Positions 1-64,000 of a stretch of DNA of 64,000 nucleotides are shown piece after piece. The first letter of the stretch is position 1. Each line of letters opens with the position of its first letter. The stretch is taken from positions 2,600,986 to 2,664,985 of the forward strand of contig NZ_LT745763.1 of NCBI RefSeq assembly GCF_900166595.1, read 5' to 3'. Source of the DNA: Virgibacillus dokdonensis. Lineage in GTDB: Bacteria; Bacillota; Bacilli; Bacillales; Amphibacillaceae. The position numbers were made by a program, and so were the translations under genes. The notes beneath the pieces were generated by a model. It did not search any database, was not told the DNA's origin, and was given only the letters and a program-made list of their open reading frames with translations.

Positions 1-262
1 CACCTGTCCCCTCCTGCTTTATCTATGGATAGTTAATATAAGTTCAAGTTGAAAATAATATTATGAATAAACGGTTACAAGCTCAATCGAAATACGACTG
101 GGACTATGCAACTAATGCTTACGTGCACACCTCTCTAAAAATTCTAAACAATTATTTCAGTGATATAGGTGTAATAAGTATGCACAAAGAATAGCTTACC
201 GTAGATATAATAGCAAATTTTTTGCTTCATTCTGCTTCATCAAAAGGGCCTCTCCTTCGAGG

Positions 263-2110
263 TTATTTTCCGATAAAGCGAAATAGATCACCAAGGATAA
301 TTTGATCCGAAGCATATAATTCATTTCTCGCCGTTTCTAAATAATCAGTACATGTATTTGATTTGACAACCTGTTGCTTGTGCTTATCATAACAACGACC
401 ATTTACATAAGCATATTTACCTGTGACGATGCTTCCATCGCGAAACACAACAGGGGCTTCATTACCTCTCGTAAATAGATTGCGACTAAAATTTATTTGC
501 TCCTTATCTCGTACACCCATTAATTCAGAAACAGTTGCATGAATATCAATCGTTCCTCCCACTGTTTCTATCTTTTTTCCTTCTTGTCCTGGTACATGGA
601 TAATTACTGGCACCTTTTGTAGCTCAAGGTGGCTCATTTCCGTATCCTCTTGCCCAAGTAATTCATAAACGCCAGCTTCGTATTTTTGGGAAATACCATA
701 ATGATCTCCATAGATAACAAACACTGTATCTTCATACATGTCTTTTTCCTTTACTAATTCAAAAAAACGTTTTAATGCTTCATCCTCATACCGAACAGTT
801 GTTACATATCGATTAACAACACCTACAGATGTATTCGCAGGTGAAATAGATTGATCCTCTTCTTCTAATAAAAATGGAAAATGATTCGTTAACGTAAGGA
901 AACTTGCCATATAAGGTTCAGATAAATGAAGTAATTTTTCCATTGATTGTTCAAAAAAGGGAATATCTTTTAACCCATAATTAACCGAATTTTCTTCTGT
1001 CACATGATAATCTTTTTTCGAGAAAAATCTATCAAACCCTAACGATTGATACATATCGTCTCTATTCCAAAAAGAAGCATCATTTCCATGAAAAGCAGCA
1101 GCCGTATAGCCATTTGCTTCTCGCAAGATATGCGGTAAAGATTGAAATTCATTGTTCGGTCTGCGAACAAATACAGATCCACTTGGTAAAGGATATAAGC
1201 CAGTATTAATCATAAATTCAGCGTCAGATGTTTTTCCTTGCGCTGCTTGGTCGTATATATTGTTAAAATAAAAACTGTCTTGAATCAGCTCATTTAAAAA
1301 TGGGGTTATTTCTTTGCCATTCACTTTTTGGTTAACCACAAAATTCTGTGTAGACTCTAAACTAATAAAAACAACATTCTTTCCTTTCGCTATTCCAAAT
1401 TCCTGAAACGAATCCTTTTCTTCCTTACCTTGGATATACGATTGTACTTCTTTTACATCTGCCTCATCTGCAAAAGCTTTCATTACGGGAGATTTAACAC
1501 CATTTGCTATATTTATCAGCTGATAATTATATAAACCTAATGACTTCACTAGTTCTTCACGATCGTAATCTGTTTGTAAAAGAAACGGATTTTGAATGAG
1601 CGCAATGGCCAAAGTAAAGACAAGCAACCCCACACCAGTAAAAGCATATCTTTTCTTATTAGGTACTACTGGATGGTTTTTCTTTCTGTTCATTTTAAAA
1701 ATAACATACCCAATAACTGCAACATCCACAAATAACAACGTATCAAGCGGGGAAAAGAGTTCAACCGTGCTAGGTCCTAAACCTCCTACATTGTTCAATT
1801 GTAGTAAAACAGAAACGGTAACAAAATCAATATAAAACCGATAATATAGCACATTTGCATACAATAAGCCTAACAATAATAGATAAATGATAAATAGCAT
1901 AAGTGGAGACAAACGTTTTCTCCACAAGAAACTAATCCCAAACATGATCATAATAATGCCAATTGGGTTGATAAAAACGACCATGATATCAAACCAAGAA
2001 TAAAGCGGTAGTTGAAAAGTAGTAAAAGAAATAATGACTGATTTTAACCATAATAAGATAATCAGCGTCATCAATACATTTCTTTCAATCAACAGAGTTA
2101 ATTTTCGCAT
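263..2110 (-). CDS. LTA-synthase-like membrane sulfatase-fold enzyme
   Basis: A 615-residue LtaS-family protein, close to the usual 640 or so. About five membrane segments fill residues 10-180, followed by an extracellular alkaline-phosphatase-superfamily domain. Expected active-site residues are visible: E252 (LESTQN), nucleophile T294 (GKTSDAEF), W348/R350, H410 (LTNHFPF) and D469-H470 (YGDHYG). LtaS enzymes transfer glycerol-phosphate from phosphatidylglycerol onto a glycolipid anchor outside the membrane. This gene is last in a three-gene coupled operon and its start overlaps the upstream gene by 13 bases. The partners, a PlsY-like acyltransferase and a GNAT/aminotransferase fusion, are not standard LTA genes. 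I infer a paralogue acting on a special lipid or polymer rather than the housekeeping LtaS. Confidence 0.85.
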   Translation of the reverse strand: MRKLTLLIERNVLMTLIILLWLKSVIISFTTFQLPLYSWFDIMVVFINPIGIIMIMFGISFLWRKRLSPLMLFIIYLLLLGLLYANVLYYRFYIDFVTVSVLLQLNNVGGLGPSTVELFSPLDTLLFVDVAVIGYVIFKMNRKKNHPVVPNKKRYAFTGVGLLVFTLAIALIQNPFLLQTDYDREELVKSLGLYNYQLINIANGVKSPVMKAFADEADVKEVQSYIQGKEEKDSFQEFGIAKGKNVVFISLESTQNFVVNQKVNGKEITPFLNELIQDSFYFNNIYDQAAQGKTSDAEFMINTGLYPLPSGSVFVRRPNNEFQSLPHILREANGYTAAAFHGNDASFWNRDDMYQSLGFDRFFSKKDYHVTEENSVNYGLKDIPFFEQSMEKLLHLSEPYMASFLTLTNHFPFLLEEEDQSISPANTSVGVVNRYVTTVRYEDEALKRFFELVKEKDMYEDTVFVIYGDHYGISQKYEAGVYELLGQEDTEMSHLELQKVPVIIHVPGQEGKKIETVGGTIDIHATVSELMGVRDKEQINFSRNLFTRGNEAPVVFRDGSIVTGKYAYVNGRCYDKHKQQVVKSNTCTDYLETARNELYASDQIILGDLFRFIGK

Positions 2111-3720
2111 GAATGAATCTCCTTCTCCCTAGCAAACTGTTGATATACCTCAACAATAATCTCTATGCCTTTCATGATATGCGAAGCTTGTTGTTGTCCC
2201 ATAATAGCCACTTGAAACCAGTTATGGTTTAGTAAATAACTGCTTTCATAACTAACTTGAACCCCTTTTTGTTTTAACACATCGCCGAACTGACGTGAAC
2301 GAATTTCAGGAGGTAGACAAACTGTCACAATGCCCGGAGAATAATTTTCTCCAGTAAGCACTTGCATGCCAACGCTTTGAAAGGCATTGCTTATATCTCG
2401 AAATAGCTTTGTTTTATCTGGACAAAACTGCTGTAACGCAGCTTGCATAGCAAACAAACTATTGGATGAATGCGTAAACGGAATACTATCGCTTGTTTGA
2501 TACCTACCAAGGTCTAAATAACTAGGTATTGAATTTTGTGGAAAAAGCTTCTCGTGATGAAACACAATAGCTAATCCCGGGTATGAACCGATACCTTTTC
2601 CACTTACCGTGCTTGCTAAATAAACAGACTCTAAATGAAGCGGTAGAACACCAACCGTACTGCAAGCATCTATACATAAACGGACACCATATTTGTTACA
2701 TAGCTGCTTTAAATCTTCCAATGGATAAACATAGCCTGTTGATGTCTCGCAATGGACAGTCCATAGCCATTCTATTTCTGAATGCTCCACCAATGTTCGT
2801 TTTATTTCTTCTAAAGTAATCGGTGCACTCCACGACTTAGAAATGCTTTGGAAAGAAAGGCCAAATCTAACAGCTTGATCCATTAAACGTTCTCCAAACT
2901 CGCCATTTGACAGAATTAACCCTGCACCTGGAAGTGTTGTTAATTGAGCAGCGATCATATCATTTGCAAGTGTACCTGTCCCTACTGCAATTTCTACATA
3001 ATTAGCATTGGTTACATCACATAATTGTTGCTGTACCTCTTCCATCACTTTATGTACATCCTTCGCACGATGAGATATTGCTTTATCACTCCATGCTTTT
3101 TTTACAGCATCAGAAACCTCTACAGGACCTGGTAAAAAATTATAATTCTCTTGCCGTGCTTCTTTTCGCAACATTCGTTCAAATAATTTAGAGGCACGCT
3201 CAAAGTTTTTCTTCGTTAAATACATGGGTTGATACGGGGCTTCTTCTGTTCCAACTAATGGTCCAAACGCTTTAAACCCTAAATGCTTATAGAGCTTGGT
3301 TTGCCTTAATGTTCCAGAAATAACCGCCATATTAAACCCTTTTTCCAAACAATAGTCTACTAACGTTTCACAGAGACCATAAAAGATACGCCCTCCTCGA
3401 TACTGCTTTTTTATAGCTAATAGACGTATTTCACAAGGGGTTGCAGATACAGGTAAATAATCATCCACATTATCTAATTTCTGGTCAAGCGAAAAAGGTC
3501 TTTGATTATGAACCGAAATCATGCCAATTACTTCCTTGCCTCGTTTAGCAATAACATATGTATTCTTATCGTCAAAACGGTCTACTAATCTATGGTCGCT
3601 GTTCTTTTCATGCTGTGGAATCTCTTCAACAAACGTTTCATAGTTTAAACGATAGATTTGCTCTAACTCTTCTTCTAAGTCTGCTATCTTATAAATTACA
3701 AAGTATGATTCTTTCACCAT
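2098..3720 (-). CDS. GNAT acyltransferase fused to class-V aminotransferase
   Basis: A 540-residue two-domain protein. Residues 1-170 look like the GNAT/autoinducer-synthase-like acyltransferase fold (EIRLLAIKKQYRGGRI, then LYKHLGFKAFG). Residues 195-530 are a PLP class-V aminotransferase resembling the aminoethylphosphonate-pyruvate/alanine-glyoxylate type. It opens with NFLPGPVEVSDAV, has a cofactor Asp at D351 (CIDACSTVG) and the Schiff-base Lys at K375 (TVSGKGIGSYPG). The start codon overlaps the upstream stop (TAATG), implying translational coupling. An N-acyltransferase joined to an aminotransferase, between a PlsY-like and an LtaS-like gene, suggests an amino-containing head group or N-acyl product. 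That role is inference. Confidence 0.8.
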   Translation of the reverse strand: MVKESYFVIYKIADLEEELEQIYRLNYETFVEEIPQHEKNSDHRLVDRFDDKNTYVIAKRGKEVIGMISVHNQRPFSLDQKLDNVDDYLPVSATPCEIRLLAIKKQYRGGRIFYGLCETLVDYCLEKGFNMAVISGTLRQTKLYKHLGFKAFGPLVGTEEAPYQPMYLTKKNFERASKLFERMLRKEARQENYNFLPGPVEVSDAVKKAWSDKAISHRAKDVHKVMEEVQQQLCDVTNANYVEIAVGTGTLANDMIAAQLTTLPGAGLILSNGEFGERLMDQAVRFGLSFQSISKSWSAPITLEEIKRTLVEHSEIEWLWTVHCETSTGYVYPLEDLKQLCNKYGVRLCIDACSTVGVLPLHLESVYLASTVSGKGIGSYPGLAIVFHHEKLFPQNSIPSYLDLGRYQTSDSIPFTHSSNSLFAMQAALQQFCPDKTKLFRDISNAFQSVGMQVLTGENYSPGIVTVCLPPEIRSRQFGDVLKQKGVQVSYESSYLLNHNWFQVAIMGQQQASHIMKGIEIIVEVYQQFAREKEIHSCEN

Positions 3721-4277
3721 TAGTCCCCATTTCTATGCATAATTACAACAACAGACAGCATTATAAAATAAACTACTGTCAACTCGATATTTCTAAAGAA
3801 AATGAACAAGTTTAACGGGATACTACTAAACCCAATCATCGCTATTAACGTAAGATTTTTATGAAGCTGATACCCTACCAAGATGATAAAACCACAAACA
3901 ACTAAAGGGATAGGTGCTAACATAAGTGCTGTAGCTAAGTATACAACTACTCCCTTTCCTCCACGAAAACCTAGTTGTACTGGCCATAAATGACCTAGGA
4001 GAAGGGCAATAGCCATACACCCTAATATAATCGTATCCATTTCCCAAAAGCTGATAGCTATCCATAACGGAATAATTACCTTCCATGCATCTATGATTAC
4101 TGTAACAATAAACGCAGAACGACTAAAGACCCTCCCCGCATTTCTAGCTCCAGCATTCGTACTACCTAATTCTCTAATATCTTGTTGATAAAATAGTTTA
4201 CCAACATAATAGGCGCCATTTAAACAGCCAAATACATAGGCAACCAAAATCCAAATCACTTTTTCCAGTGGCTTCAC
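3720..4277 (-). CDS. PlsY-family acyl-phosphate:glycerol-3-phosphate acyltransferase-like protein
   Basis: A 185-residue integral membrane protein. PlsY transfers an acyl group from acyl-phosphate to glycerol-3-phosphate. Motif 1 (GSTNAGARNAGR, near residue 38) and motif 2 (GHLWP...FRGGKGV, near residue 95) are present. The third family motif near the C-terminus is cut short: the protein ends at HRNGD. This suggests a diverged paralogue rather than the essential PlsY, which would be expected elsewhere in the genome. It is the first gene of the coupled operon with the GNAT/aminotransferase fusion and the LtaS-like enzyme. Confidence 0.8.
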   Translation of the reverse strand: MKPLEKVIWILVAYVFGCLNGAYYVGKLFYQQDIRELGSTNAGARNAGRVFSRSAFIVTVIIDAWKVIIPLWIAISFWEMDTIILGCMAIALLLGHLWPVQLGFRGGKGVVVYLATALMLAPIPLVVCGFIILVGYQLHKNLTLIAMIGFSSIPLNLFIFFRNIELTVVYFIMLSVVVIMHRNGD

Positions 4278-4480
4278 CCCACATCGAACATATTCCGATT
4301 CTCTTTATATTCTAACATTATAATCCAAAAAATTTTAGCTTTCCAAAAATTATTCTCAAATAAAACCAGTATGAATTTACCATAAAGTGTTAGAAAAAAT
4401 TGGCTTAGCCAAGTCATAATGGGGGAATGCTTCGTATTTTTTATGTGATAAACCAAAAAAACGTATGCTTTCCTTTAATG

Positions 4481-4507
4481 TAAAAAGAAAAGCACCCGTT
4501 AAGATGC
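4481..4507 (-). terminator. Rho-independent terminator of the repeat-protein gene
   Basis: On the minus strand GCATC-TTAAC-GGGTGC forms a short stem followed by TTTTCTTTTT, 11 bases past the stop codon at 4518. Confidence 0.7.
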
Positions 4508-4517
4508 GTTTCAATAA

Positions 4518-5063
4518 CTATTCTTCTTGAAATGCTCCAATAAACGATATAACGGTGCCTACTGCTTGTATCCAACTTCCTACAACCCCAATTATACGCT
4601 GATCAGACTGATTGTTTTGAAGCGTTTGAATGCCGCTTATTGCTTGTAAAGAGTTACCAATACCTTGCAATAATGCTCCGATAGTATTTTCCCACACACC
4701 CTTTGTGTGATCAGCCCATTCATCACTAGCAACTAGAAAACTCCCCAATGCCTGCATCCACAGTCCTGTTATAATCCATTTTTCTTTTGTTATAGGATCA
4801 GAAGAACGATAAATCAACATTCCTACTATTACAGTTGAATTGCCCGTAGCTTGAACTTGGTACCCTAATTTTTCAAAAGAAGCCGTGGTTTCCCCATCAG
4901 CAGTGACGCCGCTTCCTAGAGCTTGTAATACATTACCTATTAATCGAAGTTGAAAACGTTGATCTTTACTTAAAGATAACTGGGGAGTGCTACCGATTGC
5001 CGCTTGTATCGTTCCAATTGCCGAAAGAAGAGATCCCGTTATTTCCTTTAGATTAGATGTCAT
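4518..5063 (-). CDS. small repetitive protein of GNxLQALG-type repeats (DUF6944-like)
   Basis: 181 residues with no signal peptide. About six degenerate repeats of the form G-x-x-(L/I)-Q-A-(L/I)-G recur roughly every 25-35 residues: AIGTIQAAIG, NVLQALGSG, YQVQATGNS, WMQALGSF, LLQGIGNSLQAISG and WIQAVGTV. The repeats look like stacked amphipathic helices. It resembles a Bacillaceae repetitive protein family I recall as DUF6944, whose function is unknown. It follows the zorAB-like pair on the same strand after a gap of about 200 bases and has its own terminator, so it is probably transcribed separately. Confidence 0.65.
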   Translation of the reverse strand: MTSNLKEITGSLLSAIGTIQAAIGSTPQLSLSKDQRFQLRLIGNVLQALGSGVTADGETTASFEKLGYQVQATGNSTVIVGMLIYRSSDPITKEKWIITGLWMQALGSFLVASDEWADHTKGVWENTIGALLQGIGNSLQAISGIQTLQNNQSDQRIIGVVGSWIQAVGTVISFIGAFQEE

Positions 5064-5271
5064 TTGATACCCATTCCATCATTTTCTGAACTGAACTTTT
5101 ACGTATTCAATAACTAGTGTATGACAGATATCGTATAAATGATTCTGCTAAAAGTGATTTTCCGGCTTTAAAGAGACGAAGATAGGGAAAGTTGTCATTT
5201 TTGATGCAGAAGCCTCTCTGCAATTACTCTCCTATCGTGTCTTGCAAAACGACTGTGCTTATTCCCTCCTT

Positions 5272-5964
5272 CTACCCACCTAAAATCTCTCTTGTTTTAT
5301 CCAATATTTCTTCGTCCTTCAGTCGAAATTTGAATTCCACTCTACGGGAAGCTTCTGCACTATAATTCCCGTTCTCATCTGCTCTTACGTCGGAGAATGA
5401 TTTACTATTCACCGTTAATTTATTTGCTAAATGCTGCTGGATATTCTTGTATGGAAAATCATCACTTAATAGGTAGGCAGCAACACTATATGCTCTATTC
5501 TGTGCTAACTGTAAATTATATAAATACGACCCATCACGGTCCGTATGACCTTCAATAATGATCTCTGCAACATACTCTTCGTACCCTTCTTGCAACAAAA
5601 TATCCAAATATTTGGGTACAAATTCGTCTAAAAAAGTATAAGAGTTAGCCTTTAACTCGTGCTTATCATAGGCAAACAAAATCTCTGTGTTAAAAATGAT
5701 GGCGCCCGTCTTTTCGTCTACTTCAACACCTAATTCAGAACCACCGAACTCTTCTTTTAAGTCTTCCACTAACTTTGCTCGTACACCCATAATTTGGTCT
5801 AACGTCTTTTTCATTTCTTCTATTTGTAAGGATTTAATAATCATCATAGCAACAAAAATTAGAATAAAGCAAAGTAAAATCGTTGTAAGTAAGTCTGTAA
5901 ATGATGGCCAAAAATGTCCTTCGTCCCTATTCTGCCTAAATAAACGCTCATATTTAGTATTCAT
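5272..5964 (-). CDS. ZorB-like / MotB-OmpA membrane protein
   Basis: 230 residues. One membrane helix lies near residues 20-42 with Asp24 (FWPSFTDLLTT) at the position of the proton-carrying Asp of MotB-type stators. A linker follows, then an OmpA/MotB peptidoglycan-binding domain (EGHTDRDGSYLYNLQLAQNR, later EASRRVEFKF). Its start overlaps the 3' end of the ZorA-like gene by 11 bases. In Zorya anti-phage systems ZorB pairs with ZorA as a proton-driven motor anchored in the cell wall. No ZorC, ZorD or ZorE-type effector gene is adjacent. A flagellar MotB is unlikely because the partner is much longer than MotA. Confidence 0.75.
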   Translation of the reverse strand: MNTKYERLFRQNRDEGHFWPSFTDLLTTILLCFILIFVAMMIIKSLQIEEMKKTLDQIMGVRAKLVEDLKEEFGGSELGVEVDEKTGAIIFNTEILFAYDKHELKANSYTFLDEFVPKYLDILLQEGYEEYVAEIIIEGHTDRDGSYLYNLQLAQNRAYSVAAYLLSDDFPYKNIQQHLANKLTVNSKSFSDVRADENGNYSAEASRRVEFKFRLKDEEILDKTREILGG

Positions 5965-7783
5965 TTTGGTTCAGCCTTATCGCATTGTTTGAAGTGTAAT
6001 TACGTTGAGAAAAAGCAGCCAATTGTTGGTTTAACATGTGAATTTCCCGCTGCAGATCCTGTACGCTTTGTTGGATTGCCCTTACTTGATTTTGCTGTGT
6101 CGTGTCATTCATTCTTCTTAGTTCATTCCATTCATTTCGCAGCCCTTCATTTACTTCACGCATGGACGCTTGGAGAGCTTGACCAATTTGATCTAATCGT
6201 TTTCCTACAGACCCTTCCAGATTATGAACATAATTGGCTAACGTATCCTTTAATATATGCACACTATTATCCAACTGGTTCTCGCGTTGCTGATGTGTTT
6301 GCGTCATTTGGGAAATGGTTCCATTTATTTCTTGTAACAATTGACTATTTTTCATATCCATTTGTTCAAAAGAACTTATCGTTTGCTGCAAATGTTTTTC
6401 AAATGCCATCGTATTTGTAGCCTGTGATTTTATATGATTGCTAAATGTACGGTTAAATTCTTTTAATTCTTGGAAACGATCCGATAATAAATGTTTATAT
6501 TCTGCTTGCGTTTGGTTAATGACTTCAAGTGCATTTGGAAGCTGTGTTAAACCATCTCCCATTTTATCAAATTCTCTCGACAATCCATATAGTTGTTCAA
6601 TTACACCTGATAGCTTTGTCGATAGATCCGCACCAAATATGGACCTAAATTCTTTGTTCTGTGCCTCCATTTGCACAACGAGTTGTTTGCTCTTTTCCTG
6701 TATCGAGGCGAAATTCTGTTGTAACGATGCCTGTTCATCTAATAAAGTAGATGTGAATTGTTTTATTTCCTCTGTAGAATCTAAAAAATTTTGCAACATG
6801 TCCATTTGCGAAATCGTTGCTTCTTTTATCTTCTCATACGTTTGTTCGAACGCTTTTACCTGTCGTTCGTTATGGCTATCCATACGTTTGAAATACGTAA
6901 ATAATGTAGCAAAATTTTCGTTTAGATTGTCCGTTCCCGCAGCAAAACTATCGGTTACTTTTTGCATATGTGTAAATAATTGCTGAAATGATTCGAGATT
7001 ATCTGAAAGCCCATGATTAAATGCAGCTAAGTCTTTAGCGGATTGTTCCAAACTTGAGGTGTAATTTTGAAATCCAGCAAAGGCGGCTTCTATTGTTTGA
7101 AAGGACTGTTGATTCGACTTTTGTAAATGCTGTATGGACGTATTAATCGCCTCTGAAAGGTTTACTAATTGTTGCAGTCCATTTTCCTCTGTGCCTTCTA
7201 ATCTCGTCTCCGTCATAAGCATAATATCTGTTAACATAAATTCTGTATTAAATACCTTTATTAATACCGTCATCACTAATGAAAATCCCATCCCAACAAT
7301 GCTCGTATAAAAAGCAACATCAATACCGGCTAATACACTTGCTACCCCTGTAACCACATCATTTCCTTGTAAATCAATACTACTTAAAGAAGAGGTTAAG
7401 CCAATAAATGTGCCAAGTACTCCTAATAATATAAACACAGACACAGTCATTTGCACCATTTTAATGAGACTAACGACAGAAATTTGCCATATACGCCAAT
7501 TCGAAAATTGCTCTTGAACAAATGTCTCCACTTTAACCATTTCTTGTTTTTGCTTTTGTTCATATTGTTCTTTCAATGTATTTAACGGCTCTACATTCAA
7601 ATTCCCCGTTGCTTTCAGGTGATTTCTGATCGTTTTTAATTTATTGTAAATGGTAATATGAATCAGCAAAGCCAATAGAAACATGACAAACAGGACAACA
7701 AAAATAAACTCAATAACGGAGCTGCTTAAAATAGCTTCCACTCTTTGTTTTGATGTAAATAATTCAAGAATAAATTCAACCAT
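5954..7783 (-). CDS. ZorA-like MotA/TolQ/ExbB channel protein with long coiled-coil tail
   Basis: 609 residues. Hydrophobic helices lie near residues 20-45, 105-135 (VFILLGVLGTFIGLTSSL, the MotA/ExbB signature) and 150-180. Residues 200-600 are almost entirely heptad-rich and Gln/Asn/Ser-rich coiled coil. MotA is about 260-290 residues, so the long cytoplasmic tail fits ZorA, where it carries the phage-sensing signal. The gene is first in a two-gene unit with the ZorB-like protein. What it would signal to is not visible nearby, so defence is inferred from architecture only. A different ion-driven cell-envelope role is possible. Confidence 0.75.
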   Translation of the reverse strand: MVEFILELFTSKQRVEAILSSSVIEFIFVVLFVMFLLALLIHITIYNKLKTIRNHLKATGNLNVEPLNTLKEQYEQKQKQEMVKVETFVQEQFSNWRIWQISVVSLIKMVQMTVSVFILLGVLGTFIGLTSSLSSIDLQGNDVVTGVASVLAGIDVAFYTSIVGMGFSLVMTVLIKVFNTEFMLTDIMLMTETRLEGTEENGLQQLVNLSEAINTSIQHLQKSNQQSFQTIEAAFAGFQNYTSSLEQSAKDLAAFNHGLSDNLESFQQLFTHMQKVTDSFAAGTDNLNENFATLFTYFKRMDSHNERQVKAFEQTYEKIKEATISQMDMLQNFLDSTEEIKQFTSTLLDEQASLQQNFASIQEKSKQLVVQMEAQNKEFRSIFGADLSTKLSGVIEQLYGLSREFDKMGDGLTQLPNALEVINQTQAEYKHLLSDRFQELKEFNRTFSNHIKSQATNTMAFEKHLQQTISSFEQMDMKNSQLLQEINGTISQMTQTHQQRENQLDNSVHILKDTLANYVHNLEGSVGKRLDQIGQALQASMREVNEGLRNEWNELRRMNDTTQQNQVRAIQQSVQDLQREIHMLNQQLAAFSQRNYTSNNAIRLNQNEY

Positions 7784-8037
7784 GCATTCTCCTCCTACTA
7801 CGTCCCAAATGTATTACTATATAGATATTCAAGGCATGTTCTAATCATGAATATAGATAGGAGAGAATCCGTTATTTTATTGTCTGATTAAAAAATGAAT
7901 AGGTTTGCGAAATAGTAGTTAAGGTAGCGGAGATCCTGTATTTACGAGTGTTTCGAACATTTTGCCAGCGCAAAAACAGGGAACAACAGGATCAGATCAT
8001 CTCATACAAACGATATTGTATGTCATGATTTTCAAGG

Positions 8038-8865
8038 CTAAAAAGAACGCCTTTCGCTACGTTGAATTGGATAAATCATAGCATTAACTAATCCCCCAAT
8101 AATAATGATCATAGCAGACATATAGAACCAAATCATTAATACAACAATACCTCCTAATTGTCCATAAAAAGCTGTATAATCGTTACGACTAACAAAAGTA
8201 GCAAATTGAAGGGAGATAATTTGCCAACCAATTGTAGCGACAAGCGCACCTGGAAGAACTTGCTTTACTTTAACACGTAGATTTGGAGTAAAATAATAAA
8301 GCAGAAGAAAAAAAGTAATGATTAAAAAACTACCAACTCCCCACTGGATAAAATCCCACAAACGATGAAAACTATCATTGGTAAATATATCGATCAAATA
8401 TGCCCTTAATGTTCTTTCCAAAACAGGAACAACAACGGAAAACAAGAAAACAATCATAAATCCTATAGTTAACATTAGCCCTTCGATTACTTGTCTTACG
8501 ATACTTTCCTTCTCATGCACGTTATAAGCCGTGTTAAGTATACGTTTCATGGATTGAAATCCCATTGAAGCAAGCCATACAGAAATAACCAAGCTTAAAG
8601 AAAGCAAGGGTTGATTTTGATTTGCGAGCACAGCAGTTAACGTATTTCTAATTAGACGATACGTTGTATCCGGTGCATACGGTTCAATTAGCGTTAAAAT
8701 ATAATCTTCATTAAAGGGCAAATAAGGAATTAACGAATAAATCACGAACAGAAACGGAAAAACAGATAGTAGGAAATAATAAGCCATTTGTGCAGAAAGA
8801 TCGTACACTTTATATATAAAAAATTTTCTCCCTAGTTCGTAAAAGAATAGTAAGATAGACATCAT
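8038..8865 (-). CDS. YihY/BrkB-family inner membrane protein
   Basis: 275 residues with about six hydrophobic segments, matching the YihY/UPF0761 family in length and motif order: early AYYFLLSVFPF, central SMKRILNTAYNV, and FYGQLGGIVVLMIWFY near the C-terminus. The biochemical role of the family is unsettled; earlier calls as ribonuclease BN were withdrawn. It stands alone. Two adjacent ATG codons follow an AAGGGG ribosome site, so the start could be three bases later. Confidence 0.8.
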   Translation of the reverse strand: MMSILLFFYELGRKFFIYKVYDLSAQMAYYFLLSVFPFLFVIYSLIPYLPFNEDYILTLIEPYAPDTTYRLIRNTLTAVLANQNQPLLSLSLVISVWLASMGFQSMKRILNTAYNVHEKESIVRQVIEGLMLTIGFMIVFLFSVVVPVLERTLRAYLIDIFTNDSFHRLWDFIQWGVGSFLIITFFLLLYYFTPNLRVKVKQVLPGALVATIGWQIISLQFATFVSRNDYTAFYGQLGGIVVLMIWFYMSAMIIIIGGLVNAMIYPIQRSERRSF

Positions 8866-8960
8866 AAGACCCCTTCCATCGTCTGTCTATCTTATTTCTG
8901 TCCGTTTATGTTTTTTTTATCCGACTTATACCATTGTTAGAAAAACTTCTAGAAATCCCT

Positions 8961-9134
8961 CTAATGCTCATTGGATTGTTTGTTGATTAAACGGACCATG
9001 TTCATGGAATAAATGAGTATTACTATTCCAAAAAAGAATAAGGGATCGAAGTTCAAATGTAGAAGTCCATATAACAATAGTAATAAGATTAAAATGAGAT
9101 GCAAAATATGAATAATGAAAAGTTGTTTTTCCAA
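8961..9134 (-). CDS. small single-helix membrane protein, TTG start
   Basis: A 57-residue reading frame beginning with TTG, eight bases after a good GAGGAG ribosome site. The product is Leu/Ile-rich (FIIHILHLILILLLLLYG) with a second hydrophobic stretch (FFFGIVILIYS) and a polar tail ending NKQSNEH. This is a two-helix hairpin or a bent single span. It lies upstream of yihY on the same strand, about 95 bases away. I do not recognise a family. Support comes from the ribosome site, the clean hydrophobic pattern and the absence of a competing gene. Confidence 0.55.
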   Translation of the reverse strand: MEKQLFIIHILHLILILLLLLYGLLHLNFDPLFFFGIVILIYSMNMVRLINKQSNEH

Positions 9135-9470
9135 GTAATCACTCCTCGTATAGTATATTTAGGAGCTAAATATTCGCCGATTATTTCTAACATTTTATTT
9201 GAAATGGTATACGTGCTTGCCCCCTCGCCTTCCTCAGGACTTCTTGAGACTCCTCACTCGAAAAAAACGCTATAATCATGATTTCCCTGCAGGAGTCACC
9301 ACATTAAGTGCCAAATAACAGAGTACCTGCTCCTACTATTACTGGATATTCAATTTCTTGGACGCTTCTGAGATGTTCCTAGATAAAAATCTTAGGATCA
9401 TTCTCTCACGCCTCATTATCCTTCTCATACCCTTACCTGATAAACAAGTATTCATAGCGAGTGCTACAAC
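9135..9470. other. intergenic, no convincing gene
   Basis: AT-rich spacer between the small membrane protein and the displaced 3' end of the M48 peptidase gene. It contains sequence resembling degraded Bacillaceae intergenic repeats (CTTCCTCAGGACTTCTTGAG, CTGCAGGAGTCACC) but no reading frame with a ribosome site. Confidence 0.4.
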
Positions 9471-9815
9471 CTACAAGTTAACTCTTTTATGCTGGAAGAA
9501 ATCCGGCAACGATTCTTTTATTCGTGCAACTAGCCACGCTTTCCTCGTTCTATTCCAGTTTTCTTCTTTACATAGTTGTTGAATACGCCAATATAACGGC
9601 GGATGTGGCATAAACTGGAACTCCATGAAGCGTAACAACCAGCTACCTCTTTCTATGCTGTTATGGTTATTCTCTTCAAGATTGCTATATTGTAATGCCT
9701 TGTTTGTTGCTTGATCTTGGGCAACAGCTAATTCTTTCAATCCATCAGCCATATGTCTATTCCCTGCCTCTAGTAGTTCAGCTCCCAAATAATCAGCCCT
9801 TACTTCTGTCCATTG
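9471..9815 (-). pseudogene. 3' fragment of M48 peptidase gene cut off by IS256
   Basis: Encodes the last 114 residues of an M48 metallopeptidase. It starts within QWT-EVRADYLGAELL, where the Glu of ExxAD would be the third zinc ligand, and ends HKRVNL. The rest of the gene is on the far side of the insertion element (11417-12778). Removing the element plus one copy of the 8-bp duplication joins GVAQWT to EVRADY in frame and gives a 568-residue protein. The fragment lacks its own ribosome site and HEXXH motif and should be inactive. Confidence 0.9.
9808..9815. repeat. left target-site duplication GTCCATTG
   Basis: GTCCATTG immediately outside the left inverted repeat of the IS256-family element. 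It is identical to 11409-11416 on the other side. Eight bases is the usual duplication length for this family. Confidence 0.9.
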
Positions 9816-9873
9816 GAGAGTGTAAAATATTTTGTGTAAATAGAAATACCAATTAAACAAGTTCATAGAAAAA

Positions 9874-9932
9874 GGAAGACCCTTTTTGTAGAATAAAGTT
9901 AGCACACAAAATTCACAGAAAAGAGGTCTTCC
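9874..9932 (+). promoter_or_regulatory. 5' hairpin that can hide the transposase ribosome site
   Basis: GGAAGACC at 9874-9881 is complementary to GGTCTTCC at 9925-9932, just before the transposase ATG at 9935. The AGAGG ribosome site overlaps the right arm. A transcript entering from outside would form the hairpin and block translation, a known way for insertion sequences to avoid activation by read-through. Confidence 0.55.
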
Positions 9933-9934
9933 CT

Positions 9935-11128
9935 ATGAACCATCTTACTACAGATTTAATTGAAGCACTAGCAAAAAAACAAGATATTGAAGAAGTTTTT
10001 CGCCGTCATCTAGAAGAAGCTATTAACCAATTACTAAAGCATGAATTAACTGTATTTCTGGATTACGAACCGTATGAACGCAAGGGAGTTCATTCAGGTA
10101 ACTCTCGTAATGGGTTTTATGACCGTACTTTTAAGACGGAGTACGGTGAGCTACAACTTCGTATACCAAGGGATAGGAACGGAGAATTTCAACAACAAAC
10201 AGTGGCTCCATATAAGCGTTCTAATGACACGCTGGAACAGTTTGTTATTCACCTTTATGAAAAGGGAATCACAACAGATGAAATCGCACATCTAATCGAA
10301 CGAATGTACGGACATCATTACACCAAACAGACCGTATCTAACTTAACAAAATTGGTAGCAGAAGATGTACAAGCATTTCATGAACGTAAATTAGAAAACC
10401 GTTACGCATGCATTTACTTAGATGCTACTCAAATCCCTATCCGTCGTAACACGGTAGAGAAAGAGTCTGTATATATTGCAATTGGGATCACGGAAGACGG
10501 CATAAAAGAAGTATTAGACTTTACTATTGCACCAACAGAATCCGCACACGTATGGGAAGAATTGATGCAGGAACTATATCAGCGTGGTGTTGCAGACGTT
10601 CTGCTCTTCATCTCAGACGGTCTAACTGGCATGACAGATGCTATTCACCGTGTCTATCCTAAAGCAAAGCATCAGGTGTGCTGTGTCCATGTTGCCCGCA
10701 ATATTGCTAAGAAGGTTCGTGTCAAAGACCGTGCAGAGATACTTAGTGACTTTAAAACGGTTTATCATGCCATAGACAAAAAAGAAGCCCTACAAGCGTT
10801 AGAACAGTTTCAAAGCAAATGGGAAAAGACATATCCACGTGTCATTGACGCAGTTGTAAAAAATGAACAATTATTAACATTTTATGAGTTCCCTGCCTCT
10901 ATTCGACGGAGTATCTATTCGACAAATTTAATTGAAGCCTTCAATAAAGAAATAAAGAGATACGTCAAACGAAAAGAGCAGTTTCCAAACAAGGAGGCTT
11001 TAGAACGTTTTCTTGTCACGCGATTTCTAGAGTATAATCATAAATTCAGCATGCGCTGCCATCGAGGCTTTGATCAGGCAAAATCTGAATTAGTTGCCTT
11101 GTTCGAATCTCTGGAAAATGGGACTTAG
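9935..11128 (+). CDS. IS256-family transposase
   Basis: 397 residues, full length for the family. The DDE triad is visible as D163 (YLDAT), D228 (FISDGL) and E334 (NLIEAFNKEIKR), with the family CCVHVARN block near residue 250. The N-terminal part carries the SRNGFYDR and helix-turn-helix-like DNA-binding region. No frameshift or stop is present, so the protein should be functional. Confidence 0.95.
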   Translation: MNHLTTDLIEALAKKQDIEEVFRRHLEEAINQLLKHELTVFLDYEPYERKGVHSGNSRNGFYDRTFKTEYGELQLRIPRDRNGEFQQQTVAPYKRSNDTLEQFVIHLYEKGITTDEIAHLIERMYGHHYTKQTVSNLTKLVAEDVQAFHERKLENRYACIYLDATQIPIRRNTVEKESVYIAIGITEDGIKEVLDFTIAPTESAHVWEELMQELYQRGVADVLLFISDGLTGMTDAIHRVYPKAKHQVCCVHVARNIAKKVRVKDRAEILSDFKTVYHAIDKKEALQALEQFQSKWEKTYPRVIDAVVKNEQLLTFYEFPASIRRSIYSTNLIEAFNKEIKRYVKRKEQFPNKEALERFLVTRFLEYNHKFSMRCHRGFDQAKSELVALFESLENGT

Positions 11129-11137
11129 AACCCGCCA

Positions 11138-11313
11138 TCCTTGACCTTGTTTACGGTCGTGGTGTATATCTACTGGCGGGTGCAGAAAATATAGCCACAT
11201 AAGGCTCCACCCGCTTTTTTATGGTACCACGACCGTACTCTTCTATACTCTCGCTGGCAGGGTCCCCTATGCCCAACACAGCGAATCACAAAGAAGAGGC
11301 ACAAGGTCAAGGA
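11138..11313 (+). other. nested inverted repeats in the 3' non-coding part of the IS
   Basis: Three pairs of complementary arms are nested in order. They are TCCTTGACCTTGT (11138-11150) with ACAAGGTCAAGGA (11301-11313), ACGGTCGTGGT (11153-11163) with ACCACGACCGT (11226-11236), and GCGGGTG (11176-11182) with CACCCGC (11208-11214). The inner stem is followed by TTTTTT and can act as a terminator for the transposase. The whole segment could fold into one long hairpin. Confidence 0.7.
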
Positions 11314-11353
11314 CAAGCAGCTAACGCTGTGGCTATAGAGATTTCCTGATTAT

Positions 11354-12778
11354 TTATTCAGAGTTAACATCTACAAAAGGGGATTTACACAAAATTATTG
11401 ACACACCCGTCCATTGAGCAACCCCTGATAAACAGATTATAAAAATAGCCCAAAGTAAATTTATTAATACAATAAGTAGTAATGGCTGTTCTATTAATTG
11501 CTTTAGTCCATTAAAAGATAAAAAGATGCCAAATCCAAGAACAATCATTAACATCACCCGTCCAATTTGATTCACCATAACATCCCGCTTTTTTATGTGT
11601 ATTGCCTCATGTGCTAAAATAGCCTTCACTGCAGACCAGGATAATTTCGTTGTTGCGCTAGTCAACATTATCGTCCCTTTTCCAATGTGCGTACCCGTTG
11701 CAAAACCGTTATATACATCAGAGTCAATCACATATAATCTAGTGCCTGTTATTCCAGCCTTCGAAAAAATTTCCTGGGAAATATGATATAACTCTCCCGC
11801 TGTAACTTCTTCTGCGTCTGAAGCATTAATGAGTAGTCGGTCTGCAATATACATATTAAACAGCCACCATAGAAATACAAAAACAGTAATAACATACCAC
11901 GGACAATGAAGAAAAATCAAAATAGTTAATAACGCTGTATATGCAGCAACACCTTTAACGCTAATTGCAAAATAGCCTTTCCATAACAAGCGCTTTATAT
12001 TGCTCCTATGCCAGATTGGAAGAATATTTTTTTCCGTTTCTACTTGGTCTACTTGGATAAAACGATTCCAGTACATGTACCACGCCTCTACATTTACAGG
12101 TGTTAAATACATTGTTTCTCCAGAAAAAGTTAAACGCAATACGGTTGAAAATGAAATTGTATAATCTTTTCGTTCAGCTAAAAAGGCAAAACTAGGATGA
12201 AGTCTTAAAATATCTGGATTAGATTGTTTTTGAATAGCTTCTAAATGTTCCATTGGCAATTCTCTTGCTTCAAGTAAGGAGATAATGACCAGCACTTGTT
12301 CCTCAGGTAACATATACACCTTGGCAAAGAAATAATCTACCAAGCGGTTCAAGAATGGTGGAAGCATCAAAATTAAATAGTAGCCAAGTAGATACTTAAG
12401 TGTATTGATCATTTCTGGAATAAAAAGAAGACAAATAACGGAAACTCCTGCTATTGCACCAGCTAAACAAATATCCATCAAAATTCGCCTAACATCTCTT
12501 TTCAGTTCAACGATCTGAAAGTTTGTAACCGAAAGCTTTTGTTGTAATTGCTGTTTTTTCAACTTTTTGTCATGGTCAAAGACAACACTAAAACTAAAAT
12601 AGGTGACAAACATCACACTAAGTGGCAAGACTGCTTCGAAAAATTCATTCGTCATGAGTAAATATACGATCATACTACAACTGCCGATAAGAAGTAGCCC
12701 TACACTTACTTTCTTTGGAAGAATGAAAGAAATACAGGTAAGTAAAATAGTAATAACACTTATGATAAAGAGTTGCAT
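11354..12778 (-). pseudogene. 5' part of M48 (HtpX/BlaR-like) membrane metallopeptidase, IS-truncated
   Basis: Genuine peptidase sequence runs from 12778 to about 11417; the reading frame then enters the IS end and stops at 11354. Several membrane segments (residues 5-70, 105-145, 275-320) precede the zinc motif HEAIH (residues 390-394 from the chosen start), with another hydrophobic hairpin after it. The start is the ATG at 12778, because GGAGG lies eight bases upstream; the in-frame TTG at 12793 is part of that ribosome site. The third zinc ligand lies in the severed 3' fragment. It is the last gene of the response regulator-kinase-lipoprotein operon, so it may have been a signalling or quality-control protease. 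Confidence 0.88.
11409..11416. repeat. right target-site duplication GTCCATTG
   Basis: Second copy of the 8-bp duplication, directly outside the right inverted repeat of the IS256-family element. Confidence 0.9.
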
Positions 12779-12793
12779 ATTCTTTTCCTCCAA

Positions 12794-13897
12794 TTAAGGG
12801 ACAAATTTCATTTTATTTACGAATTGTTTGATTTGGTTCAAACTTAAATCTGCATCCATTATCATGATAGAATAACGCAGACCTTGTTCGTCCCATAACA
12901 ACATTTGATACGTATCATCCTCCGTATACACCCCATCCACGCCTCGGAATGTAATCCGCTTTTCATTTGACGCTGTAAACGTTTCAATGTCATTATTATC
13001 TTCATTTGGTATTGGAAAAACAGACAAATTGAATATCGGTATGTTGTTTTTCGTATAATCCATGCTTACTTCCATACGCGAAAATTCACCTGCCAGTTCA
13101 ATTAGTTCAACATTACTTAACACTATATCTTCTGCTTCAGGCACATATAAGAATGTACTTCCCATTTGTTCACGTGCTTCTTCTAAAGTAACTTTGCGAT
13201 TTGAATTTAACTCATTCATATTTTTAACTTCTACATCTTTTGGTAATTTCAAGGAGTATTTCTCATCAGCTATATCTGCTTCAAAATTAATTTGGTTATA
13301 TTCTGTTTCTACTGTTTGGTTTCCTATCGTTGCATTCATTTTTAAAACAATCCAGTTTTCCTTATCTATCCATAACTCTTGTCGACCATATAATTGATCT
13401 TTAGCTTTAGGTTCAGCGATGACGAGTTGCGTTTGGCGACCAGCTATCTTCTGTTCTTTTCCCGTTCTTATTTCATGTGTTTTTGAAATTTGTTCTAAAA
13501 TAAAGTTCACTTGATCCATAGGGGATGGTTGATTTAATGCAAGCATTTCTTGGTCATCCATGATGAGAGCTTGTTTTTGCTTTGGTTCGTAACTAATTAA
13601 AGATGCGCCATCATTAACGGCAATAGATATGGGCTCTTCTTTATTGCCTTCTATTTCCACACGAATTTTGCCTGTACCGTCTCGCCATTCTTTCATTACA
13701 AACCGTTCTACTTCTGTTTCATTTTCTTTCGTTACCGTTGTCGACTCTCCATAATAAGCTACATTTGTTTCTTTTTCAGTAGTTAATACTTTATTAACCA
13801 TTTCCTTTGGAGAAAATTGATTTGAATCTGGTGTACACGCTGACAATATGATTCCTCCCATGAGGCAGATTAAAATACTTACCTTATATTTTTCCAT
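12794..13897 (-). CDS. secreted lipoprotein, LolA/RseB-like with DUF4367-like C-terminus
   Basis: 367 residues from the ATG at 13897, chosen because AAAGGTGATCG lies just before it. A lipoprotein signal peptide ends in LSAC. The middle region (FILEQISKTHEIRTGKEQKIAGRQTQLVI, later RQELWIDKENWIVLKM) has the LolA/RseB-like beta-sheet pattern. The last 100 residues resemble DUF4367 (LLWDEQGLRYSIMIMD, LSLNQIKQFVNKMK). It sits four bases downstream of the kinase gene and ends one base before the TTG that opens the next frame, so it is in the same operon. It may be an extracytoplasmic partner of the kinase or the peptidase. Confidence 0.75.
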   Translation of the reverse strand: MEKYKVSILICLMGGIILSACTPDSNQFSPKEMVNKVLTTEKETNVAYYGESTTVTKENETEVERFVMKEWRDGTGKIRVEIEGNKEEPISIAVNDGASLISYEPKQKQALIMDDQEMLALNQPSPMDQVNFILEQISKTHEIRTGKEQKIAGRQTQLVIAEPKAKDQLYGRQELWIDKENWIVLKMNATIGNQTVETEYNQINFEADIADEKYSLKLPKDVEVKNMNELNSNRKVTLEEAREQMGSTFLYVPEAEDIVLSNVELIELAGEFSRMEVSMDYTKNNIPIFNLSVFPIPNEDNNDIETFTASNEKRITFRGVDGVYTEDDTYQMLLWDEQGLRYSIMIMDADLSLNQIKQFVNKMKFVP

Positions 13898-13901
13898 ACG
13901 A

Positions 13902-15362
13902 TCACCTTTCCAAAGTTTGAGGCAACATACAAACAACACATGTACCTACGTTTTTTTGGGAGAAGATATGTATCCACCCTCCATGCTCTTCAATTACTTG
14001 TTTTGCAATACTTAACCCTAAACCATTTCTTTGAAATTCTTGCTTACTCCTCGCTGGATTATGTTGATAAAATGGCTCAAACACATGAGGTAAAACCGCC
14101 TCATCTATCCCTTTTCCTTCGTTTTGTATTAAGATGAAAACCCCCTCTTCCCCTTGCCCTTTCCAATCCACATTTTGACGCACAAAGGAATATGTCCAAT
14201 CTGGCAAGTCCCATGATACAACTCCTAACCAAATATTTCCATAAGTAGCAGTATGGGAAATTGCATTGCTCACAAGATTATCCATCACACGTATCATTTG
14301 GTTTGGGTCTACCTTGTATTTCCCTTTGACTTGCAAAGAAACATGCAAGTCAATCCCTTTTTGTTTACAAAGAGTTTCAAAGTCTGAGGTTAACATGTCA
14401 AAAAATTCTTCCCCATCTACTAAAGCCAACTCCAGCTGCTTTTCTGATGAGCGCAACATCGTGTAGGTTAATAAATCATCAAGCATTGCTTTTAGAAAAT
14501 CTGTTTTTTCCATAATGATATGCAAATATTCCTTCTGTTCTTTTACATGGATATCTTTTTCAAATACTAATGACTCTGCGTATGCTTTAATGGAAGTCAA
14601 CGGTGTTTTTAAGTCATGAGATACGCTAGCAACTAAGTATTCCTTGGCTTGCTGTTCTTGCTTAGCTATTTTTCTCGCCTTATTTATTTGTCTACTCATA
14701 ACATAAAAATGTGCTGTTAATTCCCCCATTTCATCTTTTTTCGTCTTTCTTTCATGTATTGATTCCCCAGCAGCAAATCGTTTTATATCATTAATAAGCT
14801 TCTTCAATGGACGTACTATTTTTTTATTCACAAACAGGACAACTAACGTATAAATAACAATAAAAATAATACATAAACCTACACCTACTAAAAGTGCTCG
14901 ATTCGTAACTCCCTTCACCCATTGTTCTCTAGGGATTTGTATTTCAAAAAATCCAATTAGTTTATCTTTCATAAATACAGGTTGACGATAAGTATAAGAA
15001 CGGTAGCCTTGTTCTAATTCGTATAGACCTTCATACAACTGCTTTTTTCCATATTTTTGAAAAGTTGAAGTAACAGATGAATGAGATGCATACATAACTA
15101 TGCCATCTTTATTTAGTACAGTAACAGCTTGATTCTTATCTATATTTTGCTTCATTTTGCCCCAATCGCTATTAAACTCGTATAATTCTGGGTCAACAAG
15201 TAATGCCTTTAATGTCGTTATTTCCTCTACCGTTTCAATATGTTCTTGTATTTTCAGTTCATCATGGTACCCTTGTATGAATAAAAATAATAAATAACCT
15301 GCCATTACAGGAAGGACCATAACAACAAAATAAGATACCAGAAGCCATGTTTTTATTTTCAT
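13902..15362 (-). CDS. sensor histidine kinase
   Basis: 486 residues. Membrane helices lie near 7-30 and 157-178 and enclose an extracellular sensor of about 125 residues. A HAMP linker (about 180-230), the phospho-acceptor H249 in SHDLKTPLTSIKAY, and the N box (NLVSNAISHTA), G1 (NEGKGID) and G2 (NGLGLSIAK) follow. The start overlaps the regulator stop as ATGA. With the regulator it forms an OmpR/EnvZ-class two-component system. The signal is unknown. The downstream lipoprotein and broken peptidase suggest a cell-envelope theme. Confidence 0.92.
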   Translation of the reverse strand: MKIKTWLLVSYFVVMVLPVMAGYLLFLFIQGYHDELKIQEHIETVEEITTLKALLVDPELYEFNSDWGKMKQNIDKNQAVTVLNKDGIVMYASHSSVTSTFQKYGKKQLYEGLYELEQGYRSYTYRQPVFMKDKLIGFFEIQIPREQWVKGVTNRALLVGVGLCIIFIVIYTLVVLFVNKKIVRPLKKLINDIKRFAAGESIHERKTKKDEMGELTAHFYVMSRQINKARKIAKQEQQAKEYLVASVSHDLKTPLTSIKAYAESLVFEKDIHVKEQKEYLHIIMEKTDFLKAMLDDLLTYTMLRSSEKQLELALVDGEEFFDMLTSDFETLCKQKGIDLHVSLQVKGKYKVDPNQMIRVMDNLVSNAISHTATYGNIWLGVVSWDLPDWTYSFVRQNVDWKGQGEEGVFILIQNEGKGIDEAVLPHVFEPFYQHNPARSKQEFQRNGLGLSIAKQVIEEHGGWIHIFSQKNVGTCVVCMLPQTLER

Positions 15363-16060
15363 TGCATGTCACCAATAAATCGATAGCCTTTTCCCCATAC
15401 CGTTTGTATATACCGGGGCGTCTTCACAGAGTCTTGCAACTTTTCTCTTAATGATTTAATATGTACCGTAACCGTATGTACACCATCTAATCCAACTTGC
15501 TGCCAAACATGTTGATATAGCTCTTCCTTGGAGAACGTTTGCTCAGGATGTTTAGCCAAAACAGTAAGTAACTCCCATTCTTTATCGGTTAGCATAATTC
15601 TATTGCCTTGAAGAGAAACGAAGCACTCTCCCCAATCTACCATTAGCCCATGTTCATAAGAGGTTTGCTTTGTCTCTTTAGGAACTCCTTGGAACCTACG
15701 CCAACGACGTAAATGCGATTCTACTCGGGCTTTTAGTTCCAGCATACTAAATGGTTTTGCTATATAATCATCTGCCCCTAAACCTAAACCTTTTACTTTA
15801 TCCCCATCTGCTTTTCGAGCGCTTATGATAATCATTGGTACGTCACTTTTTAAGCGGATATTTTTACATAAAGAAAACCCATCCATTTCAGGAAGCATGA
15901 CATCTATAATTACAAGGTCATAATTAGCAATTTTAAAATCTTCCCATCCTTCTAACCCTGTTGTAGCCCATGTTACCTGATAATGGTTACGCATGAGCAT
16001 ATCTCGAATGATACGTGCAATTTCCAAATCGTCTTCCACAAGTAAAATATTTTCTTCCAT
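15359..16060 (-). CDS. OmpR-family response regulator
   Basis: 233 residues. The receiver domain has acidic pocket E9-D10-D11, phospho-acceptor D53 (VIIDVMLPEMDG) and Lys in ADDYIAKPF near residue 102. The C-terminal winged helix (ELLTVLAKHPEQTFSKEELYQHVW, then VHIKSLREKL and VWGKGYRF) marks the OmpR/PhoB class. It is the first gene of the operon, with a clear upstream intergenic region for its promoter. Confidence 0.94.
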   Translation of the reverse strand: MEENILLVEDDLEIARIIRDMLMRNHYQVTWATTGLEGWEDFKIANYDLVIIDVMLPEMDGFSLCKNIRLKSDVPMIIISARKADGDKVKGLGLGADDYIAKPFSMLELKARVESHLRRWRRFQGVPKETKQTSYEHGLMVDWGECFVSLQGNRIMLTDKEWELLTVLAKHPEQTFSKEELYQHVWQQVGLDGVHTVTVHIKSLREKLQDSVKTPRYIQTVWGKGYRFIGDMQ

Positions 16061-16624
16061 CGGTCTTTCCTCCTACTAAAGCTAATGTAGCATATAAAAA
16101 AGGATATCATCGAAACTTTATTATTGGTTTATTTTTAAAGCATATCGCTTTCACGAACCAATACAAACCTGAATGATTCAACCCTTTAAAAAAAGTGCTG
16201 AAAAATGAAAAGGATTGATCTCCAAAAAATAAGTCAATATAATGGAATCTATAGGATAGATTTCGCAATAGATGCCTTCCTCGTTTAAAAAAATCCTGTT
16301 TTTGGGTATACGAATTCTTTTTAAAATGATAATGATGGAAAAATATTTTTATATTTTAATGCAACCTAGATTTTAAAAAGTAGCCATTATAAGAACCCAT
16401 TCTATTGGTTAATTTGACGTGATTTAACTGTAGCAGAAATGGATTCTTTTTTCATTTTTTTGGTGCAGGAGCAAATTGGCTTCCTCCTTCGTACATAAGC
16501 GTTCAGTAGTATTCAAGTTATAGGTGTGAATAATTCAGGATAAAGGATTATTCTCTCTCATAAAGGCTTTATGTCTCTATAAAATACGCCTATTTCGTTA
16601 TCCACTAAAACCTCATTTACAAGA
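16061..16624. other. intergenic, no gene seen
   Basis: About 560 bases of AT-rich sequence upstream of the response-regulator operon. It must contain that operon's promoter, but I cannot place one with confidence. No reading frame with a ribosome site was found. Confidence 0.4.
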
Positions 16625-16807
16625 ACAAAGGCGCAAGCGCCCGGTTAGCAACGTAGCGAGTGGAACGAAGCAACTAAAGTTTTAGGAATCATGGTGAGGC
16701 GGTGTTGCACGAACCAATGATGACTTATCGTAGGGCGATTCGTGAAGTCGCCTAGTTGCTGGGCGCTGGAGCCGGACGTGGATAAATAACTTAGTAAGTT
16801 TATCCAC
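16625..16807. repeat. structured intergenic repeat (MITE-like) ending in inverted DnaA-box-like arms
   Basis: A GC-richer block begins with the hairpin GGCGCAAGCGCC, contains GGGCGATTCGTGAAGTCGCC and GGGCGCTGGAGCC, and ends with GTGGATAAA (16778-16786) facing TTTATCCAC (16799-16807). The composition differs from its surroundings and it has no reading frame. Similar structured blocks recur in Bacillaceae intergenic regions, as far as I recall. The right arm contains TTATCCACA, a perfect DnaA box. Confidence 0.6.
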
Positions 16808-16932
16808 AGCTGCTAAATTTTATAATTTTTTCACTAGCGTTGCATAAACTTTTTATAAAGTAGTCAAGAAAAAACAACTCGTGTCAATACTAAGAATAAT
16901 AGGAATTATCAATACAAAAACGCATAAAAAAA

Positions 16933-16980
16933 CCTTATAATAAGGGAATGGTAGTCCTGTCCAAATCCCAAATTATAAGG
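16933..16980 (+). promoter_or_regulatory. 5' hairpin overlapping the IS4 transposase ribosome site
   Basis: CCTTATAAT (16933-16941) pairs with ATTATAAGG (16972-16980), and the AAGGAG ribosome site begins inside the right arm. As in the IS256 copy, read-through transcripts would mask the site. Confidence 0.45.
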
Positions 16981-16988
16981 AGTCTTTC

Positions 16989-18218
16989 ATGGACAATCAT
17001 ACCATAAAAATGGTATTCAAGGAATACATTCATCCATTAGATACAAAAGTTATTCAAAAAATGATTGATATAGAAGGGGTAGACAAGTATGTGAAAAAGC
17101 TAGATACCATTGCCTATATCCTCTTATTTATTTACGCACAACTTAAAAAATCAGAAAATCTTGCAGTAATCAGTCAGTCTGTTTCACGCAAAAAAACGGT
17201 GCAGCGATTAGTAGGTATAGACAGTATCAGTAAGTCACAACTCTCGCGTAAGAATAGACAAATCCCACATGAAATACCAGAAGCTATTCTTCGTCATCTC
17301 ATTCAAAAGGTACAGTATACACTAGGACCTGTGAAAGCAGGAAAGGCATTGCTTCAGCTGCATTTGATTGATTCATCGACTATTTCCATGTGTCTTAGTG
17401 GCTATGAATGGGCTGATTTTCGAGAAACAAAAGCCGGGATTAAAATGCACACTTCAATTAGGTTGTGCAATGATACGCTCTCGCTAGATAAGATGATTCT
17501 AACGCCAGCCCGACCAGCGGATGAGACACAGCTGGATGAATTAATTGTTTATCAGTTAGATGTGCTTCATGTATTCGATCGCGGGTACTTCAACTTTGCG
17601 AAGTTCGATGCCTATTCGGAAAAAGGAATAAAATTTGCAACGCGTATCAAAGCCAATACAGTGGTACACGTCGTGGAAGAGTTACTCGTGGATCCATCTT
17701 CTCCCATCACACGCCATGCCATGGTGACAATCGGAAACATGAAACATCCATTACAATTGATAGAGACAACAGATAGTAATGGCAAGCCTATTCGGATTGT
17801 GTGTAACGACGCCAAGCGCAGTGCGCAAGAAATCAGCGATATCTACCGAAACCGCTGGAAAATAGAGTTGTTTTTCAAATGGATCAAGCAACACTTGGTC
17901 ATTACAACATTATATGGTAAGAGTGAAAATGCCGTTTATAATCAAGTCTATCTTGCAATGATTACCTTTTGCCTGATCATCCTAATGAAAAATAAAATAG
18001 GTTTCAAAGGAACCTTGCTGGAAATGTTGCGTTGGATAAAGGATGGTTACGATCAATCCATGGCAACCTTTATTTTGAAAGTGCGTAAAGAACCAGAGCG
18101 AGAGTCCAGTGGACGACGAAGGTGGGACAATGAGCGAATTTTTGCAGAGACCCTAGCACAATATGAGACAGGAGACGTGTTACACTTAGATGATTTAACA
18201 TACGATCTATTCGTTTAA
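16989..18218 (+). CDS. IS4-family transposase
   Basis: 409 residues. The DDE residues are D128 (LHLIDSSTI), D197 (VFDRGYFNF) and E293. The IS4 hallmark Y-(2)-R-(3)-E-(6)-K is intact as YRNRWKIELFFKWIK. The reading frame is undisturbed, with a good AAGGAG site seven bases before ATG, so the element may still be mobile. Confidence 0.95.
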   Translation: MDNHTIKMVFKEYIHPLDTKVIQKMIDIEGVDKYVKKLDTIAYILLFIYAQLKKSENLAVISQSVSRKKTVQRLVGIDSISKSQLSRKNRQIPHEIPEAILRHLIQKVQYTLGPVKAGKALLQLHLIDSSTISMCLSGYEWADFRETKAGIKMHTSIRLCNDTLSLDKMILTPARPADETQLDELIVYQLDVLHVFDRGYFNFAKFDAYSEKGIKFATRIKANTVVHVVEELLVDPSSPITRHAMVTIGNMKHPLQLIETTDSNGKPIRIVCNDAKRSAQEISDIYRNRWKIELFFKWIKQHLVITTLYGKSENAVYNQVYLAMITFCLIILMKNKIGFKGTLLEMLRWIKDGYDQSMATFILKVRKEPERESSGRRRWDNERIFAETLAQYETGDVLHLDDLTYDLFV

Positions 18219-18394
18219 AAGTATATACTATTCAAAAAATGGATGAAGGGCTACCTCTCATGCCTGTTGTCTTTTTTCATTGTGTACAAATAACATATAT
18301 CAGAAAACTCTGTTACATATGTCTCAAATGGAAAATTAACGCTTGACTTGAAGCATTACTTTTTATGCAACGCTAGTGTAATTTCCTAGACTAT

Positions 18395-18427
18395 AAAAAA
18401 ACTGCAGTTTATCTATATACTGCAGTA
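18395..18427 (-). terminator. terminator of the DUF4349 lipoprotein gene
   Basis: Minus-strand ACTGCAG-12 bases-CTGCAGT followed by TTTTTT, about 30 bases beyond the stop at 18458. Confidence 0.75.
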
Positions 18428-18457
18428 ACAGAAAATCACATCTTTATTCTGTTTTCT

Positions 18458-19375
18458 CTATTTCTCCTTGTGATTTTGCTTTACCCATTTTCTTATAAAA
18501 ATCCAACCAAGCCAACCTAATACACTAATTAGAATAAGAACCGGCATGTTACCTGCTATAAATACAAACACGTTTGAAATCACTTTCAAAAGAAAGTTTA
18601 TACTCTTTATGAATTGCTGTTTCGTTGCCTCCCATGTATTTAAGTCTCCATCTTCTAACGATACATTATTTTCTTGTATTTCGATATGAACAGTTGCCAA
18701 ATCGGCTTTATTTTGTAGATAATTCATTCGACCAGTAATTTGCTCTATTTCTTCCTGTACTTCTGCAAGGTCTTCTGAAATAGCCAATAAATCCTCTGTT
18801 TTTTCAGCTTGTTCCATAAAAGCTAATAACCTTTTCTCTACTACTTTTTTAGATTGAAGTCGAGACTCTAAATCCACATATTCTTCGGTGACATCCTGAC
18901 CTGAAATATTATTACTTAATAATTTTCCTTCCCCCGATTCTACTTCATCCATAAAAGTTTTAAAATTCGTTTGTGGTACTCTTGCAGTGATGAAACCGGT
19001 GCTATTTTTTTCTTCTGTATCATTACTTCTAGATGATTCTACAATATAACCATTATAATCTATAATCAAACTTTCCAAAGTCGCTATTTTTTTCTGTAAA
19101 TCTTTTACTTCTATACGTGTATCCGCAGTATAGATTACTTTTCGTTGATCCACATCGTAAGTATCTGCTTTTGGCACTTCCGTTTCTTCGGCTTTCTGTT
19201 CCGTTTGTTCTTTTCCTGAATCAGCCATTTCTCTACTATCTTCTGTTTGAATTGTTGTTTTGTCATCTTGATAACTAGATACTGAGTTTGATTGATCACT
19301 ACTATCTGAACGTTCATCGCAACTCGTAAGCAGAATCAAAAAAAAGCACAGTAACAAAAATAATCGTGACCTCAT
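18458..19375 (-). CDS. DUF4349 lipoprotein
   Basis: 305 residues. A signal peptide with lipobox LTSC is followed by an acidic Ser/Gln-rich linker. The DUF4349 core comes next (RKVIYTADTRIEVKDL, GYIVESSR, GFITARVPQTNF, YVDLESRLQSKK), with a coiled coil around residues 170-220, and one membrane helix near 265-295 before a basic tail. The protein is therefore held at both ends. Function is unknown; an envelope sensor or scaffold is plausible. Confidence 0.85.
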   Translation of the reverse strand: MRSRLFLLLCFFLILLTSCDERSDSSDQSNSVSSYQDDKTTIQTEDSREMADSGKEQTEQKAEETEVPKADTYDVDQRKVIYTADTRIEVKDLQKKIATLESLIIDYNGYIVESSRSNDTEEKNSTGFITARVPQTNFKTFMDEVESGEGKLLSNNISGQDVTEEYVDLESRLQSKKVVEKRLLAFMEQAEKTEDLLAISEDLAEVQEEIEQITGRMNYLQNKADLATVHIEIQENNVSLEDGDLNTWEATKQQFIKSINFLLKVISNVFVFIAGNMPVLILISVLGWLGWIFIRKWVKQNHKEK

Positions 19376-19444
19376 TTTTTCCTTCCCCCAAACACGTTTA
19401 GATTTCAGACAAACACCTCTTCTTAAATCAAATATAATGAAATG

Positions 19445-19478
19445 AAGCCTTATTCAGTTGAAAAACTGGATAAGGCTT
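19445..19478 (-). terminator. stem-loop downstream of the dehydrogenase gene
   Basis: AAGCCTTATTCAGT pairs with ACTGGATAAGGCTT around a six-base loop, about 55 bases past the stop at 19534. The following U-tract is weak on either strand, so termination is likely but not certain. Confidence 0.55.
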
Positions 19479-19533
19479 ATGCTTTTAATTATCGTTTGAT
19501 GGTACAGTACATACCATTCATTACCTCATATCG

Positions 19534-20751
19534 TTATGCTTTCACCAAACCATGCGGATCAATAACAAATTTCTTTGACGCACCACCATCAAATGCTTCA
19601 TATCCAGCTGGCGCTTCATTCAACGAAATTAATGTAGCATTTACTGCTTTTGCAATTTGCGCCTTTCCACTTAAAATGGCCATCATTAAATCACGATGAT
19701 ATTTCATCACTGGAGTTTGGCCAGTAACAAATGTATGTGCTTTCGCAAATCCTAATCCGAAGCGAATTTTCAACGTTCCTTCTTTTGCATCTTTATCAAC
19801 GCCCCCTGGGTCACCTGTAACATATAACCCTGGAATACCTAATTTTCCTCCAGCCCGAGTTATACCCATAATCGTGTTTAAAACAGTTGCCGGTGCTTCA
19901 CTTGCTCCTTCTCCGTGACCACTAGCCTCAAATCCAACTGCGTCAATCGCACAATCTACTTCTGGTACACCTAGGATCTGCTCCATTTGTTCCCCTAAAT
20001 TCGTATGTTCACGTAAATTAATTGTTTCACATCCGAAGCTGCGTGCTTGTGCCAGCCTTTCTTCAATTAAATCACCGACAATGACGACAGATGCTCCGAG
20101 TAATTGAGCTGAATGTGCAGCAGCAAGACCTACAGGACCTGCTCCGGCAACGTAAACTGTTGATCCCGGTTTAACTCCGGCGCTTACCGCTCCATGATAA
20201 CCTGTCGGAAAAATATCCGATAACATAGTTAAATCAAGTATTTTATCCATAGCCTGATCTTTATCAGGAAATTTAAGCAGTTGAAAATCAGCATATGGAA
20301 CCATTACATATTCCGATTGACCGCCTACCCATCCGCCCATATCAACATAACCATAGGCTGATCCTGGTCTATCTGGATTAACATTTTGGCAAATATGAGT
20401 GTCTTGTTGTTTACAATTCCTACAACGTCCGCAGGCAATGTTAAATGGAACAGATACTAAATCTCCTATTTGGATAAACTCAACATCTCGTCCTACTTCA
20501 ACAACTTCTCCAGTAATTTCATGACCAAGCACTAAGCCACTGGGAGCTGTAGTCCTCCCTCGAACCATGTGCTGATCACTTCCGCAAATATTCGTAGTTA
20601 CTACTTTAACAATGACGCCATGATGGCATTTTCGCCCCACATTTAATGGATTTACACCTGGCCCATCCTGTAAAACTAAATCCGGATAACGAATATCCTG
20701 CACCTCTACTTTACCAGCACCTACATATACGACACCCCTGTTCTCAGCCAC
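19534..20751 (-). CDS. zinc-dependent dehydrogenase, glutathione-independent formaldehyde dehydrogenase type
   Basis: 405 residues from the GTG at 20751, which follows AAGGAGTGTTTCA; the longer frame upstream has no ribosome site. Catalytic zinc ligands (NICGSDQH, VLGHEITGE), the four-Cys structural zinc loop (CGRCRNCKQQDTHIC) and the NAD-binding GAGPVGLAAAHSAQ are all present. The insert NPDRPGSAYGYVDMGGWVGGQSEYV is typical of FdhA, which oxidises formaldehyde (or aldehydes by dismutation) with bound NAD and without thiol cofactor. The likely role is aldehyde detoxification. It is monocistronic. Confidence 0.88.
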   Translation of the reverse strand: MAENRGVVYVGAGKVEVQDIRYPDLVLQDGPGVNPLNVGRKCHHGVIVKVVTTNICGSDQHMVRGRTTAPSGLVLGHEITGEVVEVGRDVEFIQIGDLVSVPFNIACGRCRNCKQQDTHICQNVNPDRPGSAYGYVDMGGWVGGQSEYVMVPYADFQLLKFPDKDQAMDKILDLTMLSDIFPTGYHGAVSAGVKPGSTVYVAGAGPVGLAAAHSAQLLGASVVIVGDLIEERLAQARSFGCETINLREHTNLGEQMEQILGVPEVDCAIDAVGFEASGHGEGASEAPATVLNTIMGITRAGGKLGIPGLYVTGDPGGVDKDAKEGTLKIRFGLGFAKAHTFVTGQTPVMKYHRDLMMAILSGKAQIAKAVNATLISLNEAPAGYEAFDGGASKKFVIDPHGLVKA

Positions 20752-20974
20752 TGAAACACTCCTTTTCAAATTATATTGGATGTTTTGGGAGCATTGACAA
20801 TCTAAAACCATTATACTACTTAAAGCTTAATTTTTCTATAATTCTATTAATTCTAATAAAAAACTTATTTCTTTTATGCTTATATATTTACTTCTATAAA
20901 ACCTGAAAAAAACAGGCATATTTCTCCAAAATTTACATAAAATCAAACTGTATATTTTGACCATTGAAATATAT

Positions 20975-21020
20975 GTAAAAAGCAGAGACACCCTTTTTAT
21001 TGAGTGTCTCTGCTTTTTAC
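20975..21020 (-). terminator. strong bidirectional terminator
   Basis: A perfect 17-bp stem GTAAAAAGCAGAGACAC / GTGTCTCTGCTTTTTAC around a 12-base loop, directly after the stop at 21024. Pairs of A and T runs make it usable in both directions. Confidence 0.85.
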
Positions 21021-21023
21021 ATA

Positions 21024-21599
21024 CTATTTAATTTCAAAATCTTGTCTACCAATCTCTTCTCCCATAACGCCTTGTGTAGCTACTAAGGTTACAGGAGTTT
21101 CTAAATCATCTAATTCATAAGCAATGGAGTTTTCTACCGTACCATCTTTCTTTATCGTTTCCGTTTGTGTATCTGAATGGTTTCCGTCTGGTAAGCTACC
21201 CATTTCCAGTTCGTTTACTGCATTTGGATCGTTGTCTTGCAACGCTGTAAATACTGCTATCCAAGCTGTTGACGGATCTATGTCTTTATCAGTAAGGTTC
21301 GTTGTCTCATACCAGATAGCAAATACTGGTTTTTCTCCAGTTTCATTTCCTTCTTCTCCAGCAGGTATAACCTTTGTTTCTTTTATTTTGATTTTTAAAT
21401 CTTCAATTTTAGCTTCATTATCTTTGAAGTATACATCTTCGTTTTCGTTTGTTTCCGCGCTATCTTTGCTTTCTTCATTCGCTGCATCGGCGCTATCTTT
21501 ACTTTCTTCATTTTCTGTGTCTTTACTTTCGCTTGATCCACCACATGCAGATAAAACTACTAACATTACAGCAAGTAAAACAAATAAGTACTTCTTCAT
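21024..21599 (-). CDS. small lipoprotein with DUF5067/DUF4352-like domain
   Basis: 191 residues from the ATG at 21599; GGGGG upstream and the MKKYLF signal start favour it over the ATG 15 bases earlier. The lipobox is LSAC. An acidic repeat region (EESKDSADAANEESKDSAE) precedes a beta-sandwich-like domain with FAIWYETTNLTDKDIDPSTA and DGTVENSIAYELDD, typical of DUF5067/DUF4352 surface lipoproteins. Function is unknown. It is probably transcribed alone. Confidence 0.78.
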   Translation of the reverse strand: MKKYLFVLLAVMLVVLSACGGSSESKDTENEESKDSADAANEESKDSAETNENEDVYFKDNEAKIEDLKIKIKETKVIPAGEEGNETGEKPVFAIWYETTNLTDKDIDPSTAWIAVFTALQDNDPNAVNELEMGSLPDGNHSDTQTETIKKDGTVENSIAYELDDLETPVTLVATQGVMGEEIGRQDFEIK

Positions 21600-22021
21600 A
21601 TTTTTAGCCCCCATATATTTTTTACAACCATCCTAATTATGGACTAGTTTACAATATTTATCAACATCATTAAATTAAACTAAAAATTTCTTAAACTATT
21701 GATAGATATGTCAATAATTTTGTGTAGTCTCTCTTTTTATAGCTAAAGCACACTTTTCCTTTTAGATAGCCCATAATTTATAATGCATGAAATGTCAGGG
21801 GGAGGGGAATTGGAGTACATAGAACCTTTATACCAACATCGTGTTCTTCTAGTCTGGAATAGCTAAAAATATCAGATTGATAGGTCCTTCTCTGCACGCG
21901 ATAAGATTTGCGAAACCTTTGTCATCATAGCAGAGAAGGAGTTTAATTTTAAGTGTTTTCCTTTTTCTATTTTCATACGCATAGCGAAGGTCTTTATAGG
22001 ATAGATTCTATTCTGATTTCT
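21600..22021. other. intergenic region with a long inverted repeat
   Basis: No gene seen. It contains TCCTTCTCTGC (21885-21895) facing GCAGAGAAGGA (21930-21940) with a 34-base spacer. This lies about 80 bases past the end of acoC and could stabilise or end the acoABC transcript, though no U-tract follows. Upstream of the lipoprotein gene it must also hold that gene's promoter. Confidence 0.45.
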
Positions 22022-23257
22022 TTACAGCAATAACAAATATGGTTTTGCTAAATAATGAGCAATCGTATTTAAGAATTCTGCTGCTGGCGCCCCATCTAAT
22101 ACTCTGTGATCAAAGGTTAAGCTGAGTGGTAGCGAAGTTATCTGTTTCACCTGCTCATTTTCATCTAACCTAAGCTCTTGTACAAATGTACCTACACCTA
22201 AAATCCCACTTTCTGGTGGGTTCAGGATTGGTGTGAAATATTCTATACCTTGCGCACCTAAATTAGAAATGGTGAATGTTGCTCCGCTTAATTCAGCATT
22301 TTTTCCTTCACGAGCAGTTTCTGTGACATGTTTCATTTGCTTTGCTAAGCTACCGAGTGGCAATCTTTCCGCATGTTTTACAACAGGAACAACCAATCCA
22401 TCTTCTAGTGAGGTTGCAATACCTAAATGTACTTCTTCAAATTGGTGTAGCTGATCATGAATAAGATGTGTATTTACTTCAGGATGTGCTTGTAAGCTTA
22501 ACGTTACAGCTCGAGCTAAAAATACCGTTAGTGTCAGCTTTAAATCTAAATTATTCTCTGCTGCTTCTGTGCGCATTTTCTTTTGAAAAGCAAGTAAGTT
22601 TGTTATATCAGCTTTCCGATGTAATGTTAATTGCGCGGTTGATTCCAAGCTATGCTGCATATTAGCAGCAATTGATTTTCTCATTGCTGACATACCTTGA
22701 ACCTGCATTGCTTCTTCTTCATGAACGGCTGGTTTTGTTGTAACCTGTTCTTCCGTTGTGGTCGCTGCTACTTGCTCAATGTCTCTTCTAGTAATCCTTC
22801 CCTTAGGACCAGTACCTGTTACTTTAGAAATATCTACGGATAATGCTTTTGCTTTTTTACGAGCAGCTGGAGAAATACGCCTTTTTCGTTGCGGACCTTT
22901 CATGTCTTGATGTCCTTCAGGTTGCTGCTCTACTTGTTGAACCGCCTTCTCTTGTACCTCAGCTGTTGGTTCAGTTTTTTCTTTTTCAGAAGTCGATGTC
23001 GCTTCCCCTACTTCTTCTCCAGCTTGCCCAACAATACCAATCGGTTCACCAACTTCTGCTTCTTCAGACATCTCTTTTATTACCTTTAATAATATACCAT
23101 CAGCTGGAGCTTCTACTTCACTCGTTAATTTATCTGAACTAATTGTGACAATTCCTTCACCTTCTTTTACGGTGTCTCCAGGTTGTTTAAGCCATTCTTC
23201 CACCGTTCCTTCTGTCATCGTCATACCTAGTTTTGGCATTAATATCGATGTAGCCAT
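22022..23257 (-). CDS. acoC: acetoin dehydrogenase E2, dihydrolipoamide acetyltransferase
   Basis: 411 residues. An N-terminal lipoyl domain has lipoylated K43 (SSDKLTSEVEAP), a Pro/Glu/Gln-rich linker follows, and then an E3-binding domain near 128-165 (RISPAARKKAKALSVD, GPKGRITRRDIE). The catalytic acetyltransferase domain ends with H384-x3-D388 in LTFDHRVLDGAPA. It transfers the acetyl group from acetoin cleavage to CoA. It is third in acoA-acoB-acoC. No acoL (E3) gene follows, so the dihydrolipoamide dehydrogenase must come from another complex. Confidence 0.87.
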   Translation of the reverse strand: MATSILMPKLGMTMTEGTVEEWLKQPGDTVKEGEGIVTISSDKLTSEVEAPADGILLKVIKEMSEEAEVGEPIGIVGQAGEEVGEATSTSEKEKTEPTAEVQEKAVQQVEQQPEGHQDMKGPQRKRRISPAARKKAKALSVDISKVTGTGPKGRITRRDIEQVAATTTEEQVTTKPAVHEEEAMQVQGMSAMRKSIAANMQHSLESTAQLTLHRKADITNLLAFQKKMRTEAAENNLDLKLTLTVFLARAVTLSLQAHPEVNTHLIHDQLHQFEEVHLGIATSLEDGLVVPVVKHAERLPLGSLAKQMKHVTETAREGKNAELSGATFTISNLGAQGIEYFTPILNPPESGILGVGTFVQELRLDENEQVKQITSLPLSLTFDHRVLDGAPAAEFLNTIAHYLAKPYLLLL

Positions 23258-23272
23258 TTAATCCCCTCCTCA

Positions 23273-24304
23273 TTATCTAGATAAGGTCAATTCCCCAATC
23301 ATTTCTTTTACTATTCGTACAACTGTTTCTGCTCGTGGTATATATAATTGCTCTAAGTTTGTGGCAAATGGTGTAGGTGCATGTGGAGCCGTCACCATCT
23401 TAATTGGCGCATCTAAAAAATCGAAACCTTTATCTACAACCATAGCAGAAATATCCGTTGCTGCATTACAACGTGGATTTGCTTCATCAATGATCAATAG
23501 ACGCCCTGTTTTCTCAACGGACTGTAAAATCGTATCCTCATCAAGTGGAGATAATGATCTAGGGTCAATAATTTCCACCTCGACATTTTGCTTAGCAAGC
23601 TGATTTGCAGCGCTTTCAGCTACTTGTACCATTTTACCTATCGCCACAATGGTTAGATCATCCCCCGCACGCTTAATTTCTGCCTTTCCTAACGGTATTG
23701 TATAATATCCTTCGGGTACTTCACCTTTCATACTATATAGTGTTTTATCTTCAAAAAAGGCGACCATATCATTATCTTCAATTGCCGTTAATAACAAGCC
23801 TTTAGCATCGTAAGGGTTAGAAGGAACAACGACTTTTAATCCAGGGATAGCTGTTAACATGCCATATAATGATTGGGAATGCTGCGCTGCAGCTCCTGCA
23901 CCCGCACCATGGCTAGTACGAATAGTTAATGGAACTTCTGCTTTCCCACCAAACATATAACGAATTTTAGCACCCTGGTTCATAATTTCATCCATCGCAC
24001 TGCCAATAAAATCGTTAAACATTAATTCTGATATTGGTCTTAAACCTGTAACCGCAGCGGCCACTGACGCTCCCATATAGCCAGCTTCAGCAATTGGCAT
24101 ATCGATGACCCGTTTACGTCCATACTTATTTCCTAATCCTTTCGTTACTCCAAAAACGCCACCCCAAGCTTCTTCATCCTGTAGATGATCGACTGTTGCT
24201 CCTCCAGCTACGTCTTCTCCAATTAAAATGACTTTATTATCTCTTTCCATTGCAATATCCATTGCTTCATTAATCGCCTTTGAAAACGTTATTTTTCTCG
24301 CCAT
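23273..24304 (-). CDS. acoB: acetoin dehydrogenase E1 beta
   Basis: 343 residues, the usual length for an E1 beta subunit. ITFSKAINEAMDIAMERD, GEDVAGGA, the TSHGAGAGAAAQHSQS block and DPRSLSPLDEDTILQSV are family hallmarks. With E1 alpha it makes the thiamine-diphosphate enzyme that splits acetoin into acetaldehyde and an acetyl group. It lies 19 bases after acoA and 15 before acoC. A branched-chain or pyruvate E1 beta is the alternative; the acoR neighbour and sigma-54 promoter favour acetoin. Confidence 0.86.
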   Translation of the reverse strand: MARKITFSKAINEAMDIAMERDNKVILIGEDVAGGATVDHLQDEEAWGGVFGVTKGLGNKYGRKRVIDMPIAEAGYMGASVAAAVTGLRPISELMFNDFIGSAMDEIMNQGAKIRYMFGGKAEVPLTIRTSHGAGAGAAAQHSQSLYGMLTAIPGLKVVVPSNPYDAKGLLLTAIEDNDMVAFFEDKTLYSMKGEVPEGYYTIPLGKAEIKRAGDDLTIVAIGKMVQVAESAANQLAKQNVEVEIIDPRSLSPLDEDTILQSVEKTGRLLIIDEANPRCNAATDISAMVVDKGFDFLDAPIKMVTAPHAPTPFATNLEQLYIPRAETVVRIVKEMIGELTLSR

Positions 24305-24323
24305 TTATCTCACCTCATTCATA

Positions 24324-25289
24324 TTATTTGTAAGAAACGTATACATTCTCCGTTAATGCTTCCTCACTTGGCACTTTACTGTGATGCGCAAATTCAACTG
24401 CTTCCTCCACCGCTTTTAAAGACGCCTTCTCCATCTCTTCCAGTTCCGTTTTGCTTAACAGTTTATTCTCTAACGCGTATGTTTTGAATTGTTCAATACA
24501 ATCTACTTCTACTGGCCACTTTTCTTTATCAGATTCTGACTTATACGCTTGATTATCTCCTTCAAAATGACCACTCGTACGATAAGTAATGGCTTCAATT
24601 AAGGTTGGTCCTTCTCCGTTTCTAGCTCTTTCTATCGCTTCTTCGGCAACTTCATAAACCTTAGTAACATCATTTCCGTCAACGCGTACGCCAGGTATAT
24701 CATATGCTATTGCTCGATCAGCAATTGTTTTTGCTGAAGTAGCGTACTCAAATGGCGTTGCTTCTCCAAAGCCATTATTTTCTGCGACAAAAACAACAGG
24801 TAGATTCAATGCTGCTGCAATATTAATTCCTTCATGAAAAGTGCCATGATTATTTGCCCCATCGCCAAAGAAACATACTGCAACGCCACCGTTTTCTAAA
24901 ATATCAGCAGATAAACCTGCACCAACAGCTAATGGAAACCCTCCACCAACAATGCCGTTAGCTCCAAGCATGCCGACTTCCAAATCTGCTATATGCATGG
25001 AACCGCCTTTTCCATTACATAAACCAGTTTCTTTACCAAATATTTCAGCCATCATCCCATTTAAGTCACAGCCCTTGGCAATACAATGGCCATGCCCACG
25101 ATGTGTACTGGTTATATAATCTATATTTTCTAAATGAGCACAAACCCCAACTGCAACAGCTTCTTCCCCTGCATATAAATGTACAAATCCCGGAATTTCC
25201 CCTGTAGCAAAAATTTTTTGGACTTGGTTTTCAAAATTACGAATGTCATTCATTTTTGTATACATCCAACTTGCTATTTTCTTATCCAT
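24324..25289 (-). CDS. acoA: acetoin dehydrogenase E1 alpha
   Basis: 321 residues from the ATG at 25289, preceded by GGAGGATTTCAAG; two upstream in-frame starts lack a site. The thiamine-diphosphate motif GDGANNHGTFHEGIN...AENN is present, with the E1 loop GKGGSMHIAD and the SHRGHGHCIAKG region. It is the first gene of the aco operon, read from a sigma-54 promoter about 45-60 bases upstream. Confidence 0.87.
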   Translation of the reverse strand: MDKKIASWMYTKMNDIRNFENQVQKIFATGEIPGFVHLYAGEEAVAVGVCAHLENIDYITSTHRGHGHCIAKGCDLNGMMAEIFGKETGLCNGKGGSMHIADLEVGMLGANGIVGGGFPLAVGAGLSADILENGGVAVCFFGDGANNHGTFHEGINIAAALNLPVVFVAENNGFGEATPFEYATSAKTIADRAIAYDIPGVRVDGNDVTKVYEVAEEAIERARNGEGPTLIEAITYRTSGHFEGDNQAYKSESDKEKWPVEVDCIEQFKTYALENKLLSKTELEEMEKASLKAVEEAVEFAHHSKVPSEEALTENVYVSYK

Positions 25290-25332
25290 CTTGAAATCCT
25301 CCTTCATATTTTGTGCTTTCACTTATATATAA

Positions 25333-25347
25333 GCAAAAAACATGCCA
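25333..25347 (-). promoter_or_regulatory. sigma-54 (-24/-12) promoter of acoABC
   Basis: Minus strand TGGCATGTTTTTTGC matches TGGCAC-N5-TTGC with GG and GC exactly 12 bases apart. It lies about 45 bases before the acoA ATG, giving a start of transcription near 25321. The adjacent AcoR carries the GAFTGA loop that contacts sigma-54, which supports the assignment. Confidence 0.88.
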
Positions 25348-25392
25348 ACTTTTTAAGTTATGTCATTAAAGCGTTTTCATTTAGGAGAACAA

Positions 25393-25426
25393 AAAATGAG
25401 ACAACTTTCGCAAATTGTCTCATTTT
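25393..25426 (-). promoter_or_regulatory. 12-bp inverted repeat: acoR terminator and/or AcoR enhancer site
   Basis: AAAATGAGACAA and TTGTCTCATTTT face each other across 10 bases. The arm centres are 22 bp apart, two helical turns, and the midpoint is about 88 bases upstream of the predicted sigma-54 start, near where enhancer-binding proteins act. The run of T after the right arm on the minus strand also fits a terminator for acoR. Both uses are possible. Confidence 0.6.
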
Positions 25427-25644
25427 GTCGCATTTTTTATTCTTAAGGTTTATTCCCAAAAAGGCCACTTGTTCATTTGTAATACTAAAATAGTAGATTT
25501 AATAGAATGCGACTACATCATATTAGGCTTTTAGGACATCGGCTTTTAAAAAAACTCTCTTTTTAGGTGTTATCCTTATCCTTTTCATGAATTTATATCA
25601 TCCAACAAGCGAGAAACGAGAAAAAATATTTGGAATGAAGCACG

Positions 25645-27447
25645 CTACAATTGGTACTTTTTAATTTTACGATATAATGTGCTTCGTGATATATTTAAAT
25701 CAGCCGCAGCACTTGGTACATGATTGTGATGTTTTTTTAATGCTTGTTTAATCTTGTCTACTTCTAACTGATTGCGAAAATTTTGTGTTTCCTTTTCGTT
25801 GCTCTCTACTCTTATCAGCTCTGTGTTATCCCAAATCGAAATAATCTGATAAAGCTCCTCTTCCTCAGGTGTTTGCTCTGGAAATAAAATGCGACAGCGA
25901 TCTAAAGCATTAAATAATTCACGAATATTCCCTGTCCATCTTCCATGTTTAAAAGTAGCTGTTAATTTATTTATCCAGCTTGGATACCAATGATTTTCCT
26001 TGCAATAATAATCGATAAAATAAGGAATATCTTCTTTGCGTTGTCGTAAAGCCGGTACATAAATAGGAAAACCGTAAATACGATAAAAGAGATCAGCTCG
26101 CATTGTCTCCTCTGCAACTAGTTGACGTATATCTACATTTGTTGCTGAAATAATGCGCACATCAATAGGAATAGGCTCATAGCCTCCTATTCGAGTTACT
26201 TGCTTTTGTTGTAGTACCCGAAGCAAAGAAATCTGCATGGATGAAGGCATATCACCAATTTCATCTAGAAATAAAGTGCCTTTGTTTGCCGCTTCTAGCT
26301 TTCCCTTTCTACCATTTTTATGAGCACCGGTGAATGCACCAGGTTCGTAACCAAACAACTCACTTTCCAATAACTGTTCAGGGATCGCCCCACAATTAAT
26401 AGAAACAAAAGGTTGATGCGCACGTTCACTATTACGGTGAATTGCTTCAGCAACTAATTCTTTTCCTGTACCAGTCTCTCCATATATATGAACAGCAGCA
26501 TCCGTTGTAGCAACTTTATGAATATCTTGCAATACCTTTTGAAATACATCACTTTTTCCTGTCACACCTGCAAAATAAACAGGATTTTCCTTTATTTCTT
26601 CCTGCACATAAACCTCATAACCTATGGAGCGGCCATTTATTAAAAGTGGTTTTCTTTCACCATGCAAACTTATCTCTGGCATTATGTTATCTAACGGTTC
26701 ACCAAGCATATATCCATATTTATTTTCCAAATGCCTCGGTAACTTACATATAACATCATCATTGGAACAAATAATTGCATTTTTAGAACAAGATAATTTC
26801 TGTAATTGTTCCATATCCTCGTACATGGTTTTTCGCCAAGCAAGCGAAATAGAATCGGCAATCATTTTTACCGAAGCCAGTACATAATTAAAGTTTATTG
26901 GTTTATAGGGACTTGAAATATTAAGAATGCCAATCAACTGATTATGATGATCAACAATTGGTGCAGCGGCACAGTTCCAAATTTGTGAGGCTACTGCAAA
27001 ATGGCCATAACCCCTTACTATAAATGGCTTCTTATATAATTGAGCTAATCCAATTGCGTTGGTTCCCACTTCTGTTTCGCCCCAATTTGAGCCTTGAATA
27101 AATAAAATATCATAAGCTTTTGCTTCTACTGACTGCTCGCCTCTATTTTGTAGTATGTAACCCTCTTTATCTGTCAATGTCGTAACATATTGCCATCCCT
27201 TTAAAAAATAATGTAACTGATTGCGTTGCGCTTCTACTAACGAAATAAGCAGTGCATTTTGTTCTACACGCCGCTGGAGTTCATCTGGCTGTAAAATCGA
27301 TTTAGAAATCCCATCAAACGGATTAACACCTTCTTGCTTACATCTTTCCCAAGAGTCAACTAGCTCATAGGAAATATTTTCATCCACTAGACTCCCCTCA
27401 TGAATGAAACGCTTCCAAATCTCTTTGGTAACGACATCGGTAATCAA
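25645..27447 (-). CDS. acoR: sigma-54-dependent activator of acetoin catabolism
   Basis: About 600 residues. An N-terminal GAF-type sensor spans residues 50-210 (SWERCKQEGVNPF at the front). The AAA+ domain has Walker A GETGTGKE (about 325), GAFTGA (about 372) and Walker B FLDEIGD (about 395). A Fis-type helix-turn-helix closes it (SRSTLYRKIKKY). The start is probably the TTG at 27447, since the only nearby site GGAG lies nine bases before it; the frame is open to 27462. In Bacillus subtilis acoR follows acoL, whereas here it lies directly upstream of acoA on the same strand. Confidence 0.87.
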   Translation of the reverse strand: MITDVVTKEIWKRFIHEGSLVDENISYELVDSWERCKQEGVNPFDGISKSILQPDELQRRVEQNALLISLVEAQRNQLHYFLKGWQYVTTLTDKEGYILQNRGEQSVEAKAYDILFIQGSNWGETEVGTNAIGLAQLYKKPFIVRGYGHFAVASQIWNCAAAPIVDHHNQLIGILNISSPYKPINFNYVLASVKMIADSISLAWRKTMYEDMEQLQKLSCSKNAIICSNDDVICKLPRHLENKYGYMLGEPLDNIMPEISLHGERKPLLINGRSIGYEVYVQEEIKENPVYFAGVTGKSDVFQKVLQDIHKVATTDAAVHIYGETGTGKELVAEAIHRNSERAHQPFVSINCGAIPEQLLESELFGYEPGAFTGAHKNGRKGKLEAANKGTLFLDEIGDMPSSMQISLLRVLQQKQVTRIGGYEPIPIDVRIISATNVDIRQLVAEETMRADLFYRIYGFPIYVPALRQRKEDIPYFIDYYCKENHWYPSWINKLTATFKHGRWTGNIRELFNALDRCRILFPEQTPEEEELYQIISIWDNTELIRVESNEKETQNFRNQLEVDKIKQALKKHHNHVPSAAADLNISRSTLYRKIKKYQL

Positions 27448-27720
27448 CAGCCTCAGCTCCAATCTAAAAAGCTATAATCAGAAATCTAAGTAAACATGTC
27501 ATCTTATCCTTTTATCATTATTGTTTTCATAACAACATAGTAACTGCACGGTTGGAAATGGCCTTGTTTTTTCATAACTTACCTAATAAGTCTGGTTTGC
27601 CGTTCAGCCTTTAAAAAATTCGTCTCAGTTGTATACGTGTATATGAGCGCTTCTCGTTTCGAAAATCCATATTTATGAGTCGGAAAGAAAAAATCCGATT
27701 GAAGATTCACTTTAACTATA

Positions 27721-28160
27721 TTAGCGCTTTGCTTGGTAAACACGTCCATCATACTGCCTAAAACCCATATTACTCCAAAATAATAACGCTTTCTCATTGT
27801 TAGCATGGACAGCAATTTGAATATTAGAAGCTCCTTTTACTTGCATCCATGTTTCGAACTGTAAATAAACATTTTTAGCTAACCCCTTTCCTCGATATTT
27901 CTTATCAATAAGCAAAAGCGTTAGCCAAGGCATATTCGTTCGCGGACTATGCATTCCATATTCTAAAATTCCTACAGGGGTATCATTGTTTTGAATAACA
28001 TATCTTTCCGTTTGCAATCGTTTTGACTCCATGTGTTGTTGAAAAATGTCAGCACAATGGAGCTCCTGTTTATCAAATGCAATTTGGTTAAATATTTTAT
28101 TCGTATTAAACACATTTTTTTCAATACCGTACTATTATTGCTCCGTACATACGTAAACAT
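27721..28160 (-). pseudogene. GNAT acetyltransferase with one-base frameshift near its start
   Basis: The main frame (to 27721) reads NVFNTNKIFNQIAFDKQ and then a full GNAT core (VGILEYG, LLLIDKKYRGKGLAKN, NNEKALLFWSNMGFRQYDG). It has no good start of its own; the GTG at 28113 has no ribosome site. AAAGGGG lies upstream of ATG at 28160, whose frame reads MFTYVRSNNSTVLKK and then shifts. One more A in the A7 run at 28115-28121 would join the two frames into a normal-length protein of about 145 residues. This is either a real mutation or a homopolymer sequencing error. Confidence 0.65.
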
Positions 28161-28180
28161 TCATAATTCCCCTTTAATAT

Positions 28181-28590
28181 CTACTCCATAAACGCTTGCA
28201 AGCGATCGATATTTAGACTTAAGTCGTATGTTCTGTTGATGTATCCATGTATTTGTGCTTTATGATGTAGACCATGACTTACTAAACCGTCAAGATATGT
28301 ACATATGATCAGCTTACTCACCCCAATATAAAAGTCTCTCTCAACCATTTAAAATTTGTGTAATGGTTATCGATTTTTCATTCTTGCAGCTTGTTTGTTC
28401 ACCAATTATCGATCACGTGGAGCGCATAAAACTACGCCTGTTAGAATAGCAGGAATTCGATCGTTAATTACAAATTTATCCCAAGGAATAAAATGACTTA
28501 TTATTTCTGCAACACTACACTTTCCATTCTGTATTGGTTTAAACCAAATTCGATTAGAAATTTCTCTAAAGAATTCCCCCAGTATATCAT
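28181..28590 (-). pseudogene. degraded DinB-like gene
   Basis: Two pieces are recognisable on the minus strand. One reads EFFREISNRIWFKPIQNGKC then SVAEIISHFIPWDKF, the typical DinB/DfsB pattern around its first metal His. The other reads SHGLHHKAQIHGYINRTYDL to a stop at 28181, the HxxHHxxQI metal motif. They are in different frames, with a stop and missing sequence between them. It lies just upstream of the frameshifted GNAT gene, as if the two once formed an operon. Confidence 0.5.
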
Positions 28591-28995
28591 GTTTTTTGGT
28601 GGTTTATTAATTCATATTTTCAAGTCAGATTCCTCACCCTTATAGTGTATATCTCCTTTAAAAAAACCAATACTATGTATGAGGTGTCCGCTATTATTCA
28701 AGTTGGTTTATCACCTAAGATTAACCCCTGATATAAAGCGCTCTGAGAGTCCAGATTCATGAATTGGATGAGATAAGTTAGATAAGCTTAGGTGAAGGAT
28801 GAAAGAAAACCATTCATTAAATAGAGATTAACTTTATGGTAAGATGTGCAAATTTTAAAGGATTAATGATATATTTTGCTTAAGATTCTTTAGAATCATT
28901 CCAGGAGATGGTGACTATGATATGCACACAATGGCTTCTCAGTATCATATAAATGCAAGTTAATTGTATATCTGTCTAAATAAAGGAGAATAAGT
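28591..28995. other. intergenic, no gene seen
   Basis: AT-rich spacer between the diverging degraded DinB gene and the plus-strand membrane protein. An AAAGGAG ribosome site for the latter lies at its right end. No other supported feature. Confidence 0.4.
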
Positions 28996-29471
28996 ATGGA
29001 TAAAGTTATCCACAATCTTGATTTACATTCAAAAGGAATTTGGTTTCCTATTACGATTAGCATCATTTTAGTACTCACTATACTTTTTATCCCTAAAAAA
29101 CATTTACTTGGAAAGAGCTATACGCCACTTTTGGAATTGTTGCATTTATAACTTGGCTTAGTGATTCATTAGTTGCCAGAACATTAGATTTAATACATCT
29201 TGCTGATCCAAAAACAGCTGGACTTGCGGAAATTTTAGTGTATACGTTTGTCCCTTCCTCCTTAGCAATATTATTTATTAACTATTATACGCATAAAAAC
29301 AAATGGTTTTTAGTAGTAGTATTTACAATTATTTCTGCTTTATTGGAATGGACTATGGTACATTTGGATTACCTGAAATATACTGGGTGGAATCCTTTTG
29401 TTTCCATAGCTGCCTACATTATTGCATTTGGATTCCTTGTACCTTTACATGTTAAATTGCTCCGTAAATAA
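28996..29471 (+). pseudogene. frameshifted small multi-pass membrane protein (CBO0543-like)
   Basis: AAAGGAGAATAAGT precedes ATG at 28996, and the frame reads MDKVIHNLDLHSKGIWF, a membrane helix, and LFIPKKHL before shifting. From 29109 another frame continues WKELYATFGIVAFITWLSD, then membrane segments ending VPLHVKLLRK at 29471. One missing base between 29101 and 29109 explains the break. The rejoined protein has about 158 residues and four to five helices, resembling the CBO0543-type family of unknown function. Confidence 0.6.
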
Positions 29472-29477
29472 GTGTTA

Positions 29478-29756
29478 CTATGCTCTTTTATTATGAAGTA
29501 GCCTGACAAATTTCCTTTGAATAAAGTAAGCAATAGCAACAGAAATCAATACAAAAATAATCGATATTGGAAAAGACTTACCCTGTAATGTAATAGTCTG
29601 AAATAATGCCCCATCGGTATTCCATGCTTTCGCTATGTTTGGAACATATAGTAAGGTAACAATGAAACCCGTTAACACTTGCATAACGAAATACAAAATA
29701 ATAAAACTTAATGAAAATACAAAGAATCTTTTCAAATTGTTCAAACTTCCTTTCAT
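29478..29756 (-). CDS. small membrane protein, unrecognised
   Basis: 92 residues from the ATG at 29756, with two hydrophobic segments (FFVFSLSFIILYFVMQVLTG and ISIIFVLISVAIAYFI) separated by a short polar loop (NIAKAWNTDGALFQT), ending in a basic tail. Upstream in-frame codons extend the frame to 29837 without a ribosome site. I do not recognise a family. It ends convergently with the frameshifted membrane gene, six bases away. Confidence 0.5.
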   Translation of the reverse strand: MKGSLNNLKRFFVFSLSFIILYFVMQVLTGFIVTLLYVPNIAKAWNTDGALFQTITLQGKSFPISIIFVLISVAIAYFIQRKFVRLLHNKRA

Positions 29757-29877
29757 ATATATTCCATTACTCACACCAATAGCGAAAAAAATCATAAAAC
29801 ATAGAAAATTCCCTTTTTGTATGTAAAAGAAAAGCAAACGAAGATATTGGTTTCATTAACCTTTGCCAAAAATCAAT

Positions 29878-30458
29878 TTAATGACATGTTGTTAAGGTTT
29901 GATGAAATAAACTTTGTAATGAGGATACATCTATCACGCTTCTAATCATTGTTTTCGTGTATAAAGCACTGTCAATCCTTCCAAAATCCCAATTATATCT
30001 ATGATTTCGAGCGGCTTCACGAATAATCAAACGACTCACTCGTCCAGTCCCCTCCCTGAAGGGGTGAATCATATTGAGCTCAGACTTATAAAATGCTAAC
30101 TGTTTCTTAGCTTGATCTCGTGTTTCCCAAACAGGTTCTCTATTTAATTTACGAAATAAATCATTTAAGTTAGATTCAATATATTGCGCTTGACAAAATC
30201 TAGTTTCCCCTTTCATCAGTTGAACGTTTCTAATTTTACCAGCAAACGGATAAATATCCTGAAATAAATAAAATGTAATTGCTCAAGCGCTTCAATTGTG
30301 AAAGGGATAAGCCAATCAAAACCATTCAATTTCTAACTATGAAGCACGTATGGAAAAAGCAACCGCTTCCAGTTGCTCTAGTTCATCGTATGAAGTAGCT
30401 CAAAAAAATTGCTTTTCAATAAATAATCCGCTTGATTTTCTATATTATATTTATCCAT
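29878..30458 (-). pseudogene. Fic-domain toxin, decayed
   Basis: It begins with ATG at 30458, overlapping the antitoxin stop by eight bases, and reads MDKYNIENQADYLLKSN before losing frame. Later fragments YDELEQLEAVAFSIRAS, ALEQLHFIYF, DIYPFAGKIRNVQL and the intact stretch MKGETRFCQAQY... carry the Fic signature HPFREGTGR (usual HPFxxGNGR, here Thr for Asn). At least two frameshifts and in-frame stops separate the pieces. Fic enzymes add AMP to target proteins; this copy should be dead. Confidence 0.75.
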
Positions 30459-30618
30459 TTGCAATAATCCTTTTTATCGTCTCTTGGGTAATCCTTTCAT
30501 CATTATTCACTAGACTGACAACTTTCTTTTGAAGTTCAGGTGAAAGAAACATGTTTTCGAAACGAAGATTAGCAAGGACTTGTTGAAACTCTTTAGATTC
30601 AATTGTTAATTTTGCCAT
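30451..30618 (-). CDS. FicA/VbhA-like antitoxin remnant (intact ORF)
   Basis: A 55-residue frame from ATG at 30618, starting MAKLTIESKEFQQVLANLRF. The NLRFEN segment sits where the inhibitory (S/T)xxxE(G/N) motif of Fic antitoxins is found, with Asn replacing Ser/Thr and Glu-Asn kept. The PELQKKVVSLVNNDERITQETIKR part matches the second half of VbhA-type antitoxins. Its stop overlaps the toxin start (ATGGATAA), the normal gene order for these modules. With the toxin broken, selection to keep it is probably gone. Confidence 0.65.
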   Translation of the reverse strand: MAKLTIESKEFQQVLANLRFENMFLSPELQKKVVSLVNNDERITQETIKRIIANG

Positions 30619-31023
30619 TTAGTCATGACTTCCTGAAACGGTAAACTGATTATATTTATTATAACATATATTTTTACCATTATATCCATAAAATTATTTG
30701 TAAAACACTATATCGGTTAAAGCCTTCTATAATACTCCAAATTTTAAAACGCATCTATTTTTTGATTTCCTCCTTTCTTCTCACCATCTTCATTTCCAAA
30801 ATTAAGTCTGTCGCATAAGTTGCTCCATTTATCTGTGCTACATATTAGTGGATAGTAAACAATTAATTATAGAAAACATCTTTTATCAAAATAATTTATA
30901 GCTCAGAATAATAAAAAATGGTTTTCTCTAAATTTTTTCATTAATATTCCGATAAAATAAACATATTATAATATTGGGTTAACTTAGCTCAATTAAGAAA
31001 AAACAATAAGGAGGTTTATTTAT
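30619..31023. other. intergenic, promoter region of the secreted-protein genes
   Basis: About 400 AT-rich bases without a gene. The right end has a strong AAGGAGG site before the ATG at 31024. Confidence 0.4.
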
Positions 31024-31596
31024 ATGAAAAAAGGATTTACCGCAGTAGTCATAGCCTTAACGCTCTTCTTAACGGCAGGGGCAGTTTCAGCGTCTTCTGT
31101 TGACGAATCTACTACTTTGCATAAAAAGTTGCTAAAAGATCAAGCTTTACAGTCTCTTCAAGAGGAATATCCAGATGCTCAATTTATTGAAGAAGATGTA
31201 GCGAAAGACGGATCAGTAGAAGGTATAACTCTTCAAGGACCCGCTCCTCCTTTAACTTCTTTAAGTGTATATGCAGCTATTTCTACTCATTACCCACAGT
31301 ATGAATACTTTGCACTAAATCAATTAACATCTATTGAAGATCATGGTGGAGAAGAAATGTACATTGTTACAAGGGAAATTGGCTATAGTAGAAATACATC
31401 AAGGATAGCCCAAATGAATGGTGGAAATATACCAATGCTTATGGACGAAGCCATTGATTTAAATGGTGATCGAATCATTGATGGGTATTTTAGGTGGTGG
31501 GACGCTAGCGGATATGAGAATGGTAGATTTACATATCAAGCTACCTCTATCAACGCACCTTGGAATACAATGAGCGCTAGGATGAATATTAGATAA
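31024..31596 (+). CDS. secreted protein, YolA/DUF4879-like
   Basis: 190 residues. A Sec signal peptide runs to about residue 24 (GAVSASS) with no lipobox. The mature part has PAPPLTSLSVYAAIS, YIVTREIGYSRNTSR and DLNGDRIIDGYFRWWDASGY; the last resembles a calcium-loop-like DxNxD segment. The pattern fits DUF4879, the domain of B. subtilis YolA, a secreted protein of unclear role. It is preceded by AAGGAGG and followed after 24 bases by a second gene on the same strand. Confidence 0.65.
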   Translation: MKKGFTAVVIALTLFLTAGAVSASSVDESTTLHKKLLKDQALQSLQEEYPDAQFIEEDVAKDGSVEGITLQGPAPPLTSLSVYAAISTHYPQYEYFALNQLTSIEDHGGEEMYIVTREIGYSRNTSRIAQMNGGNIPMLMDEAIDLNGDRIIDGYFRWWDASGYENGRFTYQATSINAPWNTMSARMNIR

Positions 31597-31620
31597 CAAA
31601 AAACAATAGGAGAAAATAAT

Positions 31621-32103
31621 ATGAATATTAGTCAAATGAATGCAATAACAGCCCATACTCTACCAGCAAATACAAATATAAAAAACACAGAAACGGAAGA
31701 CCATTTTAGCAAAGACATGAAGCAAACTCAAGAAACATCATCAGCAAAAAAAGATACACCGAATATTTGGAGAGAACTTTCTGAAAAATACGATATTACG
31801 AATGCTTCTTTTGAAGATCTCAACGCGATAAGTACTGCTTTGTATGAAGCAGGCCAAATATCCCTTAGAGAACATGCAGGCTTCACTTTTGATTTTAATA
31901 GAGCGACAGAATCTTTAAAACAACAAGCAACTGGAATATCCCCTCATTTCACAATGTATGCCACACAAGCTAATGAATGGGGAAATAGAAATTGGATAGA
32001 AGAATTTCAAGCAAGAGCAGATAGAGCATTCCAGTATGGTAATATCATTGGACACCATACTAATAACAATTTAACAGCTATTTTACAGAAATTAAAGCTG
32101 TAA
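31621..32103 (+). CDS. unrecognised 160-residue protein, partner of the YolA-like gene
   Basis: Hydrophilic, with no signal peptide or membrane segment. The N-terminal 45 residues are Thr/Lys-rich and look disordered. A helical core follows with WRELSEKYDITNASFEDLNAIS and LREHAGFTFDF. It starts after AGGAGAAAATAAT and shares an operon and terminator with the secreted protein. I do not recognise it. The NISQMNAI...-like leader and EDLNAISTALYEAG segment recall small helper proteins of surface systems, but this is not strong enough to name it. Confidence 0.6.
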   Translation: MNISQMNAITAHTLPANTNIKNTETEDHFSKDMKQTQETSSAKKDTPNIWRELSEKYDITNASFEDLNAISTALYEAGQISLREHAGFTFDFNRATESLKQQATGISPHFTMYATQANEWGNRNWIEEFQARADRAFQYGNIIGHHTNNNLTAILQKLKL

Positions 32104-32119
32104 AAAAAACATACTTTCT

Positions 32120-32150
32120 AATCGTAGCTAAATATTAGCTACGATTTTTT
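32120..32150 (+). terminator. terminator of the two-gene unit
   Basis: ATCGTAGCTAA-ATA-TTAGCTACGAT followed by TTTTT, 17 bases after the stop at 32103. Confidence 0.85.
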
Positions 32151-32561
32151 CACTTAGAATAAGTTTTATTATTGCTGCATACATACCCTTTCCATATTCC
32201 TCGCTCCTTCGCCTAACATAACAAAAATACCGATAGTTGTCCAGAGCTCAAATGATTTATAATATCATGGTCAGTACTTAGACCATTTATATGAATTGAG
32301 TCGCTTGTGGCTTTACATAAGGTGAGAATGTGGATAATCGCTGCCTTGGCAAAACATAGTTATCCACATGTAGTGAGATGGTGTCAAGCTTAAGCTAAAA
32401 AAGAAATTTTGGTGCTGTTATCTCCCACCTAGACTTGTTCAGCTCGCATCTTCCAATTCTTGAAGTCTTACAACACCTTATATCCGGGATAAATACAGCA
32501 CACCCTAAAAACGATAGCTTGAATTAAACTTTTTACGTATTTATTTATAAACCCTTAATCC
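32151..32561. other. intergenic with an inverted pair of DnaA boxes
   Basis: No gene seen. ATGTGGATAA (32328-32337) and TTATCCACAT (32360-32369) form a perfect 10-bp inverted repeat with a 22-base spacer. Each arm contains the DnaA-box consensus TTATCCACA in opposite orientation. Confidence 0.55.
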
Positions 32562-33041
32562 TTAATCCCATATCTTCGGACGGGTAATTCTCATTGTTCT
32601 CATGTAGTCTAGCAATTGACCTGTATGAACTGACTCATGGTAAGCAATCCGTACTAACATTGCACCTAGCTGTTTCATATAACCTCCTTCATTAATTAGA
32701 TCTATTTCTATATTTTCTAAGTCATGCGCGTCCAGTGTTTGAATATATTCCAAAAACCTCTCTCGAAAAGGATTAGCAAATTTAAGTTCATCTTCCACTG
32801 ATATAAATTCTTTTGCTTCAAATGGATTATCCAAATTAACAAGCCCCTTACCACCTCTACCTATAAGAACGTGATGGAAAAGGAACTCAGCTTCTAATAA
32901 ATGTCTAATCATTTCAGCACATGTTAAAGCTTCTTCATCAGGTTTCCAATGCAACATTTCCTCAGGAATGGCCTCCCACACTTTTATGCTTCTGCTTCTA
33001 ATTTCTTCAAATTGTAATAGCAATAACCCAATTGCATTCAT
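32562..33041 (-). CDS. DinB-family protein
   Basis: 159 residues, four-helix-bundle pattern. Metal-binding His positions are visible in EMIRHLLEAE (about residue 47) and YHESVHTGQL (about 135 and 139). Members often act as metal-dependent thiol-S-transferases (bacillithiol-linked) or are uncharacterised stress proteins. Its start is preceded by GGAGAGGGG. It is the last clearly chromosomal intact gene before the prophage. Confidence 0.85.
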   Translation of the reverse strand: MNAIGLLLLQFEEIRSRSIKVWEAIPEEMLHWKPDEEALTCAEMIRHLLEAEFLFHHVLIGRGGKGLVNLDNPFEAKEFISVEDELKFANPFRERFLEYIQTLDAHDLENIEIDLINEGGYMKQLGAMLVRIAYHESVHTGQLLDYMRTMRITRPKIWD

Positions 33042-33383
33042 AAAAAAATATCCCCTCTCCTTGAAAATTTAGTTTTTTCCAAAAATAAAACGCTTCATTA
33101 TAAGTATAAACTAAATTTTTCTGTAGTGGAGAATTAACGCATATATCATGCTGAACTAACCGAGAAAGCCTATAGTCAAACCAAGTACAATGATTGCTAA
33201 AAAATAGGATTGTTGAAATAAGCGTTACATACAAGGCAAAAGAAGGATATAGAAAGACATTATTCCTTAAAAACGAAAGTCCCATTAAACCTTTGAATGC
33301 AAAAATACACCTAAAATGAAGAAAATAAACCCACATGCTACGTTGATTTCCCTGAAAAGAGTAAGCTTTTCATATTCCTTCAT
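33007..33383 (-). pseudogene. frameshifted small membrane protein next to the prophage edge
   Basis: From ATG at 33383 the frame reads MKEYEKLTLFREINVACGFI, a membrane helix, then shifts. A second frame continues AFKGLMGLSFLRNNVFLYPS, another membrane segment, and a polar tail. One missing T in the T-run at the junction would join VF to AFKG. The tail overlaps the DinB start by 35 bases, so its true end is uncertain. Confidence 0.35.
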
Positions 33384-33400
33384 CTTTTTTATAGCTCAAG

Positions 33401-33440
33401 AAAAAACCCCCTTGTCACAGACATCGTTGTAACAAAGGAG
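33401..33440 (-). terminator. terminator reading leftward at the prophage edge
   Basis: Minus strand CTCCTTTGTTACA / TGTGACAAGGGGG stem followed by TTTTTT. It would stop leftward transcription coming out of the prophage before it reaches the chromosomal genes. Confidence 0.7.
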
Positions 33441-33632
33441 TTGTTTATTCATATTATCCAATAGACCCTTCCATTTCAAACGAGATTATTTTTAGATTTC
33501 AAACCATATTTTATTCTATCAATAAAGCCGCTATAACAGCATTTAGTAATTTTTACTTTTTAAAATCCATCATGCTTTTTCAAAATTTTGTGGGTGAATT
33601 GTGGGGGGTGACCGTACTAAAAATTCGTTTTA

Positions 33633-33660
33633 GTCACTCGTTGGTCACTGTTTGGTCACT
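33633..33660. repeat. three GTCACT direct repeats, 11 bp apart
   Basis: GTCACT at 33633, 33644 and 33655, each with one helical-turn spacing, and an oppositely oriented GGTGACC at 33607. Phased short repeats next to a prophage end are typical of integrase arm-type sites. The core att sequence cannot be identified without the other prophage end. Confidence 0.4.
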
Positions 33661-33674
33661 AGCGACTACTATTC

Positions 33675-33700
33675 AAAGCCTGCTATTAGCAGGTCTTTTT
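33675..33700 (+). terminator. rightward terminator hairpin
   Basis: CCTGCTATTAGCAGG followed by TCTTTTT, a compact hairpin between the direct repeats and the Shedu stop codon. It would stop transcription entering from the chromosome, or (weaker U-tract) the Shedu transcript. Confidence 0.5.
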
Positions 33701-33711
33701 ATTTAATAGAT

Positions 33712-34848
33712 TTACTCGACAGTTCCATTACTCTCAGCCAATAAATCGAGCAAAAGTTGCACTTTTTGAAATAACTCATCATAAGTAATAATAACGACAT
33801 TTTTCATTTCTTTTCTATACAACTCAAATGATTGCAGCTGATCTTTTTCTAGTTTTTCTATCTTTCCTGCTATAACAACACAATGTGGGTTGAAAACTTT
33901 AAACTCTTCTCCACAAGATTCTTGAAGACGGAGGTAATCTTTCATTATTTGCTCTTTGTACCCTAGGACCTGTACAACAGATCCCGTTATATCAGTATTT
34001 ATAGAGTATACTCCTGATCTATACTTGCTAGATATTAATTTAGTGCTAGGTGTTTTAATTTCAATAAGCGCGACATCTTTTGAAAGGTTATTTCGGTAAA
34101 CAAAGTCAACAATTTTACCTTCCTTATTTCCTATTGTTTTCCCTCCTAAATACGCTTTCTGTTGAAAGTCTAAAAAAGGGCTAGCAAAAATCTGACTTAA
34201 AACCCATGCATTTTCTGTAAATGTTCTTTGCCAAAATTCTTCATCACTATTATCACTATTTTCTCCCCAGATAGCTAATAATTTTTTGAGATTTGCTATC
34301 CCTACTACGTTATTTAGATGGTCAAGTTCATCACCTTGTATCTCAAGCAACTTTTCGACAATTTCTTCTGAGTTATCTGTGGTTCCCATCCACTTAATTG
34401 TTTTCTCTAGTAATTCACTTTTGTGTTCATCTAATTCTAAAAGTGAGCTAATTATAGAGTTATTTTCTTTCAACATTTCTGCTATTTTTTCTACTTGTAA
34501 ATCAGTTTTTGAAAATTTATTTCGCCCTGGCTGAATTCCGTAATTTTTATAGACTTTATAGTAAACATCTAACTCAGTAACTAATTTTAACAACTCTTCT
34601 GATTTAAGTTCTAACTTGGTCCATTCATCTGCTCTAAGTCTGTTGTTATCCAATTCTTTGTAATCTTCCCAATTCCCTCCTGGCTTCTTTTTTTGATATG
34701 TAAACCACCCTCTTACAGAAGCCTCCTCGTTGTTAGGATTATTTGTAACCATCGGTCTAAAAAGAATTCTAGTGGTAGTAGTTTCTCGCAGTATTATGTC
34801 TTCACCCATAGCAGTACCCGCAGAAGTAGAATTAAGAGTTATTTCCAT
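33712..34848 (-). CDS. sduA: Shedu anti-phage nuclease (SduA, DUF4263)
   Basis: 378 residues from the ATG at 34848, which follows AGAGGAAGGAAC. The C-terminal half is the PD-(D/E)xK-type SduA domain: EEFWQRTFTENAWVLSQIF, YLGGK, D248 (IVDFVYR), E263-x-K265 (LIEIKTPSTK), then YRSGVYSINTDITGSVVQVLGYK with Q293, and SFELYRKEMKNVVIITYDEL. The N-terminal 200 residues are the variable sensor part with helical segments. Shedu is a single-gene defence that cuts nucleic acid during infection. Its place at the prophage edge suggests a prophage-carried defence against competing phages. Confidence 0.9.
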   Translation of the reverse strand: MEITLNSTSAGTAMGEDIILRETTTTRILFRPMVTNNPNNEEASVRGWFTYQKKKPGGNWEDYKELDNNRLRADEWTKLELKSEELLKLVTELDVYYKVYKNYGIQPGRNKFSKTDLQVEKIAEMLKENNSIISSLLELDEHKSELLEKTIKWMGTTDNSEEIVEKLLEIQGDELDHLNNVVGIANLKKLLAIWGENSDNSDEEFWQRTFTENAWVLSQIFASPFLDFQQKAYLGGKTIGNKEGKIVDFVYRNNLSKDVALIEIKTPSTKLISSKYRSGVYSINTDITGSVVQVLGYKEQIMKDYLRLQESCGEEFKVFNPHCVVIAGKIEKLEKDQLQSFELYRKEMKNVVIITYDELFQKVQLLLDLLAESNGTVE

Positions 34849-34985
34849 GTTCCTTCCTCTCCCTTTAATAAGTATGTTGGTTAAATCATAACTCAAATTG
34901 ACAATTTTTGCATATACATAAGTTACAACTAATAAAAAGTAGTTAGTTGCTTATAATAAGTACAAACGTTCTTAAAGGTGATAAC

Positions 34986-35369
34986 ATGAATAAAGAGCTC
35001 AAGCAACTCGCTGTAAACTTTATAGCCATGCCTCTTGCGATAGCTGTATTTAAACACGACCAGCATTATTTTGATGGTTTTCACGATCCGGACTTTTATC
35101 TGGACTTTACGGATGAAGCCATTAGATTAATAAACAAAGATTTAGCTGCCACTAAGAAGCAACTGTATAGCCAATACCATTTGGATATTAAACGGATTGG
35201 AAAAACCACATATAAGTGGCAGCATAAAAATAAATCTGGCGTGTGGGAATATACGCCAGAACAACTGCGAGAAATGACTACTAAAGTGTGTACCAGATAT
35301 TTATATAAGGCTGTAGGTTTTGAACGAAAGAGAGCGACTTATGTTAATTTTGTGCCGCCGGATATTTAA
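34986..35369 (+). CDS. unrecognised 127-residue accessory protein
   Basis: Starts at the ATG at 34986 after AAAGGTGATAAC. Soluble, aromatic-rich, with HYFDGFHDPDFYLDFTDEAI, a helical middle and YTPEQLREMTTKVCTRYLYK. It is divergent from the Shedu gene across about 140 bases, so both promoters share that region. No family recognised. It could be a phage moron or an unrelated conversion gene. Confidence 0.6.
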   Translation: MNKELKQLAVNFIAMPLAIAVFKHDQHYFDGFHDPDFYLDFTDEAIRLINKDLAATKKQLYSQYHLDIKRIGKTTYKWQHKNKSGVWEYTPEQLREMTTKVCTRYLYKAVGFERKRATYVNFVPPDI

Positions 35370-35525
35370 TAATTATGTATATCCGAACAGGAGCTACTCA
35401 AAGAATTGATTAAAATATTGATTAAAAACTGCAAGCAGTAATTAACAAACAGATAACAAGAATCAATAAAGATATGTACAGCCTCGATAGTTAAGCCTTT
35501 TTGTGTTTGTTTGGGAAGGATTAAA

Positions 35526-35559
35526 AAGAAAAAAGTAGGGCGATTTTAAACGTCCTACT
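35526..35559 (-). terminator. terminator of the membrane-anchored protein gene
   Basis: Minus strand AGTAGGACG-8 bases-CGCCCTACT followed by a T-rich run, 11 bases after the stop at 35571. Confidence 0.75.
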
Positions 35560-35570
35560 CAATCCCGTTA

Positions 35571-36518
35571 TTATTCATATATAAATTCAACACGCCCAAT
35601 AAAATCTGCCACAGTGTAAGGATCGAACGGCTCTACATATATTGTATATGCATTATCTAAAATTTCTTGAGCAAGTTGACGATTTTCTTCTTCTGATTGT
35701 TCAGCTTGAGTATGCGATGGATTAGGATAAATCGTGATATATCCGTCGCCATTAGCTGTATAGCTAATGTAATTAGAATCCATTATAGTGCTAGATAAAT
35801 GAGTTACGTCATCTGGATAAACAATATCATCAGCAATCTGAAGGACTGGATCACCAGCTGAACTATGGTTTATATTAACAACAGGATCTTCCCACACAAG
35901 CCATTGATCTAAACTTGGCTCACCATTTATTGTCAAAATAATTCTTGCATAATCAATTTCAAATTGATTATAGTGAGTTTGCAAATCCTGACTAGACATA
36001 GAATAAAGTGATTGTCCATTTTTAATTGAATGCATAATTTTTTTATCACCTTCATAACGTAGCTCGAATTGTTCTGTTTCACTTCCGCTATGAAGCGTTA
36101 AAATATTTCCTTCTATTGTTTTATCAAGAATGGAAGAAGCCATACCTACATCCCAAAGATTAAAACTTCTATAGGAATCGTCTCCAATCACCCTTATATC
36201 CAACCCTATAGGAGAGTTGTACGGCTCTCCTTCAAATAATGCATATGTTCCTTTAAAATCTTCATATGTATAAGTTAATTCTTCACTCGTTCCCTCTTCC
36301 TCCGGATCAGCTACATTTGTCTCTTTTTCTTCTTTCTCAGTTTTCGAAATTCCTGTTGATACTGGTTTTTCTATGTTTTCTTCTCTACCAAGAACAGCGA
36401 TTCCAACAGATACCACAACAACCACCATTAACCAAACCCACCATTTTTGATAAATTCGTTTTGGTGGTTTTGAACGAGTTTGATTCCCATGTTCATCATA
36501 ATACTTTTTCTTGGCCAA
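35571..36518 (-). CDS. membrane-anchored extracellular protein, unrecognised
   Basis: 315 residues from the TTG at 36518, placed by the AGGAGG site seven bases upstream. A charged N-terminus (KKKYYDEHGNQTRSKPPK) precedes one membrane helix (VWLMVVVVVSVGIAVLG). An acidic linker follows (EKEEKETNVADPEEEGTSEE) and then an extracellular beta-rich domain of about 220 residues. The KKxYYDEHGNxxxSKP leader is a common start of Bacillaceae single-pass proteins. A surface-exposed role such as superinfection exclusion would fit the prophage setting, but nothing in the sequence proves it. Confidence 0.65.
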   Translation of the reverse strand: MAKKKYYDEHGNQTRSKPPKRIYQKWWVWLMVVVVVSVGIAVLGREENIEKPVSTGISKTEKEEKETNVADPEEEGTSEELTYTYEDFKGTYALFEGEPYNSPIGLDIRVIGDDSYRSFNLWDVGMASSILDKTIEGNILTLHSGSETEQFELRYEGDKKIMHSIKNGQSLYSMSSQDLQTHYNQFEIDYARIILTINGEPSLDQWLVWEDPVVNINHSSAGDPVLQIADDIVYPDDVTHLSSTIMDSNYISYTANGDGYITIYPNPSHTQAEQSEEENRQLAQEILDNAYTIYVEPFDPYTVADFIGRVEFIYE

Positions 36519-36639
36519 TTGATTTCCTCCTATATTTGATTTTATATTCATTAAAATTATAACCAGTCAAGTGTGTAAAGCCCCCTTCCCCTTTTTCCCT
36601 AATTATAACAATTATAGGCTTTTAGTCTAACAAAAAACA

Positions 36640-36682
36640 CCACCTCCCCGTAACTCATTTCGATTATAGTTACAGGAGGTGG
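36640..36682 (+). promoter_or_regulatory. leader hairpin hiding a ribosome binding site
   Basis: CCACCTCC (36640-36647) is exactly complementary to GGAGGTGG (36675-36682), the ribosome site of the next gene. GTAACT (36650-36655) pairs with AGTTAC (36668-36673) below a 12-base loop. In this fold the GTG at 36690 cannot be reached by ribosomes. Confidence 0.6.
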
Positions 36683-36689
36683 TTTTGTC

Positions 36690-36899
36690 GTGGAAAGAAT
36701 AATACCAGGATATTTAGTTGGGTTTGGATCTGTTAAAGATATGGAAAGATTGGAGCAATACTACGACGATGGTTTTACTGATGGTGGGATGACTGAAATT
36801 AGAGATAGTAGTATGCTCAGTATTACTGAATGTGATGAGTTATGTGAGGAACTATCTGGAGAGGTAGTTGTATGGAAAAAGAAAGAGCCCTCGGAGTGA
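36690..36899 (+). CDS. small acidic protein with RNA-hairpin-controlled start
   Basis: 69 residues, GTG start after GGAGGTGG. Acidic and soluble: LVGFGSVKDMERLEQYYDDG, SITECDELCEELSGEVV. Two Cys in an ExCDELCE segment. No family recognised. It is bracketed by its own leader hairpin and a terminator that begins inside its last codons, so it is an independent unit on the opposite strand to its neighbours. Confidence 0.6.
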   Translation: MERIIPGYLVGFGSVKDMERLEQYYDDGFTDGGMTEIRDSSMLSITECDELCEELSGEVVVWKKKEPSE

Positions 36900-36909
36900 G
36901 GGCTTTTTT
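36886..36909. terminator. bidirectional terminator between converging genes
   Basis: AGCCCTC-GGAGT-GAGGGCT followed by TTTTT on the plus strand; the minus strand also has a T-rich run after the stem. It serves both the 69-residue gene and the cassette ending at 36908. Confidence 0.75.
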
Positions 36910-37243
36910 AAATGTCGATATCGATACCCAAAAACTTAGCAATAGTTACAATACCTGCAGTACTCCCAATGATTTCCTTAAGTTTTGAAAGGCATCTTCT
37001 CACATTTGAGGTCTCATTTTTTTCAATATGCTCTTTTAAGGACTTATAAAACATTTTTGCTTCGAATTGTTTATCATTATTTGGAATTTCAGCAATTTCA
37101 CTTTCTACTTCTTCAAGAGCAGTTGTAATTTGGTTGTTTGTTTCGGTATTGATTTGATTTACATTATCTCCATTTAAGTTAATGTTTGAGCCAAAACTGT
37201 TATTCTCTATATTTCCAAATGATCTACTTTTATCATCACCCAT
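36908..37243 (-). CDS. small protein of unrecognised three-gene cassette
   Basis: 111 residues. The first 40 are Asn/Gly/Ser-rich (FGNIENNSFGSNINLNGDNV), a pattern that could form a small beta-solenoid or be disordered. A helical part follows (KQFEAKMFYKSLKEHIEK, RRCLSKLKEIIGSTAGIVTI), ending IDI. Similar Asn-rich leaders followed by a short helical effector region occur in small accessory proteins of bacterial immune operons, but I cannot assign a family. It is last in the 38726-36908 run. Confidence 0.6.
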   Translation of the reverse strand: MGDDKSRSFGNIENNSFGSNINLNGDNVNQINTETNNQITTALEEVESEIAEIPNNDKQFEAKMFYKSLKEHIEKNETSNVRRCLSKLKEIIGSTAGIVTIAKFLGIDIDI

Positions 37244-37320
37244 ATAAAAAACTCCTCCATGTATATTTATACTTACTAAGCCATAATCACGTTCTATCTG
37301 TTTAAAAGTTATTGGGTTTG

Positions 37321-37722
37321 TTACGTCAGTTGGAAAATGGCACGTTCTCTGTTGTTTTTGCTTTTTTTTTTAATTTCATCCAAAGAAGTTTGCCTGAATT
37401 GTGGAGTAAAAGAAAAAACAGGGATTAACTCATCTACATAAAATTCTTCTCCACATATAAAACAAAAAGTTTCTTCATCAACTTCTTCTTCAAGTGAAAG
37501 TATTTCTATTTTATGATTATTAGGGCATATTACCATTTTACCCGGATTTAATTCAAAGTTTCTTTTGCTCATCAAATATCTATATATTGGTTCATAAAAA
37601 GAATTAGGGAGATTTAAAGCGTAAAGAACATTTTCAACTGTAAAGTCTTCTATCTCTGGAACATTTATAGCCCACCTTGTAAGCAATTCATTTAATTCCA
37701 GAAAAGGAATGCTTTTGTTCAC
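37321..37722 (-). CDS. zinc-ribbon-containing protein of unrecognised cassette
   Basis: 133 residues. The first 60 are helical (LNELLTRWAINVPEIEDFTV, LPNSFYEPIYRYLMSKRNF). A probable zinc site follows, CPNNH...CFICGEEF (C-x3-H plus C-x2-C). A basic tail ends the protein. The arrangement suggests an adaptor that binds nucleic acid or another protein. It starts 26 bases after the larger cassette gene and precedes the Asn-rich gene by 77 bases. No family recognised. Confidence 0.65.
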   Translation of the reverse strand: MNKSIPFLELNELLTRWAINVPEIEDFTVENVLYALNLPNSFYEPIYRYLMSKRNFELNPGKMVICPNNHKIEILSLEEEVDEETFCFICGEEFYVDELIPVFSFTPQFRQTSLDEIKKKSKNNRERAIFQLT

Positions 37723-37748
37723 TGTTTCTCCCCCCCCCTCGCTTCTTA

Positions 37749-38726
37749 TTATTCTTTTGTTGCTGCGCTTTGCGTTAGAGCCTTCTCAGTAATGTTTACC
37801 CTTATCAAAGCATCTAAAACATGGTCTATTACAACTTCTGGTACATCGGTTGTAAATTTAAATACACCCTTTTGAATATTAACCTCGAATGTAGCTTCAA
37901 CTACTATCGAAGTAGTTGGGTCTTCAAAACGAAAAAAACAAGTTTCATCCATCGTCTGATCTGTAGGCAATCCCGTTTTTTCTATTGCGTCTTTAATAGT
38001 ACTCATCGTACTATCTTCAGTTAAATTTATACCTTTTTTTCCATTAAACCTAATACTACCTACAGTAGATGGTACTGCAATATGTGTTGAAGCTACTCCA
38101 GCAGAAAGAAGATCACAAAGACGCTTTGCATTTTCTTTGGTCAACTTTGGAACCGTGTAAAATTTCGTTTCTTGTGTAATACCCATAATTTTGTACATAT
38201 GTTCAATATATTTCTTTAAGTCAGTATTTGAACATCTGAATTGTATCTTTTCTTCACTTCCAAAATGAACCACAATAGATGCAAACGAAGGGTAGTATGT
38301 TAATATTTTATCATAATCAATATATTTTGTTGTGTATTTTTTATGCACAAGTTTTAAATATACGCTTGACCCTTCGTGTTTTAGTGCGCATATTTTAAAT
38401 TCATCTGACAGCTCAGGGCGCCACTCTGAATTTAACTCTGTCGAAATTGATTTATTAAAAACTGGTAGGTTCCCTTCCCGTTGTAGAATATTTATGAACT
38501 TTTCAGGCGTCTTGCACTTTTCTGGGAAATTGGATTCTATTTCTAATAAAGTTATATTCCTACCTTTAAATTTAAATTGTTCATTCAAATAAATAACTTG
38601 TTCTTTCTTATTAATTTTTATAAGATCTTCTATTATCTCCTTACTTTCCCTGCTCCTAAATTTAATTTTATTTAATTTTGCTAATTGATTAATATACTTT
38701 TTTGGTATATTACCATGCTCAACCAT
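37749..38726 (-). CDS. large protein of unrecognised three-gene cassette
   Basis: 325 residues, soluble, no membrane segment. The N-terminal third is Lys/Glu-rich and helical (YINQLAKLNKIKFRSRESKE). The middle is beta-rich (SSVYLKLVHKKYTTKYIDYD). The C-terminal third has STMSTIKDAIEKTGLPTDQT and TTSIVVEATFEVNIQKGVFK. No catalytic motif stands out and I recognise no family. It is the first gene of the cassette, with about 160 bases of AT-rich upstream sequence for its own promoter, in a zone that also carries a Shedu gene. Confidence 0.65.
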   Translation of the reverse strand: MVEHGNIPKKYINQLAKLNKIKFRSRESKEIIEDLIKINKKEQVIYLNEQFKFKGRNITLLEIESNFPEKCKTPEKFINILQREGNLPVFNKSISTELNSEWRPELSDEFKICALKHEGSSVYLKLVHKKYTTKYIDYDKILTYYPSFASIVVHFGSEEKIQFRCSNTDLKKYIEHMYKIMGITQETKFYTVPKLTKENAKRLCDLLSAGVASTHIAVPSTVGSIRFNGKKGINLTEDSTMSTIKDAIEKTGLPTDQTMDETCFFRFEDPTTSIVVEATFEVNIQKGVFKFTTDVPEVVIDHVLDALIRVNITEKALTQSAATKE

Positions 38727-38931
38727 ACACCCCTACCCTTTCTCTCAGAAGTAAATCAGTTTCATTTTACTTGTAATATTCGACAAATAAATCAAAAGTC
38801 CTGCTACTTATAGAAATATTTTCCTATTATAACATTGCTACTCCATTTCAACAGAAAAGCAAACTTAGGTATTTACAAATAAAAAGATAATGATATACTG
38901 GCCGAAATACACAAAACAAAGGCGGAGTACT

Positions 38932-39156
38932 ATGCTTGGTTACAATGAGGAGATATCAGAAGTGCTATTTTGTAACGACTGCGAGTCACCAAAAGAAAAA
39001 ATTTCGGAAAGTGATAAGTTTGCTTACAACTTTTGGGATATACAAACAGCAGAGAACGATAATAACTACCGATATGCACATTATTACAAAAGTGCATACG
39101 ACCAAGAAACGGATGATTTGTGTTTAATTTATATAACCACAGAACAAATTAGATAA
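38932..39156 (+). CDS. small protein, unrecognised
   Basis: 74 residues from ATG at 38932, after GGCGGAG. Acidic and Tyr-rich: LFCNDCESPKEKISESDKFA has one CxxC, then NNYRYAHYYKSAYDQETDDL. It is divergent from the unrecognised cassette and has its own terminator. Role unknown. Confidence 0.5.
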   Translation: MLGYNEEISEVLFCNDCESPKEKISESDKFAYNFWDIQTAENDNNYRYAHYYKSAYDQETDDLCLIYITTEQIR

Positions 39157-39169
39157 AATTTTAATTCAA

Positions 39170-39197
39170 CCCCATCCAACTAAGGACGGGGCTTTTT
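39170..39197 (+). terminator. terminator of the 74-residue gene
   Basis: CCCCATCC-AACTAA-GGACGGGG followed by CTTTTT, 13 bases past the stop. It also lies just beyond the end of the lysin gene on the other strand. Confidence 0.75.
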
Positions 39198-39201
39198 AAC
39201 A

Positions 39202-40434
39202 TCAATACACGTCTAATTTACGCACCCAAGACATAATACCACCAAGTAACACACGATCTGATTTAACCTGTTTAACCGTGTATGAGTTACCTTTAACAAA
39301 GTCAGCAATGGACTCACCAGTCGCAAAGGTGCTTGCTGATTTTTTGACCGTTACTTTTTGTCCAGGACTAAACGATTTTGATTTTTGTTTGCTGGACTTA
39401 CCAGATCCACCTACATCTGATTTGTATACCCACGAATAAATTTCTTTGAGTAGCACTTTATTTCTCTTTACTTGCTGTACAGTGTAGGTTTTACCTTTTA
39501 TGCTAGACGGTATATTTTCACCAGTAACATATTTTTTCGCTCCCTTGCTTAGGTATACCTTGCTGCCAACTTTTATGGATTTAGATGGTTTAGATACAGG
39601 CTTGCCTTTTTTAAGTTTATTTAGCAACTCTGTATTTTGGCTAGCCGTACCTTTATACCCTTTAACACCGTATAGTTTGGCTAGTTTAGCGCGGTTTCTG
39701 AAGCTAGAATCTATCTTTTTATGGTTAAGATACTCAACAACGGAATTGCCATTGTATGAGCCTTTATTTGGGTTTGGTTTGCTAGGCTTAGATGGTTTAT
39801 CAGCAACAGTTGTACCATCCAAATCCTTAAAATTAACTCCATAATAACGACAAATAGCCTTAGCATGTACTCTTGCCATATCTTTTACATATTGCTTTTG
39901 CTTACTACCGAAAATCAATTCAAAATCGTCATTTTTTCCCGGCTCATCATTTGTCATAAAACCATTTTCAGTCAACACTGCTGTCATAGCTGTTTCACGA
40001 CAAATGTGTAGGTCAGTCCAATTGTTCGGCTTTGAAGCATGTAGACCATTACCGTGGACGTCATAGCCTGCTTTTTTACACTCGTCTACATATAACTCTG
40101 CCAGTTTTTTAGAGTCCTTTGCTGTATGCCAATAAAATGCACAACGACCATCAACGTTTTTATTACCATTTGCATTGGCATGAATAGACCAAACTAGATC
40201 AACGCCTTTTGAATTATAGTAATTGGTACGTGTGGTTAAACCTACGTCAGGACTAAAAGGCTTTTGTTTCATTACTGTTTTAAATCCGTTGTGCTTTAGT
40301 AGTTTGTCCAACTCAACCCCTACCTTGGAGTTAAAATCATGCTCTGCATAACCTTTACCACCAATATATACACCCTTGTTTGGTGGAAACGTATCAGATC
40401 CATGTCCAATGTCTATCGCTACTTCTTTTGTCAT
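39202..40434 (-). CDS. phage endolysin, N-acetylmuramoyl-L-alanine amidase
   Basis: 410 residues. An N-terminal Amidase_3 domain (about 1-200) has zinc ligands H11 (DIGHGSD) and E31 (YAEHDFN), a later His in WSIHANAN, and catalytic Glu in LTENGF. A Ser/Pro/Lys linker leads to a helical spacer, then two related C-terminal SH3-like repeats (KGKTYTVQQVKRNKVLLKEI and KGNSYTVKQVKSDRVLLGGI) that should bind the wall. It cuts the amide between muramic acid and the stem peptide to free progeny phage. Last gene of the lysis module. Confidence 0.92.
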   Translation of the reverse strand: MTKEVAIDIGHGSDTFPPNKGVYIGGKGYAEHDFNSKVGVELDKLLKHNGFKTVMKQKPFSPDVGLTTRTNYYNSKGVDLVWSIHANANGNKNVDGRCAFYWHTAKDSKKLAELYVDECKKAGYDVHGNGLHASKPNNWTDLHICRETAMTAVLTENGFMTNDEPGKNDDFELIFGSKQKQYVKDMARVHAKAICRYYGVNFKDLDGTTVADKPSKPSKPNPNKGSYNGNSVVEYLNHKKIDSSFRNRAKLAKLYGVKGYKGTASQNTELLNKLKKGKPVSKPSKSIKVGSKVYLSKGAKKYVTGENIPSSIKGKTYTVQQVKRNKVLLKEIYSWVYKSDVGGSGKSSKQKSKSFSPGQKVTVKKSASTFATGESIADFVKGNSYTVKQVKSDRVLLGGIMSWVRKLDVY

Positions 40435-40460
40435 TTAAATCTCTCCTTTATTTGTAATAT

Positions 40461-40489
40461 AAAAAGGCACTCGCGAATGAGCACCTTAA
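40461..40489 (-). terminator. hairpin between holin and lysin
   Basis: Minus strand AAGGTGCTC-ATTCGC-GAGTGCCTT followed by TTT, upstream of the lysin ribosome site. It may act as an attenuator within the lysis operon. Confidence 0.6.
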
Positions 40490-40508
40490 TCAACGTTTTT
40501 TTACCTTA

Positions 40509-40772
40509 TTAAGCATTGTCTCTAGGCTTTTTATAATGTCTTGCTTGCTTACTATCGCTTAATCCTTTGGTAGTAGGGTCATTAACAATACCTAAAATAA
40601 CCAACACACCAAATACAGCGTTAATAAACTTGGTTGCTTCTGCGTTAATTAAATCGGCAGCAAGAGTATAACCAAACCACTCACCCACAATTTGAGCCAG
40701 TAAAATAACGGCTGAAACTAACGTAATCCAAAACGATTTTTTCTTTGCTCTTACTTTCCAGTTGATTTTCAT
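40509..40772 (-). CDS. phi LC3-family holin
   Basis: 87 residues. INWKVRAKKKSFWITLVSAV at the N-terminus and FGVLVILGIVNDPTTKGLSD at the C-terminal side are the phi LC3 holin pattern, with two membrane helices and a basic tail. It opens the membrane so the amidase can reach the wall. It lies between the XhlA-like gene and the lysin. Confidence 0.92.
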   Translation of the reverse strand: MKINWKVRAKKKSFWITLVSAVILLAQIVGEWFGYTLAADLINAEATKFINAVFGVLVILGIVNDPTTKGLSDSKQARHYKKPRDNA

Positions 40773-40797
40773 GTAAATTACCTCCTTGGTATAAAAT

Positions 40798-40832
40798 ATT
40801 AAAAAAACGACTTGCCCGTTTGGACTAGCCGT
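40798..40832 (-). terminator. hairpin after the xhlA-like gene
   Basis: Minus strand ACGGCTAGTCC-AAAC-GGGCAAGTCGT followed by TTTTTT, starting directly at the end of the xhlA-like gene. Confidence 0.65.
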
Positions 40833-41105
40833 TTAATTCTCCATGTTGTCGATTCTTTTATGAGCCTGCTTGCTACTTTCTTCTACTCTTGTAACTCTTT
40901 CTGATAAATGAGCAATGTTTTTCTCGTTGGCTTTTAAATCTATTCTTATATCATCAACTCCTTTGCGAATATATCCAAGTTCTGAACGAACTTCTGCTGT
41001 ATCTCTGCTGTCTGTTTTAATAGATTTGGACTTGTTTAACTGATAGCCTAAATAACTTACCACAAGCCCTAAAATAGCTACTACAATGCCAAGTTCTACT
41101 GTCAT
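40833..41105 (-). CDS. XhlA-like holin-associated protein
   Basis: 90 residues. Here the membrane helix is N-terminal (GIVVAILGLVVSYLGYQLN), followed by a coiled coil with LSERVTRVEESSKQAHKRID. This matches the XhlA/hemolysin family or the related phage coiled-coil membrane proteins that assist holins. It is found beside a holin and lysin as expected. Its membrane segment is at the opposite end from typical XhlA, so the family name is used loosely. Confidence 0.75.
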   Translation of the reverse strand: MTVELGIVVAILGLVVSYLGYQLNKSKSIKTDSRDTAEVRSELGYIRKGVDDIRIDLKANEKNIAHLSERVTRVEESSKQAHKRIDNMEN

Positions 41106-41130
41106 GTTTACCTCCCTGCATAAGACATAA

Positions 41131-41157
41131 AGAAAAGCACCTCGTTTGAGATGCTTT
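41131..41157 (-). terminator. terminator of the DUF4145 gene
   Basis: Minus strand AAAGCATCTC-AAAC-GAGGTGCTTT followed by TCTTT, overlapping the stop codon. Confidence 0.7.
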
Positions 41158-41887
41158 AATCATTAATTTTTATTTCTTTGTACTCGTACACCGTTCTTAT
41201 TAAATCTTCAATTATATTCAAACCCTTTTTAATAGTGCTTTTCTTAGGTACATCTAATTCATGTGCAGTAGCGTTGCCTAGATCCCTTATTTGTTGTAAA
41301 ATCCCAGCATTTACAGGAGTAATTAATTTTTTTTCTTCCATACCATTGATGCGTCCTTCTAAACTTTTACTCCTTAATTCTTTTTTAGCCTTATTAATTT
41401 TCTTATTACCACTTTTATCTAATATATACCCATTGCTAGTTGAGGTGTCATTACAAAAACCTTCTATTATCATTCTCAAACCAACGGCTGCCAACAAGTA
41501 ATGCCTTAATTCATAACATGATACAACCTGTTTGTACAATTCTAATATTGTATCTGGAGCATTCTTAAAATGTTGAATATCATACTTATAATTAACTGTT
41601 GGCACTTTTGCCACCGGTTCTTCAGGATAAACATATTTTTCAGTTTCAAATTCACCTAAATAAACCATAGTATCGTCTCCGTATTCTCTAAAAAACGCTA
41701 CAGTATCACAGCCTAAGCATTTAGTTATATAATAAGAATCGGCAAATTGTAAATCAGCCTCTGGTAAATCATTACTATTTTCTTCGTATTTAAAAATATA
41801 ACCATGGTTTGTTTTCACGTCACATGTACTACAATATATTTTTCCTTCTATTTTACCTTGGGTAGAAATGATAATCACCCTCCTCAC
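41156..41887 (-). CDS. DUF4145 protein inserted in the lysis region
   Basis: About 240 residues. An N-terminal zinc-ribbon-like part has two CxxC pairs (YCSTCDVK, TKCLGCDTV). The DUF4145 helical domain follows (YLLAAVGLRMIIEGFC, RINGMEEKKLITPVNAGILQ, IRDLGNATAHE). DUF4145 is often linked to restriction or other defence genes. The start is uncertain: AGGAGG lies inside the frame and is followed by ATC/ATT codons rather than ATG/GTG/TTG, while the GTG at 41887 has no site. It is bounded by terminators on both sides, so it behaves as an independent moron gene. Confidence 0.75.
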   Translation of the reverse strand: MRRVIIISTQGKIEGKIYCSTCDVKTNHGYIFKYEENSNDLPEADLQFADSYYITKCLGCDTVAFFREYGDDTMVYLGEFETEKYVYPEEPVAKVPTVNYKYDIQHFKNAPDTILELYKQVVSCYELRHYLLAAVGLRMIIEGFCNDTSTSNGYILDKSGNKKINKAKKELRSKSLEGRINGMEEKKLITPVNAGILQQIRDLGNATAHELDVPKKSTIKKGLNIIEDLIRTVYEYKEIKIND

Positions 41888-41924
41888 CTACTAATTTCGA
41901 CAAGGAGGAACAATTTTCCTGCAT

Positions 41925-41948
41925 AAAAAATAACGCCTATTCAGCGTT
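41925..41948 (-). terminator. terminator at the end of the tail operon
   Basis: Minus strand AACGC-TGAATAG-GCGTT followed by ATTTTTT, overlapping the last codons of the 54-residue gene. Confidence 0.6.
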
Positions 41949-42101
41949 TTCTTCTTCTTGTGATGTATTTGCCTTCAGCTCATTTATTTCCTCTTGTTGT
42001 GCGGTAATTATAGCCTCATGATAGGCTTTTTCTTGTGAAAGCTGTGCTACTTGATTACTTAATGCATTTACTACATATTGTAAATTAACTTCTTGTTCCA
42101 T
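41937..42101 (-). CDS. short coiled-coil tail-operon protein
   Basis: 54 residues beginning MEQEVNLQYVVNALSNQVAQ and ending QEEENAE, all helical and acidic. Its ATG shares one base with the stop of the tail-spike gene (TAATG), and GGAGAATCC precedes it, so it is translated by coupling. Small coiled-coil proteins directly after tail fibres or spikes are common in phages of Gram-positive hosts and may aid fibre assembly. Specific role unknown. Confidence 0.75.
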   Translation of the reverse strand: MEQEVNLQYVVNALSNQVAQLSQEKAYHEAIITAQQEEINELKANTSQEEENAE

Positions 42102-45100
42102 TAGGATTCTCCTTTTATAATTTTTTCAAGTTCATCAATACGCTGTTGTTGGTATTTTAGTGCTCCTGCAATAACGTTTATATAGTTGTCTTGTACTAAA
42201 GCATCACCTTGCTCGTCCAATATTTCTTTTGGGCTTTCTTCTGCTATAGGACCATAGCTTTTTCTACATCTAGAGCTTTGTTTATCATCATTTTTATAGT
42301 GATATGATTTAATTTTTATTTGATCGAAAATGTTTTGCGCCATTTCTGGTGCAAAATCATTAATATTTTCTTTCATGTCTCTTGTGGATAGCTTTATTGT
42401 GTCTTTGCAATGAAGATAATTTGTATATACTCTCCATAGTCTCCTAGATTTTATACCTACATAGCCCCCTGCACTTCTATTACTGTAAATGCGTGGATGC
42501 CAATCTCCATCACCATCTTTATAATCATTAAACTCCCAGTAGTTACTAGAAGGCCCTTGATTAAACCAAAATCTATGTGCGTCTGCCTTATATAACATTC
42601 TCTTGCCCGAATAAAGAGATGTTGACACATCATTATTTTGACTACCAATTATAAAGTCGTTGTTAACATTCATTCCGACACTAGCTGCATCGCTACCATT
42701 ACCACTGAAAAACCTTATCGTACTAGGGTCAGACTGCCCTTTGCCAGCTATATCACGTACGCCAATGTGTATCCTTACCCTGCCCCTGCTATCGACTGAC
42801 TCAAATCCTTTATCGTCTATTTGGATAGCCTGTGTACCATTTTTAACACGTATTAGCACCTTGTTCGCATCTATGATACCAGATTTAATTTTATCGGCAG
42901 TAACACTAGAGATCATTGCATTGGTTACTCTTACGTTGGCTATCTTAGCAAAATCTATTTTGGCATTACTTGCAATAAGGTCATTGGTAATTACGCCATC
43001 CTTAATATAAACTTTCCCGTTTCTAACAACTAAATCACCATCGATGGAAACGCGTTGCGCATTAATTTTAATCTGTTCGGGAGATTGATTAATACTGGAT
43101 ACAACGCCATTTTTACTTACTTTTGACTCAATACGGTCAGCGTGTTGTTTAATAGTTGATTCGGCTGTACTAACGCGCATGGTCATATTATCCATGTCTT
43201 TGTTATAAGTAGTTTCCGTTACCTTTCCCTCAATCAAGTCCGCTTGCTGTTTAAACGTGGAGTTAGCCGTACTTTTAAACTTTTCGTAGTCCGTTTTAAT
43301 TGCTGAAAATTCTTGCTCGACACCTTTAGCTGTTTGCTCAATTTCTGATGCGTAGTGTTCAACGGATTCGATTTTTTTATCGGTGTCTTCGGGTGCTGGC
43401 GTCCAATCGGTTGCCTTGTTTCCTTTTTCAGCCATTTCGTGTTTAATTTCGAATAAAAGTTCGGATGCATCGGAACCAGCATCGCTTCTTTGCACAGCGA
43501 AATTTAGCTTATAGCAATCCTCTGGAATGATTGCAGTATGAGTTAATCTTTTTTCTTCTCCCGGATATATTTTTTTTTCTCCGCGATTTGATTCGTGGAA
43601 TCTGCCATCAGGATAAAACCAAGTGAATCTAGGGTTAATATATGCTGGTGCATCTTTAGGTAATTTTGCCGTAAAAGATAATGTTATTTCATCCCCTGGC
43701 TTCAAACCCATTTCCTCTAAGTCTCTTGTTTGGATGTGATAGTACCAGATACCTGCTTTTACAGTTTTATAAGATTGATTACTGTTTATAATTAAATTCC
43801 TTCCACCAACCTCTATCTTACCCAGCTCGCCTTTAACATAAGTTGCATCGACTTTACTTCTAATCATATCCGCCTGTTGTTCGATGGTTGATTTATTACT
43901 GTTGATGTCGGTAATTATACCTTGCTTATCGGTGTTGTAAGTGGTGTTATCAACCTTGCTTGCTATGCCCTCAGCGTTAATTTGTATGGCAGCACTATTT
44001 TTATTTATTGACGTCTCAAGGCTTTGTTTATCTTGTTTATATTGCTTATTATCAACTTTAGCAGTAATATCTTTTTCCGTTTGGATAATGCGAGATTCAT
44101 GACTTTCTAAGTCTCTTATAATGCCATCTTTATCCTTTTTATACTGTTCGCCAGATACCTTACTAGCTATTTCCTTGGCATTTTGCGTAATGCTAGATTC
44201 AGCACTTTCAACCCTACCTGTTATGACATTTACAGTCTCAAGTTCTGCCTTAGACTTTATTTCTTTTGCGTTTTGAGTGATAGATGTTTCCGCAGTGTCA
44301 ACTCTATTTTTTAAAGAGTTATATTCCGTACTCGATGCTTTAGATTCTATTTCTTTTTCGTTTTGCTTTATCATCGTTTCGTGACTTTGCAAATTTTCAA
44401 CAATGCCGTCTTTATCTGTCTCATAAGTGGTTTTTGATACAACATTATTAAAGCGAGTATCTACCTGTTCAATCGTGTAAACATCGTCTTTGTTAACTTT
44501 GCTTACCAGTTGACCATTCACCCACTCCGCATTTACTTTTTCGGCAAGGTCTGCCTTAACCTCGTCAACGATTTCCTTATCAGCTTTCTTGACCAGTTGC
44601 CCATTTACCCATTCGGCGCCAACCTTATCAGCTAAATCGGAAACAATTTGACTTACTTTTTCCTGGTAATCTTCCATAGCTACCGCACCAAGTTCATCAG
44701 CACTTGTAGGAGCAAGTGGTTTCCAATCCTCACCATTCCAGTGACGTAGGATATTAGGTTCTTTGCTGGTATCCAACCAATACTTATAATCTTTAGGACT
44801 AGGTGCTTCCTTGCCTTTGTAAATGCTGTATTCGATAAAGTCAGGAACAATATCCTCTATATCTGGTAAGTCTAGTTGCACGGTTGAAGCACTAACCTGC
44901 TCTGAATACTCACTTGCTGTGCCATGCGTATTAACAGCTCTTACTCGGAAATACCATTTTTCATCCGTATCAGCATCAAAGTTATAGCCACCTACTTTCC
45001 CACGGAAAACAAGGTTTGTAGGATCGGGAGCAAATCCATTGGTTTTACTAGCGAACACCTCATATGCAGCTATGGCGTAAGTAGATTCAAATGTCCATGA

Positions 45101-46372
45101 CAGCATAATCTTTTTAAACAAGCCCTCAGCTCTTACGTTTTTAGGAACATCAGGTTTTACATCTGGAAACTTGTCATCCGTAATAGGGCCACCGCCAGCA
45201 TCCCAGTTGCCTTCTTTGTCCTTCACTTTGTCAATAACCCAATCAATATCACTGTCATCTGGGTCTAGGTCTAAGATGTTACCTAAAACAAGACTACCGT
45301 CCTCGGGATTGCCGATATCATATTTCCACGACATGATACGCGCCTCTATCAATATCATAGGCTTAATATCTTTGTCTCTAGCAATGCCTGTATCACCAAG
45401 AAACACCTGTTCATGTTCATATCCAGATATGCCGTAAAATGTGATAATATCCATTTCATACTGTGCTTTTGGTTCCTTCTCATCCTGCACAGCCTGCCAT
45501 GTTTTAGCGAGTAGTTTTTCTGGATCTTCTTCCTCGCTATCCTCGAATAATCCAAATCGGTGCATCATTTTGCCTGTTTGGTGGTTAGGTATGCCATGAC
45601 TTTCTAATGCATCCGGATCTCCTACCCACTCCTGCCCTTTTGGCTTATCTACTGGATCACCTTTTTTCTTAGACCAAACAACGTCCCTAAATGTAATTTT
45701 TCTTGTATAGCCTTCATTTTCTGTTTGCAATGATTTACCTTTTCCGTATAAGGCTGTTTTCGGATAGTAAAGCACTGTCCTTGTGATATTTTTAATATCC
45801 TTATCAATCTCAAACCTTTTCCCCGTATCTGATCCCTTACGATGGACAATATCAACATATCTACCAGCAATCTTATTGCCTTTAATCTCGACACGATCAA
45901 CGACTTCTCCGCCCCAAATATCGGTAAGTTCTCCCAAACATTCATAGGCGTTTTTAAAGTAGAAACTAGTGGAGTTTATACCAAGATCAGCCACATTACC
46001 AACTTGCCAGCGTGCATTTTCCAAAATCAGACCTAAAACATATGCAGCATCTTTATCCTGTGGTCTACGTTCCTCTACCATGACATCAGCTAACTCCTGT
46101 ATACCCGGCATACAATTAACAATCTTTTCAGTAGCTTCGCCGTCTCTGTCGTCTACTTCTCTAATCGTAAACAGGCGGAAATCTCCTTTTAAATCACGAA
46201 AAGCCACTTGATTACCACCAACTAAATACTCAGCATCGCTATCAGATGCAGGGTAATTGATTAAAAAAGAGACAGGCATTTCTACCGTCTCCTCGAAATC
46301 AGCTTTTATATAGTTGTCAGTGATTGCTAGCAAGTTATCGTATTTGTCAAAGATATATAATTTTTCTTTCAC
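42101..46372 (-). CDS. tail-associated spike/fibre protein with S74-type C-terminus
   Basis: 1423 residues from the GTG at 46372, placed by AGGTGG eight bases upstream. The N-terminal 390 residues are the tail-hub (Prophage_tail/Tal-like) domain (FRDLKGDFRLFTIREVDDRD). A fibronectin-III-like domain follows near 410-510 (VPKNVRAEGLFKKIMLSWTF), then about 400 residues of coiled-coil repeats (TDKDGI..L.SHE..I.Q.EKEI..K). A carbohydrate-binding-like module (GGRNLIINSNQSY to KATDWTPAPED) precedes a C-terminal intramolecular chaperone domain (STRDMKENINDFAP, YGPIAEE) that normally cuts itself off after trimer folding. It is the probable host-binding protein. Confidence 0.88.
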   Translation of the reverse strand: MKEKLYIFDKYDNLLAITDNYIKADFEETVEMPVSFLINYPASDSDAEYLVGGNQVAFRDLKGDFRLFTIREVDDRDGEATEKIVNCMPGIQELADVMVEERRPQDKDAAYVLGLILENARWQVGNVADLGINSTSFYFKNAYECLGELTDIWGGEVVDRVEIKGNKIAGRYVDIVHRKGSDTGKRFEIDKDIKNITRTVLYYPKTALYGKGKSLQTENEGYTRKITFRDVVWSKKKGDPVDKPKGQEWVGDPDALESHGIPNHQTGKMMHRFGLFEDSEEEDPEKLLAKTWQAVQDEKEPKAQYEMDIITFYGISGYEHEQVFLGDTGIARDKDIKPMILIEARIMSWKYDIGNPEDGSLVLGNILDLDPDDSDIDWVIDKVKDKEGNWDAGGGPITDDKFPDVKPDVPKNVRAEGLFKKIMLSWTFESTYAIAAYEVFASKTNGFAPDPTNLVFRGKVGGYNFDADTDEKWYFRVRAVNTHGTASEYSEQVSASTVQLDLPDIEDIVPDFIEYSIYKGKEAPSPKDYKYWLDTSKEPNILRHWNGEDWKPLAPTSADELGAVAMEDYQEKVSQIVSDLADKVGAEWVNGQLVKKADKEIVDEVKADLAEKVNAEWVNGQLVSKVNKDDVYTIEQVDTRFNNVVSKTTYETDKDGIVENLQSHETMIKQNEKEIESKASSTEYNSLKNRVDTAETSITQNAKEIKSKAELETVNVITGRVESAESSITQNAKEIASKVSGEQYKKDKDGIIRDLESHESRIIQTEKDITAKVDNKQYKQDKQSLETSINKNSAAIQINAEGIASKVDNTTYNTDKQGIITDINSNKSTIEQQADMIRSKVDATYVKGELGKIEVGGRNLIINSNQSYKTVKAGIWYYHIQTRDLEEMGLKPGDEITLSFTAKLPKDAPAYINPRFTWFYPDGRFHESNRGEKKIYPGEEKRLTHTAIIPEDCYKLNFAVQRSDAGSDASELLFEIKHEMAEKGNKATDWTPAPEDTDKKIESVEHYASEIEQTAKGVEQEFSAIKTDYEKFKSTANSTFKQQADLIEGKVTETTYNKDMDNMTMRVSTAESTIKQHADRIESKVSKNGVVSSINQSPEQIKINAQRVSIDGDLVVRNGKVYIKDGVITNDLIASNAKIDFAKIANVRVTNAMISSVTADKIKSGIIDANKVLIRVKNGTQAIQIDDKGFESVDSRGRVRIHIGVRDIAGKGQSDPSTIRFFSGNGSDAASVGMNVNNDFIIGSQNNDVSTSLYSGKRMLYKADAHRFWFNQGPSSNYWEFNDYKDGDGDWHPRIYSNRSAGGYVGIKSRRLWRVYTNYLHCKDTIKLSTRDMKENINDFAPEMAQNIFDQIKIKSYHYKNDDKQSSRCRKSYGPIAEESPKEILDEQGDALVQDNYINVIAGALKYQQQRIDELEKIIKGES

Positions 46373-46374
46373 TC

Positions 46375-46707
46375 CTACAACCACCTTTCCGTATATTCAA
46401 CCTCTAATTGCATTGTTGGCACCGTCTTAATCTCGTTATATCCCGGCTCCAATTTAAAAAAATCTGCATAACGCAGATCGACTGTTTCCATTTGCAAACG
46501 TCCATTAATAAATACTTTACGCTTGTCAAAGTCTATTTTTACCACATCGTTTTTCTTAAAGTTATAATGTATTCGCAATATCTCATCTCTGCAACTAAGC
46601 TGCATATAAGGTATTTCATCTTTAATAACAGCCATAATAAAAGGTGCTGTATCAGCTGTACCTTTGACAGTAACCTCATTCGTTTGAGACATTTCAATCC
46701 AACGCAT
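46375..46707 (-). CDS. C-terminal half of the distal tail protein (Dit), split gene
   Basis: 110 residues resembling the second domain of siphovirus distal tail proteins: TVKGTADTAPFIMAVI, VVKIDFDKRKVFINGRLQ, a D-F-F-K-L-E-P-G-YN turn and the final EVEYTERW. Normally this follows the N-terminal Dit domain in one chain of about 250 residues. Here the N-terminal domain is a separate gene (47221-47688) and a coiled-coil gene lies between them. The start overlaps the coiled-coil stop (TAATG) after GAAGGTGAA. Confidence 0.75.
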   Translation of the reverse strand: MRWIEMSQTNEVTVKGTADTAPFIMAVIKDEIPYMQLSCRDEILRIHYNFKKNDVVKIDFDKRKVFINGRLQMETVDLRYADFFKLEPGYNEIKTVPTMQLEVEYTERWL

Positions 46708-47231
46708 TAAGCTTCACCTTCTGGTGGGGTTTCGGATTCTTTCAGTAAGTTTTCTAAAGCTGTAAGGCGATTGCCATATTCGGTTAATTGAGTTTGCATT
46801 GCTTCAATAGAATTTTTATTTTCCTGTGCTTTGCTTTTTACCTCGCTTAAACCATTCTGAATAACATCTAAAGTTTGGTTAATAGTTGCAATGTCCTTAT
46901 TAATTTCACTAATGTTGCTTTCGTTTGCGTTGATTCTGCTTTTATTACTAGCAATCTCACTTTTGTTAGTAGCCACATTTTTGTTTACTGTAGATAAACC
47001 ACTCTCTAATGTAGATACGTCTTTTTTAGTATTATCTAAGCTTGATCGCAAGTTAGAAACGTCCTGCTTGGTCTTATCTAAACTAGATTGCAATGACGCC
47101 GTTTTATCCTGCAACTGTTTTGTGGCTGCGTCTATCTTATCCGCATTTTGTGCAAAGTTAGCAATAGATACGTCTATCTTGTCCGTTATTTCTGGCTTTA
47201 CTAGTTTTAAATTTGGTGTATTAAGAGCCAA
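46707..47231 (-). CDS. coiled-coil protein inserted between the Dit halves
   Basis: 174 residues. The N-terminus ALNTPNLKLVKPEITDKIDV, with NADKIDAATK, resembles the start of phage tail-fibre/baseplate proteins that dock on the tail. The rest is an almost unbroken Asn/Ser/Lys-rich coiled coil (STVNKNVATNKSEIASNKSR), ending TPPEGEA. Both junctions with the Dit pieces overlap (11 bases upstream, one base downstream), so the three are translated together. Confidence 0.7.
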   Translation of the reverse strand: MALNTPNLKLVKPEITDKIDVSIANFAQNADKIDAATKQLQDKTASLQSSLDKTKQDVSNLRSSLDNTKKDVSTLESGLSTVNKNVATNKSEIASNKSRINANESNISEINKDIATINQTLDVIQNGLSEVKSKAQENKNSIEAMQTQLTEYGNRLTALENLLKESETPPEGEA

Positions 47232-47688
47232 TTAAATCCCTCCAACTCTGTCCTGCATATTCTTCCCAAGTATATTTTTTTAAAGCGATTGTTTTGTGGG
47301 GTTGACCGTATTTGTATGGGTCTGGGCAAACAAAGTTAATTGTTCCATTACCCCAATAAGTCAATTCTTCTAAATCCAGCCCACCTTCAACAGCAGCATA
47401 ATAAGTACGATCTGGTTCATCACTAAATATCAACGCTTTAGGTTCTTTAGTCACCAACCAAGCCGCCATATCTTCTTTTACTTTTTGCAAGTCAGGTATT
47501 CCGTCATGCTCTATTAAAACAGGAACAGTTATTTCTCTAACTTCCATCCCTGTTCTAATTAATTTTTCACCAGCAAGTCTAGGGTGTTTTGTCGTCACCC
47601 TATTTAATGGCGCCCATGCAGGTCTTTCTCTACCTCTTATAATCTTTATATAAGGTTTTTTAATACCATTAAACGTAAAATAATTCAA
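47221..47688 (-). CDS. N-terminal half of the distal tail protein (Dit), split gene
   Basis: 155 residues of the siphovirus distal-tail type: YFTFNGIKKPYIKIIRGRER, EVREITVPVLIEHDG, KEDMAAWLVTKEPKALIFSD, and the marker FVCPDPYKYG. It ends LIGS where a normal Dit would continue into its second beta-sandwich. It follows the tape-measure gene by 14 bases. Dit forms the hexameric ring joining the tail tube to the baseplate. Confidence 0.8.
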   Translation of the reverse strand: MNYFTFNGIKKPYIKIIRGRERPAWAPLNRVTTKHPRLAGEKLIRTGMEVREITVPVLIEHDGIPDLQKVKEDMAAWLVTKEPKALIFSDEPDRTYYAAVEGGLDLEELTYWGNGTINFVCPDPYKYGQPHKTIALKKYTWEEYAGQSWRDLIGS

Positions 47689-47702
47689 TTAAATCAGCCC
47701 TC

Positions 47703-50700
47703 TCATGACAAACGAGGTTGCATTTTTTTAGTGTAGTTATTGCGTTTCTGTAGTTGGGTTAATTCGGGTTCAATTTCTCTTGCAAAAGTTTTTTTATCCA
47801 AATACACATTATTATCCTTAGCAAGTATCTGCATTAAGATATTATTTTGCTCTAATGTTGCATCTAGTAAGTCTTTGGTGTAATCTTTGCTCTTATTACC
47901 ACTACTAGGAGCAGGAACCTCAACCGTTGTTTTACTATCTTTAGCATTTAAAGCCAACAAAGCCATAAACTCATTGTTTCGTAGTTTACTTGGCTCAACA
48001 AGGCTTTGCCAGTCTTTTGTACCCTGAGCGTATTTTGGAGCTGATTTTAATATACGTTTAGTCTCTCTTGCAGGTAATACGTGCGTACCCTTTGGTAGGT
48101 TGGGGTATAGAGTTGGTCTGTCGGCACTTAAAAACATCTTGCCATTAGGTAATCGTGCTAACTCATTACCAGCATTATTCCCTTTACCGTCACCAAGTAC
48201 TGCATGCCCTCCAGGGTGCCCGCTTGGTGGTGTACCATGTGCCCAAAACTTTAATGCACTCAACCCTTTACCGACAAAATTAATTACTTTGGTAACAGGG
48301 TTTTCTGCTTTTCTGTCTAAAGAAGCAATAGAGCCATTGTCATCAGCTTTTACGGGCTTTTCTATCATCTTCATTGCGCGCTTATTTAAGTCATAAATAG
48401 TATTCATGTCTGTGACGTCAACTTCTTTAGTAACATCTTTACTCGCTTCTTTGGTGCGTCTATATTCAAGTGTGATACCTCTATCGGTTTTCTTGTTGTT
48501 ATTGTCGATTTTCCCGCCTTGCCTATCAATCGCTTTAGAGCCTAGGTTTATTTCGTCCTTCACTTGATCCCATAACCCTGCTTCTTTTAGGATTTTCTTA
48601 AGCACATCATCATTTTTACCAATCTTAGTATCGAGTTCAGAGATTTGGTTCCTGATTTCTTGCTTATTCAATCCTTGTTGCTTTCCGTTTTTTATAAGGT
48701 TTTCACGCTCTTTTAAATGTTCGTTGTTTTTGTTTTGAATCTGCTTTACAATGTTACCTTCTTCTACTTTAATTTCTGCTTTTTCAGCTAGGTTTTTTAT
48801 ATCCTGTTGTTCTTCTTGTGACAGCTTAGTGAGTTTGGTATCTAGCAAAGAGTTGATGTTATTATAGAGACCCAATTCTTCAAAAATATATAACTTTGCT
48901 TCTTGCTGTTTAGTATTTGAAGCAACCAACTTGTCATAACGTTTTTGTTCTTCAATTGTGAGTTCGCCGTTTTTCTGGCGCTTCTGTTCAAGTGCAAGAA
49001 TTTCTTCACTATTTTTTGCAATGGATTGATCGAGTTGCGCTAACCCTTTTTGCCCTTCTTCGTTAATCCCTACTTGTTTGAGGACAATGTTAGTCATCTC
49101 CATATTGAGAGCACTTATTTTTTCTAATTCCTCATCATTCTTTGCAATTTTTTCATTTAGAGCATCTCTTTGTCCTTTGATTGCTTCTAACCCTTGACCA
49201 ATACCATCCTTGATGTAACCCACTATGATTTCTTCTTCTCTTTTTAACTCATTTAACTTCTCCTGGTCTCCTCTGTGCAAAAGTTGCTGTTGCTTTATTT
49301 CAGAGTGGCGTTCGCGGAGAGTGTCATTTCTTTCTTTTTCGCTCATAGCTTCCAGGTTTCGTAGTTCCTTTGACTTTTTATCAAGTTCCGCTATTTCTTC
49401 TTTTAGCCCCTTGTTGCTTTTAAGGATTTTACCTTTGTTTTCTTCCGCTATAACTAATTCATCGGACAATTCCTGCCTTGACATTTCGTAGAGAGATTGC
49501 ACATACTCTTTTACTTCATCTGTATTTTTTGCAAAAGCATTACCTTGTTCGCTTACTTGTGTTTTAACATCTGGTGACTGATCAATGATTTTTTCATTTG
49601 CTTTAAACAGTTTTTTAAGCTCATCTTTTGATAACCCTGATTTTTGGGCAAGGTAATCATACTGCTTTTGTAACTCGGCGATCTCTCCAGGATTGCTAGA
49701 TTGAGATATTCTTATATTCAGATCATTTAGCTCAGCTAGTTGTTCATTGCTTATTTTTGCTTTACTTGATAGCCTGTCAAATGTATCAGCGCTTTTATCA
49801 AGTTCTATCGCTTGATCATTTAAAGATTTAGCTACATCAAGGTTAGCCTTCTCGGTCTCTTTAGATTTTTCGGTTAGCTTATAAATGCCAATACCTAGCG
49901 CCGCAACTCCAGCAATAGCTAATCCAACAACACCGCCTTTACCCAAACTTGCAATAGACGCGGCTGTTCCTGTACCTTTCGCTACGCCGATAGTTTTTGA
50001 TAATCCTCCCATGCCTTGCATTAACATTCCTGTACCCATTGTTAATTTTCCAAAGATACTCAAAACAGGACCAGCAGCAGCTGATAATAAACCAAACTTC
50101 ACAATATTCTCCTGAGTTTTAGGGCTTAATTCCGCAAACCAATTGGTTAAATCTTTTAATAGGTCAATAGTCGTCTCAATCGTTGGCTTTAAATTTTTGT
50201 ACATCTCTATAAATAGATCCTGTAACATGGACTTTAACTCTTTAATGCTACCAGCAACATTGTCCTGCATAGTATCAGCCATTTCACTAGCAGCGCCTTC
50301 AGAACCTTCAATAGCACTTGTTAATTTTTCATAATCTCCTTCGGATGCGTTAACTACTGCAAGCGCTCCTGACATAGCTTCTTTACCAAATATAGTTGCG
50401 GCTGCAGCCGCTTGTTGTTTCTTGTCCAACTTACCAAGGTTTTTACGCAAGTCTTTCATTACATCATCAAATGATTTCATTTTTCCATTCGAATCCGTTA
50501 GAGAAATGTTATATTTATCCATAGCTTTTTTCATTTGCTTTGTTGGTTTTGATAAGTTAGTCATCATAGTACGTAATGCAGTACCTGATTTTTCACCCTT
50601 AATACCAGCGTTGGCCATTAGACCAATCGCTTTTGACGTATCCTCCATTGTGTAGCCCAACGCACCTGCAACGGGAGCAGCATATTGAAATGCTAACCCC

Positions 50701-51605
50701 AACCCTTTAACATCAGTGTTTGCTTTAGAGGATGTAGCAGCTAAAATATCAGCCATGCGAGTACTCTCTTTGGCAGACTCACCAAATGCTGTTAATCCGT
50801 CTGTCACAATATCCGACACGCTCGCTAAATCTTCACCAGATGCGGCTGCCAAGTCCATAACACCAGAAATACCATCCATCATTTCCGTGGCATCCCAACC
50901 AGCTAGTGACATGTAATAAAAAGCATCGCTTGTTTCTTTAGCACTAAACACAGAGGTTTTGCCCATTTCTCGTGCTTTTGTTTCTAAGTTCTTCATTTCT
51001 TCAGCACTAGCACCAGAAACAGCTTTAACTTTAGACATACCAGCTTCAAAATCCATGCCTGTTTTTATGGCGGCTCCACCAACAATTCCAAGTGGTAAGG
51101 TTACATTTCGGTTTAATGTACTACCGATATCACTCATGCCTGATCCAAAGTTTTTTACTTTTGAACCTGTATTGTGTAATTTGTCCCCCATTTTCGTCCA
51201 ATTTGAATTGGCAATGCGCTGTTCTTCTTTTAACTTGGCCAATTCATCTTTGGTACGTTCCACATAGCGTTCTAAGTTGTTTAAGGATGCAGCTTGGTTG
51301 TTGTATTCCTTCGCTGCCTTTTCCGCTTCGGTGGATCCTTCGCCGTATTCATCTACCATTTTTCGATATGACTTATACGCTTTATCAGTAACTGCTCTTT
51401 GTACTTCTAATTTTTTATTAAGTCCTTTTAATCGAGTCTCATATTTGCCAACCGATCTATCACTGCGGTCAAAAGCAGACATATTAGCTTTCATTTCGCT
51501 ATTAACCGTTTTAAGTCTGGACTTTAAATCATCCAAGCCGCTATTTACTTTCATGGTTTCGAGATCAAGGCCAATGGATAAGCCTTCAAGACGTTCCGTC
51601 ATCAT
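47703..51605 (-). CDS. tail tape measure protein
   Basis: 1300 residues, the second-longest phage gene. An N-terminal coiled coil (SVGKYETRLKGLNKKLEV) leads to the TP901-type tape-measure core (ALGYTMEDTSKAIGLMANAG, GEKSGTALRTMMTNLSKPT). A hydrophobic segment (about 520-580) and about 400 residues of further coiled coil follow. Tape-measure length sets the length of the tail tube. Two adjacent ATG codons follow GGAGG; the second may be the true start. It lies after gpG/gpGT as in other siphoviruses. Confidence 0.93.
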   Translation of the reverse strand: MMTERLEGLSIGLDLETMKVNSGLDDLKSRLKTVNSEMKANMSAFDRSDRSVGKYETRLKGLNKKLEVQRAVTDKAYKSYRKMVDEYGEGSTEAEKAAKEYNNQAASLNNLERYVERTKDELAKLKEEQRIANSNWTKMGDKLHNTGSKVKNFGSGMSDIGSTLNRNVTLPLGIVGGAAIKTGMDFEAGMSKVKAVSGASAEEMKNLETKAREMGKTSVFSAKETSDAFYYMSLAGWDATEMMDGISGVMDLAAASGEDLASVSDIVTDGLTAFGESAKESTRMADILAATSSKANTDVKGLGLAFQYAAPVAGALGYTMEDTSKAIGLMANAGIKGEKSGTALRTMMTNLSKPTKQMKKAMDKYNISLTDSNGKMKSFDDVMKDLRKNLGKLDKKQQAAAAATIFGKEAMSGALAVVNASEGDYEKLTSAIEGSEGAASEMADTMQDNVAGSIKELKSMLQDLFIEMYKNLKPTIETTIDLLKDLTNWFAELSPKTQENIVKFGLLSAAAGPVLSIFGKLTMGTGMLMQGMGGLSKTIGVAKGTGTAASIASLGKGGVVGLAIAGVAALGIGIYKLTEKSKETEKANLDVAKSLNDQAIELDKSADTFDRLSSKAKISNEQLAELNDLNIRISQSSNPGEIAELQKQYDYLAQKSGLSKDELKKLFKANEKIIDQSPDVKTQVSEQGNAFAKNTDEVKEYVQSLYEMSRQELSDELVIAEENKGKILKSNKGLKEEIAELDKKSKELRNLEAMSEKERNDTLRERHSEIKQQQLLHRGDQEKLNELKREEEIIVGYIKDGIGQGLEAIKGQRDALNEKIAKNDEELEKISALNMEMTNIVLKQVGINEEGQKGLAQLDQSIAKNSEEILALEQKRQKNGELTIEEQKRYDKLVASNTKQQEAKLYIFEELGLYNNINSLLDTKLTKLSQEEQQDIKNLAEKAEIKVEEGNIVKQIQNKNNEHLKERENLIKNGKQQGLNKQEIRNQISELDTKIGKNDDVLKKILKEAGLWDQVKDEINLGSKAIDRQGGKIDNNNKKTDRGITLEYRRTKEASKDVTKEVDVTDMNTIYDLNKRAMKMIEKPVKADDNGSIASLDRKAENPVTKVINFVGKGLSALKFWAHGTPPSGHPGGHAVLGDGKGNNAGNELARLPNGKMFLSADRPTLYPNLPKGTHVLPARETKRILKSAPKYAQGTKDWQSLVEPSKLRNNEFMALLALNAKDSKTTVEVPAPSSGNKSKDYTKDLLDATLEQNNILMQILAKDNNVYLDKKTFAREIEPELTQLQKRNNYTKKMQPRLS

Positions 51606-51630
51606 TTTACCTCCTCTCTTTGGAGATAAT

Positions 51631-51664
51631 AAAAAGCCCTAACCGCCAAACGCGGCGATTAAGG
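51631..51664 (-). terminator. hairpin at the end of gpGT, before the tape measure
   Basis: Minus strand CCTTAATCGCC-GCGTTT-GGCGGTTAGGG (11 bp with G-U pairs) followed by CTTTTT. It spans the stop codon of the frameshifted gpGT reading frame and could lower transcription into the tape-measure gene. Confidence 0.7.
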
Positions 51665-52186
51665 ACTTTTCTTTTTTCGGTTTATTTTTATCTTTTAATA
51701 TTTTTGCGACAAAATGGATGGGCATATCTAATATATCATTGATGTCTTTCCCTTTTTCCATCATGTCTACGATGAGTTTATCCATATATTCTGCTTGTTT
51801 GGCTAAAGAAAAGTCCTCATCGTTTAACCGTTCTTCGCCAGGTAGTTTTTTGTATCATTACTTTGTTGGCCGTGAGCCACGAATAACACTTGTTCGTATA
51901 ACACGTTTTTTCCATCGGGTGCATGGAGTCGTTCGTAAATATCATCTTTAGTAAATTTCCCTGCATAAATTTCATTTGCTACAAAGTCTGCTAATTTATC
52001 AAACTTATCTGTTTCAGTCATTTCCGTATCTGTTTCCAAATCATCAAACAGTTGAATCGCATCTCTACACACCCGAAACGGAATAAAGGCAGGTGTCCAA
52101 TGTTTTTCAATTTCCACCTCTCCACCTTTCATGACTTCCTCTGGGTTCTTCACTAATTCGATCAGGTTTCGTTTTAAATTAGCCAT
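51639..52186 (-). CDS. gpGT tail assembly chaperone fusion made by -1 frameshift
   Basis: After residue 113 of gpG, a one-base backward slip at A AAA AAC (51845-51851) lets ribosomes continue in the -1 frame. That frame reads KKLPGEERLNDEDFSLAKQA, later DINDILDMPIHFVAKILKDK, and stops at 51639. The fusion has 182 residues. The added T domain starts with no initiation codon of its own and is rich in Lys/Glu, as in other phages. gpG and gpGT normally coat the tape measure protein during tail assembly. The arrangement directly upstream of the tape-measure gene is the expected one. Confidence 0.88.
51824..52186 (-). CDS. gpG tail assembly chaperone
   Basis: 120 residues read without frameshift. 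LIELVKNPEEVMKGGEVEIE, a central FRVCRDAIQLFDDL and the ending SNDTKNYLAKNG fit the tail-assembly chaperone G position between major tail protein and tape measure. The stop at 51824 lies 21 bases beyond the slippery site, so both short and long products share the first 113 residues. Confidence 0.8.
   Translation of the reverse strand: MANLKRNLIELVKNPEEVMKGGEVEIEKHWTPAFIPFRVCRDAIQLFDDLETDTEMTETDKFDKLADFVANEIYAGKFTKDDIYERLHAPDGKNVLYEQVLFVAHGQQSNDTKNYLAKNG
51845..51851 (-). promoter_or_regulatory. programmed -1 frameshift slippery heptamer
   Basis: A AAA AAC in the zero frame of gpG fits X XXY YYZ exactly. After a slip of -1 the next 68 codons are open. No obvious strong pseudoknot is visible directly downstream; the nearest hairpin I see is the one spanning the gpGT stop. 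Confidence 0.88.
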
Positions 52187-52206
52187 TTTATTTCCTCCTA
52201 AATATA

Positions 52207-52234
52207 AAAGAGCAAGGGATTTACCATGCTCTTA
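52207..52234 (-). terminator. hairpin between the collagen-like gene and gpG
   Basis: Minus strand AAGAGCA...TGCTCTT stem followed by TTAT, overlapping the end of the gene at 52232. Probably a partial terminator or mRNA-processing hairpin. Confidence 0.5.
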
Positions 52235-52786
52235 TGATCCTGCACCTTCTAGCGCTTCAATTCTTGCTATAATGTCGTTATACTGTGCTTCAGTTCCAAA
52301 GCCATCTTTTCCTGCATTCCCTTTGTCACCTTTAGCACCTTTCAATGAGTTTAACCACTCTTGTTCTGTTCCTTCAAAACCATTGTCTACTGCAATTTCA
52401 TATGCTGACTTACCGTTTTTTCCTGGATCACCTTTTTCACCAGACCCTCCACTAGATTGTCTGACTAAATTGGCGATTTCTCCTGCTTTTACAGCATCTG
52501 TTACGTAACCAATTCCTTCCCCAGCAGATCCGACAATGACACCGCCATCTCCTGCTTCCACATATTGGCCTGCAGTTAAATCCTCCCCTGCTTCTACGTT
52601 CCATATCGGCTTATCTCTCATGGTTACGGTGACGGCTTGACTTTCTTTGAGATCGCCTGTAGACACAAAGTCTGGTGATCCTCCTGCTGCAGTAATAGAT
52701 AAATGTGGGGCACCGTTACCACCTGTCATAGATAGTAAGCGATTAGCTGGTATGTCTTGGGTTACAATTGCATCAAAAGTACTCAT
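52232..52786 (-). CDS. tail-module protein with collagen-like segment
   Basis: 184 residues. The first 110 are beta-rich (HLSITAAGGSPDFVSTGDL, GQYVEAGDGGVIVGSAGEGI) and resemble small capsid/tail decoration domains. Then GEKGDPGKNG, the phage-fibre motif SAYEIAVDNGFEGTEQEWLN, and KGAKGDKGNAGKDG give short Gly-x-y collagen runs, ending in a short coiled coil. Its start overlaps the major-tail-protein stop. A fibre-like protein here, rather than at the tail tip, suggests decoration of the tail tube. Confidence 0.7.
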   Translation of the reverse strand: MSTFDAIVTQDIPANRLLSMTGGNGAPHLSITAAGGSPDFVSTGDLKESQAVTVTMRDKPIWNVEAGEDLTAGQYVEAGDGGVIVGSAGEGIGYVTDAVKAGEIANLVRQSSGGSGEKGDPGKNGKSAYEIAVDNGFEGTEQEWLNSLKGAKGDKGNAGKDGFGTEAQYNDIIARIEALEGAGS

Positions 52787-53403
52787 TATCCTTCTACACC
52801 TCCGCCAGTTTCTGTTCCATTTTCACTTGGATAAGCTTGCCCAAATACTTTCATAAATAACGCATCGCGGTTTATAGTCTCGCCTTTTGCATCTCTAGCA
52901 AAAAGCACTGATTTTTCTTCAATAAACCCTTCTACTTTTCGATCCATAAATTGAGCTGTAATTTCCTCAGAACTATACTCCACGCCTTCTCCCTTTGTGT
53001 TTCCAGTTACTGATGGGCGAGTAAATATGCCTTTAGGTAATCCTACGTACTCACGAGATCCATCTTCAAAAGTTTTGGCAAAGATAACAGCAACATAAGG
53101 TGGATTATCATTGCTACCTGTAGCTGTTACTCCGTCAACAGTTTCCCAACCAAGTAAGTTCTCTTTATCTTCAATTGGGATTTTATGAAACCCTGCAGTA
53201 ACGGACACATCTCCACCAGATACAGCTATTTCTGCGGTTTGGTTATCCCCGTAAGCTCTAACTGGCTCTTGTGGCATTTCTACTGTAATGGTCTGCAAAA
53301 ACTTTACTCTCTCAACATAATCAGCGATGACATTATCACCTACTGCACCGTAATAAAATTCATTCACTCCTGTAGAAGCACGGTAATTCTTTTGTTCTGC
53401 CAA
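52786..53403 (-). CDS. major tail tube protein
   Basis: 205 residues from the TTG at 53403, eight bases after AAGGAG. GVNEFYYGAVGDNVIADYVE, FLQTITVEMPQEPVRAYGDN and the RDALFMKVF C-terminal part match phi13-type major tail proteins. Its position between the tail-completion genes and the chaperones supports the call. Confidence 0.85.
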   Translation of the reverse strand: MAEQKNYRASTGVNEFYYGAVGDNVIADYVERVKFLQTITVEMPQEPVRAYGDNQTAEIAVSGGDVSVTAGFHKIPIEDKENLLGWETVDGVTATGSNDNPPYVAVIFAKTFEDGSREYVGLPKGIFTRPSVTGNTKGEGVEYSSEEITAQFMDRKVEGFIEEKSVLFARDAKGETINRDALFMKVFGQAYPSENGTETGGGVEG

Positions 53404-53434
53404 ATTAATCACTCCTTAAAATAAAATAGTCAGC

Positions 53435-53818
53435 CTATAAGCTGTCGAAATCATCTCGATATAATTTACCTCTATAACGTCTTGCGTCACGAAATACGCC
53501 TTCATCATACTCTTTGGGTCCTGCTTTTTGCGCAAACCCAAATGTCTCCCACATGATGTTCCGTATTCTGTTGGCCACACTATCAGTTAGCTTTCTGTCA
53601 TGTGACCAGACGTCAATTTGTATCAAATAATCATACTTAGTCCATTTGTTACTTCCGTAATCACTAGGGTCGGGAGAGTTAAGTGGATCGATAACAATAT
53701 AAGGTTTATCAACATTACCAGTCGCTGGGTACTCATAATATTTAATCCTACCTAGTGCTTGTGTTTTGATATAATCATCAGCAATTAACGCTTTATATAC
53801 CTTGTCTAATATATCCAT
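53435..53818 (-). CDS. tail terminator / DUF3168-like protein
   Basis: 127 residues. VYKALIADDYIKTQALGRIK, PYIVIDPLNSPDPSDYGSN and LIQIDVWSHDRKLTDSVANR follow the pattern of minor tail-terminator proteins. It overlaps the preceding gene (53818) by one base in the head-to-tail joining block. Confidence 0.75.
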   Translation of the reverse strand: MDILDKVYKALIADDYIKTQALGRIKYYEYPATGNVDKPYIVIDPLNSPDPSDYGSNKWTKYDYLIQIDVWSHDRKLTDSVANRIRNIMWETFGFAQKAGPKEYDEGVFRDARRYRGKLYRDDFDSL

Positions 53819-54210
53819 TACAAACCACCCTTTATTGCTTTACGCACTGCATCGCGATATGCCTTTTCACTATTTTTCATTGCCCTTGCAACTGCGCCTT
53901 TACCTCGTGGATTAGGATTTTTAACCGTACCCCATTCATTCAAATGAATTATACGGTAGCGTCCTTTTGGACCAGTCCAATGTATTTTAATGGTTCTTGT
54001 GCCTTGTTCCCACAAAGGACCTGTAATAGTAATTTCGTTAATGCTTGCTCCTGTGTCTCTAAAACCTTCAAACTCTGACTTTAGGACTCTTACAAACTCA
54101 TTTGCAGCATTAATTAAAGCTTTGTCGCTTATCCGTTGCATACCTTGTTTGCCTAGCTTGGTTTCTAACTCATCTAAGAGTTTGTTTAATCCTCTGATTT
54201 TCACACTCAT
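53818..54210 (-). CDS. HK97 gp10-family tail completion protein
   Basis: 130 residues. IRGLNKLLDELETKLGKQGM, the DTGAS segment, LNEWGT and RGKGAVARAMKNSEKAYRDA fit HK97-gp10-like proteins, which help join head and tail. Overlaps its upstream neighbour by four bases. Confidence 0.82.
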   Translation of the reverse strand: MSVKIRGLNKLLDELETKLGKQGMQRISDKALINAANEFVRVLKSEFEGFRDTGASINEITITGPLWEQGTRTIKIHWTGPKGRYRIIHLNEWGTVKNPNPRGKGAVARAMKNSEKAYRDAVRKAIKGGL

Positions 54211-54584
54211 GTAACCAACCTACCAACGATCGTGATAAACTTTTTGTTTTGAAGATCGGGTTGTACGTGTTTAATGTTATATCGTTTATTACGATATTCA
54301 AGCGCATCGATGGATATATAATGCTCATCACTAGGGATGTAATCTTGCAACGGATCTCTTATAGTAAGCGTCACATCTGATAAAGTACCATTAGACTTGG
54401 CAAGTTCTAAGTCCTTGAGCCAAACTTCATCTACTTTAGCCATGCAATCGTACAGAACTTGCTTTTCTTGTTCTCCTGGTTCGGGTCCAGGATTAGGCGC
54501 ATATTCATAAAAGGTTACTGGTGTACGTAAATCGCCAGCATTAACGCGTGGTGGTTTGTACTTAAAAGGTTGCATCTTCTTCAC
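54207..54584 (-). CDS. head closure / head-tail adaptor protein
   Basis: 125 residues. NAGDLRTPVTFYEYAP at the front and a C-terminal beta-rich part (DALEYRNKRYNIKHVQPDLQ) match head-tail joining (SPP1 gp16-like) proteins. Overlaps the connector gene by 23 bases. Confidence 0.8.
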   Translation of the reverse strand: MKKMQPFKYKPPRVNAGDLRTPVTFYEYAPNPGPEPGEQEKQVLYDCMAKVDEVWLKDLELAKSNGTLSDVTLTIRDPLQDYIPSDEHYISIDALEYRNKRYNIKHVQPDLQNKKFITIVGRLVT

Positions 54585-54867
54585 CTTCTTCTAATAAAGC
54601 AATATCAATTCCTAGTGAATTTATTTCACTAAGAAAATTATTCTCAAAGTATTCAAGCGCTTCATTATAAGCATATCTAGTACGCTCTAGCACTAGTTCC
54701 CTTGCTCTGACATCAATATCGGATTCTCCTGCGATATCAAACTCCCCACAATTTCCTTTGATTGATGAAATAGAGTAAGACAGCAACTGTTTTAAATTGC
54801 TATCCTCTCCGCTATGCGATATATGCATTCTGTCTTTGAATTCTTTTAATAAATCATCTGTGACCAA
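54562..54867 (-). CDS. gp6-like head-tail connector protein
   Basis: 101 residues, all helical: DLLKEFKDRMHISHSGEDSN, LLSYSISSIKGNCGEFD, ARELVLERTRYAYNEALEYF. This is the DNA-packaging gp6-like connector pattern, sitting between major capsid protein and head-closure genes. Confidence 0.82.
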   Translation of the reverse strand: MVTDDLLKEFKDRMHISHSGEDSNLKQLLSYSISSIKGNCGEFDIAGESDIDVRARELVLERTRYAYNEALEYFENNFLSEINSLGIDIALLEEGEEDATF

Positions 54868-54872
54868 TCAGA

Positions 54873-56006
54873 TCACCCCTCAACACCAGCTTCATAAATT
54901 TTTAAGTTGTATACTTGAGCAGCATAATTATCTTTTGGTTTACCAGTAGCGTACTGTTTAGCAATATATAACGTAGCATCTTCAAGCGCTAATGTTTGGT
55001 CAAACTTTTTGATTGGCTCTTGTCCACCTAGTGCCGCGATATATTCACCCTGTACAAAGAACACAACTTTCCCTTGCGGTACAAATACCGATTCCGTCAT
55101 AGCTGGATTAAATGGCAAGTTTGTAACGTATGCGCCGTTAGCATTTTGAATAGTTGCATTCGCTTGGATGTCAAAAGTATCAAAAGGATTAGTTACCATA
55201 ACTACTTTCCCAGCAACCTTGCGTACTTTTTTCTCCTCGCCTTTCCCTGTTGGTCTAATAGACAATTTCTTAACTACATTTTTTAGTTCATTAATAGTAG
55301 CCCTTCCTGGTTCAAACGTAAGTGTTCCTGCAGTTTTCTTTTCAACAATTGCTCCGTTTTCTTGCTTTTCATACAGCAGTCCGATTGGCATAGATTGTCC
55401 ATTCCCGGCAACAAACCCTCTTTCAAGACCAACCGCCATCGCTTCTTTGATAATTGTTCGTACATAACGTTCCACCCATACAGGACCAAGTTTTAACATG
55501 TCATTTGCAATTGGCAAGAATGCAGTGAGTTTTAATTGAGTGATAGATTCTTTGCGGAACGTTGCGTTTAACTTCCCTTGAATCTCACCAAATAAATTAC
55601 CCCAAACAGCCGCGCCTTCTGGATCACTGAAAATAAACTCTGTTACTGCACCAAGATTTTGCAAACCTAACTTTTGTAGTAAAGGATGCTCTTCTTTTAG
55701 ATCCTCAAAAATACGGTCTTGGGTAGATTTCGGAAGCGTCTCTGTGTCTTTAAATCCACCTTCTTCAATAACTGCATTAAAAAACGTCCTCTCTTCGGAA
55801 GTAAGAACGTTTTGACCTCGAGATTGCAAAATAGCATTATCCGCCATCTCTGTATTCACTTGATTCATAATGTCACTTTGAACATCTTTAGCTAAAGCTT
55901 CAAGCATGGTATTTAAAGCTTGTGATTGCTCTTGCTCCGTTCCTTCTTGCGTTGCTTTCGCAAATGCTTTTTTCTTTTCCTCGAAATTATTAAACGTAAT
56001 TGGCAT
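54873..56006 (-). CDS. HK97-fold major capsid protein
   Basis: 377 residues from the second ATG (56006), seven bases after AAGGAG; the first ATG is too close to the site. An N-terminal helical scaffold-like delta region covers about residues 1-80. The HK97 core follows (AAVWGNLFGEIQGKLNATFR, KLGPVWVERYVRTIIKEAMA, FVAGNGQSMPIGLL). It follows the ClpP-like protease that would cleave the delta region during head maturation. Confidence 0.92.
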   Translation of the reverse strand: MPITFNNFEEKKKAFAKATQEGTEQEQSQALNTMLEALAKDVQSDIMNQVNTEMADNAILQSRGQNVLTSEERTFFNAVIEEGGFKDTETLPKSTQDRIFEDLKEEHPLLQKLGLQNLGAVTEFIFSDPEGAAVWGNLFGEIQGKLNATFRKESITQLKLTAFLPIANDMLKLGPVWVERYVRTIIKEAMAVGLERGFVAGNGQSMPIGLLYEKQENGAIVEKKTAGTLTFEPGRATINELKNVVKKLSIRPTGKGEEKKVRKVAGKVVMVTNPFDTFDIQANATIQNANGAYVTNLPFNPAMTESVFVPQGKVVFFVQGEYIAALGGQEPIKKFDQTLALEDATLYIAKQYATGKPKDNYAAQVYNLKIYEAGVEG

Positions 56007-56023
56007 TTCCATTCTCCTTTGTT

Positions 56024-56791
56024 TTATAAATTTAAAAAGAGCTTACTCATGTTCTGCTTTGATTCAGCAGGCGTAGGCTCTTCTTTAGGTTTTTTATTTT
56101 GTTGTGGTTTTGCTTGAGCTGCATATTTTGTAACTAACTTTTCTTTAAAGTTTTCATATTCTTCATCATCTGTTTCTTCGTCTGCATCTGCTAGGTCATT
56201 TATCTCGACTTCTTCTCCTACCACATCTGCAAGACCAAATGCAACAGCTTCTTCTGCGGTTAGAAACGTTTCGTTATCAAGTAATTGAACGAGTTCAGAT
56301 TCTTCACCAACAAATCGTTTTTTGTATGATGCTTCTAACGCCTTATCGATCTTTCTTAAATCTGCTGCAGTCTTTTCTAATAATGCCGCATTTCCCCATT
56401 CAATTGTAGAAGCTCGATGGATCATCATCATAGTGTTTTCCGGCATAATGATTTTGTCGCCAGCCATTGCTATAACAGATGCTGCGCTAGCCGCCCAGCC
56501 ATCGATGTGTACAATAATTTCTGCTTTATGATTTTTAAGTAGATTTCCAATCGCCACACCGTCAAAGGCAGAACCTCCTGGGCTGTTAATATGCACATTG
56601 ATTTTATCAGCATCAATGTTTTGCAATTGCTCCCGAATTCCCTCGGCGCTTCTTCGACTAAATGAAAAGCTGCTAATGGGGCCATATATAAAAAGATTGT
56701 ACTCTTTATTATCTTTGCTTTTAGATTCAAAGCGAATGTCAGGTTTCTTTGCCAGCATGTTCATGATTTGCTCTTTCCATTCTTTAGACAC
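56024..56791 (-). CDS. ClpP-like prohead maturation protease
   Basis: 255 residues, GTG start. NVHINSPGGSAFDGVAIGN, active Ser102 in GWAASAASVIAMAG and His125 in MMMIHRAS are the phage ClpP-like signature. An acidic Glu/Asp-rich and Lys/Pro/Gln-rich tail follows the protease domain. It is encoded between portal and capsid as in HK97-type heads. Confidence 0.93.
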   Translation of the reverse strand: MSKEWKEQIMNMLAKKPDIRFESKSKDNKEYNLFIYGPISSFSFSRRSAEGIREQLQNIDADKINVHINSPGGSAFDGVAIGNLLKNHKAEIIVHIDGWAASAASVIAMAGDKIIMPENTMMMIHRASTIEWGNAALLEKTAADLRKIDKALEASYKKRFVGEESELVQLLDNETFLTAEEAVAFGLADVVGEEVEINDLADADEETDDEEYENFKEKLVTKYAAQAKPQQNKKPKEEPTPAESKQNMSKLFLNL

Positions 56792-57933
56792 TATTCCTCA
56801 CCCCCTTTAAAAGATACTGTAGTATCAGCATAGTTTTTCGTTATGACATATTCCTCAAGTATCGGATCATCTACAGGATCCCATCCTAATTCATCTCTTA
56901 ATTCGTTTCCGTTACCCACACCTGCACCTCGAATTTTATCAACAGCGCTTGCTACATCAAATATATCTCTATACCTTGCACGTTTGATTTTTATTTGAAT
57001 ACCTGAAAAATACTCTTCTCTGGTAAAAAGCTGAGCATTTAATTCATCTTTTACTTTCTTCAAAATAGGATCAACGCAAAAAAGCATAAAGTTACGAGTG
57101 AGATTTTCTACATCTGCCATCTCTCCTTTAACCAAGGAAGGCGGTATACCTAACGATCTTGCTACTTGGACAAGAAAGCCATCTGATACTTTATCCACTT
57201 CATCAACAGCTTGCCCTTTGGTATCTTTTGAATGTTCGCTATACGTATACCCGTTTTGCTGCGGAACTATGGCTATATCCTTGTCAGCAAAGGCTCGATA
57301 CAGCTTATTCACAAAGCTCTGTAACTTCGACCTTCCTTCTTCACCTTTTGCTTTTGTGGTATCAATGTCTACCGTGCTACGAATTTGACTTTTTCGTTTT
57401 TGGGCATTTATTATCCGAGTGAATAACTCTCCATAATCTGCATATAATCCATCAATTATAGGTGCAAGTTTCTCATTTTTATATTCTAGGTAAATAACTT
57501 CATCTCTCCGAAACGACCGTTTGAACTCGTGATTTTTTACTACTACATCTTTAAAAATATCACTGTACACAGCGTACTCCATCTTGGTAAATGAATCTGC
57601 GACTAGCAAATCATCTGTTTTCGATTGAATGATTAAACATTCGTTATCATAAATAAGTTTGTAAATAACTTTTTGCCAGAATGTCGCAGCAATCTGATTC
57701 CTGTTCGGTTTAACGTTAAGTCGATAATAGATTTCGTTTTTTATAAACTGACTTCCGTCTCTAACACGAAACTCAGACATACTAATGGTTCTAGCAATTA
57801 AATCAATGCAGGTTTGTATCGCCATTTTTTTCATTTGTACTTTTTGCGATGTGTTTTCCAAGAGATCTAAATCAAAAACATATTCTAGCTCACTGTTTTT
57901 TTTAAATACATCTAATAATCCTATTTCACTCAC
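56791..57933 (-). CDS. portal protein, HK97 type
   Basis: 380 residues. The helical entry CIDLIARTISMSEFRVRDG, DGLYADYGELFTRIINAQKR, the VARSLGIPPSLVKGEM segment and the C-terminal RDELGWDPVDD are typical of HK97-family portals, which form the dodecameric DNA gate. The GTG start overlaps the AAGGAGG site, so the exact start is uncertain. It overlaps the protease gene by one base. Confidence 0.92.
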   Translation of the reverse strand: MSEIGLLDVFKKNSELEYVFDLDLLENTSQKVQMKKMAIQTCIDLIARTISMSEFRVRDGSQFIKNEIYYRLNVKPNRNQIAATFWQKVIYKLIYDNECLIIQSKTDDLLVADSFTKMEYAVYSDIFKDVVVKNHEFKRSFRRDEVIYLEYKNEKLAPIIDGLYADYGELFTRIINAQKRKSQIRSTVDIDTTKAKGEEGRSKLQSFVNKLYRAFADKDIAIVPQQNGYTYSEHSKDTKGQAVDEVDKVSDGFLVQVARSLGIPPSLVKGEMADVENLTRNFMLFCVDPILKKVKDELNAQLFTREEYFSGIQIKIKRARYRDIFDVASAVDKIRGAGVGNGNELRDELGWDPVDDPILEEYVITKNYADTTVSFKGGEE

Positions 57934-57937
57934 CTCC

Positions 57938-59608
57938 TTAAAAATCTATTTCATCCAAGAAGAACTCTTCTTCGTCTATCAATATCTCATCAGCTTTGAA
58001 TAAAGCATGGATAAACGCCTGGAAACCATCTGTTTTCCTTCTCAATTCATCCTTTTTTAAGTATTCTTTATTGCCATCTGGCTTCGTTTTAACAAGTACG
58101 TTATTTGTAAACCAACGCATTAAAGGATTGTCTCCATAAATAATATTCCGTTTTGCAAATGCTGTCTCTACCTTTGGAGCAAGCAAAGAATGTATTGCTC
58201 TTGGATTACGGATAAACTCTAATTCAAACCCTTCCGCCTCCAATGCTGGTTTTACTAAATCAAGTCGGAAAGTATCTCCGACTATTGTGTTTAACCCATA
58301 TATTTCGCGCATAGTAACAAACCAATCTACAATATGTTGAATATCTATAACAGGACCATCTACTACGGTTAATAGCCCTTGTTCTTCCCATTCATAAATC
58401 GGTACATTTAGCTTTACCTTTTTTATAAATTCTCGACGAACAAAAGAATGTGTTTTCCAAACATAGTCATCATTAACCTTGAACAATAATCCTACAGATG
58501 CAAAGTCTTTAATCCGGGCATAGTCTAAACCTCCAACACAAGTGCGGTGCAGCGTATCAGGAACTTTTCGCAGTATTTGTTCTTGTGCGTTAGGAGCCGT
58601 TGTATAACCTGTAGACCAAATCTCTTCCCATGGTGCCACGGATTTTTCCAGGTCAACTTCTGGCCAATTCATACGCTTTGTCATAAATTCTTCTCGATTA
58701 GAAGGATCGTCGGCCATGTCCAAGTATTCTTCATTGACTGTATAGAAAAGCTCTTCAGCATATTCGCTTCTTGGTTCACAAAACATTGGCTGTGCCTTTT
58801 CCCACATAGTAGGATCGTCAACCTCATCCGCGCTATCCAATTTACAGATAAAAGGAAATAAAGCATTAGCACGAGTTTCCCCGCGTAAAACCTTCAATGC
58901 TTTTTCCTTCATCTTATCCAGAAAGCCTTCTCTCACATATCCATCTGTACCAAAATAAAATTCGCGTGGGTTTTTCTTTTTTCCTAAACCGCTAATATGC
59001 ACGCGGACATCTTTATTACTCTCGTACTGATGACACTCATCAAAGCCAACTGCGCCATCCCTTAAACCGTCTTTCGTTTCCCCGTTGGAAGTCCGATAAC
59101 GTATTTCGCTTTGAGTACGAATGCAAGTTGTTTTTGACTCCCAAGCTTTAAATGCTTTTTGTAGCACACTATGACGACGAACAGTTTTCTTTATTTCGTC
59201 CGGAGAAGTTTTTGCTTGATCCTCACTATTGGCCACCACGGAAATGTTATACTCCGGTATGCCGTGCAGTTCACTTATTAAAAAATGCGCAACGACTGAA
59301 AACAATCCGTTTTTTCCGCCACCACGCCCCAGCATCCACAAAAATTTACGATAGAACACTCTGTCTGTCTTCTTAAAAAACAAAAAGATGAATGCAATCA
59401 AAAACTTTTGAAAGTCTTGCAACGGGAAATACCATTTCTCTCCAAAGTTGATACAATCATCTATCATTTTGTTATCGAAATATATGTCAGCACGTGAAAG
59501 AACATCCCTTTCTAGGTATTCAATCAACATAACTCTTTCTTTATTGAGTTTTATCTTGCCGTTTCTATATAAATTTATATAATGTTCAACATGCTTATTT
59601 TTAATCAT
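57938..59608 (-). CDS. terL: terminase large subunit
   Basis: 556 residues. The ATPase domain has Walker A GRGGGKNG (about residue 92) and Walker B VGFDECHQYE. The nuclease domain has GLDYARIKDFASVGL and later VGDTFRLDLVKPAL. It cuts and pumps phage DNA through the portal. It overlaps the small subunit by four bases and precedes the portal by four. Confidence 0.94.
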   Translation of the reverse strand: MIKNKHVEHYINLYRNGKIKLNKERVMLIEYLERDVLSRADIYFDNKMIDDCINFGEKWYFPLQDFQKFLIAFIFLFFKKTDRVFYRKFLWMLGRGGGKNGLFSVVAHFLISELHGIPEYNISVVANSEDQAKTSPDEIKKTVRRHSVLQKAFKAWESKTTCIRTQSEIRYRTSNGETKDGLRDGAVGFDECHQYESNKDVRVHISGLGKKKNPREFYFGTDGYVREGFLDKMKEKALKVLRGETRANALFPFICKLDSADEVDDPTMWEKAQPMFCEPRSEYAEELFYTVNEEYLDMADDPSNREEFMTKRMNWPEVDLEKSVAPWEEIWSTGYTTAPNAQEQILRKVPDTLHRTCVGGLDYARIKDFASVGLLFKVNDDYVWKTHSFVRREFIKKVKLNVPIYEWEEQGLLTVVDGPVIDIQHIVDWFVTMREIYGLNTIVGDTFRLDLVKPALEAEGFELEFIRNPRAIHSLLAPKVETAFAKRNIIYGDNPLMRWFTNNVLVKTKPDGNKEYLKKDELRRKTDGFQAFIHALFKADEILIDEEEFFLDEIDF

Positions 59609-59907
59609 ACTAAGTCACTGGCGCTGTAATTATCTTGCTTATTATCCAATGGAATTAAGGATCGTTCTATACTCAATAAAGATGCGTTTATTTTATTTCT
59701 TTCACTGATTAGAGGGTGGGCCTTGGTAAAACGTTGAGATCCGTTTTCTGTAACTACTGACTCTCCCTCTTTAGTAATAATACTATTTACTCGACGGAAA
59801 GATTTTACTAAATCTATATAGCGCTCTACCTTTTCTACTTGTACTAAATCCTCCGTATCAATTTTGTTCATGAGTTGTTTTTTTAATTTTGTAATTGCTA
59901 CAGCCAT
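59605..59907 (-). CDS. terS: terminase small subunit, P27 family
   Basis: 100 residues, short for P27-type TerS. IDTEDLVQVEKVERYIDLVK and SERNKINASLLSIERSLIPL form its helical core. Its start lies at the edge of the GC-rich putative cos region. It recognises the packaging site and hands DNA to the large subunit. Confidence 0.82.
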   Translation of the reverse strand: MAVAITKLKKQLMNKIDTEDLVQVEKVERYIDLVKSFRRVNSIITKEGESVVTENGSQRFTKAHPLISERNKINASLLSIERSLIPLDNKQDNYSASDLV

Positions 59908-60014
59908 CTACCCACCCCCCTAACGGAAATTTAACTCACATTTTTTCAGAGTCGACCCCTCGCCCCGGTCTCCCGATGAATGAAAATCACTGAAACTTTT
60001 AGGCGGGGGGGATA
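59908..60014. other. putative cos packaging site
   Basis: The non-coding gap between the HNH/zinc-ribbon genes and terS is unusually GC-rich for this genome (GTCGACCCCTCGCCCCGGTC and a run of G at 60005-60011). HNH-terS-terL phages of Gram-positive hosts generally package from a cos site in this gap. The exact cut positions cannot be read from one side. Confidence 0.4.
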
Positions 60015-60158
60015 TTATTTATATTTCGAATCAGTATAGTAGCTATTAACAGGACTATTGCACTTTGGACATTTTAGTCCATCGCGCCACTTATGTGACG
60101 TTTCTTCCCAATCACATTCTTTACTCATGCAATAGTAAGTCATTCGTTTATTCTTCAT
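60015..60158 (-). CDS. small zinc-ribbon protein
   Basis: 47 residues from ATG at 60158 after GGTGGTGAAG. YYCMSKECDWEETSHKW and LKCPKCNSPV give C-x4-C and CxxC, a short zinc ribbon, ending YTDSKYK. It follows the HNH gene by four bases. Possibly a DNA-binding helper of packaging or late transcription; no family named. Confidence 0.7.
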   Translation of the reverse strand: MKNKRMTYYCMSKECDWEETSHKWRDGLKCPKCNSPVNSYYTDSKYK

Positions 60159-60162
60159 TTCT

Positions 60163-60513
60163 TCACCACCATTCATCATCCCAACGTTTCTTTTTATTTT
60201 TATTACAGCTGATCTTATCTATTGTTCTTCCTTCTTTCACATTGTGATGGTAGATGCAAAGAGTCTCTAAGTTATCTAATGTCAATGCAAGCTTAGGATA
60301 ATGTTCAATCGGATACTTATGATCCACATTAAGCTTTATCTCTTTGCGTTTACCTTCTTCCTTGGTTGAGTCAACAGTAACCTTACCTTCTCGATTACAC
60401 CATTGACATTCGTAGTTATCACGTTCTAATGCTTCTAAGCGTAATGACTTCCAAGCGCTAGAGTTGTAAAAGGATTTCTTCTGCTTGTCTGTCTTGTATT
60501 CAATCGTAGGCAT
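60163..60513 (-). CDS. HNH endonuclease
   Basis: 116 residues. The HNH/zinc fold is visible as CQWCNREGK, then LNVDHKYPIEHYP and LDNLETLCIYHHN. Lys-rich ends. HNH proteins next to terminase genes in cos phages assist terminase cutting, which supports a cos-type packaging site just downstream. Confidence 0.9.
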   Translation of the reverse strand: MPTIEYKTDKQKKSFYNSSAWKSLRLEALERDNYECQWCNREGKVTVDSTKEEGKRKEIKLNVDHKYPIEHYPKLALTLDNLETLCIYHHNVKEGRTIDKISCNKNKKKRWDDEWW

Positions 60514-61051
60514 GACCTTTCACCTTACGTTCAATGCGATTGATTGTCGTTAAAGATGCGTGTCTTTCAAAGTGTTCAATCGCATAAGTTAGTCCACCCT
60601 CGGTTGGATATGCACCGTCTGTTTCCCAATCGAAGAATACATTACGTTTGAGTTTAATCTCTTTACCTTTGTAAATTACTTTTGGTACAGCTGTTTCGCT
60701 TTCTAGTTCGATAACGAGTAATGGTTGGTTATCTTGTTCAACCATGTGTTCATAGGCATACCTTAGAGCATCGACTACATCTATATTATTTGATGGTACA
60801 TGATACAAGACATTCACAGTTTCAGGAAACGTTATTTCATTTGCGATAGCTAACACTTCCGAAACTTCTTCTGGAATTACCAAACTATATCTTGTCTCAA
60901 CGATATGTGAACACCAGCTCTTATCAGTAATTTTGTTATTAGACTTCAACCCGTACATGTTTAGTAATCCATTGAACATTGATTTGTTAACATGAGGATA
61001 AATCGATTGTAAATATTCTATAGCTTCCTTAGAAAAAAATGCTTCTTTCAT
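60500..61051 (-). CDS. phage protein of unknown function
   Basis: 183 residues from the ATG at 61051, nine bases after AAGGAG. Mixed alpha/beta, no known motif: AFFSKEAIEYLQSIYPHVNK, EVSEVLAIANEITFPETVNV, RNVFFDWETDGAYPTEGGLT. It overlaps the HNH gene by 14 bases. The VIYKGKEIKLKRNVFFDW part suggests a beta-hairpin-rich C-terminal domain. Function unknown. Confidence 0.65.
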   Translation of the reverse strand: MKEAFFSKEAIEYLQSIYPHVNKSMFNGLLNMYGLKSNNKITDKSWCSHIVETRYSLVIPEEVSEVLAIANEITFPETVNVLYHVPSNNIDVVDALRYAYEHMVEQDNQPLLVIELESETAVPKVIYKGKEIKLKRNVFFDWETDGAYPTEGGLTYAIEHFERHASLTTINRIERKVKGHAYD

Positions 61052-61079
61052 TCTATTCATCTCCTTTTCTGCATAATAA

Positions 61080-61104
61080 AAAGACACCTCGATGAGATGT
61101 CTTT
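61080..61104 (-). terminator. hairpin terminator
   Basis: Minus strand AAAGACATCTC-ATC-GAGGTGTCTTT followed by TT, about 15 bases past the stop at 61120. Confidence 0.65.
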
Positions 61105-61119
61105 AAATGGTTATGTTAT

Positions 61120-61461
61120 TTAGTTTGTTTCAGTTAATTCTTTATGTTCTGGCTCCGATGTTTGTAATGGTCCTCTTATCTCTTGTAACAGCCTAACAAT
61201 CTTACCCATCGTCATTAGCACAACACCTATTGCCACATTGATTAATAATGTTCCAATACCAACTACCCATGTTGACATGAGGTCATCTTTCATCATTTCC
61301 AATTGTACTTCTTCCTCATCAAGTAAGTATATACTATCTTCTAAATCGTTGTAACCTTCATAATCAAAAGAAGCGACTATTGTTATAAAGCCTATAATAC
61401 CAATAATTACAAACACTCCGCCCATAAAATCTGCAAATGTATAAATCTTTTTTCTTTCCAT
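61120..61461 (-). CDS. two-helix membrane protein
   Basis: 113 residues. Helices near 12-32 (GGVFVIIGIIGFITIVASF) and 65-87 (VVGIGTLLINVAIGVVLMTM) flank an acidic loop (NDLEDSIYLLDEEEVQLEMM). Basic start and polar tail. No family recognised. It lies in the early-to-late junction region of the prophage. Confidence 0.6.
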   Translation of the reverse strand: MERKKIYTFADFMGGVFVIIGIIGFITIVASFDYEGYNDLEDSIYLLDEEEVQLEMMKDDLMSTWVVGIGTLLINVAIGVVLMTMGKIVRLLQEIRGPLQTSEPEHKELTETN

Positions 61462-61535
61462 TCCCTTTTCCCTCCATGCATTATGTATACACTTATTATG
61501 CTGGAGTTGGAAATGTTATGCAATATAATATATCT

Positions 61536-61910
61536 CTAATTATTTAATTGTTTCTTTATTTCTTGTTGCACATAATAACTTAATTTAGGATGTAGAGTTT
61601 CGCAAGACACACTCGCCATTTTACCGTCATGATACATATCCAAAGTTTCATATACCTCTGGAATAGATTGTTTTATCTGTTCCTGTATATACTTCTTTAC
61701 TTCTGGATGGATACTATATTCTTTATGAAAAGCATTGCCGTCTCCGACCATTTCAGTAACTTCATCAAACTCTTTAAATCTTTCTATGCCTACTATTTCG
61801 CTGTGTAGTAGATTGATAACGTCCTTAGCATATTCATAGCATTCCATCTTATCCAGAAACTCCGCGTATCTCATTAACGACTCTGCTCTTTGTGTGTCAA
61901 AGTTATGCAT
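61536..61910 (-). CDS. phage protein of unknown function
   Basis: 124 residues from ATG at 61910 after TTAGGAGG. Mostly helical (AESLMRYAEFLDKMECYEYA, HPEVKKYIQEQIKQSIPEVY), with two similar segments HPEVKKYIQEQIKQ and HPKLSYYVQQEIKKQ. No family recognised. It lies just after the terminator that ends the regulator operon. Confidence 0.55.
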   Translation of the reverse strand: MHNFDTQRAESLMRYAEFLDKMECYEYAKDVINLLHSEIVGIERFKEFDEVTEMVGDGNAFHKEYSIHPEVKKYIQEQIKQSIPEVYETLDMYHDGKMASVSCETLHPKLSYYVQQEIKKQLNN

Positions 61911-61947
61911 GGTTATACCTCCTAATATAAATTTATTTATGTACAAA

Positions 61948-61980
61948 CAAAAAACACCCAACGTATAACATTGGATGCTT
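61948..61980 (-). terminator. terminator after the late regulator
   Basis: Minus strand GCATCCAA-TGTTATACG-TTGGGTG followed by TTTTTT, about 60 bases past the stop at 62040. It separates the early operon from the next genes. Confidence 0.8.
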
Positions 61981-62039
61981 TTTGCTATATTATAGCCCTT
62001 AAAGGAGTTTGTAGATATTTTTCTTACGGTACAACCATA

Positions 62040-62474
62040 TCACGTTTTTACAATAGGTTCTGTATGTTCCGTGTAGGTTTTTATTTTCAACCAACGCTCT
62101 TTTATATATTGGTGAGAATATCCAAGGTCATCAGCTATTTCCTGGTGTGTTTTAGATTCTACAATTCGCTTATAAGCTATTTTGTAATCAAGCCCTTTAA
62201 ATTGTTCCATAAGCATATCCATCCGAACCTTGGCAAATTTCAACTCTTTTAGTTGCTCAGTAAGTTTATGATACGTTTTTATCTTCTTATCTGCTTGTAT
62301 TAGAGATGCTTGTGCACCAAATTTATGCGAACCACTTCCGCCCAATGGAATGCCTTTTTCCTTGTCTAGATCTATTCCGAACCAGTATTTTAATTCTTTA
62401 GTCACCAGTTCAATTTGATCCTCGATGATTTCTATCTCTATAAGCATATCTGCGTAACTTTTCATGATCTGCAT
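62040..62474 (-). CDS. RinA/ArpU-like phage transcriptional regulator
   Basis: 144 residues. Helical N-terminus (IIEDQIELVTKELKYWFGID) and a C-terminal sigma-70 region-4-like helix-turn-helix (KTHQEIADDLGYSHQYIKER). This is the RinA/ArpU/LmaC class that turns on phage late genes. Its TGATG overlap with the helicase stop and position directly before the late genes support that role. Confidence 0.8.
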   Translation of the reverse strand: MQIMKSYADMLIEIEIIEDQIELVTKELKYWFGIDLDKEKGIPLGGSGSHKFGAQASLIQADKKIKTYHKLTEQLKELKFAKVRMDMLMEQFKGLDYKIAYKRIVESKTHQEIADDLGYSHQYIKERWLKIKTYTEHTEPIVKT

Positions 62475-63853
62475 CAGGCATCCTCCTTCACTTTCTCAAT
62501 ACGTGCTTTCAGTGCAGTTAACAAACTTTCTTGTGTTGCAGCTTTCCCTTTCAATGCTTCTTCTACGTTTTCATCCATACCACCCTGAACCGTTAACCGG
62601 TGGACGAATACTTTTTCTTTTTGACCTTGTCTAGCTAGTCTGGCATTGGCTTGCTGATATAACTCTAGATTCCAGTTAAGTCCGAACCAAATGACGTGGT
62701 TTCCACCTTGTTGTAGGTTTAATCCATAACCAGCCGAAGCTGGATGGGCAAGTAGTATATCAATCTCTTTATTATTCCAGTCTAGTTCATCTTGGGCTGT
62801 TTTTAACTCTCTTACACGTAATCCTTTTTTGGCCAACGCTTTTTGGATTCTTGATTTATCATGTTGGAAGTTATAAAAGACTAGTGCAGGAGATCCATTT
62901 AGGGCTTCAATTAATTCCAGGAATGCCTCCATCTTGTTATTGTGTATTTCTAATGCATTTTTATCTTCATCATAAACAGCTCCGTTACATAGTTGCAGGA
63001 GTTTATTCCCCAGGACTGCTGCTGATGTAGCCGTAATTTCCGATTCATCCACTTCTAACAACATTTCTTTTTCCAGCTTCTCATAAGCTTTTTTAGCTTT
63101 ATCGTCTAAAACTACTGGAACTGAGTTATAAGTAACAGCTGGAAGCTCGATATAATCCTCTGCTTTCATACTCACGACGATGTCACTGATTAAACTATGA
63201 ATTTTTCTATCGGCTCCATCTTTCGGTGCGTAGGAGAATATCCTGTCCCTATTCCTCTGATCCGGTTCAAAATACCGTTCCCGAAAACCAGTAATTCTTT
63301 TACCTAATCTTTGGCCACCGTCTAGTAAAAAGATTTGCGCCCATATGTCCAGTAACCCGTTAGGTGAAGGGGTACCTGTTAACTGAACTTGTCTTTTGAT
63401 ATGTGGTCGTACACTTTTTAAGGCTTTGAATCTTTTTGACTGGTGATTTTTAAAGCTACTCGATTCATCAACTACCACCATGTCAAACGGCCAAGAATTA
63501 CGGTAATAGTCGGTTAGCCATACTACGTTATCCCTGTTAATCACGTATATATCAGCTGGTGTGTTTAAAGCTCTGATTCGTTTTGTTTGGCTGCCAAGCA
63601 CGATAGAAAAACGTAATAGTTGCAGGTGATCCCACTTTTTAGCCTCATTTGTCCAAGTACCTTGGGCTACCTTTTTAGGTGCAATCACTAAAACCTTATT
63701 CACTGCGAAACGGTTGTATTTTAAATCGTTAATAGCAGTTAGTGTAATTACTGTTTTGCCTAAACCCATATCAAGCCATAAAGCAATAAAAGGATCGTTT
63801 AATATTCGATTGATGTTATATCTTTGGTAGCTGTGCGGTATAAACTTAACCAT
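62474..63853 (-). CDS. SNF2-type DEAD/DEAH helicase of phage replication module
   Basis: 459 residues from ATG at 63853, after GAGAGGTGC. Motif I DMGLGKT (about residue 30), motif II VVDESSSFKN, LTGTPSPN (motif III) and motif VI QANARLARQGQ are all visible. Small SNF2 helicases of this type are standard in siphovirus replication/recombination modules. It overlaps the VRR-NUC gene end by eight bases. Confidence 0.9.
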   Translation of the reverse strand: MVKFIPHSYQRYNINRILNDPFIALWLDMGLGKTVITLTAINDLKYNRFAVNKVLVIAPKKVAQGTWTNEAKKWDHLQLLRFSIVLGSQTKRIRALNTPADIYVINRDNVVWLTDYYRNSWPFDMVVVDESSSFKNHQSKRFKALKSVRPHIKRQVQLTGTPSPNGLLDIWAQIFLLDGGQRLGKRITGFRERYFEPDQRNRDRIFSYAPKDGADRKIHSLISDIVVSMKAEDYIELPAVTYNSVPVVLDDKAKKAYEKLEKEMLLEVDESEITATSAAVLGNKLLQLCNGAVYDEDKNALEIHNNKMEAFLELIEALNGSPALVFYNFQHDKSRIQKALAKKGLRVRELKTAQDELDWNNKEIDILLAHPASAGYGLNLQQGGNHVIWFGLNWNLELYQQANARLARQGQKEKVFVHRLTVQGGMDENVEEALKGKAATQESLLTALKARIEKVKEDA

Positions 63854-64000
63854 TTGCACCTCTCGCTTCTTGTATGAACTCATTTACCCCATCTTTTGAA
63901 TCGATCACTAATACTTCACAACCGAAACTTGATATATCCCTTATTTGCTTTATTTGCAAAGGTCTTGGCTTCTTCCCTGGTGCTTTTAACTCAACAAAGT
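63846..64000 (-). CDS. VRR-NUC nuclease, partial (cut by window end)
   Basis: The last 50 residues of a frame that continues past 64000: FVELKAPGKKPRPLQIKQIR, then VIDSKDGVNEFIQEARGANG. The ELKAPGKKPRPLQ block holds the E-x-K of the VRR-NUC (PD-(D/E)xK) fold. Such nucleases usually precede the SNF2 helicase in phage genomes, as here. Start and first part are outside the window. Confidence 0.85.
   Translation of the reverse strand, partial: FVELKAPGKKPRPLQIKQIRDISSFGCEVLVIDSKDGVNEFIQEARGANG

Follow-up and report, generated by a model that had tools for sequence, protein, structure and literature searches.

What might be made by three tightly packed genes that encode a PlsY-like acyltransferase, an N-acyltransferase fused to an aminotransferase, and an LtaS-like enzyme? 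They lie on the minus strand of the window, the 64,000-nucleotide stretch of Virgibacillus dokdonensis DNA analysed here, at the positions where the original prediction had placed three overlapping genes. The first (3720..4277) starts with GTG and encodes a 185-aa PlsY-like acyl-phosphate acyltransferase of a fusion-associated clade, PlsY2, whose third motif is shortened to HRNGD, as had been noted. The second (2098..3720) encodes a 540-aa fusion of a FeeM/AHL-synthase-like GNAT domain (residues ~8-185) with a class-V PLP aminotransferase (residues ~190-530). The third (263..2110) encodes a 615-aa paralogue of LtaS-family glycerol-phosphate transferases, with five hydrophobic stretches (Kyte-Doolittle) and a C-terminal catalytic domain. 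The PlsY stop codon and the ATG of the fusion have one base in common, and the fusion overlaps the LtaS-like gene by 13 bases; given these overlaps and the conserved gene order, the three genes probably form one operon. A promoter-like match, TTGGAA-18-TATAAT, is present on the minus strand at 4317..4346, ~40 bases before the PlsY start, in a scan that gave 16 matches against a shuffle mean of 19.7, that is, no excess over shuffles. The nearest named genome is that of Virgibacillus chiguensis (99% over the fusion). When 30 loci were compared for a larger operon, no gene cluster beyond the fusion (30 loci) and PlsY (20 loci) was common to more than seven.

PlsY2 and the fusion form a conserved two-gene unit

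The fusion is present in 48 of 299 genomes of the order, and in all 48 a PlsY-family gene lies directly upstream of it, always from the one special clade (all 48 were classed by profile; 15 of these PlsYs are outside the tree, and that of G300 was read as a 123-aa frame). PlsY2 accompanies the fusion across 21 genera, and the conserved core of the locus consists of two genes, first a divergent PlsY paralogue and then the fusion. The expectation that the fusion co-occurs with both of its neighbours thus held for PlsY, without which it is not mostly found, and only in part for LtaS.

PlsY is not adjacent to the fusion at the loci of the Planococcus group, Psychrobacillus, Gemella and REN3, which weighs against the lipid route proposed below. 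A clade PlsY was found elsewhere in seven of the nine genomes tested with an unlinked fusion (the genome was searched for nine of ten such loci, L037 being the exception). Among 47 fusion-free relatives a clade PlsY occurs in one, G039, where we found no fusion, likewise a point against the route; this count covers all 11 full extra PF02660 copies, with 17 best copies (177-182 bits) taken as housekeeping by score and one 23-bit fragment (G020) unclassed. A Bacteroidia MAG carries the fusion, and no clade PlsY was found in it. Within the neighbours scanned, neither DegV nor LPG_synthase_TM stood alongside the unlinked PlsY2 of REN3, and the scanned neighbours included nothing recognisable as a CDP-alcohol or head-group enzyme. 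These observations, too, weigh against the route.

Domains of the fusion and a candidate lipid route

Both predicted halves of the fusion were recovered by Pfam over the cut-offs: FeeM (41.1 bits, cut-off 27), Acetyltransf_1 (38 bits) and PF13444 (29.9 bits, cut-off 22.4) within residues 20-159, and Aminotran_5 (36 bits) over residues 213-389, with K375 as the PLP lysine by alignment. The N-terminal domain agrees in fold and length with the FeeM N-acyl amino acid synthase and the AHL synthases LasI and BjaI, from which the protein differs in having an aminotransferase fused on. N-acyl transfer by this domain is supported by family and fold, and, because the aminotransferase is fused to the GNAT, one polypeptide probably both makes the amine and acylates it. 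In the C-terminal RVG motif of the aminotransferase domain, Gln replaces Arg, which we take to be a substrate-binding residue, in 139 of the 140 aligned rows with a residue there. Arg is present at this position in structures 7e7g and 1vjo and is usual in PhnW (2-aminoethylphosphonate transaminase), PSAT and, presumably, Cj1437.

The fusion had been thought unusual, and its combination with the two neighbours outside any described pathway. The fusion is, however, not a new kind: Gemella haemolysans has the same full-length fusion (38% identity), and the review text available reports N-acyl serinol from Gemella. An N-acyl-serinol synthase (hm-NAS; Cohen et al. 2017) is listed in excerpts of a review for Gemella, Bacillus sp. 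2_A_57_CT2 and Desulfitobacterium hafniense DP7, and hm-NAS are PF13444 proteins according to the accessible part of PMC9762135. By its description in the reviews, hm-NAS resembles the fusion in being a PF13444/FeeM-type N-acyl synthase, and the assayed Gemella or Bacillus gene may be this fusion; in those excerpts it is described as giving a free amide and no PlsY or LtaS partner is named, whereas the fusion studied here goes together with a special PlsY. With the Gemella fusion as query, plasmid records gave 356 matches; among those listed, one record, from Cytobacillus spongiae, covers at least 80% of the query, and the other nine match the aminotransferase part.

With moderate confidence, we propose that the operon is a side branch of phospholipid synthesis, running from dihydroxyacetone phosphate (DHAP) through serinol phosphate and its N-acyl form to an N,O-diacyl lipid, which LtaS may use in some lineages. 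The class-V aminotransferase domain would convert DHAP to serinol phosphate, whose amine would then receive a long acyl chain through the FeeM-like domain, with acyl-ACP as the donor. The product, N-acyl-serinol phosphate, is the amide counterpart of lysophosphatidic acid. PlsY2 would then place a second chain from acyl-phosphate onto the free hydroxyl. The resulting N,O-diacyl-serinol phosphate would be the amide counterpart of phosphatidic acid, and its synthesis would not involve PlsC. As in the PlsX-PlsY-PlsC route, a PlsY-type acyl-phosphate acyltransferase would add an ester chain; here, in contrast, the GNAT would already have attached the other chain, as an amide, by the time PlsY acts, PlsC would play no part, and the G3P-binding residues are changed. 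More tentatively, this may be a parallel phospholipid route of Bacillota, in which one polypeptide makes N-acyl-serinol phosphate from DHAP and PlsY2, whose acceptor site no longer offers a Ser contact for the 2-hydroxyl, turns it into '2-amido-PA' without PlsC, feeding amide phospholipids or lipoteichoic acid anchors. If true, there would be a class of phospholipids in which an amide bond holds one chain, and a two-protein route to it bypassing PlsC; a role in membrane lipids would fall to N-acyl-serinol synthases, which the available parts of reviews have so far treated as makers of host-receptor ligands; and the presence of a special PlsY alongside the fusion in so many genera would be explained. 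This gene pair was not found in the accessible text of open-licence papers on the gene combination or on serinol-phosphate lipids. Of the original interpretation, the acylated, amino-derived lipid pathway and the PlsY link survive, the former as a type of pathway whose substrates we infer, whereas a fusion of unknown kind and a fixed LtaS do not.

The hm-NAS product reported in the review excerpts is N-acyl serinol with no phosphate, which counts against this route. The fusion might, as described for hm-NAS, make a free N-acyl serinol amide, a signal or surfactant, with PlsY2 doing no more than adjust the pools of acyl-phosphate or lysophosphatidic acid; those reviews name N-palmitoyl serinol as the product, and Gemella and Planococcus-group loci have no PlsY beside the fusion. 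We consider this unlikely, since PlsY2 accompanies the fusion even when unlinked and its clade has lost residues that hold G3P. Moreover, the reported host, E. coli, presumably has no PlsY2, in which case synthesis there would end with the amide.

The acceptor site of PlsY2

The window protein matches PF02660 (G3P_acyltransf) with 117 bits (cut-off 24.1), and its clade keeps Ser35 (62/63), Arg45 (59/63), Lys104 (60/63) and His177 (60/63), so that by family and by these four residues it is a PlsY. The genome carries four PF02660 genes, and all 48 fusion genomes have at least two, in line with the earlier view of this gene as a paralogue, not the sole housekeeping PlsY. The clamp residue Asn180 is kept in 26 of 63 clade members and Ser142 in none (tree and counts leave out 4 of 117 rows, shorter than 170 aa: L035, L070 and two of L081; the tree is midpoint-rooted and has several long branches, that of L144 being extreme). 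The HRNGD C-terminus of the window protein has no Asn at H+3, a feature shared with its closest relatives. At the Ser142 position it has Ala, not Gly; Ala is common there in PlsYs at large (33%), and this, like the Asn180 retained in part of the clade, argues against the proposed lipid route.

The match to PF02660 and the conservation of most clamp residues would also suit a second ordinary G3P acyltransferase, which sustains phospholipid synthesis while the fusion drains acyl-ACP. We find this quite improbable in view of the Asn180 and Ser142 counts and of the score against the equivalog TIGR00023, 93.9 bits where 137.2 are needed. In addition, clamp alanine mutants of A. aeolicus PlsY lose >92% of their activity with G3P and an Asn180-to-Asp mutant >95%, according to the accessible part of PMC5700162.

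The LtaS paralogue as a looser partner

The third protein matches Sulfatase over the Pfam cut-off (144 bits). Its T294, E252 and D469/H470, which we take to be catalytic, and W348, R350 and H410, presumably glycerol-phosphate-binding, align with 2w8d, 4uoo and 2w5q and are kept. It differs from LtaS proper in reaching 637.9 bits against the equivalog NF053595 (cut-off 970) and in branching apart from the clade that holds the two other LtaS of this genome. In Virgibacillus and its relatives it may, on a weak inference, use the N,O-diacyl-serinol lipid or its dephosphorylated form as a glycerol-phosphate acceptor or anchor at the outer membrane face.

LtaS had been taken as a fixed operon member, yet it adjoins the fusion in 26 of the 48 genomes, and 22 have none adjacent. 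Fusion-free genomes gave LtaS matches at E 1e-155 or better in 13 of 47, four of them at 46-50% identity (these matches are outside the LtaS tree), which weakens LtaS as a marker of the pathway; none of the 26 fusion-free genomes from the bacterium's own taxonomic family gave such a match. LtaS is thus a looser partner of the PlsY2-fusion unit, and the modified polyglycerol-phosphate polymer once predicted would, if made at all, be limited to some lineages. That the unit modifies or starts such a polymer, with LtaS as the key enzyme, is accordingly very doubtful: its adjacency in 26 of the 48 genomes speaks for it, as do the 14 adjacent LtaS in the tree, none of which falls in the 16-row clade containing this genome's two other copies; the genomes lacking an adjacent copy and the four fusion-free genomes with homologues at 46-50% identity speak against it.

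A phosphonolipid, with the aminotransferase handling 2-aminoethylphosphonate and the GNAT N-acylating it, is disfavoured and scarcely credible, as the fusion is far under the cut-off of the PhnW equivalog TIGR03301 (153.6 against 360.8 bits), the RVG-motif Arg is nearly always Gln, and PEP mutase is over its cut-off in none of the 48 fusion genomes, with weaker model matches in 15. Separately, the alignment with 9os7 extended beyond the aminotransferase; this entry is a methionyl-tRNA synthetase of Mycoplasma penetrans that carries N-terminal ancillary domains.

The PlsY paralogue and the fusion

The three overlapping minus-strand genes, PlsY-like (4277-3720), the GNAT-aminotransferase fusion (3720-2098) and LtaS-like (2110-263), were originally named from sequence alone, and all three family names were borne out by family models scoring above curated cut-offs. 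The nearest NCBIfam model to the C-terminal part of the fusion, 2-aminoethylphosphonate transaminase, scored far below its cut-off, and the window PlsY and LtaS fell below the NCBIfam PlsY and LtaS equivalog cut-offs; all three proteins are, thus, diverged family members. The fusion itself is of a known kind. Virgibacillus chiguensis has the same three genes at ~99% identity. A DUF6944 protein is encoded directly upstream of the operon (4518-5063, minus); of the other loci compared, L006 and V. chiguensis L018 alone had it close to the unit (98% copies). An aminotransferase-like domain akin to that of the fusion occurs in a Mycoplasma penetrans methionyl-tRNA synthetase chain (PDB 9os7; E 1.2e-39 against A1, the search profile for the fusion).

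Of 299 genomes sampled from the order, 48 contained the fusion by profile A1 (E ≤ 1e-80); they represent 21 of the 114 genera. The PlsY-like gene co-occurs with the fusion: by PF02660 search and coordinates, the gene immediately upstream of it, in the same orientation, is a PF02660 member in 48/48. This gene is not the sole PlsY, as all 48 genomes carry at least one additional PF02660 match. Among 47 fusion-free relatives, 37 had one match and 10 several, the extra match of one of these (G020) being only a fragment below cut-off. In a nearer set the fusion was present in 13 of 61 genomes, with PlsY upstream in 12/12 loci (the window's own left aside); in 30 named loci from a species-wide scan, PlsY was adjacent in 20 and LtaS in 6. 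A phylum-wide draw of 398 genomes gave two fusions beyond the window's own genome, both with PlsY upstream and an MscL gene downstream. One of these PlsYs (L083 6540-7121, genome G709) is interrupted by an in-frame stop, which may reflect decay or sequencing error.

When 113 PlsY proteins were placed in a maximum-likelihood tree, the 53 rows labelled adjacent all grouped in one 63-row clade (support 96/98), PlsY2. The ten remaining rows are L004 (the copy from the window itself, on a truncated locus), L014 (G050; adjacent to the fusion by coordinates), seven unlinked copies with the fusion elsewhere in the genome (L135-L137 of Planomicrobium and Planococcus, L141 of Psychrobacillus, L139 and L140 of Gemella, L145 of Bacillus sp. 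REN3), and L143 from G039, a genome in which the fusion was looked for and not found. The tree leaves out 15 of the 48 adjacent PlsYs, and all 48 were classed with profiles of the PlsY2 clade, housekeeping PlsYs and DUF456-linked PlsYs. All 48 scored best with the clade profile. Fusion-free genomes supplied 11 full extra copies of PF02660, which, G039's excepted, scored best as housekeeping or DUF456-linked PlsYs; 17 best copies from such genomes are counted as housekeeping by score (177-182 bits). PlsY2 therefore tracks the fusion (48/48 genomes with it versus 1 found in 47 without), and the partnership of the two genes is solid.

A third PlsY clade (L085 6111-8666; L086 5199-5816) adjoins an LtaS paralogue in G255 and a DUF456 gene in the window's genome. 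In G056, a highly divergent PlsY-family gene overlaps a glycosyltransferase family 2 gene (L144 5407-7127).

Fusions without an adjacent PlsY

Ten named loci lack an adjacent PlsY; nine of their genomes were searched, and seven contained an unlinked clade PlsY. Genome searches for a clade PlsY were negative for L034 (Bacteroidia MAG), which has the fusion, and L045 (uncultured Firmicutes MAG), which has the GNAT part only. In L034 (1134-5190) the fusion converges on a gene combining AMP-binding (acyl-activating), carrier and PlsC-type acyltransferase domains, perhaps a substitute for PlsY2. The unlinked PlsY2 has a DegV-family gene as neighbour at three loci of the Planococcus group and in Psychrobacillus, and at two Gemella loci it lies behind an LPG_synthase_TM family gene; neither was recognised among the genes adjacent to the REN3 copy. 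The lipid flippase MprF has LPG_synthase_TM as its membrane domain, and FakBs belong to the DegV family. FakB proteins deliver acyl-phosphate usable by PlsY, according to PMC10146087.

The PlsY2 acceptor site

In A. aeolicus PlsY, as described in PMC5700162, Ser35, Arg45, Lys104 and Asn180 clamp the phosphate of G3P, and Ser142 and His177 contact its 2-OH. The 63 PlsY2 rows largely keep Ser35 (62), Arg45 (59), Lys104 (60) and His177 (60). Ser142 is kept in none (Gly 48, Ala 8, Met 5, Phe 2) and in 43/50 other PlsYs, and Asn180 is present in 26/63 versus 49/50. The clade signature (L001 numbering) is Phe53 (63/63), Gly45 (61/63) and Arg42 (51/63). The window PlsY lacks Asn180 and has Ala at the Ser142 position, a residue frequent there among PlsYs at large (33%). 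On sequence grounds, an acceptor bearing an amide chain at its 2-position, and no hydroxyl, would account for the Ser142 and Asn180 losses. The predicted lipid product is, most simply, N,O-diacyl-serinol phosphate. A search of open-licence papers found none on the dedicated PlsY and the implied pathway.

LtaS and other genes of the window

The window LtaS retains its catalytic residues. An LtaS match lies directly downstream of the fusion in 26/48 genomes, and, because LtaS genes of 46-50% identity were also found in 4/47 fusion-free genomes, LtaS is a frequent neighbour of the unit, not a core member. In a tree of 37 LtaS proteins, the two further LtaS of this genome belong to a 16-row clade that includes none of the 14 fusion-linked rows. 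Of these 14, G050 and G022 branch beside that clade; near the other twelve lie unlinked LtaS from seven fusion genomes that have no linked copy.

Elsewhere in the window, a ZorB-like gene (PADLOC ZorB1, 231.8 bits) is paired with a weakly matching ZorA-like gene (best 51.6 bits) at 5272-7783 (minus); no further Zorya genes were recognised among the few neighbours scanned. V. chiguensis L018 also has the pair, as does L019, a record titled Roseburia sp. 1XD42-34 that is probably a mislabelled Virgibacillus; it has Virgibacillus gene order over ~9 kb, with protein identity of 71-91%. An M48-type peptidase with a bacterial PH domain, a MucB/RseB-like protein and a histidine kinase are encoded in a row at 11354-15362 (minus), and a prophage at 42101-59608 (minus) carries tail, minor tail, capsid and large terminase genes.
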